A stretch of 64,000 nt of DNA, taken from Pleomorphomonas sp. PLEO (lineage in GTDB: Bacteria; Pseudomonadota; Alphaproteobacteria; Rhizobiales; Pleomorphomonadaceae). The stretch lies in contig NZ_CP166625.1 of NCBI RefSeq assembly GCF_041320595.1, forward strand, positions 4,648,001-4,712,000, written 5' to 3'. A program made the translations under genes and the position numbers. The notes below the pieces were generated by a model. It was not told where the DNA came from. It worked only from the letters and a program-made list of their open reading frames with translations, and did not search any database. Shown one piece after another: positions 1-64,000 of the stretch (positions are counted from its first letter, which is position 1; every line of letters begins with the position of its first letter).

Positions 1-719
1 GACGTATATTCGCCGCCGTTGAACAGCGCCGGCTGGATGTCCTTCAGAAGCGGCCACAGCTTTTCGAACATCGGCTTGGCGTAATCTTCCGTGTAGTTTT
101 CCGGCAAGAACAGTTCCGGCTTCTGACCGGTCACTTCCTGCAATGCGCGTTCAATGAAACAGGCGCCGCTATCGCCGAGATCCGGACGCGAATAGGCGAA
201 TTGATTGGGGTTTGCCTTGATCCACGCGACGAGCCCCGCGAAGGTGGTCGGCACATCCTTGACCTTCTCGGCGTTGTACATCAGCACGACCTGCGAGCCG
301 CGATAAGGCAACAGCGCTGGCGACTGGACGACGACCGGGTTCACCTTCTCGTAATTGGCGAGACCCGCCTTGGCGAAGTCCACCCAAAGCCCCGCTGCCA
401 GGGAGCCGGCCGGATAGAAGGGCGCGGCGGCTTCCAGCATGTCGACCTGCGGATCCTTCTTGGCCTGGAAGGCGGCATAGGCGCGATCGGCCAGAGTGTT
501 GATGCCGGAACCGCCACCGCCGGGGACGAGGTTCAGAGTCACGCCAGGGTTGGCGGCCTCAAAGCCGGGCTTCACCACCTGGGTCCAGAAATCGATGACG
601 TTGGTGTCGCTGTTGAAAAAGATATCGAGAACGCCCGGCGCCGCGAAAGCGACACGAGGACCAGCCAGGAGCAAACCGGCGCCCGCGGCGGAATACTTGA
701 GAAAGTCGCGTCTCAGCAT
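1..719 (-). CDS. Extracellular solute-binding protein, 3' end cut by window edge
   Basis: This is the N-terminal part of a periplasmic ABC substrate-binding protein, about 239 residues before the left edge. The start ATG reads from 719 and the protein opens MLRRDFLKYSAA, a twin-arginine (Tat) type signal with RRDFLK followed by a hydrophobic stretch and an AFA-AP cleavage-like site. The mature part begins with GVLDIFFNSDTNVIDFWTQV, the usual fold start of family 1 (iron/polyamine/sugar type) binding proteins. No partner permease or ATPase is in view; they would lie further left. Substrate cannot be assigned. Confidence 0.85.
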   Translation of the reverse strand, partial: MLRRDFLKYSAAGAGLLLAGPRVAFAAPGVLDIFFNSDTNVIDFWTQVVKPGFEAANPGVTLNLVPGGGGSGINTLADRAYAAFQAKKDPQVDMLEAAAPFYPAGSLAAGLWVDFAKAGLANYEKVNPVVVQSPALLPYRGSQVVLMYNAEKVKDVPTTFAGLVAWIKANPNQFAYSRPDLGDSGACFIERALQEVTGQKPELFLPENYTEDYAKPMFEKLWPLLKDIQPALFNGGEYT

Positions 720-1272
720 GTGAACCTCCACTTCAGGCGATCGCCATTGGCGCCCGCCGTTTGATGACGAGTCTCCGAAAAGACCTGTTCCCACTCCTCA
801 AGCCGGGCTTTCTTTGAGCTTCTGGCGTGCCATGCTCGGCTGATCTTAAATTCTTAGCACGGACTATATCGAAGCTGTCAAGTGTGCTTTCCGAGGGATT
901 GCCACTTTTGGACTCGGCCTTTCGTAGGCATTTCAACGGAAGCCGGCGACGGCTATTTTTCGCAGACCGGCGGATGATCGCACGCCGGAGTCCGGCCCCA
1001 CATGGGCACTATTGCGTGGCATCACCGTTGATTTTCCAGCTTTGATGCGGCTTTCCCCTTTTTTCGCGAGAGGCGCCAACCTATTATCCTTTCATAGCAG
1101 GGTGACAGATCAGTTCGCTGGCAAGCATCAACCAATTTGATCCCTGCTATGGATTAAATTTCGGACACCCAGGAAAAATGCGCGCGAGCCACCGCGAGCG
1201 ATGGTGCCGCCAACAACGGTCGTCGGCAGGCAAAAGTGATGACGACGACGATCATCTCGCCGGCGCCGCTGG
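720..1272. other. 553-bp intergenic region without a convincing gene
   Basis: This lies upstream of the minus-strand binding-protein gene and downstream of the minus-strand lipid/glycan operon. Small open frames here overlap one another, lack family resemblance and have no good ribosome-binding sites, so I call none. It should hold the promoter of the binding-protein gene. The only structure I found is a perfect 10-bp inverted repeat, CATAGCAGGG at 1093-1102 and CCCTGCTATG at 1142-1151. Confidence 0.5.
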
Positions 1273-1956
1273 TTATGGCATCGACAGACGGCGCAGCCGG
1301 CGGATTTGGCCAATGAAGCCCATGACGCCAATGGTGCGCGCGATGTCGACGAGCATGGCGGCGTCGGCGAGCAGCCCACGCCACAGGCCACGTTTGACGG
1401 ATTTGGCGGGGCTCGCCACTTCGGGCCAGCGAACGATGGCTATCGGCCGGTCGCTGGCAACAAGCAGTTCATTGAGGAATACCTCGAAACCGAAATGGCG
1501 GAGATGACCCAGCGCCTCTAACTGGCCAGCGATCAATGCCATGGGAAAGGCCCGCTCCCCAGAAATGTAGTCGATGCCGATGCACCGCCAAACCCAGGGA
1601 GCGTTACCGCGTAGCGACACCGAGGCATAGGCGGCGCCGGCGGCGACGGGAGCGATCAACGAGGCGACGGCCGTCGGTGTCAGGCCAAGGAGATCGGCAT
1701 CGATCAGGATGACATGGCTCGTACGCACGGTTTCGAGCCCGAGGCGAAGGGCCTCGGTCTTGCCGCGGTTTTCCGGCGCACGCAGCAGTTCAGCGCCATG
1801 TCGCAGGGCGACAGCGCCAGTATCGTCAGTCGAACCATCGTCGATGACCACCACTCGATCAAGGTTTGGATGACCGACGACCGCGGCGAGCACGCCGGGC
1901 AGACGGCTTGCCTCATTGAAGGCCGGGATCAGGCAGGTGAAGCTTTGGCCGGTCAT
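1273..1956 (-). CDS. Family 2 glycosyltransferase
   Basis: A 227-residue GT2 (GT-A fold) glycosyltransferase. The N-terminus has the classic nucleotide-sugar pocket: LIPAFNEASRLPGVLAAV, then VVVIDDGSTDDT at about residues 35-46, and a catalytic-metal motif ILIDADLLGL near residue 85. It has no clear C-terminal membrane anchor, so it is probably cytosolic or peripheral. It is the last gene of a four-gene minus-strand operon and its ATG overlaps the TGA of the DedA-type gene by four bases. Context with a GT21 enzyme and an LpxH-like phosphoesterase suggests glycolipid or polyprenyl-linked sugar synthesis, which is inference. Confidence 0.85.
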   Translation of the reverse strand: MTGQSFTCLIPAFNEASRLPGVLAAVVGHPNLDRVVVIDDGSTDDTGAVALRHGAELLRAPENRGKTEALRLGLETVRTSHVILIDADLLGLTPTAVASLIAPVAAGAAYASVSLRGNAPWVWRCIGIDYISGERAFPMALIAGQLEALGHLRHFGFEVFLNELLVASDRPIAIVRWPEVASPAKSVKRGLWRGLLADAAMLVDIARTIGVMGFIGQIRRLRRLSMP

Positions 1957-2531
1957 CTGCTCGCTTTCCGGCGTTGAAGGTAGATGATGGCGACAGCACC
2001 AAGAGTGAGGAGGGCCAACAAAATCGCTGCCTCGCCAGAAAGCCAGCTGCCGATGGTTTCATAGGCGTTGCCGAACAGGTAGCCGAGCGCAACAAAGAAC
2101 AGGCACTTGGGGATGCCGGCCAAGGTGTTGGCGATCAGGAAGGCGGCAAAGGGCATGCGGGCGGCGCCAGCCGCCGTCAGGGCAGCGAAGCCAGCGGCGT
2201 GGGTCAGCTTGGCCGCCACCAGGATACGGGTTCCGTGACGCCGGAAACCACGCATCAGGCTGAACATCCGACGTCGCGATAGGCCTAATCGGTCGCGCCA
2301 AGTCGGACTAAGGCTGCCAAGCGCCAGACGACCGACGAAATAGAGCATGCAGTCGCCCAGGATGTCGGCGACGATGACGCAAACGATGACCTGCCACAGG
2401 CTGAGGATCGACAGGCTGACGAGATAGCCGGCGATGACGGTGACGATCGGCCCCTCGATCACAGCAAGCGGTGTCAGCACCCACAAGCCATAGCTCGACA
2501 TCATGGAGACCAGCGTGGTGTGGTCAATCAT
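1953..2531 (-). CDS. DedA/VTT-domain membrane protein
   Basis: A 192-residue inner-membrane protein of the DedA (SNARE-associated, VTT) family. It shows a hydrophobic N-terminal hairpin with the family-like ...LTPLAVIEGPIVTVIAGYLVS... segment (E25-G26-P27), a second conserved block around GDCMLYFVGRLA, the region RRHGTRILVAAKLTHAAG that matches the F/G-R-(F/K)-P stretch in position, and two C-terminal membrane segments. Family members act as lipid scramblases or flippases (for example of undecaprenyl phosphate). Its 5' end overlaps the GT21 gene by eight bases and its 3' end overlaps the GT2 gene by four, so the three are very likely co-translated. Confidence 0.82.
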   Translation of the reverse strand: MIDHTTLVSMMSSYGLWVLTPLAVIEGPIVTVIAGYLVSLSILSLWQVIVCVIVADILGDCMLYFVGRLALGSLSPTWRDRLGLSRRRMFSLMRGFRRHGTRILVAAKLTHAAGFAALTAAGAARMPFAAFLIANTLAGIPKCLFFVALGYLFGNAYETIGSWLSGEAAILLALLTLGAVAIIYLQRRKASR

Positions 2532-3666
2532 GCTCCACCAGAGCCGGCGTCATCCGCTCGTCGGCACTGAGCGGCGTAATGGCGTTGCCCCGCCATTCGA
2601 TATCGCGCTTCAGGAAGGTCGCCAGCCACAGAACCGGCAACAACAGATCTCGAAGCGGAAGCGCCAGAATGTCGCGCCAAGCCGCCGGCCAACCGGCCCG
2701 CCGCATCAGCACAAGCTCCGCGCCATACCAAATGCCGACGACAGCCGGCAGCAGTGTGGCTGACATGTCGAGCCGCGCAGCGGCAATCGCCGTCAGGACG
2801 AACGGTATCAGCGGTCCATTCAGCGGCTCCACGGCAAACAAAAGCGGAAAACCGTCGCGACGCACCCTGCTCCAGCGAAGCTGGCGGCTCCAAACGTCGC
2901 GAAACGACCGCCGGCCGATCGGCTGAGCAAAAGGCAACGGCGTCAGGCGGACCTTGAGGCCGGCGCCGCGCACCAGCTTGGTGGCGTTGACGTCCTCGGC
3001 GAGATATCGCCCTAGAGCCTCAAGGCCACCGGCTTTCTCCAGCATCTGCCGGTTCCAAAACAGCGTTTTGCCTTGAGCAAAACCGTTGCCGAGACTGTCG
3101 GAGGCAAACTGCAGACGCGCTTGATTGCCATTGAGGAAGGCACACTCCAGAGAGCCGGCGAGGCCTTCGGGTCGCTCGCCAACAGGCGGCGAGGAGACGA
3201 GACCTGCCTCTTCGTCCCAGGATGTCACGACGGTGCGGAGGTAGTCAGCCGGCAGGCGGAGGTTGCTGTCGGCCATGCACACCCAGTCGGTCTCGGCCGC
3301 CTGCCAACCAGGCCAAAGATTGTTGAGCTTGGGATTGCGGGTTATCCGCTGTTCGCCGGTGAAAAGGCGAGCCGGACGGCCCGGATGTTCCGCAATCAAC
3401 TCGCGAAGCATCGGCACAGCCGGATCGTGGTCTGAGGGAGCACAGAAGATCACTTCGTAATCTGGATAATCTTGCGCAAAGGAACTTGCGAGCGTTTCCC
3501 GATCAAAGGCTTCCCGGCCGCAGACCGGGCGCAGCAGCGTCACCCGCGGCAGGCCGAGCGTACCTATCGACGGCGGCCGTCGGCGCAGGCGAACAAGATA
3601 GAGACCAACAGACAGCAGATGGGCCGCGAACAAGGCTGCAACGACGACGATCATGGCTTCGGTCAT
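2524..3666 (-). CDS. Ceramide glucosyltransferase-like GT21 enzyme
   Basis: A 380-residue membrane glycosyltransferase of the GT21 (ceramide glucosyltransferase/HpnI-like) type. An N-terminal membrane segment is followed by PRVTLLRPVCGRE, the D1-like MADSNLRLP, the D3 motif YLAEDVNATKLV and the (Q/R)XXRW motif in SRQLRWSRVRRDGFP, then a hydrophobic C-terminal half with two to three membrane spans. Such enzymes transfer a hexose or hexosamine from a nucleotide sugar to a lipid acceptor (ceramide, diacylglycerol or hopanoid). The ATG overlaps the TGA of the phosphoesterase gene (ATGA). The acceptor lipid is unknown. Confidence 0.85.
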   Translation of the reverse strand: MTEAMIVVVAALFAAHLLSVGLYLVRLRRRPPSIGTLGLPRVTLLRPVCGREAFDRETLASSFAQDYPDYEVIFCAPSDHDPAVPMLRELIAEHPGRPARLFTGEQRITRNPKLNNLWPGWQAAETDWVCMADSNLRLPADYLRTVVTSWDEEAGLVSSPPVGERPEGLAGSLECAFLNGNQARLQFASDSLGNGFAQGKTLFWNRQMLEKAGGLEALGRYLAEDVNATKLVRGAGLKVRLTPLPFAQPIGRRSFRDVWSRQLRWSRVRRDGFPLLFAVEPLNGPLIPFVLTAIAAARLDMSATLLPAVVGIWYGAELVLMRRAGWPAAWRDILALPLRDLLLPVLWLATFLKRDIEWRGNAITPLSADERMTPALVEHD

Positions 3667-4484
3667 GCGTGGACCACCTGGGTTTCAGGACGTAGGCCGG
3701 AGGCGGCAATCTGTTCGGCCCGGCCGTCGACCAAATGCAGGTGACCGCTGTAGTCCTCGGACAGGCAGGTGATGCTTGTAACCCAGTCACCACAGTTGGC
3801 ATAGACGAGACCATATCGGTTGTGCAGACCGGCCATATGGTAATGGCCGCAAATCACACCATCGGCTTTGCGCTGACGAGCCAGTTCGACCAAACGACGC
3901 TCGTGTCCTCGGCCAAGGTGGAGGACGACGTTAACGGCGGCGAACAAGCTGTCCAGCCGGCCGTCCTTTGCCGGACCGCGTCCTCCTGTACCCGGCGCGG
4001 CGGCGGCGCAGAGAAGGCGAGCGAGGCTTTCGATATAGGTGCCGATGCGCGTCAAAAGATGACTGCGGACGAACGCCCGATCCTGCTTGTCGCCGTGGAC
4101 GACCAGATACCGGCGGCTGTCGGCGGCGACGTGCGTGATCTCCTCCACGGGATCGACAGGTAGGCGCCGTCGGAGCGGCGTGTCCGCAGGAGCTGGGTCG
4201 TGATTTCCGATGAGATAAATCAGCTTCGCGCCTTCAACCTGCCTCCGGCGCAGGTGAGCGATTACCCCGTCGCAGGCGGTGGCGCGACCGAGCGAGAATG
4301 GCACGCCAGCGTCGAGAATATCGCCAACAAGAACGTAGGTATCGGCCCTGTTTTGCTCGAGGAAGCGAAGAACCAGGTCGGCGCGCGCTCCGATGGCGCC
4401 GAGATGCAAGTCGGAAAGAAACAGGCTGCGATGGCGGCGGATTGGCTCTCTCCTGGGCGCGGGGTCGGACAAGGCGCTTTCCAT
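3663..4484 (-). CDS. LpxH-like metallophosphoesterase (UDP-2,3-diacylglucosamine diphosphatase family)
   Basis: A 273-residue calcineurin-type phosphoesterase. All metal-binding blocks are visible: LFLSDLHLGA near the N-terminus, VLVGDILDAG, LIGNHDPAP, VVHGDKQDRA and VICGHYHMAG. The family hydrolyses the pyrophosphate of UDP-2,3-diacylglucosamine in lipid A synthesis, but operonic paralogues such as this may act on other nucleotide-linked lipids. I start it at the ATG reading from 4484, because an AGGAG sits seven bases upstream; an ATG eight codons earlier (4508) has no such site. It heads the four-gene overlapping operon and is divergent from the LuxR-type regulator. Confidence 0.85.
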   Translation of the reverse strand: MESALSDPAPRREPIRRHRSLFLSDLHLGAIGARADLVLRFLEQNRADTYVLVGDILDAGVPFSLGRATACDGVIAHLRRRQVEGAKLIYLIGNHDPAPADTPLRRRLPVDPVEEITHVAADSRRYLVVHGDKQDRAFVRSHLLTRIGTYIESLARLLCAAAAPGTGGRGPAKDGRLDSLFAAVNVVLHLGRGHERRLVELARQRKADGVICGHYHMAGLHNRYGLVYANCGDWVTSITCLSEDYSGHLHLVDGRAEQIAASGLRPETQVVHA

Positions 4485-4882
4485 CACATCGCTCCTATAT
4501 CTTCCCATGGGCAGCAGATGGACTGATTACCCGCCAAAGAAACTTTGCAAAATGATGGCGGTTCCATTGGAATGCTCGTTCAGAACCGCCGACCTCCCCC
4601 AAAACGCAAGATTATTCTTTAAAATAGACGGAATACATCGATCCCTGTCATATGTTCGTTTCGTCCGCCGGATCGGCTTCGTATGCCGATAGATACTTTT
4701 AATGTGGGGCGAATGATGGCAGCTCTGCAATGCCTCCAGAGCGTCGGCAATCTTCCCCTCAAGGCAAACTCTCGCCCTTTGCATTCGAATCCGAGACTGG
4801 GAGTGGCGGCTTGGGACGTCCGGCCAACACATCCGGAAAAGTTATCCTCGGCGGGAGGCGATAGCTTGCCTCTTGGCCGGAC
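4485..4882. promoter_or_regulatory. Divergent control region between lipid operon and LuxR gene
   Basis: About 400 bases with no credible gene, between the minus-strand phosphoesterase gene and the plus-strand LuxR-type gene. It is richer in A and T than its surroundings around 4600-4700. It contains a perfect 8-bp inverted repeat, GGCGGTTC at 4557-4564 and GAACCGCC at 4583-4590, with half-site centres 26 bases apart. This could be an operator or a small hairpin. I could not assign -35/-10 boxes with confidence. Confidence 0.45.
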
Positions 4883-7279
4883 ATGATCTTTCCTGCGCCA
4901 CGGCAAGATGAGGGTGGCGGCGTGGAAATCTGTGAGATCAGAAGGCGGCGTCTGCTCCGTCTCATTGAGGAGCGCGCCGAGCCAGTCATCCTGATCGAGG
5001 CGGTGGCCGGCATGGGCAAGTCAAGACTGCTGGCCGATCTCGCCGCCACAATAAACCGTCCAGTGCGGCGAGGTGGCAAGCCGCCAGAGTCGTCCGAAGG
5101 CGTGGGCCTTTGGGACGTACCGACCGATGTCAGCCCTGAGCGCGTGCCGCGTGTAGCCGAGGGCGACAAGTTGGTCCTCGTGAAGCGCCCGGCTACCCAC
5201 TTGCCCGGCCTTGACCGGCTCATTGCCTTTGGCGTGGTTTATCGGCTGCCCGAAGCGTTCCTCCTCTATGAAATCGAGGAACTCATTGCCGCCTTTGGCG
5301 ACAGGCGAGGAATGGAGATTGCCCAGGCAACCGGTGGCTGGCCTCTGCTGGTCGATGCGCATGCAACCCGGCCAATCGACCCGACCATCCTGACCCGGTT
5401 CATCGCCGAGGAGATCCTGGCCGAACTGCCGGCCGGAACGGTCATCCAACTTGCCATGATGCTTGCCGGCCGCAGGGTGACCGGCGATACGCCACCGCTG
5501 CCACTTGCCCGTCTTGATGCGTCCGGCGCCTGGATGATTGGTGGCCATGATATTGCCGGCCCGTTGGCCGATGCATTGGCCGCCGAGCAAAGCCGCCGTA
5601 TCGGCGACCCTGACCTGCGCCCTGCCATAGCGGCGGCAAGCGCCGAGCTGGGGTTCGTCACAGAGACGATCCTGGACATGCAGAGGGCTGGCGAGTTCGA
5701 AGCTGCCGAGCGCCTGCTGGAGGCCGAACACGGCTGGTATTTCCTCTACTTCCACGGAGCCATTGCTTTCGACGCCGTTCTCGCCGGTTTTCCCGAGGAG
5801 GCCAGCCGTCAAAGCGATACCGTGGCGCTCTGCCGGGCGCTACAGGCCTTGAAACACGGTGAGGTCTCGCTTTCCCGTCGCCTGTTGACCGACCGTTTCG
5901 GTGCAGAGACAGTCGATCCAGCCCACGTGCTTGCCGGCCGTCGGCACTACTCGGTGGACTTTCGCAGCTTCCGTCTGGTGATGCTGATCTATGAGGACAT
6001 CCCGCTCACCGACCAGCTTCTGCAGCACGCCTTCGCCATTCTTGCCGATCTGCCGATCGAGGCGCATTTGCTGAGGGGCAGCATCTACAACGCCATCCTG
6101 GAATTCTACCTCCGCTCACGCCGGTTCGCCGAGGCCGATGACGTCGCCGAAAGAGCGCTGCGCCATTACCGCGCCGCCGGCGCCAGCCTGCTTGCCTTCT
6201 ATATCTCGCTGCATCTGGCCATCATGCGTCTGATGGCCGGCGATGCGGCTTCCGCCGGTGAACGGGCGAACGAGGCCGAACGCGACATTGCCAGCCTCGG
6301 TTTTGACAGTCCACAGGACGGGCTTCTCCTCAAGCTGCTGAAAGGCTGCGTCGCCTACGAGGAGGGCAACGACGAGGCGCTGATCCTGTTTCTCAACCGG
6401 GACCTCGAGCTGTTCTCACATGGCGAGATCTGGCCGACGCTCGTCGAGTTCGCACTGCAGTATGGCAGTCAGGCTCTGTCGCGGCGCTACTCGACCATTG
6501 CCGCCCGCTCTTTCCTGGACCGCTGGCGCGTCTACCAGGTTCAGAACCGGCAGTTCCAGATGATGATCGACAGCCGCGAAGTGACGGTGATGCAAAACGG
6601 CAACCGCTGGCGCGAAGCGGCCGATCGCCTCGCCCAGTTGCCGACCCAGGTAACGCAGGCGGTTGCCTCGAACGCCCGCCAACTCGCCCGCCTCAGCAAC
6701 CGCGACGAAATTGCCATCGCACTTTGCTGGCTGCGGCACACGGTGTTCGAGACGCCGACCCGACCCGATCTCATCGAATGCCTCGCCGCCATAGAAGCCA
6801 ATCTGGCGCTGACGGCGCGCCAGAGGATCGGCGTGCAGATCTGGAGCGCTTATGTTCTCAAGCGGCAGCGTGACCTCACTCGCGCCCGCGCCCAGTTGCA
6901 GGCCACCTTTGAAATGGCGGCGCGCAACGGCTGCGTCGGGTCATTATCGGAAGAACAGGTGTTCCTCGCCGATCTCCTGGCCAACCGGCGCATCGCCGAT
7001 TTTCTGTCGGCGCTGAGCGAGGCGCGTCAGGTTCTGCGCCGCCTTCGAGACTTCGGTCTTGGCAACTCCGGTATCGGCTCGCGCAACGGGTTGTCGCGCC
7101 AGGAGGCCAAGGTGCTGATGATGGTCACCGAAGGGGCCTCAAATAAATTCGCCGCCAAGATGCTGCAGATCTCCGAGGCGACGGTGAAATTCCACCTCGG
7201 CAATGTCTACCGCAAGCTCGGGTGTCGCCGACGCAAGGAAGCCATCGCCGCCGCTCGGGCGCTCGGACTCGTCGGTTGA
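4883..7279 (+). CDS. MalT/AcoK-like LuxR-family ATPase regulator
   Basis: A 798-residue large LuxR-type regulator of the MalT kind. A Walker A motif AVAGMGKS lies at residues 40-47, the middle is alpha-helical and repeat-like (TPR-type sensor region, roughly residues 300-700), and the C-terminus has a canonical LuxR helix-turn-helix, LSRQEAKVLMMVTEGASNK... SEATVKFHLGNVYRKLG, at about residues 735-785. Family members bind an inducer in the helical domain and ATP in the N-terminal domain. The gene precedes the peptide-type ABC/hydantoinase operon on the same strand by about 200 bases, so it may activate it. The start has a weak ribosome site; a GTG 13 codons downstream (4922) is a possible alternative. 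Confidence 0.85.
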   Translation: MIFPAPRQDEGGGVEICEIRRRRLLRLIEERAEPVILIEAVAGMGKSRLLADLAATINRPVRRGGKPPESSEGVGLWDVPTDVSPERVPRVAEGDKLVLVKRPATHLPGLDRLIAFGVVYRLPEAFLLYEIEELIAAFGDRRGMEIAQATGGWPLLVDAHATRPIDPTILTRFIAEEILAELPAGTVIQLAMMLAGRRVTGDTPPLPLARLDASGAWMIGGHDIAGPLADALAAEQSRRIGDPDLRPAIAAASAELGFVTETILDMQRAGEFEAAERLLEAEHGWYFLYFHGAIAFDAVLAGFPEEASRQSDTVALCRALQALKHGEVSLSRRLLTDRFGAETVDPAHVLAGRRHYSVDFRSFRLVMLIYEDIPLTDQLLQHAFAILADLPIEAHLLRGSIYNAILEFYLRSRRFAEADDVAERALRHYRAAGASLLAFYISLHLAIMRLMAGDAASAGERANEAERDIASLGFDSPQDGLLLKLLKGCVAYEEGNDEALILFLNRDLELFSHGEIWPTLVEFALQYGSQALSRRYSTIAARSFLDRWRVYQVQNRQFQMMIDSREVTVMQNGNRWREAADRLAQLPTQVTQAVASNARQLARLSNRDEIAIALCWLRHTVFETPTRPDLIECLAAIEANLALTARQRIGVQIWSAYVLKRQRDLTRARAQLQATFEMAARNGCVGSLSEEQVFLADLLANRRIADFLSALSEARQVLRRLRDFGLGNSGIGSRNGLSRQEAKVLMMVTEGASNKFAAKMLQISEATVKFHLGNVYRKLGCRRRKEAIAAARALGLVG

Positions 7280-7482
7280 AAGAGCATTGCCGCTCAAGAC
7301 CTATACCTTTTTACGCAAAACCTATCCGTTTGGTCGCTTGAGAACCATTCGCGGCTTCCGCAACATCGACCCCAAGTTCAAGAGACGGAAATCGTCCGAA
7401 ACGACCGCGATCAAGAGCGGGCCAAGTTGCCCGATCCGGCAAAACAGCGGCGGCTTAAAATCAACAAGAGGGGTCCTAATCC
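7280..7482 (+). promoter_or_regulatory. Leader/promoter region of the peptide-type ABC operon
   Basis: A 203-base gap between the LuxR-type gene and the binding-protein gene. It has an imperfect inverted repeat, CTCAAGACC near 7295 and GGTCGCTTGAG near 7333, flanking a T-rich stretch with two ACCTAT repeats, which is a reasonable place for an activator site. Just upstream of the next ATG is an AGAGGGG ribosome-binding site. No clear sigma-70 boxes. Confidence 0.35.
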
Positions 7483-9045
7483 ATGAACCGCAAGTCACGC
7501 TTCCTTTTCACGGTCTTCGCCGCGGTCACGGCTTCGGGCCTGGCCGCGGCTGCCCAGGCCAAGACCGTCGTCACCATGAACACCGTACAGATCTTCGGCA
7601 CCATCGATCCGGCCAAGATTTCCGACTACACCGATTACATGGCGGCGGTGAACCTCTACGACGGCCTCGTCAACGTCGACCCCGCCGGTAATCTCGTCCC
7701 TGAACTCGCTGAGAGCTGGACGGTGTCACCCGACACCAAGGAAGTCACCTTCAAGCTCCGCGCCGACGCCAAGTTTTCAGACGGCACATCGGTCACCGCC
7801 GCCGATGTCGTCTATTCCGTCGAGCGCCTGCTGAAAATCAATCAGGGTCCGGCCAATCTGTTTGCCGATGTTCTAAAGCCCGGCTCGGTGACCGCCATCG
7901 ACGAGCATACGGTAAAGTTCACGCTGTCGAAGACCTTCGCGCCGTTCCTGTCGACGGTGCCGGCGATCATGGTGCTGAACTCCAAGGTGGTCGAGGCGAA
8001 CGTCGGAAGCGATGACGGCCAGACCTATCTTGCCACCCATGTCGCCGGTGCCGGCGCCTACACGCTGACCAGCTGGGACCGCGGCTCGCAGATGACCATC
8101 GACCGTAACCCGGCCTACTATAAGGGTTTCGGGGCCGGCCCCATCGACGAGGTGCGCTGGATCGTCACCAATGACGAAGCCACCGTGCGCTCGCTTGCTG
8201 CGTCGGGCGAACTGACGATGAGTTCGCAATACCAGTCGCCTGAGACCTACAAGGCGCTCGAAGCCATGGGGCGCTTCAAAATCGTCGCCGAGGACACACC
8301 GACCGGATTCTACCTCAAGCTCAATACCAAGGTGGCGCCGACCGACGACATCCATATCCGCAAGGCCATCGCGCTTGCCACGGACTATGCCACCGTCCGC
8401 GAGGTGATCCTGCCGGGCGGCGAACTCAACGGCCCGCTGCCCAAGAACTTCGCAGATTTCTACGCCGCCGATCTGCCGGCTCCGAAATATGACATCGAAG
8501 CCGCCAAGGCGGAGATCGCCAAGTCGAAATACGCCGGCCAGAAGATCCCGATCGTCCTCGGCTATGTCGCCGGCACCAAGTTCGAGGAAGAGATCAGCCT
8601 GCTGATGCAGGCCAATCTCGAACAGCTCGGCTTCGTCGTCACCCAGCAGGCCGATCCTTGGAACCGCATTACCGAGATCGCCAGCAAGGTCGAGACCAGC
8701 CCGGCGGTCAACCAGATCTTCTTCTCGCCGACCTACCCCTCGCCGGACTCGATGTTCTTCACGCAGTATCATTCCAAGGCCGCCGGCACCTGGGCGTCCA
8801 TGGAGTGGTTGCAGGATCCCGAGGTGGACAAGCTGATCGACGACGCGCGTGCCACCACCGACAAGGCGGAGCAGGCGACGCTCTACAAGACACTTCAGCA
8901 CAAGATCGTCGATCTGCAGGCCGACGTTTTCCTGCAGACCCAGACCGTTCAGCACGCCATGGACAAATGCCTCGACGGCTTCAAGGCCGTGCCGATGCAG
9001 TCCTTCGATTATGACTTCACCAAGTATCACTGGACCTGCCAGTAG
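7483..9045 (+). CDS. Family 5 (peptide/nickel-type) ABC solute-binding protein
   Basis: A 520-residue SBP_bac_5 protein. A Sec signal peptide (MNRKSRFLFTVFAAV... ending AAAQA) is followed by the typical opening: an AVNLYDGLVNVDPAGNLVPE block and LAESWTVSPD, then FKLRADAKFSDGTSVTAADV. Length and order match DppA/OppA-type proteins. These load oligopeptides, but also opines, sugars and heterocycles, into a DppBCDF-type importer. It is the first gene of an operon that continues through two permeases, two ATPases, a hydantoinase-A-like protein and two DUF917 proteins, so its ligand may be a cyclic amide rather than a peptide; that is inference. Three tandem hairpins separate it from the permease. 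Confidence 0.9.
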   Translation: MNRKSRFLFTVFAAVTASGLAAAAQAKTVVTMNTVQIFGTIDPAKISDYTDYMAAVNLYDGLVNVDPAGNLVPELAESWTVSPDTKEVTFKLRADAKFSDGTSVTAADVVYSVERLLKINQGPANLFADVLKPGSVTAIDEHTVKFTLSKTFAPFLSTVPAIMVLNSKVVEANVGSDDGQTYLATHVAGAGAYTLTSWDRGSQMTIDRNPAYYKGFGAGPIDEVRWIVTNDEATVRSLAASGELTMSSQYQSPETYKALEAMGRFKIVAEDTPTGFYLKLNTKVAPTDDIHIRKAIALATDYATVREVILPGGELNGPLPKNFADFYAADLPAPKYDIEAAKAEIAKSKYAGQKIPIVLGYVAGTKFEEEISLLMQANLEQLGFVVTQQADPWNRITEIASKVETSPAVNQIFFSPTYPSPDSMFFTQYHSKAAGTWASMEWLQDPEVDKLIDDARATTDKAEQATLYKTLQHKIVDLQADVFLQTQTVQHAMDKCLDGFKAVPMQSFDYDFTKYHWTCQ

Positions 9046-9061
9046 GCGGTCCCGAAAACGC

Positions 9062-9156
9062 AGGCGAGCGCTTTACGCCCGCCTCGTGAATTCACGGGAG
9101 ACCCCCTGCTCCCGTGACTGCCGGACCGGCGCGCTGACCGAGTGACGCGCCGGTCC
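9062..9156 (+). repeat. Three tandem GC-rich hairpins between binding protein and permease genes
   Basis: Three stem-loops follow the stop codon of the binding-protein gene. The first pairs 9062-9070 with 9076-9084 (nine pairs, one mismatch), the second pairs TCACGGGAG at 9092-9100 with CTCCCGTGA at 9109-9117 (perfect), and the third pairs GGACCGGCGCG at 9123-9133 with CGCGCCGGTCC at 9146-9156 (perfect, 11 pairs). None is followed by a T tract, so they look like mRNA-stabilising or partial-attenuation elements that raise binding protein over permease, not full terminators. Confidence 0.7.
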
Positions 9157-9185
9157 AATCTTCCCAAGGCCATGGAGATCGCTCC

Positions 9186-10211
9186 TTGGAATTCCTTCGC
9201 TTTCTCCTGCGGCGTGTCCTCTGGTCGTTGCTGGTTCTGGTCGGGCTATCGATGGTGATCTTCATCATCGCCCGTGCCGTTCCCGGTGACCCGGCCCGCA
9301 TGGCGCTCGGACCGACGGCCACGCAGGAACAGGTCGCCGACCTCCAGAAGAAACTCGGCCTCGACCGGCCGATCGTTCAGCAATACGGCTTGTTCATCGC
9401 CGGCCTCGCTCACGGCGACCTCGGCCGCTCGCTGCTGACCGAGAGGCCGGTCAACGACGATATCCGGGACACCTTCGCGGCGACACTCGAACTGGTGTTG
9501 GCCACGATCTTCATCGCCGTGGTGTTCGGCGTGCCGCTCGGCGTGGTGGCCGCCTACTGGAAGGATCGCTGGCCGGACAACGTGGTGCGAATCGTCGCCA
9601 TCTTCTCGGCGGTGACCCCAAGCTTCTTCCTGGCCCTCTTGCTGCAGATCCTCGCCGGCTACGTGCTGCACATCCTGCCGACGACCGGCCGCCTGCCGCC
9701 CAATTTCGATTTCGCTCCCACCCACACCGGGCTTGTGCTGATCGACTCGCTGATCGCCCTACGCCCCGACGCCTTTCTCGAAGGTCTGCGGTATCTGCTG
9801 CTACCGGCTATTGCGCTTGCCGCAGCCACCATGGGCCAGATGGCGCGCATCACCCGGTCCTCGATGATCGACGTCTCAAGTCAGGACTACATCGAGGCGA
9901 GCCGCGCTTTCGGCGTGCCCGAGTGGGTCCGCGTTTGCAAGTACATGCTGCGTCCGAGCTTCGTACCGCCACTCACCATCCTCGGCCTCGAGTTCGCGTC
10001 GCTGATCGGCAACGCCTTCGTCGTTGAGCTGGTGTTCGCCTGGCCGGGTATGGCTGCCTACGGTATCCGCACCATCCTTCAAAAGGACCTCAATGCCGTG
10101 ATGGGCGTGGTGATGGTCTCCGGTGTGTTCTTCGTTCTGGTCAATCTCGTCATCGACCTTCTGGTCGGCCTCGTCGATCCGCGCGTGCGCATCCGGGGGA
10201 GCCGCCAATGA
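9186..10211 (+). CDS. DppB-like ABC permease
   Basis: A 341-residue peptide-type permease, about six membrane spans. It opens MEFLRFLLRRVLWSLLVLVG and carries the family block IARAVPGDPARM, then the BPD_transp_1 domain with a RSSMIDVSSQDYIEASRAFG EAA-type loop. The start is a TTG at 9186 with GGAG eight bases upstream; a nearby ATG (9172) is out of frame. The TGA overlaps the ATG of the second permease by four bases. Confidence 0.9.
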   Translation: MEFLRFLLRRVLWSLLVLVGLSMVIFIIARAVPGDPARMALGPTATQEQVADLQKKLGLDRPIVQQYGLFIAGLAHGDLGRSLLTERPVNDDIRDTFAATLELVLATIFIAVVFGVPLGVVAAYWKDRWPDNVVRIVAIFSAVTPSFFLALLLQILAGYVLHILPTTGRLPPNFDFAPTHTGLVLIDSLIALRPDAFLEGLRYLLLPAIALAAATMGQMARITRSSMIDVSSQDYIEASRAFGVPEWVRVCKYMLRPSFVPPLTILGLEFASLIGNAFVVELVFAWPGMAAYGIRTILQKDLNAVMGVVMVSGVFFVLVNLVIDLLVGLVDPRVRIRGSRQ

Positions 10212-11095
10212 GCGACGAGCTTGCCCTTGCCGAAGATGCGCCGCGCCTCTCCAGCGCCTACCAGAGCTGGTATCGCTTCTCGCGCAATCCCACGGCGATG
10301 ATCGGCCTCATCATCGTGGCCGTCTGCGTCCTCGCCGCCATTCTCGCGCCGTGGATCACGCCGCATCCCGATCACGTTGGCGCCGTCGTCAATTTCCGCG
10401 CCCGTCATCTGCCGCCATCGACGGACTACTGGTTCGGCACAGACAATGTCGGCCGCGACATCTTCACCCGCGTCATCTTCGGCTTCCGCATCTCGTTGAT
10501 GCTGGCCGTGGTGGTTCTCGGAACCGCCATCCCGATCGGAACGATCCTCGGCTTGATGGCCGGCTACTTCGGTGGCTGGGTCGAGATCGTGATCATGCGC
10601 TTCACCGACATCGCCCTCGCCATCCCACCGCTGGTCATGGCGCTGGCGGTGGCAGCGGTGCTGTCGCCCGACCTCATCAACTCGATGCTGGCCATCGCCG
10701 CCCTGTGGTGGACCTGGCACACCCGCCTCATCTACTCGATCACCCGTCAGCTCAGGACGCGGGAATTCGTCGAGGCGGCGGAAACGCTTGGCGCCAGCAA
10801 GTTCCACATCCTCTTTCGAGAAATCCTGCCCAACTGCGTTTCGGCCCTCGCCGTGAAGACGTCGCTCGACTGCGGCTTCGTCATCCTGGTCGGTGCGTCG
10901 CTGTCCTTCCTGGGTCTCGGCATCCAGCCGCCGACGCCCGACCTCGGCACCATGGTGGCATCCGGTTCGGCCTTCCTGCCCGACTACTGGTGGGAATCGG
11001 TCCTGCCCGGATCAGCCATTCTGTTCATTGCCCTCGGCTTCAACCTGCTCGGCGACGGGCTGCGCGACCTCTACGACGTGGAGAACGTCCGATGA
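10208..11095 (+). CDS. DppC-like ABC permease
   Basis: A 295-residue second permease of the peptide-type importer. After an N-terminal cytoplasmic tail and a first span it has the family signature FGTDNVGRDIFTRVIFG, then the BPD_transp_1 region with an EAAETLGASKFHILFREILP EAA loop that contacts the ATPases. It overlaps the upstream permease by four bases and the downstream ATPase gene by four (ATGA), which implies translational coupling. Confidence 0.9.
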   Translation: MSDELALAEDAPRLSSAYQSWYRFSRNPTAMIGLIIVAVCVLAAILAPWITPHPDHVGAVVNFRARHLPPSTDYWFGTDNVGRDIFTRVIFGFRISLMLAVVVLGTAIPIGTILGLMAGYFGGWVEIVIMRFTDIALAIPPLVMALAVAAVLSPDLINSMLAIAALWWTWHTRLIYSITRQLRTREFVEAAETLGASKFHILFREILPNCVSALAVKTSLDCGFVILVGASLSFLGLGIQPPTPDLGTMVASGSAFLPDYWWESVLPGSAILFIALGFNLLGDGLRDLYDVENVR

Positions 11096-11937
11096 GCGAG
11101 GCCCTGCTCTCCGTCCGCAATCTCTCCGTCGAATTCACGACATACGGCCGCACGCAGCCAGTGCTACATGGGGTCAACCTCGACGTTCCCGCCAGAAGCC
11201 ATGTCGCGCTGGTCGGCGAGAGCGGTTCCGGCAAGACGGTGACCATGAAGTCGATCATGGGCCTTCTGCACATGCCGCCGGCCGCCATAAGCTCCGGCGC
11301 CATCCTCTACGACGGCCGTGATCTCCTGACGATGCCTCGGCGCGAGCGCCTGAAGCTTACGGGCACCGACATGTCCATGGTGTTCCAGGATCCGATGAGT
11401 TCGCTCAATCCGGTTTTCACCATCGCCGATCAGATGACGACGATCCTGAAATATGCCGATCGTCGCCTTGGGCGTTCGCGATCGCGAAGCCAGCGCATGC
11501 AGCGCGTCCTCGAAGTGCTGGCCCAGGTCAGAATGCGCGAACCCGAGCGGGTGGCTCGTTCCTACCCGATCATGTTGTCGGGCGGCATGCGCCAGCGGGT
11601 GCTGATCGCCATGGCCCTCCTGTCGGAACCGCGCCTGCTGATCGCCGACGAGCCGGGTACGGCGCTGGACGTCACTACCCAGGCCCAGATCCTCAAGCTG
11701 CTCAAGGATCTCGTCGAGGAGCGGGGACTGGCGTTGCTGATGATCACTCACAATCTCGGCGTGGTGCGCGAGACTTCCGACTACGTCTACGTCATGCACA
11801 AGGGTGTGGTGGTGGAGGAAGCGCCGACGGCTCAATTGTTCGCAGCCCCCAAGGTCGCCTACACGCGGGCGCTGATCGACGCGGTGCCTCGCCTCACCGG
11901 TGTCCGGCCTGCCGAACGGACGGAGGCGACGCCATGA
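11092..11937 (+). CDS. DppD-like ABC ATPase
   Basis: A 281-residue ATP-binding subunit. Walker A is [10 protein letters not shown] near residue 43, the signature is [12 protein letters not shown], and Walker B reads [13 protein letters not shown] followed by a switch histidine in MITHNLGVV. The usual DEPTTALD is DEPGTALD here, a Thr to Gly change after the catalytic Glu that is unusual but not obviously inactivating. The frame stays open far upstream inside the permease gene; I use the ATG at 11092 because it gives the ATGA overlap and the family's normal N-terminus ([11 protein letters not shown]). Confidence 0.9.
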
Positions 11938-12839
11938 ACACGCGGCAGAACTCGCTCCTCGAAGTCGTCGACCTCGTCAAGACTTTCCCGGTCACCAACG
12001 CCTTCGGCGGTCGCGCCGGCGAGGTGACGGCGGTCGATCATGTGTCCTTCACCATTCGGCGCGGCGGCGTCTACGGCCTTGCCGGCGAAAGTGGCTCCGG
12101 AAAATCGACCATTGCCCGCATGATCATGGGACTGCTGGAACCGACGGGCGGCGACATCCTGCTGTCTGGCGAAAACATCACTGGCAAGCTCGGCACCCGC
12201 GCCCATTCGCGCCAGGTGCAGATGGTGTTCCAGAATCCTGGTTCGTCGCTCAATCCCCGACGGACCATTGGCCAATCGATCGCCGTGCCGCTCGAAGCAC
12301 ACGGCCACCCACGCGCCGACCGGCGACGGCGAATCTCCGAACTCCTTGAGATGGTGCAACTGCCGGCCAGCTTCGCCGATCGCTATCCGCACGAGCTTTC
12401 CGGCGGCCAGAAGCAGCGCGTCGCCATCGCCCGGGCGCTTGCCGTAGCGCCACAGCTGGTCGTCCTCGACGAGCCGACGTCGGCGCTCGACGTATCGGTG
12501 CAGGCCAAGGTGATCGAGCTACTCACCGAACTCGGGCAACAACTCGACCTCACCTACCTCTTCATCTCCCACGACCTCAGCCTGATGCGCAATTTCGCCG
12601 ACGAGGTCGGCGTGCTCTACCGCGGTCGCATCGTCGAGCGCGGGCGTACGGCAAAGGTGTTCGAACATCCCGAGCACGATTACACGCGCCTGCTGATCGC
12701 CTCGGTGCCAGTGATCTCGGCCGAAGAGGAGGCGATGAGGCCGGTCATTCCATTGATCGACGGAGAGATTCCGACGGCGGAAAAACTGCTCGCCCTCCGG
12801 GAGAGCCAAAAAGCAACCGAAGTTCCCAAGAGGACCTGA
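11934..12839 (+). CDS. DppF-like ABC ATPase
   Basis: A 301-residue second ATP-binding subunit. It shows Walker A GESGSGKSTIARMI, a Q-loop MVFQNPGSSLNPR, signature LSGGQKQRVAIARAL, Walker B LVVLDEPTSALDV and the H-switch FISHDLSLM. The C-terminal region has an oligopeptide-transporter-type extension (HDYTRLLIASVP). The ATG overlaps the previous stop by four bases. With its partner it forms the heterodimeric motor of the importer. Confidence 0.92.
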   Translation: MNTRQNSLLEVVDLVKTFPVTNAFGGRAGEVTAVDHVSFTIRRGGVYGLAGESGSGKSTIARMIMGLLEPTGGDILLSGENITGKLGTRAHSRQVQMVFQNPGSSLNPRRTIGQSIAVPLEAHGHPRADRRRRISELLEMVQLPASFADRYPHELSGGQKQRVAIARALAVAPQLVVLDEPTSALDVSVQAKVIELLTELGQQLDLTYLFISHDLSLMRNFADEVGVLYRGRIVERGRTAKVFEHPEHDYTRLLIASVPVISAEEEAMRPVIPLIDGEIPTAEKLLALRESQKATEVPKRT

Positions 12840-12842
12840 CAG

Positions 12843-14390
12843 ATGATCAGAATAGGCATCGACGTCGGCGGCACCAATACGGACGCCGTCGTGATGGATG
12901 GCGCGCGCGTGCTTGCCGGCGTCAAGGCAGCGACAACGGCCGACGTGATGACCGGCGTCGTCAATGCACTTGCCGACGTGTTGAAAGCATCCGGCAAGGC
13001 CGCCGCCGACATCGACGTGGTGATGATCGGTACCACCCACTTCACCAATGCCGTCGTGCAGCGGCGCGATCTTGCCAAGACAGCCGCCGTACGCCTTGGT
13101 CTGCCGGCGACCGCCTCGTTGCCACCGATGGTCGACTGGCCGGCAGATCTCCGCGAAGCCATCGGCAATCTCAGCTATCTCGCCCATGGCGGCAACGAGT
13201 TCGACGGCCGCAAGATCTCGCCGCTCGACGAAGCCGAGCTGATCGGCATTGCCGAGGACATCAAGGCCAAGGGCGTCAACACCATCGCCATTACCTCGGT
13301 GTTCTCTCCGGTCAGCGACGAATGCGAGAAGCAGGCGGCCGCCATCTTCGAGAAGGCGATCCCAGGCGCCCATATCACGCTGTCGTCCGAGATCGGCCGC
13401 ATCGGCCTGCTCGAACGCGAGAACGCCGCGATCATGAATGCCTGCCTGCGCGACCTGTCGCAGCAAGTCATCGAGGCCTTCCGCGGAGCCATCACGTCGG
13501 CCGGCATCAAGGGCAAGTTCTTCCTGACGCAGAACGACGGTACGCTGATGGAGGCCGCCTTCGCCGAGAAATTCCCGGTGCTGACCTTCGCCTCCGGCCC
13601 GACCAACTCGATGCGCGGGGCGGCGTTCCTCTCCGGTGTCAAGGATGCGATCGTCGTCGACATCGGCGGCACCACTTCCGACGTCGGCTCGTTGCACAAG
13701 GGCTTCCCGCGCCAGGCGACGGTGGCCGTGGAAGTGGGCGGCGTCCGCACCAACTTCCGCATGCCCGACGTGTTCTCCATCGGCCTCGGTGGCGGTTCGC
13801 ACGTGGTCGAGACGGACATGGGCGTCAAGGTCGGCCCGACCTCGGTCGGCTATCGCATCGTCACCGAAGCGCTGATTTTCGGCGGCAAGACGCTCACCAC
13901 ATCGGACGTGGTGGTTGCCGCCGGCAAATACGACCTTGGCGACCGCTCCAAGGTTGCTCACCTCCCACAGGCTCTGATCACCGCCACCGAGGCGCGCATC
14001 GCCGCCATGCTTGAGGATTGCGTCGAGCGCTCTCGCCTGTCGCCGGATCCGCTGCCGGTGATCGTCGTCGGCGGTGGCTCGATCCTGGTCGACAAGCCGA
14101 TCGCCGGCCTCGAACTGATCAAGCCCGACCACTTCGCCGTGGCCAATGCCGTCGGTGCGGCCATCGCCCAGGTATCGGGCGAGGTCGACCGCGTCTACGC
14201 GCTGGCGGAAATCGGTCGCGATGCCGCGCTCGCCGATGCGAAAGCGCAGGCGATCGAGGCGGCCGTCAATGCCGGCGCCTCCCGCGACAGCATCGAGATC
14301 GTCGACGTCGAAGACGTGCCGCTCGCCTACCTGCCCGGCAATGCCACCCGCGTTCGCGTCAAGGCCGTTGGAGAGTTGCATGTCGCCTAA
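12843..14390 (+). CDS. Hydantoinase/oxoprolinase A-like protein, short form
   Basis: A 515-residue member of the hydantoinase A/oxoprolinase family (ASKHA ATPase fold). Seen motifs are GIDVGGTNTDAVVMDG at the N-terminus, IGTTHFTNAVVQRRDL, VVDIGGTTSDVGSL and SIGLGGGSHV. It is shorter than ordinary HyuA subunits (about 680-700 residues), and there is no HyuB partner in the operon; instead two DUF917 proteins follow. Family members hydrolyse cyclic amides (hydantoins, 5-oxoproline) with ATP. It starts four bases after the ATPase stop, and its end overlaps the first DUF917 gene by 11 bases. The natural substrate is unknown. Confidence 0.85.
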   Translation: MIRIGIDVGGTNTDAVVMDGARVLAGVKAATTADVMTGVVNALADVLKASGKAAADIDVVMIGTTHFTNAVVQRRDLAKTAAVRLGLPATASLPPMVDWPADLREAIGNLSYLAHGGNEFDGRKISPLDEAELIGIAEDIKAKGVNTIAITSVFSPVSDECEKQAAAIFEKAIPGAHITLSSEIGRIGLLERENAAIMNACLRDLSQQVIEAFRGAITSAGIKGKFFLTQNDGTLMEAAFAEKFPVLTFASGPTNSMRGAAFLSGVKDAIVVDIGGTTSDVGSLHKGFPRQATVAVEVGGVRTNFRMPDVFSIGLGGGSHVVETDMGVKVGPTSVGYRIVTEALIFGGKTLTTSDVVVAAGKYDLGDRSKVAHLPQALITATEARIAAMLEDCVERSRLSPDPLPVIVVGGGSILVDKPIAGLELIKPDHFAVANAVGAAIAQVSGEVDRVYALAEIGRDAALADAKAQAIEAAVNAGASRDSIEIVDVEDVPLAYLPGNATRVRVKAVGELHVA

Positions 14391-15489
14391 AGGCTATCTT
14401 CTGAGCGAGGCCGATCTACACCCGCTGTCGCTTGGCGCGGCACTGCTCGGTACCGGTGGCGGCGGCAATCCCTACATCGGCATGCTGCGGGCACGCGAGC
14501 TGATCCGGTCCGGACATGAGATCCGGATCATCGATCTCGATACCCTGCCGGACGACGCCTTCGTCGGCGAGGTCGGCGGCATTGGCGCGCCCGTCGTCGG
14601 GATCGAAAAATTCGAGGAAGGCCACGAGTGCTATTACGCCATGCGGGCCGTCGAGGAGGCCGCCGGCGTCAAGATGTCGGCGCTCATCTCGGCGGAAATC
14701 GGCGGTTCCAATAGCCTCGAGCCGATCATCGCCGCCGCATATGCCGGCCTGCCGGTACTCGATGGCGACGGCATGGGGCGCGCCTTTCCCGAAGTGCAGA
14801 TGACCACCTTCTTCATCTATGGCGCGCCGACGGCACCGGCTGCCATCGCTGACGAGAAGGGCAATGTCGTCGTCTTCCGCCAGGTCATCGACATGTTCTG
14901 GCTGGAGCGCTTCGCCCGCGATGCCGCCGTTGCCATGGGCGCCACGGCTGGGCTTGCCTCTGCGCCGATGACCATGGAGTACGTTCGCCGGACGGCCGTT
15001 CCCGGCACGGTCAGCGAAGCGCTGAGGATCGGCCATACCGTGCTCGATGCCCGCAAGGCGCGGCGCAACGTCATCGAAGAGGTCCTCAAAGTGACCGGCG
15101 GCGGTCTCTACTTCACGGGCAAGATCACCGATGTCAGGCGCGAGCTGACCGGCGGCTTCGCGCGCGGCCACGCCATCCTGTCCGGGATCAACGACTTCGC
15201 CGGCTCGGAGGCGCGTATCGCCATCCAGAACGAAAATTTGGTGCTCTGGGTCGACGGCGAGCCAAAGGTGATGGTGCCCGACCTCATCGTCAATCTCGAC
15301 CTCGACACCGGCGAGCCGATCACCACCGAGGTGCTGCGTTATGGCCAGCGCATTGCCGTGCTCGGCCTGCCGGTCCATCCGCTCATGAAAACGGAAAAGG
15401 CGCTCGACGTCGTCGGCCCCAAGGCCTTCGGCTATCCCGAGCTCACCTTCGTGCCCATCGCCGCCTCGCAAGCGTCTATCCAAGGATGA
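14380..15489 (+). CDS. DUF917 (S-Me-THD family) protein 1
   Basis: A 369-residue DUF917 protein. Recognisable blocks are a glycine-rich turn ALLGTGGGGNPYIG near residue 25 and LDGDGMGRAFPEVQM near residue 130. The family has been linked to thiohydantoin desulfurisation and is often beside hydantoinase-A genes; exact activity for this protein is not known. The frame extends upstream inside the HyuA-like gene, but the ATG at 14380 gives the family-length protein. It is a paralogue of the next gene, sharing both motifs and overall length. Confidence 0.85.
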   Translation: MSPKGYLLSEADLHPLSLGAALLGTGGGGNPYIGMLRARELIRSGHEIRIIDLDTLPDDAFVGEVGGIGAPVVGIEKFEEGHECYYAMRAVEEAAGVKMSALISAEIGGSNSLEPIIAAAYAGLPVLDGDGMGRAFPEVQMTTFFIYGAPTAPAAIADEKGNVVVFRQVIDMFWLERFARDAAVAMGATAGLASAPMTMEYVRRTAVPGTVSEALRIGHTVLDARKARRNVIEEVLKVTGGGLYFTGKITDVRRELTGGFARGHAILSGINDFAGSEARIAIQNENLVLWVDGEPKVMVPDLIVNLDLDTGEPITTEVLRYGQRIAVLGLPVHPLMKTEKALDVVGPKAFGYPELTFVPIAASQASIQG

Positions 15490-16571
15490 AAGCCATGAAG
15501 ATCAAACGCATCGTCCAGGCCGAGGATATGGAAGACATAGCCACGGGTGGCGCCATTCTCGGCACCGGTGGCGGTGGCGACCCTTACGTCGGCAAGCTGA
15601 TGGCCCAGGAGGCAATCCGCCGGCACGCGCCGGTCAAGATCATCGACGTCGACGAACTCGCCGACGACGCGCTGGTCGTGCCTGTGTGCATGATGGGCGC
15701 CCCGACGGTGATGACCGAGAAGATCCCGGCCGGCCGCGAACTGATCGTCGCCTTCCGCAAGCTCGAAGAACTGCTCGGCCGCAAGATCGATGCGGTGCTG
15801 TGCGGCGAAGCCGGCGGCGTCAACTCGACGACGCCGTTCGTCGTGGCCGCCGAAACCGGGCTGCCCCTGGTCGACGGCGACGGCATGGGCCGCGCCTTTC
15901 CCGAACTGCAGATGGAAACCTTCGGCATGTATGGCGTCAAGGCGACGCCGATGGTGCTCTGCGACGACAAGGGCAACTCGCTGGTGCTCGACACCGTGTC
16001 CAACGCCTGGACCGAGCGCCTCGCCCGCGCCGCCACCGTGGAGATGGGCGGCTCGGCTTTGCTCGCCTTCTACTCGATGGATGGCGCCACCGCCAAGAAA
16101 TGCGTGGTGCGCGGCACCCTCAGCCTGACGGCCAAACTTGGCGCGACGCTGCGGGTGGCACGGGCCGGTCACCGCGATCCGGTCGCCGCCATCGTCGACG
16201 AGCTCGATGCCAGTGTGATTTTCCACGGCCGCATCAAGGATATCGAACGGCGCACCGTCGGCGGCTTCGCCCGTGGCAAGGCCCGCTTCGAGGGTGTCGA
16301 AGAGTGGAAGGGCCACGACTTCCGGCTCGACTTCCAGAACGAGTTCCTGGTGGCCGAACGTGACGGCGAGATCATCGTGACGACGCCCGACCTGATCACC
16401 GCGCTGGAGGCCGAAAGCGGCAATCCTGTCACCGCCGACGCGCTCCGCTACGGCCTGCGCCTCAAGGTGCTCGCCCTGCCCTGCAACCCGCTGTGGCGCA
16501 CACCCCAAGGCATCGACCTCGTGGGGCCACGCTACTTCGGCTATGATGTGGATTACCGGCCGATGACCTGA
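15486..16571 (+). CDS. DUF917 (S-Me-THD family) protein 2
   Basis: A 361-residue second DUF917 protein. It repeats the paralogue's motifs as AILGTGGGGDPYVG and DGDGMGRAFPELQM, with a matching C-terminal block (VVGPKAFGY in the first copy, LVGPRYFGY here). The ATG overlaps the previous stop (ATGA); another ATG four codons in (15498) is possible. Two adjacent, clearly diverged copies suggest a heteromeric enzyme or two related substrates. It closes the peptide-type ABC operon and converges on the ROK gene. Confidence 0.85.
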   Translation: MKAMKIKRIVQAEDMEDIATGGAILGTGGGGDPYVGKLMAQEAIRRHAPVKIIDVDELADDALVVPVCMMGAPTVMTEKIPAGRELIVAFRKLEELLGRKIDAVLCGEAGGVNSTTPFVVAAETGLPLVDGDGMGRAFPELQMETFGMYGVKATPMVLCDDKGNSLVLDTVSNAWTERLARAATVEMGGSALLAFYSMDGATAKKCVVRGTLSLTAKLGATLRVARAGHRDPVAAIVDELDASVIFHGRIKDIERRTVGGFARGKARFEGVEEWKGHDFRLDFQNEFLVAERDGEIIVTTPDLITALEAESGNPVTADALRYGLRLKVLALPCNPLWRTPQGIDLVGPRYFGYDVDYRPMT

Positions 16572-16675
16572 ATGCAGACGACGCGTCGGCAAGGCAGCGT
16601 CGCGTCCCGCTCGTTGCATCGCTCGCCTTGGCAACAGGGTCACGCCGGCGTCGTCCGAACAGCGGGACGATCCTC

Positions 16676-16692
16676 GGGCCGCGCTTCGGCCC
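16676..16692. terminator. Small hairpin at convergent gene ends (weak terminator candidate)
   Basis: GGGCCG (16676-16681) pairs with CGGCCC (16687-16692) around a short CGCTT loop, between the converging DUF917 and ROK genes. No T tract follows on either strand, so a terminator role is only suggested by position. Confidence 0.25.
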
Positions 16693-16693
16693 C

Positions 16694-17941
16694 TCAGCCG
16701 GCTCGTTCCATACGACGTCTGGCACGCTCTGGACGATCGGAGGTCGCGACGATGCGATTGAGTAGGTCGGATGCTCCGGCGGGCGAGAAGACATTATCGA
16801 CCACCAGTTGGCCGGTGCCAAATAGGGCGATATCGGCCTGCGGCGGGGCAAGGACGATGTTGAGTTCCCGCGTCGCCAGCGGCAGGCAGCGCTGATAGAC
16901 CAACTCGCGGATGCCCGATAGCAGGAAGTCGCCGCCGCGTGCCAGCGTTCCGCCCACCACAACAAGGCCGGGATTGAGGATGCTGACGACATCGGCCGTC
17001 ACCTCGCCGATGACACGGCCGGCCTTGCGCAGCAGCATGATCGCCTCGGGCACCTGTTGCTCGACGAGGGCTATGACGTCGCGGGCGTTGTCCGCCTGGA
17101 AGCCGAGCGCGCGCAGGTCGCGGGCGATGGCCCAACCGGCGGCACGCGCCTCGACGCAGCCGAGTTTGCCGCAGCGACACAGCGGCGCGTCCTCGGATTC
17201 GAATTGAATGTGGCCGATATCTCCGGAGGCGCCGTGGGCACCGCGGAACATCTTGCCATCGGCGATGAAGCCGGCACCGATGCCGGTTCCCACCTTGATG
17301 AACAGCATGTCGTCGGCGAGATCGAAATGCCGGCGATACTCATGCAAGGTCATCAGGTTGACGTCATTGTCCACGTAGACCGGCACGCCGAAATGCCCGA
17401 CCATCGGGCCGATGATGTCAACGTCGTCCCAGCCGCGCATGATCGATGGCCCGACGACGCGGCCGCGCTTGTAGTCCACCGGTGCCGGCAGGCTCAAACC
17501 AATGCCCAGCAGTATTCCATTCCCGCCGTCCGCGTCCGACAGCAGGCTACGGAATCCATCGGCGATCCTGTCGAGCGTCGCCGCCGGTCCCTCGGTCACG
17601 TCGTAGCGCAGCGTGCTCTGGGCGATGAGCGCCGGTTCTGGCGACATCAGAGCCAGGTGGAGATGCGCCTCGCCGACATTGGCCACCAGCACATAGCCGA
17701 TCTGTCGGTTGACGGCCAACACGCGGGTCGGGCGCCCCCCACTGGGCAAGGTTCTTGCCGCCTCTTCGACCAGATCGGCGGCAATCAACGCATTCAGCCT
17801 CTGGGTCACCGTCACCCGCGACAGCCCCGACCGCTCGAGCAGCGCCGAACGCGAGACGGCCGCGCCGGTGGCGATCAACGAAAAGATGCCGCTGGCATTG
17901 GTCAGCGCGGCGTTATCGCCAGCACCGTCTCTGGGAGGCAT
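16694..17941 (-). CDS. ROK-family transcriptional regulator
   Basis: A 415-residue NagC/XylR-type repressor. The N-terminus holds a winged helix-turn-helix (SRSALLERSGLSRVTVTQRL), followed by a ROK sugar-kinase fold with an inner-membrane-free body: VDNDVNLMTLHEY, IKVGTGIGAGFI and the zinc motif CRCGKLGCVEA. I place the start at the ATG reading from 17941 (MPPRDGAG); an upstream in-frame start at 18016 would add residues not typical for the family. It is divergent from the FGGY kinase and FrcBCA-like operon, and two matched inverted repeats (18023-18038 and 19820-19835) are its likely operators. Confidence 0.88.
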   Translation of the reverse strand: MPPRDGAGDNAALTNASGIFSLIATGAAVSRSALLERSGLSRVTVTQRLNALIAADLVEEAARTLPSGGRPTRVLAVNRQIGYVLVANVGEAHLHLALMSPEPALIAQSTLRYDVTEGPAATLDRIADGFRSLLSDADGGNGILLGIGLSLPAPVDYKRGRVVGPSIMRGWDDVDIIGPMVGHFGVPVYVDNDVNLMTLHEYRRHFDLADDMLFIKVGTGIGAGFIADGKMFRGAHGASGDIGHIQFESEDAPLCRCGKLGCVEARAAGWAIARDLRALGFQADNARDVIALVEQQVPEAIMLLRKAGRVIGEVTADVVSILNPGLVVVGGTLARGGDFLLSGIRELVYQRCLPLATRELNIVLAPPQADIALFGTGQLVVDNVFSPAGASDLLNRIVATSDRPERARRRMERAG

Positions 17942-18022
17942 CCGAATATCTCCTGCTAGCCCTGATGTAGCCAATACTCGTGTTCGAATAAAGCGCCAAG
18001 GGCTACCCTGCACCATTACTTA

Positions 18023-18038
18023 TGTATAAAAATATACA
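18023..18038. promoter_or_regulatory. Candidate ROK operator, copy 1
   Basis: TGTATA at 18023-18028 and TATACA at 18033-18038 form a perfect inverted repeat with an AAAA spacer, in the divergent region between the ROK gene and the FGGY kinase gene. A related 24-base block (20 of 24 identical over 18017-18040 versus 19814-19837) recurs before the binding-protein gene. Confidence 0.6.
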
Positions 18039-18174
18039 AAATGGTCTTGACTTTTGATCATGTGCGGGCTTTCTTGAGGCCAAACGGGAGGTTGCGCCCT
18101 AGCATGTGCGCAACGCCGCCGTAGGTTTTCGCGGCGCCGAGCAGAATGCAGGCGTCGATCGGGGGAGCGAGGAA

Positions 18175-19752
18175 ATGATCGGGCGTTATCTCATCGGTCT
18201 CGATTTCGGGACGCTGTCGGTGCGCGGCGTGCTGATCGATGTCGAATCGGGCGTCGCAGTCGATCACCATGCCTCGTCCTATCACCATGGTGTCATGAGC
18301 GGATCGCTTGCCGACGGAACGCCGTTGCCGTCCGGCTTTGCCCTGCAAGACCCTCGCGACTATCTCATTGCCGCCGAAGAGGTATTGGCCCGCCTCGGAA
18401 AAGATCGCCATATTCTGGCGATCGGTGTCGATTTCACCGCCTCCTCGCCACTGCCGACGACGGCCGACGGCACGCCATTGTCGGAGTTGATGCCCGGTGA
18501 GCCGCACGCCTACGTGAAGCTCTGGAAGCATAGCGCCGCCCAGCGTTACGCCGATGCGATCAACGCCGCCGGCGGCGCATTCCTCGATGACTTCGGCGGC
18601 CGACTGTCGGGCGAATGGCTCCTTGCCAAAGCAGCGCAGGTGGCCAACGAGGCACCGGCGGTATGGGCGGCGACCGAACGTTTCATTGAGGCCGGCGACT
18701 GGATGGTGATGCGGCTCACCGGCTGTGAGGCGCGCAATCTCGGCTTCGCAGCCTACAAGGCACAGTATTCTTATCAAGAGGGATATCCCGCCGGCATCGT
18801 GCCCGATCTTGACGCCCGCCTTGCCCGGCCGTTGCCGGCCGGTAGCCCCGCCGGCGAACTCACCGGCGAATGGCGCCAGCGCACCGGCATCAGAGGGCCA
18901 GCGACGGTCGCGGTGGCGATTATCGACTCGCACGCCGTTCTGCCGGCGATTGGCGCCGTCGAGGACGGCACCATGGTCGGGGCGCTGGGCACGTCGGCGG
19001 CCTACCTCTTTCTCGCCGAACACCGCCTCGCGTTGCCGGCCGGTCTCGAAGGCGTCGCATACGATGGTTCATTGCCGGGCTTCTGGCTCTATGAGGCAGG
19101 GCAAGCGGCCTTTGGCGACCTCCTCGCCTGGTTCGTCCGGACCTTTCCGCGCGGTCCCGATCTCGCGGCGAGCTTTGCTGCCTACAACGCGGAGGCGGCG
19201 GCGATCGCACCCGGCGACAATCACCTCGTCGGGCTCGACTGGTGGAATGGCAATCGCGTTCCCTATGCGGATTCCCGTTTGTCCGGGCTGCTGATGGGCT
19301 TCGGTCTCGACACCACCGCCGCTGGCATCTATCGGGCGCTGATGGAGGCGATCTGTTATGGAACGCGTCAGGTTCTGGAGCTGGCCACCGCCGGCGGCCT
19401 TGGCACGCGGCGGGTGGTGATGACCTCCGGTCTTGCCGAAACCAATCCGTTGCTGGTGGCGATCATGGCCGACATCCTCGGCCGGGAGATCGAACTGCCA
19501 GTGATCGCCCACGCCACGGCGACGGGCGCCGCCATCCATGGCGCCGTCGCGGCGGGCGTCGTCGCCGATTTCGTCGAGGGCGCCGCGCGCTTCGGGGCGC
19601 GATCGCGGCGGCGTTTCCATCCCGACGCGGAGCGAGCAGCGCGCTATCAGCCGCTATTTTCCACCTATTGCGAACTGGCCGGGCTGGAACCGGTGCACGC
19701 GGCGATGCGCCGCATCGGTCCACTGGCCGGCGGGACTTCCGACACCCCGTGA
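18175..19752 (+). CDS. FGGY-family carbohydrate kinase, ribulokinase-like
   Basis: A 525-residue sugar kinase close to AraB-type ribulokinases. It opens YLIGLDFGTLSVRGVLID and has the ribulokinase-like FALQDPRDYL, AIGVDFTASSPLP, HAYVKLWKHSAAQ and GDWMVMRLTG blocks, then a C-terminal ATP region (GLAETNPLLVAIMADILGR, HATATGAAIHGAV). I start it at the ATG at 18175, behind a GGGGAGCGAGGAA ribosome site; a GTG at 18106 is unlikely. No isomerase or epimerase is nearby, so the substrate may be a ketopentose or ketohexose taken up by the downstream FrcBCA-like system. Likely repressed by the divergent ROK protein. Confidence 0.88.
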   Translation: MIGRYLIGLDFGTLSVRGVLIDVESGVAVDHHASSYHHGVMSGSLADGTPLPSGFALQDPRDYLIAAEEVLARLGKDRHILAIGVDFTASSPLPTTADGTPLSELMPGEPHAYVKLWKHSAAQRYADAINAAGGAFLDDFGGRLSGEWLLAKAAQVANEAPAVWAATERFIEAGDWMVMRLTGCEARNLGFAAYKAQYSYQEGYPAGIVPDLDARLARPLPAGSPAGELTGEWRQRTGIRGPATVAVAIIDSHAVLPAIGAVEDGTMVGALGTSAAYLFLAEHRLALPAGLEGVAYDGSLPGFWLYEAGQAAFGDLLAWFVRTFPRGPDLAASFAAYNAEAAAIAPGDNHLVGLDWWNGNRVPYADSRLSGLLMGFGLDTTAAGIYRALMEAICYGTRQVLELATAGGLGTRRVVMTSGLAETNPLLVAIMADILGREIELPVIAHATATGAAIHGAVAAGVVADFVEGAARFGARSRRRFHPDAERAARYQPLFSTYCELAGLEPVHAAMRRIGPLAGGTSDTP

Positions 19753-19819
19753 AGGCCGCCGAGCCACAGCGCGATAACGGCATGCCCTCCATTGGAGCCC
19801 TCCCGCCCAGAGCTACTTT

Positions 19820-19835
19820 TGGATAGAAGTATACA
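19820..19835. promoter_or_regulatory. Candidate ROK operator, copy 2
   Basis: TGGATA at 19820-19825 and TATACA at 19830-19835 with a four-base spacer match copy 1 except for one arm base. It lies about 120 bases before the FrcB-like gene and suggests the transporter genes have their own regulated promoter after the kinase gene. Confidence 0.55.
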
Positions 19836-19886
19836 AATATAGCTCGTTTACGTTTGACTTCATCCTTAATAGGTGTCAAATCGAAT

Positions 19887-19929
19887 TGGCCTTGGAGGAA
19901 GGCCATGGAGCCGAAGAGGAATCGGCTCC
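19887..19929 (+). promoter_or_regulatory. Two perfect hairpins in the leader of the FrcB-like gene
   Basis: TGGCCTT (19887-19893) pairs with AAGGCCA (19899-19905) and displays GGAGG in its loop. GGAGCCGA (19907-19914) pairs with TCGGCTCC (19922-19929). An in-frame ATG at 19905 sits six bases after the looped GGAGG, 16 codons before the ATG I use at 19953. This may be a translational control element or an alternative start. Confidence 0.5.
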
Positions 19930-19952
19930 GAACAAAAAACCGGGAGGAAACT

Positions 19953-20975
19953 ATGCAGACTTATCGTCACGACGGGTCTCGTCGCGCACTGTCGCGGCTC
20001 ACGGCGGGCTGTGCCGTCTTCGCTCTCGCTTTCGGCCTCGCCGGAGCAGTCAGCGTGTCCTACGCCAAGGCTGATGGCGTCATTGTTGGCCTTGTGACCA
20101 AGACCGAGGTCAATCCATTCTTCGTCAAGATGCGCCAAGCGGCCGAGGCGGAAGCCAAGACAAAGGGGCTGACGCTGATCGCCCGTGCCGGCAAGTTCGA
20201 CGGCGACAATGAAGGCCAGGTGGCAGCCATTGAGGACCTGATTTCCGCTGGCGCCAAGGGCATCCTGGTGACACCGAACAACTCCTCGGGCATGCTCAAC
20301 GTCATCAAGAAGGCCCGCGATGCCGGCGTGCTGGTGATCGCACTCGACACCGCCACCGACCCGGCCGACGCGGTCGACGCTACGTTTGCAACCGACAATC
20401 TTCAGGCCGGCGTCCAGCAGGGCGCCTATGCCAAGGCGGCTCTCGGCGACAAGAAGCCGGTGATCGCCATGCTCGATGGAACGCCTGGCGGCACGGTCGA
20501 TACCTTCCGCCATGACGGCTTCCTGAAGGGCTTTGGCATCGCCGAAGGCGATCCAGCCATTGCCGGCGCCGCCATTACCAATGGTGCGCAGGACAAGGGC
20601 CAGGTCGGCATGGAGAACCTTCTGTCCAAGAACGGCGATATCAACGTCGTCTACACCATCAACGAGCCAGCAGCGGCCGGCGGTTACGCGGCGCTCAAGT
20701 CTTTCGGCAAGGAAAAGGACGTGGTCCTGACCTCGATCGACGGCGGCTGTGCCGGCGTGCGCAACGTCAAGGCCGGCATCATCGCCGCGACCGTGATGCA
20801 ATTCCCCTACAAGATGGCATCGATGGGTGTCGACGCGGTTGCCGAGTATGCCGCAAGCGGCAAGAAGCCGTCCGGCTTTGTCAACACCGGCTCCTACCTC
20901 ATCACCGACAAGCCGATGCCGGGCCTCGACTCAAAGGATAGCGAGTGGGGCCTCAAGAACTGCTGGGGCGATTGA
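19953..20975 (+). CDS. FrcB-like periplasmic sugar-binding protein
   Basis: A 340-residue periplasmic-binding-protein-type-I sugar receptor with a Sec signal peptide (cleavage near AKA-DG). It resembles rhizobial FrcB: VTKTEVNPFFVKM at the mature start, VIALDTATDPADAVDATFAT, TINEPAAAGGYAALKS, SIDGGCAGVRNVKAG and the terminal LKNCWGD. FrcB binds fructose, ribose and mannose in Sinorhizobium; the ligand here is inferred only as a monosaccharide. GGGAGGAAACT just before 19953 supports this start. The permease and ATPase genes follow after a hairpin. Confidence 0.9.
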   Translation: MQTYRHDGSRRALSRLTAGCAVFALAFGLAGAVSVSYAKADGVIVGLVTKTEVNPFFVKMRQAAEAEAKTKGLTLIARAGKFDGDNEGQVAAIEDLISAGAKGILVTPNNSSGMLNVIKKARDAGVLVIALDTATDPADAVDATFATDNLQAGVQQGAYAKAALGDKKPVIAMLDGTPGGTVDTFRHDGFLKGFGIAEGDPAIAGAAITNGAQDKGQVGMENLLSKNGDINVVYTINEPAAAGGYAALKSFGKEKDVVLTSIDGGCAGVRNVKAGIIAATVMQFPYKMASMGVDAVAEYAASGKKPSGFVNTGSYLITDKPMPGLDSKDSEWGLKNCWGD

Positions 20976-21050
20976 CCCCGGCCTGAGGCCATAGGGACAT
21001 CTGGCGTCAAGCGGGTCTGCCTTCCCCTGGACCGACCGACTGATGCCTTC

Positions 21051-21086
21051 ACGGACCGGCGGAATATCTCCCCTCCGCCGGTCCGT
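21051..21086 (+). repeat. 13-bp perfect hairpin between binding protein and permease genes
   Basis: ACGGACCGGCGGA (21051-21063) pairs with TCCGCCGGTCCGT (21074-21086) over a ten-base loop. It ends about 30 bases before the permease ATG and has no T tract, so it is more likely to protect the upstream binding-protein mRNA or attenuate than to terminate fully. Confidence 0.7.
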
Positions 21087-21115
21087 CTTCATCTCATTTC
21101 TGTTGCGAGGTCCCC

Positions 21116-22102
21116 ATGAGCAGCGCAACCCCGTCCGCCCCGGGCACTGACGACGGGCTATTTTCCCGAACCAAGGCCATCCCGGCGGTTGGGCCAATTC
21201 TGGTTCTGCTGGCGTTCTGTTTGGTGTTCGCCATCACCAATCCGCGTTTTCTGGCCCCACACAACATATCGATCATTCTGCAGCAGACCATTGTGGTCGG
21301 CACGCTGGCCATCGGCCAGACACTGGTGATCTTGACCGCCGGCATCGATCTAGCCGTCGGCGCCATTTGCGTGCTCGGAACCATCGTAGCGGGAAAGCTC
21401 GTCAATCTCGGCTACGATCCGATGCTGTCGATGCTGTTCGCAATCGTCTTGTGCACGCTCTCGGGCCTTGTCGCCGGTGGACTGGTGAGCCGGCTCGCCT
21501 TGCCACCCTTCATCGTCACCCTGGGCACTCTCGGCATATTGACGGCGGCGTTGCGCCTCATCTCCAAGGGCGGCGCCTTTCCGGTCCAGGATGACTTTCT
21601 CGGGCTGACGGGTAACACTTTCCGCGTCGGCAGCTTCATCCTCACCTACGGCGTGGTTGCCATGCTGTTGCTTTATGCGATGGTCTGGTACCTGCTCAAC
21701 GAAACGCGTTGGGGACGCCACGTCTACGCCATCGGCAACAATCCCGAAGCGGCGCGGCTGGTCGGCATCCCCATTCGGCGCCACCTCTTGCAGGTCTATG
21801 CCCTGGCCGGCCTTATCTACGGCATCACCGCCTGGCTCGCCCTCGGCCGCATCCCGAACGCCGATCCCAACGCACTCCAAACCGCCAACCTCGATTCGAT
21901 CACCGCCGTGGTGATTGGCGGCACTAGCCTGTTCGGCGGACGCGGCGGCCTCGTGGGGACGCTGATAGGCGCCCTCATCGTCGGCGTTCTCCGCAACGGC
22001 CTGACGCTGGCCGGCATCGACCCGCTGTGGCAGGACCTCGTCACCGGCATTCTGGTGATCGTCGCCGTCGCCTTCGACCAGCTTTCCCGCAGGAGGCGCT
22101 GA
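21116..22102 (+). CDS. FrcC/RbsC-like sugar ABC permease
   Basis: A 328-residue BPD_transp_2 permease with eight to ten membrane segments. It shows GQTLVILTAGIDLAVGAI, the FIVTLGTLGILTAALRLIS span, ETRWGRHVYAIGNNPEAARL (the coupling loop) and IGGTSLFGGRGGLVGTLIGA, all typical of ribose/fructose permeases. Its TGA shares one base with the ATG of the ATPase gene. Confidence 0.92.
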   Translation: MSSATPSAPGTDDGLFSRTKAIPAVGPILVLLAFCLVFAITNPRFLAPHNISIILQQTIVVGTLAIGQTLVILTAGIDLAVGAICVLGTIVAGKLVNLGYDPMLSMLFAIVLCTLSGLVAGGLVSRLALPPFIVTLGTLGILTAALRLISKGGAFPVQDDFLGLTGNTFRVGSFILTYGVVAMLLLYAMVWYLLNETRWGRHVYAIGNNPEAARLVGIPIRRHLLQVYALAGLIYGITAWLALGRIPNADPNALQTANLDSITAVVIGGTSLFGGRGGLVGTLIGALIVGVLRNGLTLAGIDPLWQDLVTGILVIVAVAFDQLSRRRR

Positions 22103-22908
22103 TGTCCGCGCTCACCGCTACCCAGGAAACCCGAGGCGCAGAATCCGCCCGCAACGTGCTTGAAGCCCGCGGCATCGTCAAAAGCTACGGTCACGTCGTC
22201 GCCCTCGACGGCGTCGATTTCGATCTGCGCGCCGGCGAAATTCTGGCTGTCGTCGGCGACAATGGCGCCGGCAAATCGACGTTAATCAAGACGCTGACCG
22301 GCGCGGTGATGCCGGACAGCGGCGAAATCCTGCTCGATGGCCAGCCCGTGCACTTCAGGGGGCCTCTCGACGCTCGCCATCGCGGCATCGAGGCGGTCTA
22401 CCAGGATCTCGCCGTGGCACCAGCGCTCGACATTCCGAGCAACCTTTTCCTCGGACGCGAACTGCTGTCGCCGGGCATTCTTGGCAGTGTCTTTCGACAT
22501 CTGGACAAGCGGCGCATGCGCGAGGAGGCGGAAAAGGCCATGGCGGAACTGAAATTCCGCCTGCCGTCGATCGCCAGCCGCGTCGAGAATCTGTCGGGAG
22601 GCCAGCGCCAGGGCGTCGCCGTCGCCCGGGCGGCGGTATTCGCCCGCAAGCTGGTCATCATGGATGAGCCCACCGCCGCGCTGGGCGTGCGGGAAACCGG
22701 TCAGGTGCTGGAACTGATCCGGGCGATCCGCGAGCGTGGCCTGCCGGTTGTGCTGATCAGCCACAACATGCCGAACGTTTTCGAACTCGCCGACCGTATC
22801 TGCATCATGCGCCTCGGTCGACGGGCGGCGGTCGTATCACCCAAGACCCATACCATGGCCGACGTGGTGGCGATCATGACCGGGGCCGTCAAGATCGAGG
22901 CAGGTTGA
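22102..22908 (+). CDS. FrcA-like single-domain sugar ABC ATPase
   Basis: A 268-residue ATPase with a single nucleotide-binding domain, as in FrcA and unlike the two-domain RbsA. Walker A is [12 protein letters not shown], the signature is LSGGQRQGVAVARA, Walker B is LVIMDEPTAALGV and the H-switch is LISHNMPNV. The ATG at 22102 overlaps the permease stop by one base (TGATG); the frame stays open further upstream within the permease. It completes the FrcBCA-like importer and converges on the DeoR gene nine bases away. Confidence 0.92.
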   Translation: MSALTATQETRGAESARNVLEARGIVKSYGHVVALDGVDFDLRAGEILAVVGDNGAGKSTLIKTLTGAVMPDSGEILLDGQPVHFRGPLDARHRGIEAVYQDLAVAPALDIPSNLFLGRELLSPGILGSVFRHLDKRRMREEAEKAMAELKFRLPSIASRVENLSGGQRQGVAVARAAVFARKLVIMDEPTAALGVRETGQVLELIRAIRERGLPVVLISHNMPNVFELADRICIMRLGRRAAVVSPKTHTMADVVAIMTGAVKIEAG

Positions 22909-22916
22909 CCGAAGCT

Positions 22917-23744
22917 CTAGCCAGAGCCCGCCTCGCCGTCGTCCGGCACAACGACGACGAGCGTGCCGGCGGTCTCGAGAGCGGTCTGGATATCGAGCGG
23001 CGGCGGCGCGTCGGTGACCAGCGCGAAGACGCGCTCGAGAGAGGCGACCTTGGCGAAGGCGTGGCGCCCGAATTTGCGGCTATCGGCCAGGACGATCGTC
23101 CGCCGCGCCGCCTCGATCATCGCGGCCATCATGGTGGCTTCGGAGAGATGGCTGGTCCAGAAACCGCCGGCGTCGACGCCGCCAACGCCGATGACGGCCG
23201 TGTCGGCGGTGATGGCTCCGGTACCGACGAAACCGATCGGACCGAGCGTCACATGGGCACCGCTCCGGATCTCGCCGCCGAGCAGGTAGAGGTTGAGGAT
23301 GGCGGCCGGCGGGACGACCGGCGGCAGCCCGAGATTGTTGGTGACGATGGTCAGGCGCCGCCGCATGTCCAACGCCGCAGCGAAAGAAATGGTGGTGGTG
23401 CCGCCATTGACCAGCAGCGTCTCGCCGTCGGCGATCAACGCGGCCGCCGCCTGCCCAATGCGTGTTTTTGCCGCATGGTGCGACTTCATGCGGAGATCAA
23501 AGGGAGTGTCTGCAGTCGCCATGCTAGAGGCAGGAAGAGCGCCGCCGTGGATGCGGCTCACCAGTCCCTGCTCGGCCAGTATGTCGAGGTCACGACGGAT
23601 GGTGTCGAGCGACACGTCGAAGCGCGTGCTCATGTCGGTGACGGTAATTTGCCCCAATTGCTGGGCAAGACGAAGAATATCGGCCCGTCGCCGCGCGGGC
23701 AACGTTGCATCCGAACCACTCTTCTCAAGGTCCTCTGTCGTCAT
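22917..23744 (-). CDS. DeoR/GlpR-family transcriptional regulator
   Basis: A 275-residue sugar-metabolism repressor. The DeoR helix-turn-helix ITVTDMSTRFDVSLDTIRRD and the following ILAEQGLVSRIHGGA are at residues 33-70. The C-terminal DeoRC domain resembles a ribose-5-phosphate isomerase fold (LLVNGGTTTISFAA, VIGVGGVDAGGF, VLADSRKFGR) and normally binds a phosphorylated sugar. It is divergent from the ABC/ADP-kinase/aldolase operon and probably controls it. Confidence 0.9.
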   Translation of the reverse strand: MTTEDLEKSGSDATLPARRRADILRLAQQLGQITVTDMSTRFDVSLDTIRRDLDILAEQGLVSRIHGGALPASSMATADTPFDLRMKSHHAAKTRIGQAAAALIADGETLLVNGGTTTISFAAALDMRRRLTIVTNNLGLPPVVPPAAILNLYLLGGEIRSGAHVTLGPIGFVGTGAITADTAVIGVGGVDAGGFWTSHLSEATMMAAMIEAARRTIVLADSRKFGRHAFAKVASLERVFALVTDAPPPLDIQTALETAGTLVVVVPDDGEAGSG

Positions 23745-23803
23745 CGTAGCTCGGCCTGACGTTGCAAATACCGGATTTTGTCAGGACCGTAGCACACCGG
23801 GTT

Positions 23804-23891
23804 TCGCGTCACAAAGCAGCAATAAGACGCATCATGACGCGATTGTATCTGCTGTTTTATGCTTGACAGTTCGAGTTTGTGCGGCTTTTAT
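23804..23891 (+). promoter_or_regulatory. Promoter and candidate DeoR operator before the ADP-kinase operon
   Basis: A sigma-70-like promoter, TTGACA at 23863-23868 and TTTTAT at 23886-23891 with a 17-base spacer, faces the binding-protein gene. Upstream, TCGCGTCA (23804-23811) and TGACGCGA (23835-23842) form a perfect inverted repeat with half-site centres 31 bases, about three helical turns, apart, fitting a DeoR-type dimer or tetramer. Confidence 0.5.
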
Positions 23892-23955
23892 CAGCGTGCT
23901 CATGAGAGAAGTTTCGCCAATCGGACGAAACCCCGCGAGCGTAGGGAGAGAACGC

Positions 23956-25272
23956 ATGACTGACAATGACGATCATGTCGGTAAGCCCGCGGCTGTCGGG
24001 CGCCGTCAGTTCCTGAAAGTGGCAGGCATCACCACAGGCGGCGTATTGGCCGCGCCAGCGATCCTGAAGTTCACGTCGATCGCTTCCGCCGCGGACCGCA
24101 CCAACGTTACTTTCGCCAGCGCCAAGTTCTTCGGCAAGCGTACCGTTGCCGAGATGGTGGATGTCTTCAACCAATCCCAGAGCCGCATTCTCGTCCGTTA
24201 CGACGAGCTGCCGCCTCCCAGTTCCTCTACCGAAGTGCATCAGGGATTGGTGCAGCGTCTTGCCAAGAAGGATGGCTCGCCGGACGTCTTCACTCAGGAC
24301 GTCGTGTGGATCGCCGAGTTCGCCGGCGCCGGTTGGGCCTTGCCGCTCGACGAATATGTCACCGCCGACGAAGCCGGCGCCTATTTCCCTGGCGTGCTGG
24401 CTGCCTGCAAGTGGCAGGGCAAACTGACGGCCCTGCCCTGGTACGTCGACAGCGGCATGCTCTACTACCGCAAGGATCTCGTCTCCTCGGCGCCCGAGAC
24501 CTGGGAACAACTGGTCGCCGCGGCGACCGATCTGGTCAAGGCGGGCAAGGTGAAGACCGGCTTCTCCTGGCAGGCCAAACAGGCCGAAGTGCTGATCTGC
24601 GACCTCGTCGAGTTCGTAACGTCCAACGGTGGCAGCATTCTCGGCGATGACGGCAAGACCGTGCACATCGCCGATGACGCGGCGATCGAAGCCGTGCAGT
24701 TCATGTACGACACAATTGAAAAGTACAAGATCAGCCCGCCGGATGTCCGCAGTTGGGACGAGGAACCCTCGCGCACGCCGTTTACCGGCGGAGACGTCGC
24801 CTTCCTGCGCAACTGGTCCTACGTCTATTCCATCTGCCAGGACAAGACGGCTTCGTCGGTGGTCGACAAGGTCGGCGTCGTGCCGCTGCCGCACTTCGCC
24901 AAGGGCAAGAGCGCTGCCTGCCTTGGCGGCTATCAGTATGGCGTCAACGCTTCCACCAAGAATCGGGATGCGTCGGTCGAGTTCCTGAAGTGGCTGTCGA
25001 GCCCAGAAACGCAACTGCTGTTCGCCACCGAACTTGGCCTCGCTCCCAGCCGACCAGCGGTGTTCGACAGCGCCGAGCTTGGCAAGGCTCAGCCGTTCAT
25101 GCAGACGCTGAAGCCGGTGTTCGTCGGCGCCACGGCACGCCCGGTCACGCCGAAATACTCGCAGGTCTCGCTGGCGCTGCAGTCGGCCGTCTCGAAGGCG
25201 GTCACCAACGGCAATGTCGCCGAAGCCCTCAAGGAAGCCAAGACCAAGATCGAGAGCATCGTCGGCGCATGA
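23956..25272 (+). CDS. Family 1 sugar ABC solute-binding protein, Tat signal
   Basis: A 438-residue MalE/UgpB-type binding protein. The N-terminus has a Tat motif (GRRQFLKVAGITTGG) and a cleavage-like ASA-AD. The mature part has VVWIAEFAGAGWALPLDEY, ALPWYVDSGMLYYRKDLV and a C-terminal FLKWLSSPETQ block characteristic of family 1. The frame is open far upstream, but GGGAGAGAACGC precedes this ATG. Its TGA overlaps the permease ATG (ATGA). It heads the operon with an ADP-dependent kinase and an aldolase-like protein; ligand unknown but presumably a sugar. Confidence 0.9.
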   Translation: MTDNDDHVGKPAAVGRRQFLKVAGITTGGVLAAPAILKFTSIASAADRTNVTFASAKFFGKRTVAEMVDVFNQSQSRILVRYDELPPPSSSTEVHQGLVQRLAKKDGSPDVFTQDVVWIAEFAGAGWALPLDEYVTADEAGAYFPGVLAACKWQGKLTALPWYVDSGMLYYRKDLVSSAPETWEQLVAAATDLVKAGKVKTGFSWQAKQAEVLICDLVEFVTSNGGSILGDDGKTVHIADDAAIEAVQFMYDTIEKYKISPPDVRSWDEEPSRTPFTGGDVAFLRNWSYVYSICQDKTASSVVDKVGVVPLPHFAKGKSAACLGGYQYGVNASTKNRDASVEFLKWLSSPETQLLFATELGLAPSRPAVFDSAELGKAQPFMQTLKPVFVGATARPVTPKYSQVSLALQSAVSKAVTNGNVAEALKEAKTKIESIVGA

Positions 25273-26216
25273 CAACGCTTCCGTCCGCTGGCCTTGCGGC
25301 CGGCAGCCGACGGAGCACACGGCTAGGGCGGAGGAGTCGCGCCGAAAGGTGGGCACCTCTGCTCTTCCTCCTGCCCGCGGTCTTCACCCTCGCCACCGTC
25401 TCCGTTTATCCCGTTCTCGACGGCATGCGCCTTTCCTTGCGCAATACCATGCTATCGACCCAGGAAGACGAATTCGTCGGTCTTTCCAACTACATCCGCC
25501 TGACGGGCGATCCGCAGTTTTGGTCGGCTTGGCAGCACACCATGCTGTTTACCGCCGCCTCGACACTGCTCGAGACCGCGCTCGGCCTGGCCATGGCACT
25601 GGTTCTCTATGAGACCTTCAAGGGACGAGGCTGGGTGAGGGCCGCCATGCTGGTTCCCTGGGCCATCCCTACGGTAGTGACCTCGAAGATGTTCGGCTGG
25701 CTGTTCGATGGCCAGCACGGCGTCATCAACTGGCTTTTGTTGCAAAGCGGCCTGATCGATAACTACATCAACTGGTACGGCGACAGTCGGACCGCTCTCC
25801 TGACCATCATCATCGCCGACGTTTGGAAGACCACGCCCTTCATGGCGTTGTTGCTGCTCGCCGGGCTGCAGACGGTCCCGCATTCGCTGGTCGAGGCCTC
25901 CCGCATCGACGGCGCCGGTCCCTGGCAGTCGTTCTGGTCGATCCGGCTGCCGCTCCTGTTCACGCCATTGCTGATCGCCGGCATGTTCCGTGCGCTCGAC
26001 GCCTTCCGCATCTTCGATCTCGTCTACGTGCTGACCGGCGGCGGGCCGGCCGATTCCACCGAGGTGCTGTCGACCTTGTCCTACAAGGTGCTGTTCTCCG
26101 GTTTGGACTTCGGCTACGGCAGCGCCCTTTCGGCGGCCATGTTCATCACCGAAGCGCTCATCGCCCTCTGCTTCGGCCTTTTCATCGTCCGCCGCATGCG
26201 GCGCGACAACGGTTGA
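25269..26216 (+). CDS. MalF-type sugar ABC permease
   Basis: A 315-residue six-span permease. After a basic N-terminal tail it has ERWAPLLFLLPAVFTLATVS, later the coupling EAA loop VEASRIDGAGPWQSFWSIRLP and the LTGGGPADSTEVLS block typical of UgpA/MalF proteins. It overlaps the binding-protein stop by four bases and is followed closely by the second permease. Confidence 0.9.
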   Translation: MTTLPSAGLAAGSRRSTRLGRRSRAERWAPLLFLLPAVFTLATVSVYPVLDGMRLSLRNTMLSTQEDEFVGLSNYIRLTGDPQFWSAWQHTMLFTAASTLLETALGLAMALVLYETFKGRGWVRAAMLVPWAIPTVVTSKMFGWLFDGQHGVINWLLLQSGLIDNYINWYGDSRTALLTIIIADVWKTTPFMALLLLAGLQTVPHSLVEASRIDGAGPWQSFWSIRLPLLFTPLLIAGMFRALDAFRIFDLVYVLTGGGPADSTEVLSTLSYKVLFSGLDFGYGSALSAAMFITEALIALCFGLFIVRRMRRDNG

Positions 26217-26226
26217 GGAGGTGAAA

Positions 26227-27072
26227 ATGCTCTCCTCTTGGCGCCTGCAGCTCCTGATGACCAGGATTGCGCTCTACATCGCCTCGACTCTGATCGTCGT
26301 CTGGTCAGTGGCGCCCTTCCTCTGGCAGCTCTCCACCTCGTTCCAGGAGGATCGGCTGCTATCCTCGCCAACGCCGAACTTTCTGCCTTGGCCGGGAACG
26401 CTCGACCACTTCCGCAATATCTTCGTCGAAAAGCAGTTCCACCTCTACATCATCAACTCGGCCATCGTCGCCGGGCTCACCACGCTGTTCTGCCTCGCCA
26501 TCGGCGGTGCCGCTGCCTTCGCGCTAGCCCGGCTGCGCGTCTACTATCACTTCGGCATCCTCGGCCTGATCCTGTCGGTATCGATGTTTCCGCAGATCGC
26601 CATCGTCGCGCCGCTCTACCTGACGGCCTCGGCGCTCGGGCTGATGAACACCTATACCATTCTCGTCATCATCTACCTCTCGCTCGGCCTGCCGTTGGTG
26701 ATCTGGGTGCTGTTCGGCTACTTCCAGACCATCCCCCGCGAGATCGACGAGGCGGCCATTATCGACGGCGCCGGACCTCTACGCCTGATGATCTCGGTCA
26801 TCCTGCCGATGTCGCTGCCCGGCTTCGTCACCACCGGCCTGCTCGCCTTCATCATGGCCTGGAACGAATTCATGTTCGCGCTCGCCTTCACCTCGGGCGT
26901 CGAGCGCCAGACCATTCCCGTCGGCATCGCCAACTTCACCAACCTCTACTACGTGCCCTGGGGTGATCTCGCCGCCGCCTCGGTGGTGGTGACGCTACCG
27001 CTGGTCATGCTGGTACTCGCCTTTCAGCGCTGGATCATCCAGGGGCTGACGCAGGGCGCGGTCAAGGAATGA
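26227..27072 (+). CDS. MalG-type sugar ABC permease
   Basis: A 281-residue six-span permease. It has the VWSVAPFLWQLSTSFQ opening, an EAA loop (EIDEAAIIDGAGPLRLM) and FIMAWNEFMFALAFT, the usual MalG/UgpE features. I start at ATG 26227, which follows GAGGAGGTG; a GTG six bases earlier lies inside that ribosome site. Its stop overlaps the kinase ATG by four bases. Confidence 0.9.
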   Translation: MLSSWRLQLLMTRIALYIASTLIVVWSVAPFLWQLSTSFQEDRLLSSPTPNFLPWPGTLDHFRNIFVEKQFHLYIINSAIVAGLTTLFCLAIGGAAAFALARLRVYYHFGILGLILSVSMFPQIAIVAPLYLTASALGLMNTYTILVIIYLSLGLPLVIWVLFGYFQTIPREIDEAAIIDGAGPLRLMISVILPMSLPGFVTTGLLAFIMAWNEFMFALAFTSGVERQTIPVGIANFTNLYYVPWGDLAAASVVVTLPLVMLVLAFQRWIIQGLTQGAVKE

Positions 27073-28397
27073 CGATCATGAACAGCTCCCTGGCCCTTCC
27101 CGTGTCATCGATCGACTGGACCGGCGCCTATGATCGGCTCGCCGCCGAGGTGCCGATGATCGCCGCCGCCGCGACGAGGCTCGTCACAGGCTTTGCCGTA
27201 TGTCTCGACCGGCGCATCGATTTGCATGCCGTGGCACCGATCTTGGCCGAACATTCCGAAGCTGGCGCCCGCCGCCTGTTTGCCGAGCTCATGGCGCGCG
27301 CCAAAGTCGGCCGTGGCGGCGAAATGCTCGTGGATGATTGGCCGGACGGCGCCGCCTTCTTCGATCCGCATACGCTGCCAGGTGGTATGGCGATCGGCGG
27401 CACCTCGGCGCAGGCAGCCTGGACACTGGCAGCAATCGGTGCGCCGTCTCTGCTCGCTCTCGGGGAGACGGGTCCTGAGGAGCTCGCCGCGTTGCACCCC
27501 GGCATCGGCTTGGCTGAAAGCGAGACGATGCTCGGCTCGCCCCAACGTCGCTGGCCGGCGCTCCGCGACAAACCGGCCCATTACATCGTCGAGTATACCG
27601 CCGGCCGCTCCCTACCTGGCTTCGTACCGGACCGATCGACCCGCATCATCGTCCGCTTCGCCGACGAGGCCTTGCATGAGGACGCGATGTTCGACCGCTG
27701 GGTCGCCGCCAACGGGCACCAACTGCGTGCCGGCCTGCTATCATCGCCCAACACCGTTCCTCTTGCCGATCTGCCACCAGCGCTCGCCCGCCTGTCGGCG
27801 GCGGCGCGGGCCTGGCGCGGCGCCGGCCTGTCGGTCGTCCACCTCGAACTCGGCGCCTATCCTTGGCCGGGCACGCTCGACGCCACGCTGGAAAGCTTGG
27901 CGCCCGAGGTGACGTCGATCGGACTCAATCAGAACGAACTGCGCGGTCTGGTGCCAGGCGAGGATCCACTGGCCCAGGCGGACGAGCTGTCGCGCCGGCT
28001 CGGTGTCGATCGCCTCGTCGTCCACGCCGATGGCTGGGCGCTGGCGATTACCCGTGGCGACCCGTCTATCGAGTTCGATGCGCTCGCCATGGGCTGTCTG
28101 CTCGCGGCGTCCCGCGCAGAGGCCGGGTCCCCTTCGTCTCAGCCGCGCGTCCCCGCTGGCGCCACTTTCGAACCGTTGCCGCGGCCGCCATCAGAGGGCT
28201 TGCCCGATGGGCGGCAAGTGGTGGTGGTCGCCGCCCCCTACCTGTCGAAGCCGGCCTCGACCGTCGGTCTCGGAGACAGCTTCACCGCGGGCTGCCTGCT
28301 CGTTCATTCCCTCCCCCGTCACAGGCCGGTTCTCGGCGCGATGGGAGAGATCGCCCGCCTAAACGCGGCCGCTGACGAAACCGACCGGAGGCATTGA
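27069..28397 (+). CDS. ADP-dependent phosphofructokinase/glucokinase-family sugar kinase
   Basis: A 442-residue protein I assign to the ADP_PFK_GK family. It has a GG-rich substrate block (GGMAIGGTSAQAAWTLAAIG), the HxE motif in VVHLELGAYPW, the NxxE-like GLNQNELRGL, and the catalytic GXGD loop STVGLGDSFTAGCLLV near the C-terminus, in the family's order and length. Known members phosphorylate glucose or fructose-6-phosphate with ADP, mostly in archaea and animals. Here it is embedded between a permease (ATGA overlap) and the ATPase (one-base overlap), so it most likely phosphorylates the imported sugar or a derivative. Substrate and ADP use are not proven. Confidence 0.78.
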   Translation: MTIMNSSLALPVSSIDWTGAYDRLAAEVPMIAAAATRLVTGFAVCLDRRIDLHAVAPILAEHSEAGARRLFAELMARAKVGRGGEMLVDDWPDGAAFFDPHTLPGGMAIGGTSAQAAWTLAAIGAPSLLALGETGPEELAALHPGIGLAESETMLGSPQRRWPALRDKPAHYIVEYTAGRSLPGFVPDRSTRIIVRFADEALHEDAMFDRWVAANGHQLRAGLLSSPNTVPLADLPPALARLSAAARAWRGAGLSVVHLELGAYPWPGTLDATLESLAPEVTSIGLNQNELRGLVPGEDPLAQADELSRRLGVDRLVVHADGWALAITRGDPSIEFDALAMGCLLAASRAEAGSPSSQPRVPAGATFEPLPRPPSEGLPDGRQVVVVAAPYLSKPASTVGLGDSFTAGCLLVHSLPRHRPVLGAMGEIARLNAAADETDRRH

Positions 28398-29485
28398 TGG
28401 CGCCCGTTTCCCTCAAATCCGTCACCAAGGCTTATGGCTCGTTCGAGGTGATCCACGGCATCGACCTCGAGATCGAGGATGGCGCCTTCGTTGTCCTGGT
28501 CGGACCGTCGGGCTGCGGCAAATCGACCCTGCTCCGCATGATCGCCGGCCTTGAGACCATCAGCCACGGCGAAGTGGTGATCGACGGCGAAGTCGTGAAC
28601 GACGTTCCGCCCAAGCATCGCGACATCGCCATGGTGTTCCAGAATTACGCCCTCTATCCGCATATGACGGTGGCGGAAAACATGGGCTTCTCGCTGCGGC
28701 TCGCCAAAGTGCCGGCGGCGGAGGCGGCGGACAAGATCAGGGCCAGCGCCAGCATACTCGGCCTCACCGATCTGCTCGACCGTTATCCTCGCCAGCTGTC
28801 GGGTGGCCAGCGCCAACGCGTCGCCATGGGGCGGGCGATCGTCCGCAACCCTAAAGTCTTCCTGTTCGATGAACCGCTCAGCAACCTCGATGCCGCCTTG
28901 CGCATGCAGATGCGGGTCGAAATCGCCGAGCTGCATCAAAAGCTCGGCACCACCATGATCTACGTGACGCACGATCAAGTAGAGGCGATGACGCTGGCCA
29001 CCAAGATCGCCGTCGTCAACAAGGGCAAGCTGGAGCAGGTGGCGTCGCCGGTTCGCCTCTACGAACGTCCACAGAACCTGTTCGTTGCCCGGTTCATCGG
29101 CTCGCCGCAGATGAACATCCTGTCCACCCGCATTGTCCGCGCGACGGACGGCGGCGGCGAGGCGCGCCTTGCCGATGGATCCATCATCGCACTGCCGTGG
29201 CCGGTGCCGCTCGGCGAGGGGAACGAGCTGCGCGTCGGAATCCGCCCGGAAGCCCTGATGCTTTCGGAGGGCGGCGCCCTCGGCGGCCGCGTGACGCTTG
29301 CCGAACACCTCGGCGGCCTGACGCTGGTCCACATCGCTCTCACCGACGGCACGCCAGTGGTCCTGCAGGCGGTCGGCGGTCCCACCGTCACCGCTGGCGA
29401 CCTTGTCCGACTGCGCGTTGATCCGGCGGGATTGCACCTGTTTGACCCCGATGGCCGCCGCATCGCCGCTCCCGGTGAGAACTGA
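28397..29485 (+). CDS. UgpC/MalK-type sugar ABC ATPase
   Basis: A 362-residue ATPase. Walker A is [14 protein letters not shown], the Q-loop [14 protein letters not shown], the signature [15 protein letters not shown], Walker [14 protein letters not shown], and the H-switch VTHDQVEAM. The C-terminal TOBE/OB regulatory region includes FIGSPQMNIL and IRPEALM. The ATG at 28397 shares one base with the kinase stop. It powers the importer made by the upstream binding protein and permeases. Confidence 0.93.
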   Translation: MAPVSLKSVTKAYGSFEVIHGIDLEIEDGAFVVLVGPSGCGKSTLLRMIAGLETISHGEVVIDGEVVNDVPPKHRDIAMVFQNYALYPHMTVAENMGFSLRLAKVPAAEAADKIRASASILGLTDLLDRYPRQLSGGQRQRVAMGRAIVRNPKVFLFDEPLSNLDAALRMQMRVEIAELHQKLGTTMIYVTHDQVEAMTLATKIAVVNKGKLEQVASPVRLYERPQNLFVARFIGSPQMNILSTRIVRATDGGGEARLADGSIIALPWPVPLGEGNELRVGIRPEALMLSEGGALGGRVTLAEHLGGLTLVHIALTDGTPVVLQAVGGPTVTAGDLVRLRVDPAGLHLFDPDGRRIAAPGEN

Positions 29486-29562
29486 CCTTTCCTCCAAACC
29501 GTCCCGGAGAACCGGCGACGGACCAAGTCCAACCCCCAAAACCAAAACCCAAGGAGAATTCG

Positions 29563-30567
29563 ATGTTCCGCATGAATGCCAAGCTCGCCAAGATCCGGGC
29601 CGGCAACTACGCCAAGGGCGATTTCATTATCGCCGACGCCAAGGACGGCGACATGTCCAACCCGATTCCGGGAACCGGGCCAATTCGCGACAAGGAAGGC
29701 AAGTTCGTCCGCTTCCGGACGCGGGCCGAGTTCCTGGAAATGATCACCGAGCTGGTTCACCAGGATCTGCTCGACATCATGCTGGTGTCCTGCTCCAACC
29801 TCGAGCTGTTGCAGAAAGCTGGGGCCTTCAAGGGCAGCCCGGTGCGGCCGGCGTTCCGCGCCAACGACACCACCGACATCTGGGGCGCCCGGCCCAACGG
29901 CTACGGCAAGCTCGGCCCGTCGCGCCCGTTCCGCACGCCGTCCCTGAAGCAGATCGCCGAAGCCAAGATCGGCAACCTCGGCCTCTACTCGATCACCTTC
30001 GTCAACGACATCGAGGCCGACCTCAGGTCGCTCGAAGCCTTCAGCGATTTCCGCGAAGACGCGTCCAAGAATGGCATCGAATATTTCCTGGAAGTGTTCA
30101 ATCCCAACGTCGAATGCGGTATCGCGCCGGCCGACGTCGGCTCGTTCGTCAACGACAATCTGGCCCGCTGTCTATCCGGCGTGCTCCAGGCCGACCGCCC
30201 GCAGTTCCTGAAATATCCCTACAACGGCGCCAAGGCGCTGGAGGAACTCGCTTCCTATGACCCGCAACTGGTGGTCGGCGTGCTGGGTGGCGGTGCCGGC
30301 ACAACGCGCGACACCTTCGAGCTGCTGTTCCAGGCCGAAAAATACGGTGCCCGCGTCGCGCTGTTCGGCCGCAAGATCAACCTTGCCGAAAGCCAGCCCG
30401 ACATGGTCCGCCATATGCGCGCGGTGGCCGACGGTGGCATGAAGCCGCTCGAAGCCGTCAAGTCCTACCACGCCGTACTCAAGGAAAAGGGCATCGCTCC
30501 GGTCCGCAGCCTCGAAGACGACAGCGTCGTCACCGAGACAGTCCTGAAGGCCGCGGCCTCCGCCTGA
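29563..30567 (+). CDS. Aldolase-like TIM-barrel protein of unknown substrate
   Basis: A 334-residue cytosolic protein that looks like a class I aldolase-type TIM barrel but matches no family I can name firmly. Features seen are a candidate Schiff-base lysine in FLKYPYNGAK (K217), a phosphate-loop-like GVLGGGAGTTRDTFELL and ALFGRKINLAES at the barrel end, resembling FbaB/DeoC/LacD proteins. It has a clean AAGGAGAATTCG ribosome site and is the last gene before a strong terminator. Following an ADP-dependent kinase, it could cleave the phosphorylated sugar, but that is inference. Confidence 0.6.
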   Translation: MFRMNAKLAKIRAGNYAKGDFIIADAKDGDMSNPIPGTGPIRDKEGKFVRFRTRAEFLEMITELVHQDLLDIMLVSCSNLELLQKAGAFKGSPVRPAFRANDTTDIWGARPNGYGKLGPSRPFRTPSLKQIAEAKIGNLGLYSITFVNDIEADLRSLEAFSDFREDASKNGIEYFLEVFNPNVECGIAPADVGSFVNDNLARCLSGVLQADRPQFLKYPYNGAKALEELASYDPQLVVGVLGGGAGTTRDTFELLFQAEKYGARVALFGRKINLAESQPDMVRHMRAVADGGMKPLEAVKSYHAVLKEKGIAPVRSLEDDSVVTETVLKAAASA

Positions 30568-30590
30568 CGCTGCTTCCCGAGCGACCTCGC

Positions 30591-30624
30591 GCCCGGAGCG
30601 TTCCTCCCGCTCCGGGCGTTTTTT
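30591..30624 (+). terminator. Strong rho-independent terminator
   Basis: GCCCGGAGC (30591-30599) pairs with GCTCCGGGC (30609-30617) and is followed by a T run at 30619-30624. It ends the ABC/ADP-kinase/aldolase operon. Confidence 0.93.
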
Positions 30625-30686
30625 ATCCAGAGAGGTACTGATCCAACCGAAGGATTACCTGCGGAACTTTATCCTTAACTCTCGCC

Positions 30687-30735
30687 AACTATCGGTCGAC
30701 CATCAGATTTTGACGTCGACCGATGCTCGATAGTT
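30687..30735. repeat. Nested inverted repeat upstream of the LacI gene
   Basis: ATCGGTCGAC (30691-30700) and GTCGACCGAT (30715-30724) are a perfect 10-bp inverted repeat around a 14-base loop. AACTATCG (30687-30694) can alternatively pair with CGATAGTT (30728-30735), which is followed by TT. Two mutually exclusive foldings are possible. No gene is visible from 30625 to 30880. Confidence 0.45.
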
Positions 30736-30890
30736 TTCTCTCACTCCACCGCCTCGCTCGCTGCTGGTTTGGCGGCAGGTCCAAAACGTGGATCAGCTCC
30801 TGGTGGAGAAATCAACTCGCTCATTTAGCGAAGCAGCGCCAGGGCTATCTACCCTTCCGAGTATACGCCCGGCGTTTCAACAAAGCCGTA

Positions 30891-30939
30891 TTGACAAGCC
30901 ATCCAACAGCGAGCAATATTCTTGCTAATACGTATTAGC
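30891..30939 (+). promoter_or_regulatory. LacI-gene promoter with a perfect 16-bp palindromic operator
   Basis: TTGACA at 30891-30896 and AATATT at 30915-30920 (18-base spacer) form a plausible promoter. The perfect palindrome GCTAATACGTATTAGC lies at 30924-30939, at or just after the expected transcription start, with the central CG usual for LacI-family sites. It ends 14 bases before the LacI-family gene, so autoregulation and control of the downstream operon are likely. Confidence 0.7.
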
Positions 30940-30953
30940 TGGTTGATTAGCAG

Positions 30954-31973
30954 ATGGCACGCACCAAAGGTAGACTGACACAACGCGATATCGCCAAGCT
31001 GGCAGGCGTCAGCCAAGCGGCGGTCTCGCTCATCCTGAACGGTGGCGCCGAGCAGGCGCGTCTGTCCGCCGAGACCCGCGAGCGGGTGATGGCCGTGATC
31101 CAGGGAACCGGCTACGTTGCCGACCCCCTGGCCCGCCAGATGCACAAAAAGGGCAATCAGCTTCTCGGCGTCTTCACCTACGAACCGGTGTTCCCCAACG
31201 CCCAAGCCGACTTCTACACGCCGTTTCTGCTCGGCATCGAAGAGGAGGCCGAGCGTCTCGGCTATGACCTCCTGCTGTTTACCAGCACGCCGGTCGAAGA
31301 TGGCCGACGCAAGCTTTTCCGCAAGGAGAGCCGACTCCGCCTCGCCGACGGTTGCATTGTCATCGGCCGCGAGCAGGACCGCGACGAACTCGCCAAGCTG
31401 GCGGCCGATGGCTACCCATTCGTGACGATCGGCCGTCGTGACGACGATAGCGAACAGATTCCTTACGTCGGCGCCGACTATCTCACCGTCACTCGCGATC
31501 TGGTACGGCGCGCCCATGACCTAGGTCATAGCCACCTTCTCTACGTCGGTGACGGTGCCGGCGCCGAGTCCCTGATCGACCGCTGGCAGGGATTCAGCGA
31601 AACGGTAGCCACGCTCGGCCTCACCGGCGACCGTACCGCCCCGATGGTCGAACCGTCGGTGATCATCGAGCGGGCGCTGGCTTCGGGAACCACGGTGTTG
31701 TTCTGCGAAGTCGCCGGCGACGCGCTGGCGCTGGCCCGCGAAATCGATACCCGGCAGCTCGCCTCCCGACTTTCCGTCGTCGCCATGGGAAGCGCGGCAT
31801 CGTTGTCCCTCCCCTCGCTCCGGCTTTCAGGTTTCGAGCTGCCCCGCGAAGAAATGGGGCGCCAGGCCGTACGGACGCTGAGCGCCATCATCGAAAACCG
31901 CTCCATCGAGCGGCAGATCCTGCTGCGGCCGACCATGGTCGAAGGCCAAACCCTTGAAAAACGCGAACAATAG
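30954..31973 (+). CDS. LacI-family transcriptional regulator
   Basis: A 339-residue repressor. The LacI helix-turn-helix LTQRDIAKLAGVSQAAVSLI is at residues 8-27, followed by the hinge helix and a type I periplasmic-binding-like sensor domain (FYTPFLLGIEEEAERLGYDLL, VGADYLTVTRDLV). The perfect palindrome at 30924-30939 is its likely site. The gene lies on the same strand as, and ends just before, the FAD oxidoreductase and sugar ABC genes, so it probably regulates its own operon. Confidence 0.92.
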   Translation: MARTKGRLTQRDIAKLAGVSQAAVSLILNGGAEQARLSAETRERVMAVIQGTGYVADPLARQMHKKGNQLLGVFTYEPVFPNAQADFYTPFLLGIEEEAERLGYDLLLFTSTPVEDGRRKLFRKESRLRLADGCIVIGREQDRDELAKLAADGYPFVTIGRRDDDSEQIPYVGADYLTVTRDLVRRAHDLGHSHLLYVGDGAGAESLIDRWQGFSETVATLGLTGDRTAPMVEPSVIIERALASGTTVLFCEVAGDALALAREIDTRQLASRLSVVAMGSAASLSLPSLRLSGFELPREEMGRQAVRTLSAIIENRSIERQILLRPTMVEGQTLEKREQ

Positions 31974-31980
31974 GTGCGCT

Positions 31981-33594
31981 GTGAAAGAACTGAAGGTTGA
32001 TCTTGTCATCATCGGCGGAGGTCTCGGAGGCGTTGCCTGTGCCCTGGCCGCCAGCCGCTCCGGACTGACGGTGGCGATGACCGAGGAATACGACTGGATC
32101 GGCGGCCAACTGACCAGTCAGGGCGTCCCCCCTGACGAAGCGTCCTGGGTGGAACAGTTCGGCATTACCGCCAGCTACCGGGCGCTGAGGGATGGCATTC
32201 GCGACTACTACCGGCGCAACTATCCCCTGACGCCGACAGCGCGCGCCTGGCGCGAGTTCAACCCCGGTGCCGGCTCGGTGAGCCGCCTCTGCCCCGAACC
32301 GCGCGTTTCGCTCGCGGTCATGGAAGCGATGCTGGCGCCCTACCGCAGTTCCGGGCGCCTCACTGTTCTGCAGCCATTCAAGCCGGTGGCGGTCGACGTC
32401 GACGGCGATCGTGTTCGGGCCGTCACGGTCGCCCACCGCGACAGCGGCCAGCAGATCACCCTGACCGGTCGCTACGTTGTCGATGCCACCGAAACCGGCG
32501 ACCTCCTGCCGCTCTCGGGCACCGAATTCGTCACCGGCTTCGAAGCACGGAGCGACACCGGAGAACCATCGGCGCCGACGGAGGCGCAGCCGCTCAACAT
32601 GCAGGCGGTCTCCTACTGCTTTGCCATGGACCACATCGCCGGCGGTGACTACACCATCGACAAGCCCAACAACTACGAAAGATGGCGGGCTCTGAGGCCC
32701 TCCTTCTGGGGCGCCAACCAACTGAGCTGGCAGTCGCCGCACGCACGGACGCTCGAAACCGTCACCAGTGCCTTCACACCCAATGCCGACGACGACCCGA
32801 TGGCGGTGGTCTCCGACCAGCGGCTCACCCCGGGCGACGACGACCTGTGGATCTACCGCCGCATCGCGGCGCGGCGGAACTTCGTTCCCGGCACCTATGA
32901 CAGCGACATCACGCTGGTGAACTGGCCGTTGCTCGATTATTGCGATGGGCCGATCTTCGGCGTGTCCGAGGATGAGGCGCGGCAGCATCTTGCCAATGCC
33001 TCCGATCTGTCGCGCTCAGTACTCTACTGGATGCAGACCGAGGCACCGCGCCCCGACGGTGGCGTCGGCTATCCCGGCCTCCGGCTACGCAGCGATGTGA
33101 CCGGCACAATCGATGGTCTCGCCCAGGCGCCCTACATCCGCGAATCGAGGCGTATTCGCGCCGAATACACCATCGTCGAGCAGGATCTTTCCTACGCCGT
33201 GCGCGGCGAGCGCGGCGCCGTACACTACGCTGACTCTGTCGGTGTCGGCATGTACAGGATCGACCTGCATCCGTCGACCGGCGGCGACAACTTCATCGAC
33301 GTGGCTTCCTGCCCATTCGAAATCCCGCTCGGCGCTCTACTGCCGCAGCGCATGCAGAACCTGCTGCCGGCCTCCAAGAATATCGGCACCACTCACATTA
33401 CCAACGGCTGCTATCGCCTGCATCCGATCGAATGGAACATCGGCGAAGCGGTGGGCATGCTCGCCGCCTTCTGCCTCGGCAAGGCAACGACACCGCATGC
33501 GGTGCGCGCCGACGCCGGTCTGCTTTCCGAATTTCAAACTCTTCTGACCAGCCAAGGCATGGAACTGCGCTGGCCTGATGTCGTGGGCTACTGA
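31981..33594 (+). CDS. FAD-dependent oxidoreductase (FAD_oxidored family)
   Basis: A 537-residue flavoprotein. The N-terminal dinucleotide motif is LVIIGGGLGGVACALAASRS, followed by EYDWIGGQLTSQG and later GRYVVDATETGDLLPLSG, consistent with PF12831-type oxidoreductases. A C-terminal SKNIGTTHITNGCYRLHPIE block closes the FAD domain. I place the start at GTG 31981 because it gives the normal N-terminus; upstream TTG is unlikely. It follows the LacI gene by seven bases and precedes the sugar ABC genes. It probably oxidises the imported compound, but substrate and acceptor are unknown. Confidence 0.83.
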   Translation: MKELKVDLVIIGGGLGGVACALAASRSGLTVAMTEEYDWIGGQLTSQGVPPDEASWVEQFGITASYRALRDGIRDYYRRNYPLTPTARAWREFNPGAGSVSRLCPEPRVSLAVMEAMLAPYRSSGRLTVLQPFKPVAVDVDGDRVRAVTVAHRDSGQQITLTGRYVVDATETGDLLPLSGTEFVTGFEARSDTGEPSAPTEAQPLNMQAVSYCFAMDHIAGGDYTIDKPNNYERWRALRPSFWGANQLSWQSPHARTLETVTSAFTPNADDDPMAVVSDQRLTPGDDDLWIYRRIAARRNFVPGTYDSDITLVNWPLLDYCDGPIFGVSEDEARQHLANASDLSRSVLYWMQTEAPRPDGGVGYPGLRLRSDVTGTIDGLAQAPYIRESRRIRAEYTIVEQDLSYAVRGERGAVHYADSVGVGMYRIDLHPSTGGDNFIDVASCPFEIPLGALLPQRMQNLLPASKNIGTTHITNGCYRLHPIEWNIGEAVGMLAAFCLGKATTPHAVRADAGLLSEFQTLLTSQGMELRWPDVVGY

Positions 33595-33619
33595 AGCCTT
33601 CAGAACTACGAGGGGCAAA

Positions 33620-34894
33620 ATGAAGAAAACTATAACAACAACACTCTGTTTGACCGCACTCTTGGCACTCGCACCAACCGCCTTTATGACGCAGGCGCAG
33701 GCGGCCGATGGACTTTCGCTGCGCATGGCCGTCTGGACCGGCAATGCCAAGCATCTCGCGTTGCTCAATGGCATCGCCGATGCCTACAAAGCCAAGCATC
33801 CCGAGATTGGCACGATCACCTTTGACACCATTCCCTACGACAACTACACGACGACGCTGACGACCCAGATCGCCGGCGGCAACGCACCGGATCTTGCCTG
33901 GATCCTCGAGTCGGCCGCGCCCGATTTCGTCGGTTCCGGCGCCCTCCTCGCGCTCGACGAAACGCTGTCGTCGACAGCAGGCTACGACTTTGCCGATCTG
34001 TCACCGAGCGCGACCGCGCTATGGCGGCAGGACGGCAAGCTCTTTGCCTATCCGTTCTCGACATCTCCGTATGCCATATTCGCCAACCTCGACGTCCTAG
34101 CCGCCGCGGGCCAGAAGACGCCGGCTGACCTGATCGCCGCCGGTAGCTGGAACTGGCAGACCGTCGCGGCCGAAGCCGCTGCCGTCCATGCCAAGTCCGG
34201 CAAGAACGGCGTCGAAATCCGCGACTTCGACTACAAGGACTGGACGCTGCTCACAACAATCTGGGATGGCTGGGCCGCTCGCCCCTGGAGCGCGGACGGC
34301 AAGACCTGCGCGCTCGACAGCCCCGATATGGCGGACGCGATGACCTTCCTGCACAAGGCAATCTTCAAGGATGGCGCCATCCCCGGACCGGGTACGTCGG
34401 GCGACTTTTTCGCCGGTGACACAGCCTTTTCGATCACCCAGATCAGCCGGGCATCCCTGCTGAAGGACGGCGCCTTCAAGTGGGATCTGGTACCGCTGCC
34501 CGCCGGCCCCAAGGGCAGCTATTCGGTGATCGGTCAGGCCGGTATCGGCGTGTTCAAGAACGGCCAGCATCCGCAGGATGCCGCCGCCTTCCTCGCCTTC
34601 CTGTCCAGTCCGGAAAATTCGCTGAAGCTGGCCCAGTTCTTCCCGCCGCCACGGCTCAGCCAGCTCAACGCCGAGACGCTCGGCAAGACCAACCCGTTGC
34701 TCTCCAAGAGCCAGCTTGAAGAGGTCGTCGTCAAAGGGATCACCACGGGTAAGGTTTCGCCGAGCCACACCAACAACGCCCAGATCGCCCAGCAGATCCG
34801 CGCTTCGCTGGACGCCGCCTGGACACCCGAAGCCGACTTGACGGCGGTGCTATCCGGCGCCTGCGCCAAGATCGGGCCGCTGCTCGCCCACTGA
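33620..34894 (+). CDS. Family 1 sugar ABC solute-binding protein
   Basis: A 424-residue binding protein with a Sec signal peptide (MKKTITTTLCLTALLALAPT, cleavage near AQA-AD). The mature part has LRMAVWTGNAKHLALLNGIA, DLAWILESAAPDFVGSGALL, a KDWTLLTTIWDGW block and FLAFLSSPENSLK near the end, as in UgpB-type receptors. AGGGGC precedes the ATG. It is followed by a hairpin and then the permeases. Confidence 0.9.
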   Translation: MKKTITTTLCLTALLALAPTAFMTQAQAADGLSLRMAVWTGNAKHLALLNGIADAYKAKHPEIGTITFDTIPYDNYTTTLTTQIAGGNAPDLAWILESAAPDFVGSGALLALDETLSSTAGYDFADLSPSATALWRQDGKLFAYPFSTSPYAIFANLDVLAAAGQKTPADLIAAGSWNWQTVAAEAAAVHAKSGKNGVEIRDFDYKDWTLLTTIWDGWAARPWSADGKTCALDSPDMADAMTFLHKAIFKDGAIPGPGTSGDFFAGDTAFSITQISRASLLKDGAFKWDLVPLPAGPKGSYSVIGQAGIGVFKNGQHPQDAAAFLAFLSSPENSLKLAQFFPPPRLSQLNAETLGKTNPLLSKSQLEEVVVKGITTGKVSPSHTNNAQIAQQIRASLDAAWTPEADLTAVLSGACAKIGPLLAH

Positions 34895-34903
34895 TCGACG
34901 ATC

Positions 34904-34934
34904 CCCGGGCGGAGTCCCAAGACCTCCGCCCGGG
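34904..34934 (+). repeat. 11-bp perfect hairpin between binding protein and permease genes
   Basis: CCCGGGCGGAG (34904-34914) pairs with CTCCGCCCGGG (34924-34934) over a nine-base loop. No T tract follows. It sits directly after a binding-protein stop, like the hairpins at 9062-9156 and 21051-21086. Confidence 0.7.
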
Positions 34935-35015
34935 TCTCTCCCCCTAGTCCCGCTGGACGACGCCGGACCGATGCCGCCGCAATGGCGATGTCGCCGGTGT
35001 CTCGAGGAAGCGCAA

Positions 35016-35948
35016 TTGGCCCAGGACCATCCTCTGCCGTCGATCTCACCGGACGTCCGCCGTTCCTGGTGGACACCGGCGCGGCGCGACCATTTCACCG
35101 GCTATCTGTTCATCCTGCCGCAGATCACGGGCCTTACCGTCTTCGTGCTGGCCCCCTTGGCACTGATGGCCTGGTACAGTCTCAACGAATGGAACGTCCT
35201 CGCCGGCACCTTCTCGTTCGTCGGTCTCGGCAATTACGAAAAGCTCGCCACCGACCCGGCCTTGCCCGGTGTGCTCTGGGCGTCGGCCTGCTTCTCGGTC
35301 GGTCTCGTCCTGTTCAACCTGTCGCTGGCGCTGCTGCTCGCCGTGCTGCTCAACCAGAAGCTTGCCGGCACCGTCGTGTTCCGGACCATCTTCTTCTCGC
35401 CGGTGGTGGTTTCGCTGGTCGCCTGGGCGATCGTCTGGCGCTTCCTGCTGCAGCAGGACGGCGGCATCAACGCGGTGCTGCGGATGCTGTCGATCGATGG
35501 ACCCAACTGGCTGCGCGGGCCGACCACCGCCATGACGTCGGTGATCGTCGTCCAGGTAGTCAAGAACGTCGGCCTCAACATGGTGCTGTTCCTGGCGGCG
35601 CTGCAGAACGTGCCGCAGGAACTCTACGAGGCGGCCCGTGTCGACGGCGCCAGCCGCTGGACCCAGTTCTTCAAGATCACCGTGCCGCTGATTAGCCCAA
35701 CGGTGTTGCTCACCTCGATCATCACCGTCGCCGGCTCGTTGCAGGTGTTCGCCCAGATCGCCGTCCTGACCGAGGGTGGGCCAGGAACGTCGACGACGGT
35801 GCTCGTCTACTATCTCTACCAGCAGGCTTTCCAGTTCCACTTCTTCGGCTACGGCGCCAGCCTCGCCATGCTGTTGCTGCTGATCGTCGGCGCGCTCACC
35901 TACCTGCAGTGGTCGCTGCGCAAGGCTTGGGTCTACGACAATGATTAA
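35016..35948 (+). CDS. MalF-type sugar ABC permease
   Basis: A 310-residue six-span permease with GYLFILPQITGLTVFVLAPL, the EAA loop YEAARVDGASRWTQFFKI and LTEGGPGTSTTVLVYYLYQQ. I start at TTG 35016 because GAGGAAG precedes it by five bases; an ATG at 34971 in the same frame is possible but has no ribosome site. It overlaps the next permease by eight bases. Confidence 0.85.
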   Translation: MAQDHPLPSISPDVRRSWWTPARRDHFTGYLFILPQITGLTVFVLAPLALMAWYSLNEWNVLAGTFSFVGLGNYEKLATDPALPGVLWASACFSVGLVLFNLSLALLLAVLLNQKLAGTVVFRTIFFSPVVVSLVAWAIVWRFLLQQDGGINAVLRMLSIDGPNWLRGPTTAMTSVIVVQVVKNVGLNMVLFLAALQNVPQELYEAARVDGASRWTQFFKITVPLISPTVLLTSIITVAGSLQVFAQIAVLTEGGPGTSTTVLVYYLYQQAFQFHFFGYGASLAMLLLLIVGALTYLQWSLRKAWVYDND

Positions 35949-36780
35949 GTCCCGCTCCCGTCTCGCCCTCGCCCTCTACGCGCTGATGGCGGTGCTGTGC
36001 ATCCCATTCCTATTTCCGACCTGGTGGATGATCACCTCGTCGTTCAAGCCGGTATCTGAGATCTTCGCCTTCCCGCCGACGCTGTTGCCTCGCCAGTTCG
36101 TCACCGACGCCTACGGCCGCGTCTTCGAGCTGCAGCCGTTCGCCCGGCAGTATTTCAACAGCCTCTACATCGCCGTGGCGGTGACCGCCGGTACGCTCGC
36201 CTTCTCGTCACTGGCCGGCTACGCCTTCGCCCGCATCCGCTTTCCCGGCGCCAACCTCCTGTTCATGCTGGTCCTGACAGGCCTGCTGATCCCCTCGGAG
36301 GTGACGATCGTGCCGCTGTTCCAGATGTTCCTCGACGTCGGCGCCGTCAACACCCACTGGCCGCTGATCCTGGTGCCGATGCTCGGCGCGCCGAGCGCGC
36401 TTCAGACCTTCATCATGCGCCAGTTCTTCTCCGGCCTGCCGCATGAACTCGAGGATGCCGCCCGCATCGATGGACTCGGCCGTTTTGCGATCTATCGCCG
36501 CATCGCCCTGCCACTAGCCAAACCGGCGCTCGCCGCCGTGGGCATTTTCACCTTCCTCTACAGCTGGAACCTCTACCTCGAGCCGATCGTCTTCCTGTCC
36601 TCGCCCGACAAGTTCACCCTGCCGCAGGCGTTGACACAGTTCGTCGACGCCTACGGCGGACCGATGTGGAACATCCAGCTGGCAGCGGCCTCGCTCACCG
36701 CCATTCCGGTGCTGGTGGTGTTCGTGATCGCCCAGAAACAGTTCATCGAAGGTTTGGCCTACACCGGCCTCAAGGGATGA
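35941..36780 (+). CDS. MalG-type sugar ABC permease
   Basis: A 279-residue six-span permease with PTWWMITSSFKPVSEIFAFP, the EAA loop LEDAARIDGLGRFAIYRRIA and a C-terminal QKQFIEGLAYTGLKG typical of UgpE/MalG. It shares an eight-base overlap with the upstream permease. A small GC hairpin (near 36788-36808) and a GGAAATAACG leader precede the ATPase gene. Confidence 0.9.
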   Translation: MIKSRSRLALALYALMAVLCIPFLFPTWWMITSSFKPVSEIFAFPPTLLPRQFVTDAYGRVFELQPFARQYFNSLYIAVAVTAGTLAFSSLAGYAFARIRFPGANLLFMLVLTGLLIPSEVTIVPLFQMFLDVGAVNTHWPLILVPMLGAPSALQTFIMRQFFSGLPHELEDAARIDGLGRFAIYRRIALPLAKPALAAVGIFTFLYSWNLYLEPIVFLSSPDKFTLPQALTQFVDAYGGPMWNIQLAAASLTAIPVLVVFVIAQKQFIEGLAYTGLKG

Positions 36781-36840
36781 GGCGGTACGGCGGACTGTTC
36801 AGCCGCCGACCTTCCTTCGGGATATGAAAAGGAAATAACG

Positions 36841-37914
36841 ATGGCTTCCGTCAGCATCGCGTCAGTCAACAAGTCCTTTGGAAGCCATCCGGTCATCAAG
36901 GACGTTTCCGTCGAAATCGCCGACGGCGAGTTCGTGATTCTGGTTGGACCGTCAGGATGCGGCAAGTCGACGCTGCTCCGCATCATCGCCGGCCTTGAGA
37001 CCATCGACAGCGGCACGCTCGCCATCGGCGAACGCCGCGTCAACGATGTCGAGCCCAAGGACCGCGATATCGCCATGGTGTTCCAGAACTACGCGCTCTA
37101 CCCGCATATGACGGTGGCTGCCAACATGGCCTTCTCGCTGGTTCAGCGCGGGGTCGCCAAGGCCGAGGTCGAGCGGCACGTCCATGAGGCCGCCGCCATC
37201 CTCGAGATCGAACAGTTGCTCAGCCGCTATCCCAAGCAACTGTCCGGCGGCCAGCGTCAGCGTGTCGCCATGGGTCGCGCCATCGTCCGCAACCCCAAGG
37301 TTTTCCTGTTCGATGAACCGCTCAGCAACCTCGATGCCAAGCTGCGGGTGCAGATGCGCGGCGAGATCAAGGCACTACATCACCGGCTCGCCACCACCAT
37401 GATCTACGTGACGCACGACCAGATCGAGGCGATGACTATGGCCGACCGCATCGTCGTGCTGCGCGACGGCAAGGTCGAGCAGATCGGCAGCCCGCTCGAT
37501 CTCTACGACCACCCGGTCAACCTGTTCGTCGCCGGATTTCTTGGTTCGAACGGCATGGCCTTCTTCCGCGGCTGTTATCGTGACGGACAATTCGTCTCCA
37601 GCGATGGCCTCAAGCTACCGTTCGCCGCGCGAGGCGATCTCGAGGGGCGTGACGTGGTCTACGGCGTTCGTCCGGATGATTTCATCCTCACCGACGACGG
37701 CGTCGACGCCACGGTCGACGTGCTCGAGCCAACCGGTTCGGAAACCCAGATGCTGGCCCGCTGGGGCAGCCAGAAATTCACCTCGCTGTTTCGCGGCCGT
37801 CTCACCGCCCCGCCCGGCAGCTCCGTCCGGCTCGGCATCGCACCCGGCCGCGCCCACGTTTTCGACGCGGCGAGCGGCCTCCGCCTCGACGGCCAATCTC
37901 CGTTTCACGCATGA
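36841..37914 (+). CDS. UgpC/MalK-type sugar ABC ATPase
   Basis: A 357-residue ATPase with Walker [29 protein letters not shown], signature [15 protein letters not shown], Walker [15 protein letters not shown]-switch VTHDQIEAM and a C-terminal TOBE region (VRPDDF). It serves the binding protein and permeases just upstream. Its stop overlaps a possible early ATG of the SIS gene. Confidence 0.93.
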
Positions 37915-37931
37915 CTGAAGGACATTCGACA

Positions 37932-38939
37932 ATGAGCACTTCCGACAAACCCGGCCTCGTGCTTTTGAAGCGCGAGATGGCCCGCCAGCGCGACGACGCC
38001 GTCGCCACGCTCGCCGCCGTTCGTCCGCTCGCCCTGGAGATCGCCAAGAGCATCCGCGCCACCGGCCGGCTGGTCCTTTACGGCATGGGCGGCTCGCACA
38101 ACGTCAACCGCGCCGCCGAGGTGCTGTATCGCGGTCTCGGCATTGATGCGCGCACGCTGGTCGCCTCGGAAGCGCTGCTGGCGCCGTTGCCATCAAGCCC
38201 GCGCACCGCATTGCTGGTATCGCAGTCGGGTGGCTCCGGTGAGATCATCGAACTGCTTGGCCGGCCAGCCGGCGAAGAGCAGCGGTTCGGTATGACCCTC
38301 GACGGCGACAGCCCACTCGCCAAGGCGATCCCGTCGCTGGTTGCCGTTGGTGGTCCGGAGGTTGCCTACGCCGCCACCCGCAGCACGCTCCTCACCGTTG
38401 TCCTGCATGCCGCCCTGCTCGACGCGCTCGGTGTTCCGGCGACGGCGGTCAAGGCCGAGATCGCCAAGCCGGCCGTCATCCTGCCGGCCGACCTCGCCCG
38501 GACACTGGCGGCCAGCGACATTACCGTATTCGTTGCCCAGCATGCCCTGCAGGGCATCGCCGAGGGCGGCGCGCTTGCCACCATGGAGCTGGCCCGCCGG
38601 CCGGCGATCGCCCTTGAGGGTGGCCAGTTCCGCCACGGTCCGACCGAGTTCCTGCGGCCGGGCGCGGCCGTCGTGTTGCTGCGCGGCGCCGGTCCCGACA
38701 AGGACAAGATTCCTGCCCTGGCCAGGGCAGCTGTCGAAGCCGGCGCGTCCACCATCGTCCTCGACGCCAGCGGCGAACCGGCCATTGCTGGAACGGTCAC
38801 CGTCACGCTCGGACGGGCGGAAGGCCTCGCCGCCTGCGTCGCCGCGCTCTACGCGCTGCAGGAGATGGTGGTGGCAACGGCGCTGCTCACCGCCGAAAAC
38901 ATCGGCGTACCGGTGCGCTCGAGCAAGGTGACGGTATGA
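37932..38939 (+). CDS. Two-SIS-domain sugar isomerase/deglycase-like protein
   Basis: A 335-residue protein with two SIS (sugar isomerase) domains. The first has GMGGSHNVNRAAEVLYRG and LLVSQSGGSGEIIELLG, the second has AQHALQGIAEGGALATMELA and a GQFRHGPTEFLRP block comparable with the HGP motif of GlmS, FrlB and AgaS. Such proteins isomerise or deglycate sugar phosphates. I favour ATG 37932 behind AAGGA; ATG 37911 overlaps the ATPase stop. It is coupled to a PfkB kinase gene (ATGA). An Amadori-compound or amino-sugar route is plausible, not shown. Confidence 0.83.
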   Translation: MSTSDKPGLVLLKREMARQRDDAVATLAAVRPLALEIAKSIRATGRLVLYGMGGSHNVNRAAEVLYRGLGIDARTLVASEALLAPLPSSPRTALLVSQSGGSGEIIELLGRPAGEEQRFGMTLDGDSPLAKAIPSLVAVGGPEVAYAATRSTLLTVVLHAALLDALGVPATAVKAEIAKPAVILPADLARTLAASDITVFVAQHALQGIAEGGALATMELARRPAIALEGGQFRHGPTEFLRPGAAVVLLRGAGPDKDKIPALARAAVEAGASTIVLDASGEPAIAGTVTVTLGRAEGLAACVAALYALQEMVVATALLTAENIGVPVRSSKVTV

Positions 38940-39850
38940 CAGAAGAGTGCGCTATGCCGACGATCCACGTCGTCGGCAACCTCAACGTCGACCTGATCAT
39001 GGGCACGCTGCCCGCCTGGCCGGCGATCGGTACTGAGGTAGTTCTGCCGCATTCCGAACTGCGTCTCGGCGGTTCGGCCGGCAATACGGCGCTGGCACTG
39101 AAAGCGATCGGCGCGCGCTGCAACCTCATCGCCGCGCGCGGCGACGACGTGTTCGGCACTTGGCTGGCGCAGCAACTGGGGTCCGACTCGCTGCCCGGCA
39201 CGCCGGTGGCGGCGCCGACCACCATTTCCGTCGGTATCGTCGATCCGAGCGGCGAGCGTACCTTCCTGACGTCCGCCGGCCATCTTGCGCTTTGGGAACC
39301 CGCAGAGGTGACGGCCCGGCTGTCGGCCGAGGTGCAGCCGGGGGACTGGGTATTGTGCGCCGGCTCCTTCCTGTGTCCACGCATCGCCACCGCCCAGTCC
39401 GAGCTATTATCGCAACTGAAGCGGCTCGACGCCCGCGTCGCGCTCGATCCAGGCTGGCCACCTGAGGGCTGGACGGACGACGTCAAGGCGACGATGCGCG
39501 AATGGCTGCGGCATTGCGAATGTCTTGTCATCAACGAGATCGAGGCAACTTCGCTCTCCGGTCAAGCTGAGGTCGCCGCTGCGGCTCACGATCTTGCGGC
39601 GGCGATGCCACTCGGCAGCATTGTCGTCATAAAGCGCGGGCCCGACGGTGCTGATGGCTGGCAGAACGGTAAGCACCACCACGCGGCGTCGCCTAAGGTC
39701 AAAGTGATCGACACCATCGGAGCGGGCGACATCTTCAACGCCGGCTTCCTGCGGGCCATGGCTGACAAACGGGGTCTCAATGACGCCCTCGCAGCCGGGG
39801 TTGCGCTGGCCTCCCGTGCTATATCGACCTCGCCCAGGCAGATCGTCTGA
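38936..39850 (+). CDS. PfkB-family carbohydrate kinase
   Basis: A 304-residue ribokinase-type enzyme. It has the substrate block HVVGNLNVDLIMG, LGGSAGNTALALKAIGA, and the catalytic signature DTIGAGDIFNAGFLRAM near residue 260. PfkB enzymes phosphorylate sugars, fructose-lysine or nucleosides. The ATG overlaps the SIS stop by four bases, and the pair resembles FrlB/FrlD (deglycase plus kinase) in domain content. It ends the LacI-regulated operon. Confidence 0.9.
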   Translation: MTEECAMPTIHVVGNLNVDLIMGTLPAWPAIGTEVVLPHSELRLGGSAGNTALALKAIGARCNLIAARGDDVFGTWLAQQLGSDSLPGTPVAAPTTISVGIVDPSGERTFLTSAGHLALWEPAEVTARLSAEVQPGDWVLCAGSFLCPRIATAQSELLSQLKRLDARVALDPGWPPEGWTDDVKATMREWLRHCECLVINEIEATSLSGQAEVAAAAHDLAAAMPLGSIVVIKRGPDGADGWQNGKHHHAASPKVKVIDTIGAGDIFNAGFLRAMADKRGLNDALAAGVALASRAISTSPRQIV

Positions 39851-40038
39851 CGCTGGTCGGCAGCTTCTCATCGGGTGCGGCCCCGATGACGACGGGCACC
39901 GTCTCCCCTCCGCCTTCTTTGGAAAAAAATTCTACATCGTCGTGAAATTTCGCCCATTTCCTGCCCATACCGCCGGCGGAATTGATGCGAGGATAGGCAA
40001 TCGGAATAATTTTACTCCATATCCGGAGCCTGAAGACG

Positions 40039-40812
40039 ATGAAATCTGTTCGACTGTGGGCGGCTGCCGCCGCCGTTAATCTCGTGTTCGCCGGTGCAGC
40101 CGTGGCGGCTGACGACCTCGCCGCCGTCAAGACGGCCGGCGTGCTGCGTATCGGCACCGAAGGTACCTACGCGCCTTTCACCTACCACGACGAGAGCGGC
40201 AAGCTGGTTGGCTTCGATGTCGAGATCGGCGAGGCGATCGCTGGAAAGCTCGGCGTCAAGCCGGAGTTCATCGAGGGCAAGTGGGACGGCCTGATCGCCG
40301 GCCTTGACGCCAACCGCTACGACACCGTCATCAATCAGGTCGGCATCACCGACAAGCGCAAGGAGAAATACGATTTCTCCAAGCCCTATATCGTCTCCAA
40401 GGCGGTGCTGATCATCCGTTCTGACGACGAGAGCATCAAGGGCTTCAGCGATCTCAAGGGCAAGAAATCGGCCCAGTCGCTGACCAGCAACTTCGGCGCG
40501 CTGGCCACCGCGGCGGGGGCTGAACTGGTCGGGACCACCGGCTTCGACGAGTCGATCCAGCTGGTGCTGACCAAGCGCGCCGACGCCACCATCAACGACA
40601 GCCTGTCCTTCCTGGACTTCAAGAAGCACAAGCCCGACGCACCGGTGAAGATCGCCGCCCAGAAGGAAGACGCCGACGCCTCCGGCATCATCGTGCGCAA
40701 GGGTCAGGCGGAACTGGTTGCCGCCATCGACAAGGCGCTCGACGACATCAGGGCCGAAGGCACCTATCAGAAGATCGCCGACAAGTATTTCGGACAGGAC
40801 GTGTCGAAATAA
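40039..40812 (+). CDS. Cystine-type amino acid ABC solute-binding protein
   Basis: A 257-residue family 3 binding protein with a Sec signal peptide (MKSVRLWAAAAAV..., cleavage near AVA-AD). The mature sequence VLRIGTEGTYAPFTYHDESG, FIEGKWDGLIAGLDANRYD, INQVGITDKRKEKYDFSKPY and QSLTSNFGALA is close to FliY/TcyA cystine receptors. A 188-base promoter gap precedes it, with a palindromic CCGCCGGCGG near 39969. It heads an operon with a permease and an ATPase. Confidence 0.9.
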   Translation: MKSVRLWAAAAAVNLVFAGAAVAADDLAAVKTAGVLRIGTEGTYAPFTYHDESGKLVGFDVEIGEAIAGKLGVKPEFIEGKWDGLIAGLDANRYDTVINQVGITDKRKEKYDFSKPYIVSKAVLIIRSDDESIKGFSDLKGKKSAQSLTSNFGALATAAGAELVGTTGFDESIQLVLTKRADATINDSLSFLDFKKHKPDAPVKIAAQKEDADASGIIVRKGQAELVAAIDKALDDIRAEGTYQKIADKYFGQDVSK

Positions 40813-40938
40813 TCCATCCGCCAATCAGGGCCGTATGACGGCGTTGCATTTTCAGTTGCAATCGTCCTGAATTCGCCGGGGTGGCTGCCCGCCGCTCCGG
40901 CGCTTCAACGCGTTGCTCACGTCCCGAGGAGTCCCGAG

Positions 40939-41619
40939 GTGCCGTCCTGGCTTCATCTCATGGCGGAGTCACTGCCCTCCCTGCTCTGGGCCGGGCTCGT
41001 CTTCACCATCCCGCTCACCCTTCTGTCCTTCGCCCTTGGCCTTGGGCTCGCCCTCATAACGGCGCTGGTGCGGCTGTTCGGGCCGCTGCCGCTCGCCCTT
41101 CTGGCCCGCTTCTTTGTCTGGGTGTTCCGTGGCACGCCGCTGCTCGTGCAGCTGTTCGTGATCTTCTACGGTCTGCCGAGCCTTGGCATCTATCTCGACG
41201 CCTTTCCGGCGGCGCTGATCGGCTTCACGCTCAACGTCGGCGCCTATAGCTCTGAGATCATCCGCGCGGTGATTTCCGCCGTGCCCAAGGGGCAATGGGA
41301 AGCGGCCTATTCCATTGGCATGAGCTGGCGGCAGTGCCTGATCCGCACCATCCTGCCACAGGCCACCAAGATCGCCGTGCCGCCGCTGTCCAACAGCTTC
41401 ATCTCGCTGGTCAAAGATACTTCACTCGCCGCCGCCATCACAGTGCCCGAGCTGTTCCAGGCCGCCCAGCGCATCGTCGCCACCACCTACGAGCCGCTGA
41501 TCCTCTATATCGAGGCGGCCTTCATCTACCTCGCGCTGAGTTCGGTGCTGTCCCATCTGCAACAGCGACTCGAACACCGCTTCGGCCGCTATGGCGGTAG
41601 CCTGGAGGCGAACCCGTGA
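40939..41619 (+). CDS. Amino acid ABC permease (cystine-type)
   Basis: A 226-residue HisMQ-type permease with about five spans. Seen blocks are FRGTPLLVQLFVIFYGLPS, YSSEIIRAVISAVPKGQWEA and NSFISLVKDTSLAAAITVPE, typical of polar amino acid permeases of the YecS/TcyB kind. The start is GTG 40939. It ends inside the GTG of the ATPase gene. Confidence 0.9.
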   Translation: MPSWLHLMAESLPSLLWAGLVFTIPLTLLSFALGLGLALITALVRLFGPLPLALLARFFVWVFRGTPLLVQLFVIFYGLPSLGIYLDAFPAALIGFTLNVGAYSSEIIRAVISAVPKGQWEAAYSIGMSWRQCLIRTILPQATKIAVPPLSNSFISLVKDTSLAAAITVPELFQAAQRIVATTYEPLILYIEAAFIYLALSSVLSHLQQRLEHRFGRYGGSLEANP

Positions 41620-42377
41620 TCGAACTCAGGAATATCGTCAAGCGCTTCAGCGATACTACCGTGCTCGCCGACATCAACGTCACCATCGCCGAGGGCACGG
41701 TGACGGCGCTGGTCGGTCCGTCGGGCGGTGGCAAGAGTACGCTGCTGCGCTGCATCAACCTGCTGGAGATCCCAACTTCCGGCACGCTTATCCTTGGCGG
41801 CGAGAGCCTGACCTTCCGGCCGGGCCACCGGCCTGGTTGGCCGGCCATCCAATCCATCCGCCGCCAGACCGGCATGGTGTTCCAGAACTTCCAGCTATTT
41901 CCCCATCGCACCGCCATTGAGAACGTCATGGAAGGACCGCTCACGGTGCTGAAATGGCCGAAGGACAAGGCGCGGCAGCGAGCTGGCGAGCTGCTCGAGA
42001 AGGTCGGCTTGTCGCACAAGGCAGACGCTTGGCCGGCGACGCTGTCGGGTGGCCAGCAACAGCGCGTGGCCATCGCTCGGGCGCTTGCCATGTCGCCGCG
42101 CGTGCTGCTCTGCGACGAGCCGACCTCCGCTCTCGACCCGGAGTTGGCGCTCGAGGTGGTCGACGTGCTGAGCCGGCTAGCTGCCGAGGGCACGACCATG
42201 GTGATTGCCACGCACGATCTCCGGCTCGCTTCCCGCATAGCCCAGAACGTCGTCTTCCTGGAGGCGAGCGTCGTCGTTGAGACCGGACCGGCGCGACAGA
42301 TCTTTACCGACCCAGCGCAAGAGCGCACCAAGCGCTTCGTGTCGTCCCTCACCGCACCTCAGGTCTACGATATCTAG
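41616..42377 (+). CDS. Amino acid ABC ATPase (cystine-type)
   Basis: A 253-residue GlnQ/TcyC-type ATPase. Walker A is GPSGGGKSTLLRCINLLE, Q-loop MVFQNFQLFPHRT, signature LSGGQQQRVAIARAL, Walker B LLCDEPTSALDP, H-switch ATHDLRLA. The start is GTG 41616 in a GTGA overlap with the permease stop. It converges on the GntR gene 110 bases away. Confidence 0.92.
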   Translation: MIELRNIVKRFSDTTVLADINVTIAEGTVTALVGPSGGGKSTLLRCINLLEIPTSGTLILGGESLTFRPGHRPGWPAIQSIRRQTGMVFQNFQLFPHRTAIENVMEGPLTVLKWPKDKARQRAGELLEKVGLSHKADAWPATLSGGQQQRVAIARALAMSPRVLLCDEPTSALDPELALEVVDVLSRLAAEGTTMVIATHDLRLASRIAQNVVFLEASVVVETGPARQIFTDPAQERTKRFVSSLTAPQVYDI

Positions 42378-42487
42378 GCGTCGGGTGGTTCGATGAGGGG
42401 AATCGAAGAGATTCCAACGGCGAATGGCGGGCACGCTGGCAATGAGGCGGTCGCCATGGCCAATCGGCGTTCCCGACATCATTTTAT

Positions 42488-43177
42488 CTAGAGATCGGCA
42501 AACACCTGAGGGTTGGCAACGACGCTCGCCGCCGCCGTGCGAACGATTGACACATGGGCATAGGCGGCGTTGCCGGCGGCCGCTGCATCGGCCCGCATGA
42601 TGGCCGTGACGATTGCGTCATGCTCTTCGAACGAGCGGACGAGACGGCCGGGCAAATGGAACTGGGCGCGCCGGAAAGGGGCAAGACGCGCCCGCGTCTG
42701 GGTTACCAGATCATAGATATGTTCGTTGTGAGCGCCGAGATAGAGCGCCGTGTGAAAGCGCGTGTTGTAGGCTGCGTAGTCCTCCTCGGCACCATCCTGG
42801 ATCAGCCGATGCGACGCCCTGTGCTCTGCCTCGACGTTGCGCCGTTCGTCAATCGTCATGCGCAAGGCGGCAAGGCGCGCGCAAATGCCTTCCAATTCCG
42901 CCATCGCCTCGAACATGGAGTTGAGGTGGTTCGCATCCACCGTTGTGACCACCGCGCTACGGTTTGGCTCGCGCTTGACAAGGCCCATGGCTCCGAGTTG
43001 ACGCAGAGCCTCGCGCACCGGTGTGCGCGACACGTCGAAGCGGCTCGCGAGCGATCCCTCATCCAGCTTTTCGCCGGGCTTGAGGCTACCGGTAACGATC
43101 AGGCCGGAGATGGCCCGCACCATGTGCTCCACGGTCGTCCCAGACCGAACTACTTCGCGACTCCGCGCCTGCTTCAC
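42488..43177 (-). CDS. GntR-family (FCD) transcriptional regulator
   Basis: A 229-residue regulator with an N-terminal winged helix-turn-helix (LDEGSLASRFDVSRTPVREA, RQLGAMGLVKREPNRSAVV) and an all-helical FCD ligand domain (FEAMAELEGICARLAALRMT, YNTRFHTALYLGAHN). I start at GTG reading from 43177 because AAGGAG is seven bases upstream; earlier ATGs (43198, 43204, 43240) would place the ribosome site and an operator-like repeat inside the protein. It is divergent from the BMP/biuret operon and probably represses it. Confidence 0.88.
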   Translation of the reverse strand: MKQARSREVVRSGTTVEHMVRAISGLIVTGSLKPGEKLDEGSLASRFDVSRTPVREALRQLGAMGLVKREPNRSAVVTTVDANHLNSMFEAMAELEGICARLAALRMTIDERRNVEAEHRASHRLIQDGAEEDYAAYNTRFHTALYLGAHNEHIYDLVTQTRARLAPFRRAQFHLPGRLVRSFEEHDAIVTAIMRADAAAAGNAAYAHVSIVRTAAASVVANPQVFADL

Positions 43178-43493
43178 AGCGAATCTCCTTATCTGCATAC
43201 ACATGATGAGTGACGAAGGAGATGTCAAATGCCCGATCAAACCATTGTTATATATTTGTAATTTTTTGGGGAGCGCCGTTCAGGATCGCCGAGCTTTCAG
43301 CGGAATGCGTCACAGGGCACCTGATGCGAGCATCGATTATAAAATGAGCTAAGCGGGTTAAAATTGCATGCACTTTCATCTCACATGGTGGTCATGCTTG
43401 ATATAATTGCCTACAAACAAACACTTATATGATGGCATGTCAGTTGCATACACTTCTTCGTTCGCTTGAACCGTGACCTGGGAGTGCCTGCTC
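43178..43493. promoter_or_regulatory. Divergent control region with three GntR-type half-sites
   Basis: About 316 bases between the GntR gene and the BMP operon. TGCATACAC-like repeats occur at 43194-43203 (TGCATACACA), 43364-43373 (TTGCATGCAC, with the TGCATGCA palindrome) and 43444-43453 (TTGCATACAC). A perfect TATAAT at 43402-43407 faces the BMP gene, and a TATAAT on the minus strand (43336-43341) faces the GntR gene. The repeats sit between and downstream of both -10 boxes, as expected for a repressor. The -35 boxes are weak. Confidence 0.6.
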
Positions 43494-44621
43494 ATGTTCG
43501 ATCGCCTATCCCTCAACCGACGTCGTTTTCTCAAAACCACCAGCGCCGGTTTGCTCTTCGGCGCGGTTCCGGGCCTTGTTTCCGGACGCGCTCTCGCCGC
43601 TGGCGGCCTGACGGTCGGCTTCATCTACGTCGGGCCCAAGGACGACTACGGCTACAACCAGGCTCACGCCGAGGGCGCCGCCGTCATCAAGGCCCTCGAC
43701 GGTATCACCGTCGTCGAGGAGGAGAACGTGCCCGAGACCGTCGACGTCCAGAAGACGATGGAATCGATGATCAACCTTGATGGCGCCACGCTGCTGTTTC
43801 CAACATCCTTCGGTTACTTCGACCCGCATGTTCTCGCCGTCGCAGCCAAACATCCCGATATTCAGTTCCGTCATTGCGGCGGTCTCTGGCAGGCGGGCAA
43901 GCATCCCGAGAACGTCGGTTCCTATTTCGGCTATATCCATCAGGGCCAGTATCTCAACGGCATCGCCGCCGGCTACGCAACCAAGTCCAAGAAGATCGGC
44001 TTCGTTGCCGCCAAGCCGATCCCGCAGGTGCTGCAGAACATCAATGCCTTCCTGCTCGGTGCACGCTCGGTCGATCCCGCTATAACATGTCAGGTGATCT
44101 TCACAGGCGAATGGTCGCTCGCCGTCAAGGAAGCCGAAGCCGTCAACGCGCTGGTCGATCAGGGCGCCGACGTCATCACCTGCCACGTCGACAGCCCAAA
44201 GGTAGCGGTGCAGACCGCCGCCGGCCGCGGCGCGTTCGTCTGCGGCTATCACGCCAACCAGGCACCGCTTGCGCCGGATAAATATCTCACAGGCGCCGAG
44301 TGGGCCTGGGGCAATGTCTACACCGATTTCGCCAAGAAGGCGTTGGCCGGCGAGAAGCTCGGCAACTTCGTGCGCGGCGGCCTGAAGGACGGTTTCGTCA
44401 AGATGAGCCCGCTTGGCCCGGCCGTGTCCACTGAGGCGCGCAACAAGTTCGAGGCGACGCTCGCCGAGATCATGAAGACCAAATTTTCCGTCTTCAAAGG
44501 GCCGCTCAAGGACAACAAGGGCAACGAGGTCATCGCCGCCGGCGCCGCCTATCCTGAGGATGCCATCGAGCTCGAGAGCATGGCCTATCTCGTCGATGGC
44601 GTCATCGGCTCGGCCTCCTGA
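43494..44621 (+). CDS. BMP-family ABC solute-binding protein, Tat signal
   Basis: A 375-residue BMP (PnrA/Med-like) lipoprotein-family receptor. A Tat motif NRRRFLKTTSAG begins the signal. The mature part has VGFIYVGPKDDYGYNQAH, FPTSFGYFDPHVLAVAAKHP, YFGYIHQGQYLNGIAAGYAT and the later GAEWAWGNVYTDF, all family blocks. Known members bind purine nucleosides, but here the operon encodes biuret and allophanate hydrolases, so a urea-derived or ureide ligand is likely by context. GGGAG about nine bases upstream supports ATG 43494. Confidence 0.9.
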   Translation: MFDRLSLNRRRFLKTTSAGLLFGAVPGLVSGRALAAGGLTVGFIYVGPKDDYGYNQAHAEGAAVIKALDGITVVEEENVPETVDVQKTMESMINLDGATLLFPTSFGYFDPHVLAVAAKHPDIQFRHCGGLWQAGKHPENVGSYFGYIHQGQYLNGIAAGYATKSKKIGFVAAKPIPQVLQNINAFLLGARSVDPAITCQVIFTGEWSLAVKEAEAVNALVDQGADVITCHVDSPKVAVQTAAGRGAFVCGYHANQAPLAPDKYLTGAEWAWGNVYTDFAKKALAGEKLGNFVRGGLKDGFVKMSPLGPAVSTEARNKFEATLAEIMKTKFSVFKGPLKDNKGNEVIAAGAAYPEDAIELESMAYLVDGVIGSAS

Positions 44622-44663
44622 GGTTCAAGCCAAAGCCCCGAGACATGTTGAACGGAGAGCGCG

Positions 44664-45794
44664 ATGACGATTGGAATGGACCACGTCGACGAGGCTGTCA
44701 TCCCAGCTTCTGGCTCCTGGACCGGGCCTCTCGCCGAATGGACCGCCCGGCGCCTTGAGCCGGTGGTCATCGGTCTCGGCGCCATCCTGATCGGCCTCGT
44801 GCTGTTCTCGCTGTTCATCCTGGCGCTCGGCAAGTCGCCGCTGATGCTGTTTCAATTGATGTATACCGGTGGCTTCGCCAGTTGGTTTTCCATCCAGAAC
44901 AGCTTCAGCCGGGCAGCGCCGCTGCTGCTGACCGCCCTCTGCGTCGCGCTGCCGGCCCGGCTCGGCCTGGTCGTCATCGGCGGCGAGGGGGCCCTTGCCC
45001 TCGGTGGGGTCGCGGCGGCGGCCGCCGCCCTGCCGCTGACCCATCTGCTGCCGCCGTTTCCCACCCTCGTCGGCATGGCGCTCGCCGCCATGCTGGCCGG
45101 CGGCGTATGGATCGGCTGCGTCGGCGCGCTGCGCCATTATCGCGGCGTCAACGAGACCATCTCGTCGCTGCTGATGTCCTACATCGCCATCGCCGTCATG
45201 AACCAACTGGTCGAGGGGCCACTGCGCGATCCGGCCAGCCTCAACAAGCCGTCGACCCCGCCGTTGCCAGCCGACTACATGATCGGCTCGTTGCCCGGCA
45301 TGGACGTTCACTGGGGCTTTGCCATCGGCATCGCTGCCTGCGTCCTCACCTACCTGCTGATCGAGACCACGACCTGGGGCTTCGCCGCCCGGATCGCCGG
45401 TGGCAATACCCGGGCGGCAGAGGTGCAGGGGTTGCCGGTCGGACGTCTGATCGTCAGCTTCACGGCGCTGGCCGGCGGCTGCGCCGGCCTCGCCGGCATG
45501 ATCGAAGTGGCCGCCGTCCAGGGCAGCGCCAACGGGGCCATCATCGCCGGCTACGGCTACACCGGCATCCTTGTCGCCTTCCTCGCCCGCCACAATCCGC
45601 TGGCCATCATCCCGGTCGCCATCCTGATCGGCGGCATCAACGCCTCGGGCGGCCTGATCCAGCGACGCATGGGCCTGCCCGATGCCACTGTGCTGGTGCT
45701 GCAGGGAACGCTGTTCGTGGTCATTCTGGCCTGCGAAACCCTCTATGGCCGGTTCAAACTGTTCAACCCCGAACTGTGGAAGAGGAACTCCTGA
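44664..45794 (+). CDS. BMP-type ABC permease 1
   Basis: A 376-residue BPD_transp_2 permease of the NupP type, with about eight spans. It has [53 protein letters not shown] and [16 protein letters not shown] (coupling region). Its stop shares one base with the start of the second permease. Confidence 0.92.
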
Positions 45795-46720
45795 TGGACA
45801 GCACCGCCATCGGCCTCTGGGGCGTGCCCCTCGCCATCCTCGCCGGCGCCATCCGGGTATCGACGCCCTTCATCTTCGTCAGCCTCGGCGAGACGATCAC
45901 CGAGCGGTCCGGCCGCATCAACCTGGGCCTCGAGGGCACGCTGGTGTTCGGCGCCATGACCGCCTACGCGATCGCCGTCATAACCGGCTCGCCCTGGCTC
46001 GGCGTCGCCGGCGCCATGGTGGCCGGCGCGATATTCGGCCTCGTGCACGGCTTCATCTGCCGCTGGCCGAAGGTCAACGATATCGCCATCGGCATCGCCA
46101 TGATGCAGTTCGGCCTCGGCCTCGCCTTCTTCCTCGGCAAGCCTTACATCCAGCCGGCAGCGCCCCACCTGCCTTCGGTGCCTCTCGGCTTTTGGTCCGA
46201 TATGCCGCAGATCCGGGCCGCGCTCGACATCAACGTGCTGTTTCTCGCCGGCGTGGCGCTGGCCTTCGCCTTGCGTTGGGTGCTCGCCGACACCCGCATC
46301 GGCCTCACTCTGCGCGTTGTCGGCGATTCGACCGACGCGGCGCGCGCCATGGGCATCAACCCCGATCTGGTGCGCCTTGTCGCCACCGCCGTCGGTGGGG
46401 CGCTGGCAGCCGTCGGCGGCGCCTACCTGTCGCTTTACTACCCCGGCGCCTGGAACGAGCGCATCTCCTCCGGTCAGGGGCTGATGGCCGTAGCTCTTGT
46501 CATCTTCGCCCGCTGGAACCCGATCGGTTGCTTCCTCGCCGCCCTGCTGTTCGGCGGCGCCGGGGCTCTTGGCCCAGCCTTGCAGTCGGTCGGCGTCACC
46601 TCGGGTTACTATCTGTTCTACGCCGCTCCCTATGCGCTGACGCTGATCATAATGATTGCCACCTCCTCGCCGAACCGGCCGGTGCCCGGCATGCCGGGTG
46701 CCCTGTCGCTCACCAAGTAA
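45794..46720 (+). CDS. BMP-type ABC permease 2
   Basis: A 308-residue NupQ-like permease. It has [58 protein letters not shown] and [20 protein letters not shown], the usual nucleoside-type permease features. The ATG at 45794 overlaps the preceding stop by one base; the frame stays open upstream but only inside permease 1. Confidence 0.92.
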
Positions 46721-46741
46721 CCCCCGCCGAAGGAGCGCAGG

Positions 46742-46816
46742 ATGAACGGCCTTTGCCGCACGCCATCGCCGTTCCGCGAGGAGACCCCTTTGACCGTTCG
46801 GAGAAACCCGAAATGA
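46742..46816 (+). CDS. Possible 24-residue leader peptide before biuH
   Basis: A very small frame opening MNGLCRTPS, with AGGAG six bases before its ATG. Its TGA overlaps the ATG of the biuret hydrolase gene (ATGA). The peptide is basic and proline-rich with no known family. It could couple translation of biuH to the preceding permease or be an accident; I rate it as possible only. Confidence 0.35.
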
Positions 46817-47502
46817 CCGCAACGCCCCGCACCCTCGCCGCCGATCCCTATCCCTGGCCCTACAACGGTGATCTTCGACCGGAAAATACCGCTCTTATCA
46901 TCATCGACATGCAGACCGATTTCTGCGGCAAGGGTGGCTACGTCGACACCATGGGTTACGACCTGTCGCTGACCCGGGCGCCGATCGAACCGATTTCCCT
47001 GGTACTCGCCGCCTTTCGTGCCAAGGGCTACCACGTTCTGCACACCCGCGAGGGACACCGGCCAGACCTGTCCGACCTGCCGAAGAACAAGCGCTGGCGC
47101 TCGCAGCGCATCGGCGCCGGCATCGGCGACGCCGGCCCGTGCGGCCGCATTCTGGTGCGGGGCGAGCCCGGCTGGGAGATCATCGACGAGCTGGCGCCGC
47201 TTCCCGGGGAGACGATCATCGACAAGCCGGGCAAGGGCTCGTTCTGCGCCACCGACCTCGAGCTGATCCTGAGGCAACAGGGCATCGACAACCTGGTGCT
47301 GACCGGGATCACCACCGATGTCTGCGTCCACACCACCATGCGCGAAGCCAACGATCGCGGCTTCGAGTGCCTGCTGCTGGAAGACTGCTGCGGCGCCACC
47401 GACCATGGCAACCACCTCGCGGCCGTCAAAATGGTCAAGATGCAGGGCGGCGTGTTTGGCGCCGTCTCCGAGTCCGACACGCTTATCGCCGCGCTCGGCT
47501 GA
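46813..47502 (+). CDS. biuH: Biuret amidohydrolase (cysteine hydrolase family)
   Basis: A 229-residue isochorismatase-like cysteine hydrolase. It resembles the characterised Rhizobium leguminosarum BiuH along its whole length, from DPYPWPYNG at the N-terminus through [37 protein letters not shown] and GPCGRIL to [20 protein letters not shown]. The catalytic Asp, Lys and Cys are D32, K138 and C171; the offsets (106 and 33) equal those of BiuH D36, K142 and C175. BiuH hydrolyses biuret to allophanate and ammonia. The upstream frame is open but only ATG 46813 gives the family start. The allophanate product is handled by the atzF-like gene downstream. Confidence 0.88.
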
Positions 47503-47538
47503 CGCCGTCGCCGCCTCGATCCACAAAGGAGCGCCACC

Positions 47539-49089
47539 ATGCCCGTTATTCGCGATCGCCCGCTACCCGTTGCCGGCCAGGCGGTGAGCGTCGAGACCTT
47601 CGGCATGACCATGCGCTTCGGGGGCTTCACCGCCCTCGACGACGTGTCCTTGCGCTTTCCCGCCGGTGGCTTTCATGCCCTGCTCGGCGAGAACGGTGCC
47701 GGCAAGTCGACGCTGGTCAAATGCATCATGGGCTTCTACCGGCCGACATCCGGCTCGCTGATGATCGACGGGCGCGAGGTCGAGATCGCCTCACCGCGCG
47801 ATGCGGCGCTTTACGGGCTTGGCATGGTCTACCAGCAGTTCACGCTGGTGCCCTCGCTCACGGGGGCCGAAAACCTGGTGATCAGCCGCGCCGAGGTGCC
47901 GGCGGTGATCAACTGGGCGAAAGAGCGCCGCGCGCTGGCCGACTTCATGGCCGGCATGCCCTTCGACATCCCGCTCGACCGGCCAGTCCGCGATCTCGCC
48001 GCCGGCCAGAAGCAGAAGCTGGAGATCGTCAAGCAGCTCTATCTCGGTCGCAGCTTCCTGGTGCTCGACGAACCGACATCCGTGCTGACGCCCGCCGAGG
48101 CCGACGAGATGCTCGGTCTGGTGCGCGGCATGACGGAGCGCGGCGAACTCACTGTTTTGATGATCAGCCACAAATTCCACGAGGTACGAAAGTTCGCCGA
48201 CACGGTGGCCATCCTGCGCCGCGGCCGTCTGATCGGCAGTGGCCGGGTCGACGATCTCTCGACGGCCGAGATGGCGGCGATGATGATCGGCGACGTCAAG
48301 CTTGCCGAGCTTGACGATCGGGTTCCCGCCAGCCCCAGCGCCAGCTCTGTGCTCAGGATCGATCAGGCAGTGGCGCCCGACCGCTCCGGTCTGAAGGTCG
48401 TCGAAATCGCCAACCTCGACGTCCGCGCCGGTGAAATCGTCGGTGTCGCCGGTATCTCCGGCAATGGTCAGAAGGAGCTCGCCGAAATGCTGGCGGGGCA
48501 GCGACCGCTCATATCCGGTCGGATCCTGGTCGACGACAAGCCCTATGCGGCGCACCGAGCCGACACGGTCGAGCACAAGGTTCGTTTCATTCCCGAAGAA
48601 CCACTGCAGAACGCCTGTGCTCCGAAGATGAGCGTCGCCGAAAATCTCTATTTTCGTGCCTTCGATCGGACGGCCGGCGGCGGCCGTTCCTTCAAGCTAT
48701 CGAAGCAGGCCATGCGTCTCTACGCTGCCGATCTCATTGCCGACTTCAAGGTCAAGACGGCATCACTGGCATCGCCCATCGCGGCTCTGTCGGGCGGCAA
48801 TGTTCAGCGCGCCGTTTTGGCGCGTGAGCTGACAGGCGAAGTTGACCTCCTCATTGTTGCCAACCCCTGCTTCGGGCTCGACTTCTCGGCCGTTGCCGAG
48901 ATCCGCGCCCGCATCATGCGCGCCCGCAACGCCGGCGCGGCGGTGCTGCTGATCTCCGAGGATCTCGACGAGCTTATCGAGCTTTCCGACCGCATCCTCG
49001 TCATGTCCGAGGGGCGCATCACCTACGAGACCAACGCGCAGACCGCCGATGTCGCAGCGATCGGCGCCCATATGGCGGGACACCATTGA
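47539..49089 (+). CDS. Two-domain BMP-type ABC ATPase (NupO/RbsA-like)
   Basis: A 516-residue ATPase with two nucleotide-binding domains. The first has [30 protein letters not shown], the signature-like [15 protein letters not shown] and [12 protein letters not shown]. The second has the degenerate Walker A region [14 protein letters not shown], signature [17 protein letters not shown] and PCFGLDFSA, as usual for the RbsA class. AAGGAGCGCCACC precedes the ATG. Its stop shares one base with the next ATG. It drives the two permeases upstream. Confidence 0.92.
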
Positions 49090-49754
49090 TGACCGACATT
49101 CGAGCCCTTCCCTACCCCTTTCCGTTGCGACGCGGCGAGCTGGCGCTGATCGTCATCGACATGCAACGCGACTTCATCGAGCCCGGCGGCTTTGGCGAAA
49201 GCCTCGGCAATGACGTCGGCCGTCTGTCCGCCATCGTGCCGACGGTGAAACGGCTGATCGAGGGCTGCCGGGCCGCCGGCATACCGGTGATCCATACCCA
49301 GGAGTGTCACCGGTCCGATCTCTCCGACCTGCCGGCCGCCAAGCGCAATCGCGGCAATCCCAGTTTGCGCATCGGCGACGAAGGCCCCATGGGGCGCGTC
49401 CTGATCGCCGGCGAACCCGGCACCGCCATCCTCGACGATCTGGCGCCGCTTCCCGGCGAACTCGTCATCGAAAAACCAGGCAAGGGCGCCTTCTACGCGA
49501 CGGGGCTTCAGGACGAGCTCGACAAGCGGCACGTGAGCCAATTGATCGTTGCCGGCGTCACCACCGAGGTCTGCGTCCAGACGACCATGCGCGAGGCCAA
49601 TGATCGAGGCTATGAGTGCCTGCTCGCCGAGGACGCCACCGAGAGCTATTTCCCTCAATTCAAGGCGGCGACGCTCGACATGATCCGGGCGCAGGGCGCC
49701 ATCGTCGGCTGGACGGCAAGCGTCGAAGCCATCCTGGAGGCGCTCGATGCCTGA
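49089..49754 (+). CDS. Second cysteine hydrolase (isochorismatase family), possibly triuret/ureide hydrolase
   Basis: A 221-residue isochorismatase-like hydrolase with a complete triad: the Asp in [15 protein letters not shown] (D24), the Lys in KPGKGAF (K129) and the Cys in [13 protein letters not shown] (C162). It is a diverged paralogue of the biuH product, sharing [10 protein letters not shown] and MREANDRG but lacking the N-terminal WPYNG and the GPCGR blocks. TTG 49086 precedes ATG 49089, which overlaps the ATPase stop by one base. In a biuret operon a paralogue may act on triuret or another ureide (TrtA-like), but this is not determined. Confidence 0.85.
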
Positions 49755-50097
49755 AACGACGCGCCTTCTCGCCTCTGGAAGTTGGGATGGCCTCGCCTTC
49801 GAACGGTTCCGCGACGGTGTCGATATCCATTGGATCCACCGCTTCGAGGTCGGCGTTCCGGGCGTCGCTTTGCTGCGCTACGGGCCTGGCGCCAGCGTGC
49901 CGCGCCATCGCCACGCCGGGCTGGAAACCATCCTGGTGCTTGAGGGCGAACAATCCGACGAGGCCGGCGATTACGGCACCGGCAGTTTCATCGTCAACGC
50001 CGAAGGCAGTGAGCATTCGGTGTGGAGCCGCTCCGGGTGCGTCGTTCTGATCCAGTGGCAGCTACCGGTCATTATTCTTGAGGAAACCGCTTCATGA
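49747..50097 (+). CDS. ChrR-like cupin protein
   Basis: A 116-residue single cupin domain. The metal-site pattern is visible as [25 protein letters not shown] and a later [10 protein letters not shown], with two His of the first motif and one His in the second. It resembles the cupin domain of ChrR-like proteins. Overlaps are eight bases with the hydrolase upstream and four with the allophanate hydrolase downstream, so it belongs to the operon. Function in biuret or ureide metabolism is unknown; a metal-dependent accessory or sensing role is possible. Confidence 0.75.
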
Positions 50098-51869
50098 CAT
50101 CCGTGCCCGCTTTCGACATCGCCGCGCTCCACGCCTACTACGCCGCCGGTGGCAGCCCCGAAGCCGTGATCGATCGGGTTTTTGATCGCATCGCCGAGGT
50201 CGGCGATCCCGGCATCTTCCTTCATCTCGCCGACCCCGCTGCCCTCAAGGCCGAGGCGGCGGCGCTCGGTACCTTCGATCCGACAGCAAAGCCCCTCTGG
50301 GGTATTCCCTTCGCCGTCAAGGACAACATCGACGTTGCGGGCATGCCGACCACCGCCGCCTGTCCCGACTTTGCCCATACGCCGGTCGCCGACGCCACCG
50401 TCGTGGCGCTCCTCAAGGCAGCCGGCGCCCTTGTCGTCGGTAAGACCAACCTCGACCAGTTTGCCACCGGTCTTGTCGGAGTCCGGACCCCGCATCCCGT
50501 GCCGATCAACGCCATCGATCCGATGCTGGTGCCGGGTGGGTCGAGCTCCGGTTCCGCTGTTGCAACCGCGCAAGGCATCGTCAGCTTCGCCCTCGGCACC
50601 GACACCGCCGGCTCCGGGCGCATTCCGGCCGGTCTCAACAACATCGTCGGCCTGAAGCCAACCTTCGGCGCCCTATCCTGTACCGGCGTTCTTGCTGCCT
50701 GCCGCACGCTCGACTGTGTGTCGATTTTCGCACTGACCGCCGCCGATGCCTACCGGGTGTTTGCCGTCGCTGCCCGACCGGATCCCTCTGATGCCTACAG
50801 CCGCGCCGTCGCGATCGAAGTGCTGGCGGCACCGGCGACGCTTGTCATCGGCGTACCAGCCCAGGCAGATCGCCGCTTCTTTGGCGACGACGTCATGGCT
50901 GCCGGCTTCGAGGCCAGCCTCGACCGTCTCCGATCTCTCGGGCACCGCATCGTCGAGCTGCCCTTCACGCATTTCTACCGCGTCGCCGACCTGCTTTATG
51001 AAGGCGCCTGGGTGGCCGAACGCTATGCCGCGGTGCGCGACTTCTTCGACAATCATGCCGACAGCTTCCATCCGGTGACGAACCTTATCTATTCAGGCGC
51101 CAAGGCATTATCGGCCACCGACGCCTTCGACGGTCTCTATGCCCTTCAGGATCTCAAGCGGAAAGTCGCACCCCTGATCACCTCGGTCGACCTCCTATGC
51201 GTACCGACGGCGCCGCGCCACTTCACCCGCGCCGAACTCGATGCCGAGCCGATCCGTGAGAATTCTCGCCTCGGCACCTACACCAATTTTGTCAACCTGC
51301 TCGATCTCTGCGGCATTGCCGTTCCGACAGGCCGCCGCGCCGACGGACGCCCTATGAGCGTTACGTTGCTGGCTGTCGCCGGACGTGATGGACTGACGGC
51401 AGGCCTCGCCGCCGCTCTTCATAGGGACAGTGGCGTGCTGCCGGGGGCTGATGGCTGGCAACAGCCGGACGACAAACCTGACGGCATCGATCTCGTGGTC
51501 GTCGGCGCTCATCTCCGTGGCATGCCGCTTAACCGCGAACTCATCGATCTCGGCGCCACGTTCGTCGAAGCGACCCGCACCAGCGCCAGCTACCGGCTCT
51601 ACGAGCTCTCCAGCCAGAGTCCCGCCAAGCCCGGTCTCAAGCGCGTCACCGCCGGCTCGGGTGTCGGCATCGAAGTTGAGGTCTGGCGCCTCACCCCGGC
51701 CGCCTTTGGCGCTTTTGTCGCCAATGTGCCGCCGCCACTCGCCATCGGCAGTGTCGAACTCGAGGACGGTCGCACCGCCAAAGGGTTCCTCGCCGAGCCG
51801 ATCGCCCTCGACGGTGCCCATGACATCTCAGAATTTGGTAGCTGGCGCGCCTTTACCGTGGGACGGTGA
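50094..51869 (+). CDS. atzF: Allophanate hydrolase
   Basis: A 591-residue two-part protein: an amidase-signature domain (about 1-440) and a C-terminal allophanate hydrolase domain (about 460-591). The Lys-cisSer-Ser triad is K76 (FAVKDN), S150 (GGSSSG) and S174 (TAGSGR); the spacing (74 and 24) equals that of AtzF K91, S165 and S189. It converts allophanate to two CO2 and two NH3 (the C-terminal domain deals with the N-carboxycarbamate intermediate). It follows biuH, completing biuret to ammonia, and is the last gene of the operon. Confidence 0.9.
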   Translation: MTSVPAFDIAALHAYYAAGGSPEAVIDRVFDRIAEVGDPGIFLHLADPAALKAEAAALGTFDPTAKPLWGIPFAVKDNIDVAGMPTTAACPDFAHTPVADATVVALLKAAGALVVGKTNLDQFATGLVGVRTPHPVPINAIDPMLVPGGSSSGSAVATAQGIVSFALGTDTAGSGRIPAGLNNIVGLKPTFGALSCTGVLAACRTLDCVSIFALTAADAYRVFAVAARPDPSDAYSRAVAIEVLAAPATLVIGVPAQADRRFFGDDVMAAGFEASLDRLRSLGHRIVELPFTHFYRVADLLYEGAWVAERYAAVRDFFDNHADSFHPVTNLIYSGAKALSATDAFDGLYALQDLKRKVAPLITSVDLLCVPTAPRHFTRAELDAEPIRENSRLGTYTNFVNLLDLCGIAVPTGRRADGRPMSVTLLAVAGRDGLTAGLAAALHRDSGVLPGADGWQQPDDKPDGIDLVVVGAHLRGMPLNRELIDLGATFVEATRTSASYRLYELSSQSPAKPGLKRVTAGSGVGIEVEVWRLTPAAFGAFVANVPPPLAIGSVELEDGRTAKGFLAEPIALDGAHDISEFGSWRAFTVGR

Positions 51870-52019
51870 CGGTCGGTCAATCACTATCTTGCCTGGTCCG
51901 TTCGCTGGAAACTGGAGTGTTTTGGATTGGAGTTTTTGGCCTGCGAATTCCTTGTCGGGGAGGGATTAGGCCCTGCGCGTCACCGTCGCAAAACCCCACC
52001 AGCCGTTCACAGGCTAAAC

Positions 52020-52796
52020 TCAGGCATCCATTGATAATTTTCGCGCGCTAGCGATCAGCATCTCCTGCAGGTCCGCGCGATGTTCATCGGCTATGTCCAT
52101 CGGTAGGACGAGGCAGATGGTGGCTTGGACTTGCCCGTTGACGCCGTAGATCGGCGACGCTAGGCATTGGGTGAAGCTGTTGATCAGCCCGCTTGTCGCA
52201 ACAATGGGGCTGCCGCGCGCGGCAATGCAGTCGGCGACGAAAGCTTCCATCTTCACCAAGCGCTTGTCGGGCAGCACCAGGTCCTCGGGCAGTACCAGGG
52301 CCTCGATCTCGGCGGGCGTCATATGGGCCAGCATCAGGCGGCCCGATGCCGTCCAGGGCAGCGGGATCTGGCCACCGGCCTGCGAACTGATGCGCATGGG
52401 CCGTGACCCTGGATGGGTATAGACGATGGCCTGTCGGTTGCGGTTCAGCACGCAGAGTTCGCTGGTCTCCCCGGTCAGGCGGGACAAGGCGTCGACCTCG
52501 GCCGAACCGCGCCGGACCAGGTCGTTCTCGCGCACGTAGTTGATGCCGTAGAGGTAGATCAGCTTGCCGAAATAGACCTTGTTGTCGTCGCCGCTGAATT
52601 CCAGCATGCCCGAGTCCGTCAGCACCCGCACCAGCTCGTAGATGGTCGAACGCGGGGCGCCGAGCGCCTTGGGCAGTTCCGCCACACGCACCGGCCGGCC
52701 GGCTTCGTTGAGATATGCCAATAGCTTGAGAACCCGATCAATGCCGCGTTCGCGGCTGCCTTCGGCTTTGCCTTCCATCATCGCCAAGTCGCTCAT
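52020..52796 (-). CDS. IclR-family transcriptional regulator
   Basis: A 258-residue IclR-type regulator. Its winged helix-turn-helix is RGIDRVLKLLAYLNEAGRPV, ELPKALGAPRSTIYELVRVL near residues 17-60, followed by an effector-binding domain (LCVLNRNRQAIVYTHPGSRP, PLPWTASGRLMLAHM). I use ATG 52796, which follows AGGAGGAACG; an earlier frame to 52883 has no ribosome site. It is divergent from the amino acid ABC operon with SelA-like enzymes and probably controls it through the inverted repeat at 52853-52874. Confidence 0.9.
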   Translation of the reverse strand: MSDLAMMEGKAEGSRERGIDRVLKLLAYLNEAGRPVRVAELPKALGAPRSTIYELVRVLTDSGMLEFSGDDNKVYFGKLIYLYGINYVRENDLVRRGSAEVDALSRLTGETSELCVLNRNRQAIVYTHPGSRPMRISSQAGGQIPLPWTASGRLMLAHMTPAEIEALVLPEDLVLPDKRLVKMEAFVADCIAARGSPIVATSGLINSFTQCLASPIYGVNGQVQATICLVLPMDIADEHRADLQEMLIASARKLSMDA

Positions 52797-52852
52797 CGTT
52801 CCTCCTGTTGCGTCGCACTTGCAAACTGCGAGCTTTGTCATTAGCGTCCTAA

Positions 52853-52874
52853 ATATCGGATCGTTGTCCGATAT
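52853..52874. promoter_or_regulatory. Candidate IclR operator
   Basis: ATATCGGA (52853-52860) and TCCGATAT (52867-52874) form a perfect 8-bp inverted repeat with a six-base spacer, midway between the IclR gene and the binding-protein gene it faces. Confidence 0.65.
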
Positions 52875-52933
52875 ACAAGACAAACTCGTTCAGGCAATTT
52901 TCGGCGGAATCAGGGACCGCAATGGAGGGGAAA

Positions 52934-53812
52934 ATGACGGACGTTTCAAAACGCAGGGAATTTCTAAAACTCGGCATGGGAACCGCCGCGGTAGCCGGCG
53001 GAATCGGATTGGCCGCCTTGAGTACACAGAAGGCGGCCGCGCAATCGGCCAGCGGCAGCCTGTTGCGCACCATCATCGATCGGGGCCACCTTATCGTCGG
53101 CACCGGCAGCACCAATGCGCCGTGGCACTTCGAGGATGAGGCGGGCAAACTTGTCGGCATGGATATTACCATGGGCAAGATCCTGGCCAAGGCGCTGTTC
53201 GACGACGAGAGCAAGATCGAATTCGTGCTTCAGGACGCCGCCCAGCGCGTGCCCAACGTGGTCACCGGCAAGGTCGACATCTCGATCCAGTTTATGACCA
53301 TGACGGGCGCCCGCGCCCAGATCATCGCCTTTTCCCGCCCCTACTATGTCGAGGGCGTGTCGCTGCTGACCAGCCCCAAGGGCTCGATGAAGAAGTTCGA
53401 CGAGCTGCTGGCGGGCGGCGCCAACACTCGCGTCTCCATCCTGCAGAATGTCGACGCCGAGGAAGGCGTGCATGAAGTGCTGCCCAAGGCCCAGGTCATG
53501 CAGATCGACACCCAGGCCAACGTGATCCAGGCGCTGGAAGCGGGCCGCGTCGACGCCGCCGCCGTGGATCTCTCCACCGTCAAGTGGCTCGTCGCCCGCA
53601 ATCCGGACCGCTATGTCGACAGCGGCAAGTCATGGCGCGCCATGCTCTATGGCGCGGCCCTGCGCCAGGGCGATCTCGACTGGCTGCAGTTCGTCGACAC
53701 CGCCTTCTCCATCGCCATGTTCGGCCACGAGACCGCGCTCTACGACGCCGCCTTCAAGGAATATTTCGGCCTGGACGCCCCGGTACGCACCCCCGGCTTC
53801 CCGACGATCTAA
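52934..53812 (+). CDS. Family 3 amino acid ABC solute-binding protein, Tat signal
   Basis: A 292-residue binding protein. A Tat motif SKRREFLKLGMG precedes the hydrophobic segment and an AAAQS cleavage-like site. The mature part has LIVGTGSTNAPWHFEDEAGK, LVGMDITMGKILAK and KVDISIQFMTMTGARAQ, all typical of family 3 receptors. I use ATG 52934 because GGAGGGG overlaps an ATG 12 bases earlier. The permeases and ATPase follow after a short hairpin. Downstream PLP and RidA genes suggest an amino acid ligand. Confidence 0.88.
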   Translation: MTDVSKRREFLKLGMGTAAVAGGIGLAALSTQKAAAQSASGSLLRTIIDRGHLIVGTGSTNAPWHFEDEAGKLVGMDITMGKILAKALFDDESKIEFVLQDAAQRVPNVVTGKVDISIQFMTMTGARAQIIAFSRPYYVEGVSLLTSPKGSMKKFDELLAGGANTRVSILQNVDAEEGVHEVLPKAQVMQIDTQANVIQALEAGRVDAAAVDLSTVKWLVARNPDRYVDSGKSWRAMLYGAALRQGDLDWLQFVDTAFSIAMFGHETALYDAAFKEYFGLDAPVRTPGFPTI

Positions 53813-53823
53813 CACACCTTGGT

Positions 53824-53849
53824 CAGCCGGTTCCCTCGGGCACCGGCTG
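53824..53849 (+). repeat. 8-bp hairpin between binding protein and permease genes
   Basis: CAGCCGGT (53824-53831) pairs with ACCGGCTG (53842-53849) after the binding-protein stop. No T tract follows; it resembles the other intergenic hairpins in this window. Confidence 0.5.
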
Positions 53850-53880
53850 GCAGTTTCCGCAACGGGTGAAGGCAGGCGGC

Positions 53881-54546
53881 ATGGGATATCAACTCAGCTT
53901 CAACCAGGTCTGGCGCTATTCCGACAAGCTGTTCGACGGCCTGATGTTGAGCCTTGGGCTGGCCTTCATCGCCATCCTGATTGGCGCGGTCATCGGCCTG
54001 GCACTGGCGATCTGGTACGTATCGGCCGGCCGGACCGCGCGAGCGATCATCTCGGCCTATGTCGAATTCATTCGCAACGTGCCGCTGTTGCTGCTGGTCT
54101 ACCTGGTGTTCTACGGCCTGCCGACGGCGGTCAACATCTCCTACAGTCCACCGGTGTCCTTCGTCGCCACGCTGTCGCTCTATGCCGGCGCCTATCTCGT
54201 CGAAGTGTTCCGCTCCGGTCTCGACGCCGTGCCCAAGGGGCTGCTGGATGCCGGCAAGGCCATGGGACTGACGCCGTGGCAGCGCCTGCTCTACGTGCGC
54301 TTGCCAACCATGACGCGCATCACGCTGCCGGCGCTCTCCAACACCTTCATCTCGCTGTTCAAGGACACGTCAATCGCTTCGGTGATCGCAGTGCCTGAAC
54401 TCACCTATGGCGCGCAGTGGATCAACAACAAGACCTTCCGCATCGTCGAGGTCTACGCCGTCACCACCGTGATCTACGTCGTTACCGGCTACGCGATCCT
54501 GTTTGGGCTGAGACTGCTTGAACGACGCTTCCGGGTGGAGCGCTGA
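53881..54546 (+). CDS. Amino acid ABC permease 1
   Basis: A 221-residue HisMQ-type permease with about five spans. It has VEFIRNVPLLLLVYLVFYGL, YAGAYLVEVFRSGLDAVPKG and NTFISLFKDTSIASVIAVPE. ATG 53881 is the first codon giving the family's length; the frame extends upstream into the binding-protein gene. It is one base before the second permease ATG region (TGAG ATG). Confidence 0.9.
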   Translation: MGYQLSFNQVWRYSDKLFDGLMLSLGLAFIAILIGAVIGLALAIWYVSAGRTARAIISAYVEFIRNVPLLLLVYLVFYGLPTAVNISYSPPVSFVATLSLYAGAYLVEVFRSGLDAVPKGLLDAGKAMGLTPWQRLLYVRLPTMTRITLPALSNTFISLFKDTSIASVIAVPELTYGAQWINNKTFRIVEVYAVTTVIYVVTGYAILFGLRLLERRFRVER

Positions 54547-54547
54547 G

Positions 54548-55195
54548 ATGGACGCGATCTTCTACTCCTTGCCCTATCTGATGACCGGCCTCGGCGTGAC
54601 GCTGCTGGTGTCCGCCATCGTGGTGACGCTGTCTCTGATCGTCGGCGTGCTTCTAGGCGTCGGCCTGATATACGGGCCCTGGCCGCTGCGCTGGCTGATC
54701 CGCCTCATGAGCGACTGCATCCGAGGCATCCCAATCCTGGTGCTGATCTTCGTGGTCTATTACGGGCTGCCGCCGCTGGGGTTCAATCTCAGCTCGTTCT
54801 GGGCAGCGGTGCTGGCGCTCACCGTGTTCAAGTCCGCCCATGTCATCGAATATGTGCGCGGCGCGGTGACCTCCATTCCGCGCGGCCAGATGGAAGCCGG
54901 CATGGCCATCGGCCTGATCTTCCCGCAGCGCCTGCGCTACGTCATCTTCCCCCAGGCCATGCGCCGCTTCCTGCCGCCCTGGCTGAACGGCGTGACCGAC
55001 GCGGTCAAGGGCAGCGCCCTGGTTTCGCTGCTGGGCGTCGTCGATCTAATGCAGGCCATCAACCAGGTCATCGGCCGCACCTACGAGCCCCTGCCGCTCT
55101 ATGTCCTTGGCGCGCTGATGTATTTCGCGATCAACTATAGCCTCTCCACCCTGAGCAAGGTTTTGGAACGGCGCTATTCATATATCCGGGAGTGA
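54548..55195 (+). CDS. Amino acid ABC permease 2
   Basis: A 215-residue second HisMQ-type permease. It has DCIRGIPILVLIFVVYYGLP, SAHVIEYVRGAVTSIPRGQM and DAVKGSALVSLLGVVDLMQA. The Lys-Gly-Ser-Ala variant of the usual KDTS coupling motif is unusual. ATG 54548 directly follows the first permease stop. A heteromeric pair of permeases is normal for the family. Confidence 0.88.
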   Translation: MDAIFYSLPYLMTGLGVTLLVSAIVVTLSLIVGVLLGVGLIYGPWPLRWLIRLMSDCIRGIPILVLIFVVYYGLPPLGFNLSSFWAAVLALTVFKSAHVIEYVRGAVTSIPRGQMEAGMAIGLIFPQRLRYVIFPQAMRRFLPPWLNGVTDAVKGSALVSLLGVVDLMQAINQVIGRTYEPLPLYVLGALMYFAINYSLSTLSKVLERRYSYIRE

Positions 55196-55200
55196 GTTGC

Positions 55201-55980
55201 ATGACCGCGACCAACCTTTTGCAGATCGACAAGCTCAGCAAGTCGTTCGCCAGCAACCAGGTGCTGAAATCGATCGATCTCAATGTTGCCGCCGGCGAAG
55301 TCGTCAGCGTGATCGGCCCGTCCGGCAGCGGCAAGACAACCTTGCTGCGCTGCGTCAATTTTCTCGAGGTCTATGACGGTGGCTCGATCCAGATCGATGG
55401 CCGCGAAGTGGGCTATGTCGACAGTGCCAGCCGCAAGCGGCGGGGCGAAGTCGATCTCGCAGCCATGCGGGCCGAAACCGGCATGGTGTTCCAGGGCTTC
55501 AACCTGTTTCCCCACCTGACCGCCGAACAGAACGTGATGCTGGGCCTGCGCCGCGTGCGCAAGAAGCCTGTCAAGGAAGCCCAGGAAATCGCCAAGCACT
55601 GGCTATCGCGCGTCGGGCTGGCCCACAAGGCACACGCCCTGCCCTCCGAACTGTCCGGCGGCCAGCAGCAGCGCGTCGGCATTGCCCGCGCCGTGGCGAT
55701 GGATCCCAAGATCCTGCTGCTCGACGAGATCACGTCGGCGCTCGATCCCGAACTGGTCAATGAAGTACTCGACGTGGTGCGACGGCTGGCAGTGGATGGC
55801 ATGACCATGTTGATGGTGACGCACGAAATCGCCTTTGCCCGCGATGCCAGCCACCGCATCGTCTTCATGGCCGATGGGCTGGTCTCGGCCCAGGGCGCGC
55901 CCGACGCGCTGATGGCCGAAGTCGCCAGCAACGAGCGACTTCGCAATTTCCTGTCGCGGTTCAGCGCGACAGCCCACTAG
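55201..55980 (+). CDS. Amino acid ABC ATPase
   Basis: A 259-residue GlnQ-type ATPase with Walker A GPSGSGKTTLLRCVNFLE, Q-loop MVFQGFNLFPHLT, signature LSGGQQQRVGIARAV, Walker B LLLDEITSALDP and H-switch VTHEIAFARD. Walker B has DEIT instead of the usual DEPT. ATG 55201 follows GGGAG. It completes the importer and is followed by RidA. Confidence 0.9.
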   Translation: MTATNLLQIDKLSKSFASNQVLKSIDLNVAAGEVVSVIGPSGSGKTTLLRCVNFLEVYDGGSIQIDGREVGYVDSASRKRRGEVDLAAMRAETGMVFQGFNLFPHLTAEQNVMLGLRRVRKKPVKEAQEIAKHWLSRVGLAHKAHALPSELSGGQQQRVGIARAVAMDPKILLLDEITSALDPELVNEVLDVVRRLAVDGMTMLMVTHEIAFARDASHRIVFMADGLVSAQGAPDALMAEVASNERLRNFLSRFSATAH

Positions 55981-56061
55981 AGCTGTGTTTTCCCGCAATT
56001 CCGGACGCAAGACCTTGACCCCGTTTTTGCTGGAATTGCTCCAAATGAAAAGAGACGACCA

Positions 56062-56523
56062 ATGCCAAATGCGGCGCGCCTTGAAGCGCTTGGATTGCAG
56101 CTCCTGCCTGTTCCCAAGCCGATCGGCAATTTTCGAAATTTCATCCGTACCGGCTCTCTGATCTTCATTTCGGGCCAGGGCCCGCGCGAGGCCGACGGCA
56201 CGCTGTACACCGGCAAGGTGGGCGCCGACGTCAGCACCGCCGCCGCCTATGAGCATGCCAAACTGACCGGCCTCAATCTGCTGTCGGTGCTGGCCAACGC
56301 GGTCGGTGACCTGGGCAAGGTGAGCCAGGTGGTCAAGCTGCTCGGCCTCGTCAACGCGGTGGACAATTTCACCAGCCACCCCGACGTGATCAACGGCTGC
56401 TCGGACCTGTTCACCGACGTCTTCGGCGAGATCGGCCAGCACGCCCGTTCGGCCATCGGCGTCGCCTCGCTGCCCAACAACATCACGGTCGAGATCGAAG
56501 CCATCTTCGAACTCCGTAACTAG
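56062..56523 (+). CDS. RidA/YjgF-family protein
   Basis: A 153-residue RidA-like protein with FIRTGSLIFISGQGPREADG, VSTAAAYEHAKLTGLNLLSV, a LGDLGKVSQVVKLLGLVNAV-like block and ARSAIGVASLPNNITVEIEA. The strongly conserved RidA arginine that binds the substrate carboxylate is represented in the HARSAIGV block. The family hydrolyses enamine/imine intermediates made by PLP beta-eliminases. It lies between an amino acid ABC system and two PLP enzymes, which supports that role here. Confidence 0.88.
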   Translation: MPNAARLEALGLQLLPVPKPIGNFRNFIRTGSLIFISGQGPREADGTLYTGKVGADVSTAAAYEHAKLTGLNLLSVLANAVGDLGKVSQVVKLLGLVNAVDNFTSHPDVINGCSDLFTDVFGEIGQHARSAIGVASLPNNITVEIEAIFELRN

Positions 56524-56538
56524 ATAGGTTCGAGCACC

Positions 56539-57741
56539 ATGGCATCCGCCATCAACGATCCCAGCAATGTCCCGATCCGCGAACGGCTTGGCTTGCGTCC
56601 GATCATCAATGTCTCCGGCACGATGACGGCTCTGGGCGCCTCGATCATGGTTCCCGAGGCGATCCGGGCCATGGCCGAGATCGCTCCCGAATTCGTCGAG
56701 ATCGATGACTTGCAGCGCCGCGCCAGCGCCACCATCGCACGCCTGACCGGCGCGGAGGCGGGCTTCGTCACCGCTTCCGCCGCCGGCGGCATCGTCATGG
56801 CGGTGGCCGCCAGCATGGCGGGCGAGAAATTGCTGGCCATCGAGGGCCTGCCGCTCGATACGAGCGGGCTGAAGACCGAGGTCATCGTGCAGCTTGGCCA
56901 TAATGTCGGCTATGGCAACAGCATCGACCAGGCGATCCGACTGGCAGGCGGCAGGCCTGTGTTTGCCGGTTCCGTCAGTTCCACCCAGCCCTATCAGGTT
57001 GCCGATGCCATCACCGACGCGACGGCCGCCGGCCTCTATGTGGTCGCTCACTCCACCATATCCTACGGCATGCTGACCCTGCCCGAATTCGCGGGCATCT
57101 GCCACGACAGGGGCGTGCCGGTGATTGTTGATGCGGCCTCCGAATATGACTTCCGCCGCTTTCTCGCCGAAGGGGCCGACCTCGTCATTTATAGCGGCCA
57201 TAAATTCCTGGGTGGTCCGACCTCCGGCATTGTCGCAGGACGCAAGGACCTGGTGCGCGCCGGCTACCTGCAAAACCGGGGTGTCGGCCGTGGCATGAAG
57301 GTGGGCAAGGAAACCATCGCCGGCGTCATGGCGGCGCTCGACGCCTGGGAAGTCCGCGACCACGGAAGAATTCGCGCTGGCGAACAGGCCGCGCTCGAGC
57401 GCTGGCAAGCGGTGTTGACCGGCCGCGACGGCATCAAGGCCGAGATCACGCCCGATCCCACCGACAACCCCCTGGACCGCCTGGAAATCCGCGTCCTGCC
57501 CGCCAGTGGCTTCACCGCCTACGGACTGGTCTCGTCACTGGCTGCCGGCTCGCCGCCGATCATGGTGCGAGGGCATCAGGCCGAACGGGGCGTCTTCTGG
57601 CTCGATCCCTGCAACCTGCACCCCGGCGAGGCGGAAGTGGTCGCCACGCGGCTCGCCGAGATACTGAACGCTCCGCGCCCGGCCAATGCCATGGCTGTCC
57701 CGGTCAAGTCGTCAGCCGGCATTCTGAAATGGCCGGACTGA
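56539..57741 (+). CDS. SelA-like PLP-dependent enzyme 1
   Basis: A 400-residue fold-type I PLP enzyme of the SelA-like (D-glucosaminate/amino acid ammonia-lyase-type) group. Signs are [15 protein letters not shown] at the N-terminus, [28 protein letters not shown] and the lysine motif [18 protein letters not shown], then [20 protein letters not shown]. It is too short for true SelA, lacks any link to selenocysteine, and such proteins more often remove ammonia by beta-elimination. It is the paralogue of the next gene. Confidence 0.82.
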
Positions 57742-57833
57742 AGCAACTCCAGGAAAAGTGGGAACCGGTTTACCGCCCGAAATTGCGTCTAGCAAAGATC
57801 GCCCACCCATCCCCATCAGGTCGAGGTTTTGCC

Positions 57834-59030
57834 GTGTCCAATGATATCCGCCAGGATCTGGGGCTACGCCAGGTCGTCAACGTCTCCGGCACCATGACGG
57901 CCCTGGGCGCTTCCATCGTCGTCCCGCAGGCCATCGAGGCCATGACGCGCGGGCTACCCCAGTTCTTCGAGATGGCCGCGCTGCACAAAGAGGCCAGCAA
58001 GGTCATCGCCGACCTGACCGGCGCCGAAGCCGGCTTCGTCACCGCCTCATGCGCCGCCGGCATCACGCTCACTGTCGCCGCCGCCATGACAGGATCGGAC
58101 CTTCTGGCCATCGAGCGCCTGCCCGATACCGGCGCGGTCAAAAACGAGGTGGTGATCCTAGCCGGCCATATGATCAGCTTCGGCGCGCCGGTCGAACAGA
58201 TGATCCGGCTTTCCGGCGCCAAGGTGGTGTCGGTGGGCCAGGCGACGGCCAGCGCAGCCTATCAGCTCGCCGCCTCGATCAACGACAACACTGCTGCCGC
58301 CGTCTTCGTCATCTCGCACCACGTCGTCGACTATGCGCAGATCCCGATCAAGACCTTCATCAAGGTCTGCCATGACAAGGGCGTTCCGGTCATCGTCGAC
58401 GCCGCGTCGGAATATGACCTGACAACCGCGCTCGCGTTGGGCGCCGACATCGTGATCTGGTCGGGCCACAAATTCCTGGGTGGACCGACATCGGGCATCG
58501 TCGCAGGCAGCAAGGATCTGGTGCGCGCCACCTATCTGCAGAACCGGGGCATCGGCCGCGGCATGAAAGTGGGCAAGGAATCGATCATCGGCGTCATGGC
58601 CGCGATGACCGCATGGAAGAGCCGCGACCACCAGGGCATCCGGGCCAGGGAGCGTTCCGCGCTCGAGGTGTGGAGCGAAGCACTAGCCGGCCGGCCGGGC
58701 GTGACGGCAACCATCGTCCCGGACCCCACCCAGAACCCGCTCGATCGCCTGAAGGTCAGCGTCGATCCACAGGCCGCCCATATCTCGGCCTGGGACCTCG
58801 CCATCCGCCTCGCCTCGGGTGACCGCCCCATTATCGTGCGCGATCACGAAGTAGAGCATGGCCACTTCTTCCTCGACCCCTGCAATCTGCACCCGGGACA
58901 GGAATTCTTGGTGGCCGAGCGCCTTGCCGAGGAACTCGACAAAGCCGCCGCCTCCAATGACATCATCGAGACGCCCCTTGAAGAGATCTGGCGGGCGCGC
59001 GAGGACAGCATCTTGAACTGGCCGGATTGA
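57834..59030 (+). CDS. SelA-like PLP-dependent enzyme 2
   Basis: A 398-residue paralogue of the previous gene, sharing [53 protein letters not shown] and [17 protein letters not shown]. The PLP lysine is present in both, so both could be active. I start at GTG 57834, which aligns with the paralogue's N-terminus; an ATG at 57729 would add about 35 uncharacteristic residues and overlap the paralogue. Two active copies suggest a heteromer or two substrates. It is the last gene of the operon. Confidence 0.8.
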   Translation: MSNDIRQDLGLRQVVNVSGTMTALGASIVVPQAIEAMTRGLPQFFEMAALHKEASKVIADLTGAEAGFVTASCAAGITLTVAAAMTGSDLLAIERLPDTGAVKNEVVILAGHMISFGAPVEQMIRLSGAKVVSVGQATASAAYQLAASINDNTAAAVFVISHHVVDYAQIPIKTFIKVCHDKGVPVIVDAASEYDLTTALALGADIVIWSGHKFLGGPTSGIVAGSKDLVRATYLQNRGIGRGMKVGKESIIGVMAAMTAWKSRDHQGIRARERSALEVWSEALAGRPGVTATIVPDPTQNPLDRLKVSVDPQAAHISAWDLAIRLASGDRPIIVRDHEVEHGHFFLDPCNLHPGQEFLVAERLAEELDKAAASNDIIETPLEEIWRAREDSILNWPD

Positions 59031-59056
59031 CCGGTAACCAGACAACAGGGGATGCA

Positions 59057-59866
59057 CTAACCAGCCACATTACAATCCGGGTGGACATCCAATCCCAAGC
59101 ACACGATTGATGTTAATGCTGGGAAAGGTGATGGAACGTCAGCCTTGACGAGATGGTGAAGCTGTATCCATTCGCTAGGTCGCTTCGGAAAGCACAGCCG
59201 CTGACCGCTACCGGTTTTTCTCAGATCGATCGCGAGATCGGGTCCCTGGGAAAAGGAAAGGATAGCCCGTTCCCACCAAGCGTCGTGGGGGAAGTCGGCG
59301 CGGGTATATAATATCACTTCATCGATAAGCACTTGGCGGCCGAATGCGACAGTCAGCGCCGCTTCGGGATTGCGACCGATTCCCCAGCTAGTATAGGGCC
59401 ACTCGCCATGACCACCGGTCGCGGTCAGCCCGTCGATGGCGTTGCGGGCCGCGAACAGGGCCTCGCCGCGGGTCGCAGAATTGGCGGAAGCATGCGGAAA
59501 GGCAGTGCTATCGATAAAGTCGAATGGGTTCAGCGCCAGGTCGCGACGCGTTGCGACTTCTTCGGCAGTGGCGAGCCGCGCCTCGAGAAAGTGCCGCTCG
59601 CCAGCAAACGCGAAGGGGGCAAAAGCTTTCCTGGCGTCGCCGAAGGGCAGCGGATATTCGAAGCTCCCCTCCGGCAGCCACAGCAGTGGACAGGCGCCGG
59701 AATCGTCCAGGCGAACGCGGATATGCGCTGACGTTCTGTCCGTATGCAGGACAATACGATCACCCGGCACATAAGCGGCCGAATAGACCAGTTGGACTTC
59801 GGTCTCGCCGTGGGCTTCGGCGTGCGCGACACCGTCCGCGCCAACGATTTTCAGGTGAATAGGCAT
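59057..59866 (-). CDS. Discoidin-like carbohydrate-associated protein
   Basis: A 269-residue protein without a signal peptide. Its second half (about 115-245) looks like a galactose-binding/discoidin-like beta-sandwich: RNAIDGLTATGGHGEWPYTS, ALTVAFGRQVLIDEVILYTR and WWERAILSFS. The N-terminal half is a different beta-rich region. I could not name a family firmly. It is the last gene of the minus-strand heparinase cluster, and its 3' end converges on the SelA-like gene 26 bases away. A sugar-binding role is likely by context. Confidence 0.6.
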   Translation of the reverse strand: MPIHLKIVGADGVAHAEAHGETEVQLVYSAAYVPGDRIVLHTDRTSAHIRVRLDDSGACPLLWLPEGSFEYPLPFGDARKAFAPFAFAGERHFLEARLATAEEVATRRDLALNPFDFIDSTAFPHASANSATRGEALFAARNAIDGLTATGGHGEWPYTSWGIGRNPEAALTVAFGRQVLIDEVILYTRADFPHDAWWERAILSFSQGPDLAIDLRKTGSGQRLCFPKRPSEWIQLHHLVKADVPSPFPALTSIVCLGLDVHPDCNVAG

Positions 59867-59943
59867 TGTCGATCCTCAGATAGGCGCCGCGACGGCAAAA
59901 TCCCGCCGCGAAGCCCTATTTCCTTTATTGTCGCATCGACAGG

Positions 59944-61212
59944 TCACTGTCCGATGATGTTCCCCACCGTCTTGTTCATTTCGGCGATGCCCTCTTCGAC
60001 CGTCTCGTTCTTGGTCATGATCGAATCGTGGACGCGGTTGAGCGCCACTTCGATCTGCGGCGCCTTGGGATGAACGGGCATCTCGAGATAGCCCTTCTCG
60101 ATGGTGAGCGCCGCCTTGCTGTTCTCGTCCTTCGGGAAGCCTTCGATCGACGTGATGGTGTCGATCACCTTGGCGTCACGCACGGCAGGAATGGTGCCGG
60201 TCGAGGCGACGATGGTCGCGCCCTCAGGGCCCGTCACAAACTTGAGGAAGTCGAGGGCCGTCTCCTTGTGGCTCGACTGCTTGTTGACGGCGAGCGACGT
60301 GATGGTGGCAATGGTGGTGCCCGCCTTGACGCCATCCGGATGCGGATACTTGACGATACCCCAGTTGACCGACTTGGATTCGCCGGATTTGACCTTGGTG
60401 ATCTGCGTCGCGGCAAACCATGTTCCCATCGGCAGCGTCGCAATTGTGTTGTTGAAGAAGGGCGCCGAATAGTGGGTGTTTGACGTCTTCAGCATCGAAT
60501 AGTCCGGAACAATGCCGTCGCTCTGCAGCTTGAGCGCCCGCTCGTACCAGGGCTTCAGGAAGTCGTAATTGCCATCCACGACCGTGTGCTGGCCGTCAAG
60601 GATACCGAATAGTTCGACGGTGCTGCGCCAGATGTGGAAGATGCTGCCGTAGACCTTGTCGGAGCCGGCGCCGCTGGTCATCTTCCGTGCCAGCTCGTCA
60701 TATTGCGCCACGGTCATGTCGTTCGACGGATAGGGAACGCCGGCTTTGTCGAACAGATCCTTGTTGTAATAGACGACCCAGAAATCGCTGCGGAACGGCA
60801 GAGCGTAGACCTTGTCCTTGATGGTGATCTGCTCGATCAGCCCGGAATAGGCGGCCGGATCGATGGCATTGTCCTTCATGTAGCCGGTCAGATCCTCAAG
60901 CTGACCGGCGCGGACCACGGTGGCATAGCCGGGGACGTCCTTGATGGTCAAAACATCAAGGTCGTCGGCGCCACCGGTCAGCTGTGTGCTCAGCATCGTC
61001 TGGTAGTCAGTCGAGCCGAGATCGACATAGTCGATCTTCACGTTCGGATGCTTGGCCTGGTAGGCGTCGATAAGGGGCTGATAATAGGCGGTTTTATCCC
61101 AATCCCACAGCGCCCACTTGATGGTTTCGGTGTCGGCGGCAAAGGCGTGGCCGACAATCGCGACCGAGGCGACGGCGGACATCGTCGCCGCGAAGGCTTT
61201 CAGGTGTTTCAT
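59944..61212 (-). CDS. Family 1 sugar ABC solute-binding protein
   Basis: A 422-residue binding protein with a Sec signal peptide (MKHLKAFAATMSAVASVAIV, cleavage near AFA-AD). The mature part has IKWALWDWDKTAYYQPLIDA, ADDLDVLTIKDVPGYATVV, ALPFRSDFWVVYYNKDLFDK and ETALDFLKFVTGPEG, matching UgpB/MsmE-type receptors. Its ATG follows GAGAGAGATG-like sequence. The DUF624 and ATPase genes are upstream on the same strand; the permeases are not in view and may lie to the right. Confidence 0.9.
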   Translation of the reverse strand: MKHLKAFAATMSAVASVAIVGHAFAADTETIKWALWDWDKTAYYQPLIDAYQAKHPNVKIDYVDLGSTDYQTMLSTQLTGGADDLDVLTIKDVPGYATVVRAGQLEDLTGYMKDNAIDPAAYSGLIEQITIKDKVYALPFRSDFWVVYYNKDLFDKAGVPYPSNDMTVAQYDELARKMTSGAGSDKVYGSIFHIWRSTVELFGILDGQHTVVDGNYDFLKPWYERALKLQSDGIVPDYSMLKTSNTHYSAPFFNNTIATLPMGTWFAATQITKVKSGESKSVNWGIVKYPHPDGVKAGTTIATITSLAVNKQSSHKETALDFLKFVTGPEGATIVASTGTIPAVRDAKVIDTITSIEGFPKDENSKAALTIEKGYLEMPVHPKAPQIEVALNRVHDSIMTKNETVEEGIAEMNKTVGNIIGQ

Positions 61213-61252
61213 CTCTCTCTCCCTCGATTTCGGATGCAGCTGGCACCCCTTG

Positions 61253-61960
61253 TCAAACTATGCTTCCCGCACCGGCCGCCCCATGGGCGAGCGACTGGTA
61301 GCGGATGAGCGCACGCTGGCTCTGGAAGGTCATCACCAGCGCGCAAAACGAAAAGCCAAAGGTGGCCGGAATGAAGATGCTGACCGGATAGGCGGCGACA
61401 TGGACCAGCCAGACCGTGGCACAGAGCAGCAGCGCAGCGAGCCCCGGCACGAAGCCGGCCATGGTCATCAGACACGCCGTGCCGAGCAGCCGCGGGATGG
61501 GCAGACCGGTGAGCATCATCAGCGTAAAACTGTGTGTGGCCATGAGCAGGAGCAAGATGGTGCCGAACAGCGACACCACGACCGCCAGCACGAAAAGCGG
61601 CTCCTCAGTCGTGGCTCTCGCATAGACCACGATGGCAGCGACGCCGAGAGCGACAGTCGCCCCGAAGATCCAGCCGACAAGGGTGGCGCGCCAGAACTCC
61701 CGCCGGAAGCTCTCCCAAAAATCCCGCCAGAGATAATGGTTCTCGTCGCGGATCATCGTGGTCGTGATGCGCGTCGTCGCCGCCAGCATCGCCGGGATGG
61801 TGACGACCGGCAAGGCGAACAGCACCATGAGCAGATTGAGTTTGAACAGCTCCCACCATTCACGCGCAAAGATTTCGACGAAAAGCGCCACGCCCCTCCT
61901 GGGCGGCGCGTTCCTGTCGATCTCCTTCACGTCGCCACGGCGGGCGCCGAACCTCCACAT
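61253..61960 (-). CDS. YesL/DUF624 membrane protein
   Basis: A 235-residue membrane protein of the YesL (DUF624) family, with about five spans. It opens with a charged tail, then the family-like WELFKLNLLMVLFALPVVTI, ENHYLWRDFWESFRREFWRA and ALIRYQSL near the end. Family members are found beside sugar ABC systems for pectic and other plant or animal polysaccharides. It lies between the ATPase and the binding-protein genes. Molecular function is unknown. Confidence 0.83.
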   Translation of the reverse strand: MWRFGARRGDVKEIDRNAPPRRGVALFVEIFAREWWELFKLNLLMVLFALPVVTIPAMLAATTRITTTMIRDENHYLWRDFWESFRREFWRATLVGWIFGATVALGVAAIVVYARATTEEPLFVLAVVVSLFGTILLLLMATHSFTLMMLTGLPIPRLLGTACLMTMAGFVPGLAALLLCATVWLVHVAAYPVSIFIPATFGFSFCALVMTFQSQRALIRYQSLAHGAAGAGSIV

Positions 61961-61977
61961 ACCGACCTCCCTCGACC

Positions 61978-63087
61978 TCAGTTGAAGATGGTTTTCTCGC
62001 TTTCCCCGTCGAACAGATGCAGCTTGGTAGTGTCGATGCCGAGCGTCACTGCGTCACCGTCGCGCGCCTTGCAGCGCGGCGGCACCTTGGCCACCAGCTT
62101 GGTTCCGTTGACCAGGAGATGGAGATGAACCTCCGATCCCATGGGCTCGGCGAGTTCGACCGTCGTCCTGATCGGGGTTGTGGTCGCCTGCCTCATGTAG
62201 GAGGAGGCCTCATCGTGCAAGTCTTCCGGCCGGATGCCGAGCATGCAGTCGCGCCCAACCCAGGGCGCCAGCACCGCTTCACCGGCGCGCTCGGGCAGCG
62301 GGATGAGATTCTCGCCGAAGCGGGCGGCAAAGCCGACGGCGGCCCGCTCGAGCCGTACCGGCAGCATGTTCATCTGCGGCGAGCCGATGAAGCCGGCGAC
62401 AAACATGTTGCAGGGATTGTCGTAAAGGTTCTGCGGCGTGTCGACCTGCTGGATGTAGCCGTCCTTCATCACCACAATGCGGTCGGCCATGGTCATCGCC
62501 TCCACCTGATCGTGGGTGACGTAGATGAAAGTCGTGCCCAGGCTCTTGTGAAGCTTTGAAATCTCGACCCGCATCGTCGCGCGCAGCTTGGCGTCGAGAT
62601 TACTGAGCGGCTCGTCGAGCAGAAACACGGCCGGATTGCGCACCATGGCACGCCCGAGCGCCACGCGCTGGCGCTGGCCACCGGACAGTGCTTTCGGTTT
62701 CCGGTTGAGCAGGTGCTCGATGTCGAGAATCCTCGCGGCCTCGCGGACCTTGGCGTCGATCTCGGCGCGGGGTGCCTTCCGAAGCTCGAGACCGAAGGCC
62801 ATGTTCTTGTAGACCGTCATATGCGGGTAGAGCGCATAGTTCTGGAACACCATGGCGATGTCGCGATCCTTGGACTCAAGATCGTTGACGAGGGCGTCCC
62901 CGATGTAGAGCTCGCCGGACGTGATCTCCTCCAGCCCTGCGATCATCCTGAGGGTCGTCGACTTGCCACACCCCGACGGTCCAACAAGAACAATGAACTC
63001 CTTGTCCTGGATTTCGAGGCTGAGTTTATGCACGACGGTCAGGGAACCGTAGTTTTTCTGAATGTCGCGAAGCGAAATGCTCGCCAT
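61978..63087 (-). CDS. UgpC/MalK-type sugar ABC ATPase
   Basis: A 369-residue ATPase. Walker A is [28 protein letters not shown], signature [15 protein letters not shown], Walker [14 protein letters not shown] and H-switch VTHDQVEAM. The C-terminal TOBE domain has FIGSPQMNMLPVRL and LGIRPEDLH. It follows the heparinase-like gene by about 30 bases and serves the binding protein downstream. Confidence 0.93.
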   Translation of the reverse strand: MASISLRDIQKNYGSLTVVHKLSLEIQDKEFIVLVGPSGCGKSTTLRMIAGLEEITSGELYIGDALVNDLESKDRDIAMVFQNYALYPHMTVYKNMAFGLELRKAPRAEIDAKVREAARILDIEHLLNRKPKALSGGQRQRVALGRAMVRNPAVFLLDEPLSNLDAKLRATMRVEISKLHKSLGTTFIYVTHDQVEAMTMADRIVVMKDGYIQQVDTPQNLYDNPCNMFVAGFIGSPQMNMLPVRLERAAVGFAARFGENLIPLPERAGEAVLAPWVGRDCMLGIRPEDLHDEASSYMRQATTTPIRTTVELAEPMGSEVHLHLLVNGTKLVAKVPPRCKARDGDAVTLGIDTTKLHLFDGESEKTIFN

Positions 63088-63117
63088 GACGGTCCTCCGA
63101 TTGCTCAGCAGCGCCCG

Positions 63118-64000
63118 TTACCGGACGAGAATAGTTCCAACGCTTGTTTCGCCGGCTCCGCGATCGAAGACGGAGACTTCGCCAAAGCCCGTGCAGCCAT
63201 CGGCGTTGAAGGTGTCCGTGGGGCTCGCGTATTCGCGATGGGCGATCACCACCGTGAACGCCCGCTCCCCCTTGGTGATGTTGAGGGCTTGGATCGTCGC
63301 ATCGTCGAACCTCACGCTCTTGAAGTTCGAACTCACGGGCACCGTCTCGGCCGACAGCGTTTCGCGCCGACCTGCCGGGTTGAGCCCGATGACGGTAAAC
63401 AGGTGGAGCGGGCCGATGCCGTGGTCGTCGACGCGCAGCGTGAGATTGGTTTCAAGTTCGTTGTAACGGCGAGACAGTCGGGTCTCGACCAGTCGTCCCT
63501 GCGGAGCGGCGCCGACCAGCAGCAGATCGACCGCGTTGCTGGCGCTGTCATAGGCGAAGCGGCGACCATCGCCGGCCACCTGGCCGCGGCTGTCGAAATG
63601 GAAGTAGCGCTGATAGGCGTGAGCGGACGCGGTGTGGAACTCGTCGCAGATCACCAGGATATCCGGCTTCAGGAACAACAGCCGGCGATTGACGAAGACG
63701 CCGCCCGACGCGAGCTCCTGATAGCCGAGATGCCCGCCCTCGGCATAGGCGTAGCGATCCCCGGCGACGAAACGGCGGTTGACGGCCCGCGACAGGCGCG
63801 AACAACCCCAGCTGTCGACGGGCGTGTAGACTTCCTCGTCATCGACCGTGACGGTATTGTGGGCCGATGCGTTCTTGAATTCGAAGCGCTCCGGCTTGTT
63901 GACGTAGGTGTAGCGGCCGGCGTCGACGAGGATGTCCTCGCCACGGGCGAACAGATCAAAGTGCAGCTTGTCGGAATGGCCATGTCCGGCGCCGAGCGTG
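63118..64000 (-). CDS. Heparinase II/III-like polysaccharide lyase, 5' end beyond window
   Basis: The C-terminal 293 residues of a heparinase II/III-type lyase; the gene begins to the right of the window. The catalytic-region motif is visible right at the edge: GAGHGHSDKLHFDLF, ILVDAGRYTYVNKPE, then ASAHNTVTVDDEEVY and CDEFHTASAHAYQRYFHFDS. The family cleaves uronic-acid-containing polysaccharides such as heparinoids or alginate. Together with the MalK-type ATPase, YesL protein and binding protein it indicates uptake and cleavage of uronate oligosaccharides. The substrate is not known. Confidence 0.87.
   Translation of the reverse strand, partial: TLGAGHGHSDKLHFDLFARGEDILVDAGRYTYVNKPERFEFKNASAHNTVTVDDEEVYTPVDSWGCSRLSRAVNRRFVAGDRYAYAEGGHLGYQELASGGVFVNRRLLFLKPDILVICDEFHTASAHAYQRYFHFDSRGQVAGDGRRFAYDSASNAVDLLLVGAAPQGRLVETRLSRRYNELETNLTLRVDDHGIGPLHLFTVIGLNPAGRRETLSAETVPVSSNFKSVRFDDATIQALNITKGERAFTVVIAHREYASPTDTFNADGCTGFGEVSVFDRGAGETSVGTILVR

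Follow-up and report, generated by a model that had tools for sequence, protein, structure and literature searches.

Sugar kinases of the family PF04587 (ADP_PFK_GK) are known mainly from archaeal ADP-dependent glycolysis and from the animal enzyme ADPGK, and include ADP-dependent phosphofructokinases (ADP-PFKs); to our knowledge, the characterised members use ADP, and PfkB kinases use ATP as a rule. Kinase-aldolase routes are described for several sugars: in FucI-FucK-FucA, an isomerase and an FGGY kinase precede a ketose-1-phosphate aldolase, FucA being a metal-dependent class II enzyme, and in the tagatose pathway LacC and LacD form a bisphosphate and cleave it to DHAP and a phosphorylated aldehyde. 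LacC-LacD, like YihV-YihT of sulfo-EMP, combine a ribokinase-superfamily kinase with a class I aldolase. The erythritol route relies on an FGGY kinase (EryA), the GlpD-like EryB and isomerases encoded in the ery operon.

The operon considered here lies in a stretch of 64,000 nucleotides of Pleomorphomonas sp. PLEO (the whole stretch analysed, hereafter the window). Its kinase shares with archaeal ADP-glucokinase/phosphofructokinase and animal ADPGK the family, the predicted fold, the GXGD aspartate, the HXE and NXXE glutamates, and the aspartate and glutamate of the sugar site; it differs from them in its setting, which is not glycolysis but a bacterial ABC operon for sugars, with a predicted aldolase as neighbour. 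Compared with YihV-YihT and LacC-LacD, the kinase belongs to PF04587 instead of PfkB, and its partner, an unnamed TIM barrel, has no PF01791 match. The novelty is as much in this barrel family as in the kinase.

Operon structure and neighbouring genes

The operon, on the forward strand, begins with a MalE/TMBP-type sugar-binding protein of an ABC transporter with a twin-arginine-like signal (23956..25272; PF01547, 1e-40), whose nearest solved structure is the trehalose/maltose-binding protein 1eu8 (5.4e-75). Its start is the ATG at 23956, matching the start implied by the initial annotation; the Pfam and nearest-structure scans ran from 23995, minus the first 13 residues. Two ABC permeases follow, one of MalF/UgpA type (25269..26216; PF00528, 1.5e-18) and one of MalG type (26221..27072; PF00528, 7.9e-14; best NCBIfam model MalG, 9.8e-35, under its cut-off), then the 442-residue PF04587 kinase (27069..28397), a UgpC/MalK-type ABC ATPase (28397..29485; NF008653 UgpC, 471 bits against a cut-off of 432) and the 334-residue barrel, a predicted Schiff-base (class I) ketose-phosphate aldolase (29563..30567). 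The kinase gene overlaps both its neighbours, as had been described: its start falls within the stop of the permease gene, and its stop at 28397 overlaps the ATPase frame, listed from a TTG at 28394 and with an ATG at 28397. Directly 3' of the barrel gene, a terminator-like hairpin and T-run on the forward strand (30589..30624, with a 12-pair stem at 30589-30619) is the probable operon end; in the whole scanned region terminator-like sites show no excess (4, against a shuffle mean of 5.1) and promoter-like sites are close to shuffle level (2, against a mean of 1.2).

A divergent DeoR/GlpR-family protein (22917..23744, reverse strand; PF00455, 1.6e-37; PF08220, 8.4e-16) probably regulates the operon; a repeat search in its intergenic region returned short repeats only, with no clear meaning. 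Beyond it lies a forward-strand FGGY-RbsBCA operon (18175-22908), made of a ribulokinase-like FGGY kinase (18175..19752; PF02782, 1.3e-32; NF003154, 416.7 bits, below the cut-off of 428, scanned on 18178-19752), homologues of which recur beside barrel genes, and of the binding protein, permease and ATPase of a ribose-type ABC transporter (19953..22908). This transporter resembles those of Shinella operons in which the barrel is paired with PfkB (binding protein, scanned from 19944 on, 80-89% identical; permease 79-81%). The nearest solved structures of the two binding proteins, of ribose/allose type and of trehalose/maltose type, point to no single ligand.

Families, folds and predicted active sites

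The ADP_PFK_GK motifs by which the kinase had been recognised stand in order at residues 258-260 (HLE), 287-290 (NQNE) and 400-405 (GLGDSF). A chance motif match is ruled out by the Pfam score (PF04587, 52.7 bits against a gathering cut-off of 27, E 3.8e-14), by the match of a profile from 26 kinase relatives to the P. furiosus ADP-glucokinase 1ua4 (2.1e-22), and by Foldseek, in which ranks 1-22 for the predicted model (pLDDT 89.6) are all ADP-dependent sugar kinases (best E 2.1e-23), at 14-18% identity. The profile search and the structural modelling by which the initial annotation had proposed to check itself bear out its family assignment of the kinase, the model having the ADP-dependent kinase fold. 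Neither of two outcomes that it had named as refuting, absence of a PF04587 hit and loss of the GXGD aspartate, occurred, the catalytic D403 being kept in 26/26 aligned relatives. D47, E85, R189, R196, E260 and E290 are likewise invariant, and R192 and H258 of the HXE motif are each found in 25/26; position 287 of the NXXE motif is N in seven relatives and S in 19, and N in the window protein. The cut-offs of the NCBIfam equivalogs are not reached, either for ADP-glucokinase (NF010642, 36.5 against 387) or for ADP-PFK (TIGR02045, 18.3 against 408.1). An ordinary glucokinase feeding glycolysis is disfavoured, because it would leave the conserved aldolase partner unexplained.

In PMC7948494, K179 and R212 of AncMsPFK are described as ligands of the F6P phosphate, and a glutamate, E90, as found only in glucokinases and bifunctional enzymes. 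E85 of the window kinase corresponds to this glutamate. Mapped through ancMT, the column aligned to R212 is mixed (A in 10/26, H in 6/26) and the column aligned to K179 holds P in 20/26, with K or R one position upstream in 19/26, a basic residue that leaves room for a phosphorylated acceptor.

The barrel is harder to place. A Pfam scan up to E=1 matched it to no family, DeoC/LacD (PF01791) included, and it scored 12.8 bits against the 297 of the LsrF equivalog NF006081; membership of PF01791, LsrF or DHDPS was therefore rejected for lack of a curated match (DHDPS, E=1). The aldolase-family search suggested for it thus failed at the level of Pfam and gave one weak hhalign match, to LsrF, the 3-hydroxy-2,4-pentanedione-5-phosphate thiolase (E 1.5e-4, probability 51%), with K217 over LsrF K203; hhalign against FbaB, YihT and an Aureimonas LacD-type protein gave nothing significant. 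The aldolase-like barrel and lysine proposed at the outset are both recovered in the predicted model (pLDDT 90.9), where K217 sits in strand 216-219 and the top Foldseek matches are LsrF, then archaeal FBP aldolase and ADH synthase (2yce, 1w8s, 2qjg). K217 is present in 56/56 rows of a first alignment and in 92/92 of a larger set, as are, in the latter, G242, G243, G269 and R270 of the GG and GR motifs of beta7/beta8. With a TIM fold, a beta6 lysine and GG/GR phosphate-loop motifs, features also found in LsrF and in the DhnA/FbaB class I aldolases, the modelled protein falls in the class I (Schiff-base) aldolase fold group, with K217 as its predicted Schiff-base lysine. It differs from LsrF, DhnA and FbaB by an identity of about 14% (structural match to LsrF), by invariant residues of its own (D25, K27, D28, R99, N101, W107, R110 and R124), and by a sugar-kinase instead of an AI-2 context; in the plasmid records examined, the family is labelled 'hypothetical protein'. 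The kinase family and its catalytic residues, the predicted barrel fold with its conserved lysine, and the operon structure were all computed directly.

Conservation and exchange of partners

The kinase-barrel linkage is conserved well beyond the Pleomorphomonas sp. PLEO genome. Among the best 80 of 223 barrel loci, a set with several short flanks and many close relatives, in which partners were found by tblastn at 1e-8 with few query proteins instead of family models, a PfkB kinase adjoins the barrel in 53 loci and a homologue of the window kinase stands beside it in 22; no locus holds both, the two types being mutually exclusive beside the barrel in this set, and five hold neither (three of them, L012, L034 and L080, with full flanks). 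Measured between matched stretches and not gene ends, the gap to the barrel is 3-164 nt for PfkB, and for the window-kinase homologues 77-1324 nt in 20 loci and larger in the last two, at 2.3 and 6.5 kb; the kinase match of L076 is split in two pieces. The same predicted aldolase thus has several alternative kinases at its side, of which the ADP-type kinase is one, since barrels are more often paired with PfkB in these 80 loci, and elsewhere with FGGY.

Within the same order, a profile of the 26 relatives found 20 kinase genes, spread over 15 of 297 genomes; of these genes, 13 have a barrel gene at a distance of up to about 2.5 kb, and five have a LacD-type aldolase gene beside them. Neither gene was found in the stretches examined around the other two, in genome G050 (10 ORFs, by Pfam and tblastn) and the second copy of genome G261 (tblastn only); both genomes carry barrel genes elsewhere. 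Four of the 20 matches were flagged with an internal stop, in all four at the very end, past the GXGD motif. The two sets overlap (e.g. L103, L105, L106, L107 and L110) and their counts are not independent. A quick, long-branched barrel tree of 92 rows (the 80 loci, nine plasmid loci, the window and two more barrels from its genome), labelled by the kinase present in each locus at 1e-8 (the window as KIN, L119 as FGGY only), requires four state changes for the window-type kinase as partner, three of them forced by starred branches, which suggests that kinases have been exchanged beside the barrel. L088, which holds both kinase types about 15 kb apart, was hand-labelled PfkB on this tree.

FGGY kinases form another recurrent context. 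Among those of the best 80 of 223 loci with flanks above 7 kb on both sides, an FGGY gene is nearby in 7/14 window-kinase-type loci and 8/36 PfkB loci, counts that are too low, as in L003 and L004 the gene lies just beyond the 8-kb flank and comes into view in L105 and L103, which extend further. FGGY and RbsB homologues recur near kinase and barrel (L086, L087, L103, L105, L111, L113, and Shinella operons); in three stretches of 19.5-19.8 kb each (L106, L107, L110), tblastn at 1e-12 found no FGGY gene. Some barrel loci have FGGY with neither a PfkB nor a PF04587 kinase found nearby (L083, L090, L091, L119). Some barrel relatives combine an FGGY kinase, a GlpD-type dehydrogenase and the barrel, as in an erythritol-type route with the barrel in place of the isomerases; this would yield a ketose-1-phosphate, since oxidation next to CH2OP, by GlpD chemistry, gives a 2-keto-1-phosphate. 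L119, in this genome, associates a fucose-isomerase-like protein (PF02952), an FGGY kinase and a barrel in the reaction order of fucose/rhamnose-type pathways, with the predicted Schiff-base barrel replacing class II FucA, whose place it occupies, again suggesting a ketose-1-phosphate; the window differs by its PF04587 kinase.

In Aureimonas, the LacD/YihT-like protein that accompanies the kinase in the barrel's stead is nearest to 8tnf (3.7e-40), then to YihT. 8tnf bears the title sulfohexulose-1-phosphate aldolase and the molecule name DUF2090 protein; the title is no proof of activity, because the sulfofucose pathway of Paracoccus strain Merri is presented, in PMC12421959, as Entner-Doudoroff-type, with a kinase-aldolase route only as a possibility. 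In Vibrio nigripulchritudo, the gene after the barrel encodes an aldehyde dehydrogenase.

A proposed pathway and its alternatives

The operon points to an undescribed breakdown of a sugar or sugar alcohol. Among the matches listed in the open PMC literature, judged by title and start of abstract, no description of the kinase-barrel pair or of such a pathway was found, in line with the initial annotation, which could match it to none. The logic it had proposed, import of a sugar, its phosphorylation and its splitting by the barrel, is well supported by the conserved gene linkage; the use of ADP, the aldol cleavage and the sugar, as well as the C1 position, the ketose nature of the substrate and the products, are what we infer. 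How would such an operon work? The imported compound, a sugar or else a sugar alcohol that is converted to a ketose by oxidation elsewhere, would enter via the MalEFGK-type ABC transporter, with the neighbouring ribose-type transporter perhaps providing a second entry route. The PF04587 kinase would phosphorylate the ketose, most likely at C1 and probably with ADP as donor; K217 of the barrel would form an imine, the GG and GR motifs holding the phosphate, and the ketose-1-phosphate would be cleaved into DHAP and an unphosphorylated aldehyde. For most of the 80 barrel loci compared (the best of 223), PfkB fills the place of the kinase. This scheme, in which the PF04587 kinase replaces PfkB ahead of a ketose-1-phosphate aldolase, is the account we favour, by a little.

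Loss of ADP specificity in the kinase would turn it into part of an ordinary ATP-driven kinase-aldolase pathway, a variant compatible with this scheme and rather unlikely: the alternation with PfkB kinases, the SXXE of 19/26 relatives (though N is kept in the window protein) and scores far under the equivalog cut-offs speak for it, against which stand the conserved HXE and NXXE glutamates, the R206-equivalent (kept in 25/26), the ADP-kinase fold, and the ADP use of the characterised family members known to us. The barrel could also be some other Schiff-base enzyme with this fold, resembling a transaldolase, a thiolase or an epimerase, that works downstream of the kinase, for instance an LsrF-like acyl-cleaving enzyme, LsrF being its best match in both structure and sequence. 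This is the least likely of the readings weighed here, as the next structural matches are aldolase and ADH synthase, a LacD-type aldolase replaces the barrel beside the same kinase family, and the barrel stands in the aldolase's place in the isomerase-FGGY operon.

A route resembling the tagatose pathway is unlikely as well: the neighbouring FGGY kinase would yield a ketose phosphorylated at C5 or C6, C1 would then be phosphorylated by the PF04587 kinase in the manner of archaeal ADP-phosphofructokinase, and the barrel would cleave the bisphosphate into DHAP and a phosphorylated aldehyde. The adjoining FGGY-RbsBCA operon and its recurrence near kinase and barrel, the frequency of FGGY near both kinase types, undercounted by 8-kb flanks, and the presence of ADP-PFKs in PF04587 would fit such FGGY-first phosphorylation, and R189, R192 and R196 of the kinase, with R99, R110 and R124 of the barrel, are candidate ligands for a second phosphate. 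FGGY is nevertheless lacking in 28/36 PfkB loci and 7/14 window-kinase-type loci (same flanks and same best 80 of 223), although at least two of those seven have it further out, and in the three long stretches mentioned above; moreover, barrel loci with FGGY only exist, the columns aligned to AncMsPFK K179 and R212 are not conserved, although a basic residue often stands one position upstream of the first, and the glutamate reported only for glucokinases and bifunctional enzymes (PMC7948494) is present as E85.

The preferred ketose-1-phosphate scheme would extend, more tentatively and at somewhat less than an even chance, to an undescribed module of Alphaproteobacteria, in which interchangeable kinases, one of them ADP-consuming, archaeal-type and outside glycolysis, would make ketose-1-phosphates from imported sugars or polyols, and new class I aldolases would convert these into DHAP and a free aldehyde. 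The operon gives a bacterial setting to a kinase family known mainly from elsewhere, and proposes, for a family of barrels labelled hypothetical, a function that can be put to the test. A new DHAP-type class I aldolase, if confirmed, would be of interest to biocatalysis, and if PfkB and PF04587 kinases have indeed replaced each other repeatedly next to a single predicted aldolase, this would offer a handle on why ADP, and not ATP, is spent at the first step of sugar breakdown.

A probable ADP-dependent kinase within a sugar transport operon

The genome is a single contig of 5.48 Mb, in which the operon at 23956-30567 encodes a MalE-type binding protein (23956-25272), two permeases, the kinase (442 aa, 27069-28397, + strand), a UgpC-type ATPase and the TIM-barrel protein (334 aa, 29563-30567, + strand). 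It is flanked by a divergent DeoR regulator gene (22917-23744) and, downstream, by a terminator-like hairpin with a 12-pair stem and a T-run (30589-30624). The binding protein carries a twin-arginine-like signal (RRQFLK), scoring 14.9 bits against TIGR01409, below the cut-off of 16.7, in a scan from which its first 13 residues were absent. A second sugar operon (31954-39850) contains an FAD-dependent oxidoreductase (PF12831), ABC-transporter-like ORFs, a PfkB kinase, and an ORF that reads as SIS-protein-like and has no Pfam match at 1e-8.

The initial annotation placed the kinase in the PF04587 family, in overlap with permease and ATPase genes; Pfam confirms the family (E 3.8e-14), and the kinase start indeed overlaps the permease stop, as the ATPase start does the kinase stop. 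As a single query the kinase matches 1ua4 at E 5.8e-4, and a profile of 26 homologous rows does so at 2.1e-22, all 14 distinct PDB sequences found with this profile at E up to 0.01 being either ADP-dependent kinases or ancestral reconstructions of them. In Foldseek searches with the AlphaFold model (pLDDT 89.6), the first 22 ranks are all ADP-dependent kinases; ribokinases, adenosine kinases and further members of the ribokinase superfamily come after them. The catalytic GXGD aspartate (D403) is conserved in all 26 rows together with E260, E290, D47, E85, R189 and R196, and R192 is conserved in 25. E85 aligns with the ancMT glutamate that is alanine in the E72A mutant chain, and we take it as the E90 that PMC7948494 describes as restricted to glucokinases and bifunctional enzymes. 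The fructose-6-phosphate Lys and Arg described there are not conserved at the aligned positions, but in 19 of the 26 rows a K/R precedes the first of them by one residue, so the acceptor may still be a phosphorylated one.

The barrel family and its kinase partners

The barrel matches nothing in Pfam up to E = 1, and its three NCBIfam matches all fall below threshold: the ADH synthase type at E 0.034, the LsrF type at 0.053 and an archaellum protein at 0.12, the last clearly due to chance. Its model (pLDDT 90.9) has eight strands, with the predicted Schiff-base lysine, K217, on strand 6. In Foldseek, at 12-16% identity throughout, its first matches are LsrF, the archaeal class I FBP aldolase and ADH synthase, with LacD and YihT ranked below them. 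The profile of the barrel alignment matches LsrF (E 0.0055), and hhalign places K217 on LsrF K203 (E 1.5e-4, probability 51%); alignments to FbaB, YihT and the Aureimonas LacD-type protein are not significant. K217, D25, K27, R99, N148, E177, G242, G243, G269 and R270 are shared by 92 of 92 barrels. Scanning genome contigs with the barrel gave 223 related stretches, among the best 80 of which the nearest come from a proteobacterial MAG, at 95% identity, and from three Pleomorphomonas species, at 91-94%. In 47 plasmid records with a barrel match, the named features underneath are all 'hypothetical protein', except for one 28% partial match bearing another gene name.

Of these best 80 loci, 53 contain a PfkB gene, at a distance of 3-164 nt from the barrel match, 22 contain a window-kinase homologue, five contain neither and none contains both. 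Their genomes partly overlap the 297 of the same order, in which the kinase occurs in 15 (20 genes) and the barrel in 36, including 13 of the 15 with the kinase. For 13 of those 20 genes a barrel gene is found no more than about 2.5 kb away (the window's own being placed from its ORFs), and for five a LacD-type aldolase gene is adjacent. The other two, in genome G050 (Pfam on 10 neighbouring ORFs, and tblastn) and as a second copy in G261 (tblastn), are near neither aldolase gene, both genomes having barrels elsewhere. A search of 349 genomes across the phylum found the kinase in two and the barrel in four, both figures including the window's genome. In a quick tree built from 92 barrels, partnership with a PF04587 kinase requires four changes of state, three forced by starred branches; the kinase type has thus been swapped several times while the barrel was retained, which suggests that PfkB and PF04587 kinases have the same role.

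FGGY kinases and a possible order of phosphorylation

A different reading is that an FGGY kinase acts first and the PF04587 kinase second, at C1, the barrel then cleaving a bisphosphate. Upstream in the window lies a ROK-FGGY-RbsBCA cluster homologous to one in Shinella (where found, 80-89% identity for the binding protein, 79-81% for the permease and 59-63% for FGGY); the Shinella cluster includes a barrel and PfkB, whereas in the window the equivalent gene set stands beside the barrel and the PF04587 kinase. Among loci with flanks above 7 kb, FGGY was not found in 28 of the 36 with PfkB and in 7 of the 14 with the window-type kinase, although in at least two of these seven it lies just past the flank; L106, L107 and L110, kinase loci of 19.5-19.8 kb, show none either. 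FGGY thus does not look obligate, yet it is a frequent neighbour, which keeps the bisphosphate alternative alive.

Other contexts and a possible common intermediate

In Agrobacterium, Vibrio nigripulchritudo and Shinella, some barrels are accompanied by an FGGY kinase together with a GlpD-type dehydrogenase. The window's genome, whose only PF04587 match is the window kinase, has two further barrel genes. One (locus L118) stands beside PfkB; an adjacent FGGY gene (L118 11181-12748, - strand) is apparently split over two overlapping frames in the assembly, possibly a frameshift or a pseudogene. The other (L119, G000:C1:1403500-1423000) is in an operon with an FGGY kinase and a fucose-isomerase-like protein (PF02952), the latter weakly resembling the sulfoquinovose isomerase SftI (96.5 bits versus 700). 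The LacD-type partner of the kinase, as in Aureimonas, has 8tnf as nearest solved relative, then YihT. In L106 and L110, from same-order genomes, two PF04587 paralogues are separated by about 10 kb, of which one accompanies a barrel and the other a LacD-type aldolase, an SDR and a sugar-phosphate isomerase; on an Aureimonas plasmid (L088) about 15 kb separate a kinase-LacD pair from a barrel-PfkB pair. A Streptomycetaceae plasmid (L089) has a kinase relative (35%) near class II aldolase/adducin and 2-dehydropantoate reductase genes, and tblastn found no barrel in its 19-kb stretch. Judging from the established chemistry of these families, a 2-keto-1-phosphate as common intermediate would fit every context.

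The computational evidence establishes family, predicted fold, conservation of the catalytic residues and gene linkage. The kinase's occurrence in bacteria is not new, since bacterial PF04587 genes already carry that name in records and the abstract of PMC7948494 mentions such kinases in bacteria. Our literature searches found the kinase-barrel pair nowhere described, and it is the module and the barrel family that appear to be novel.
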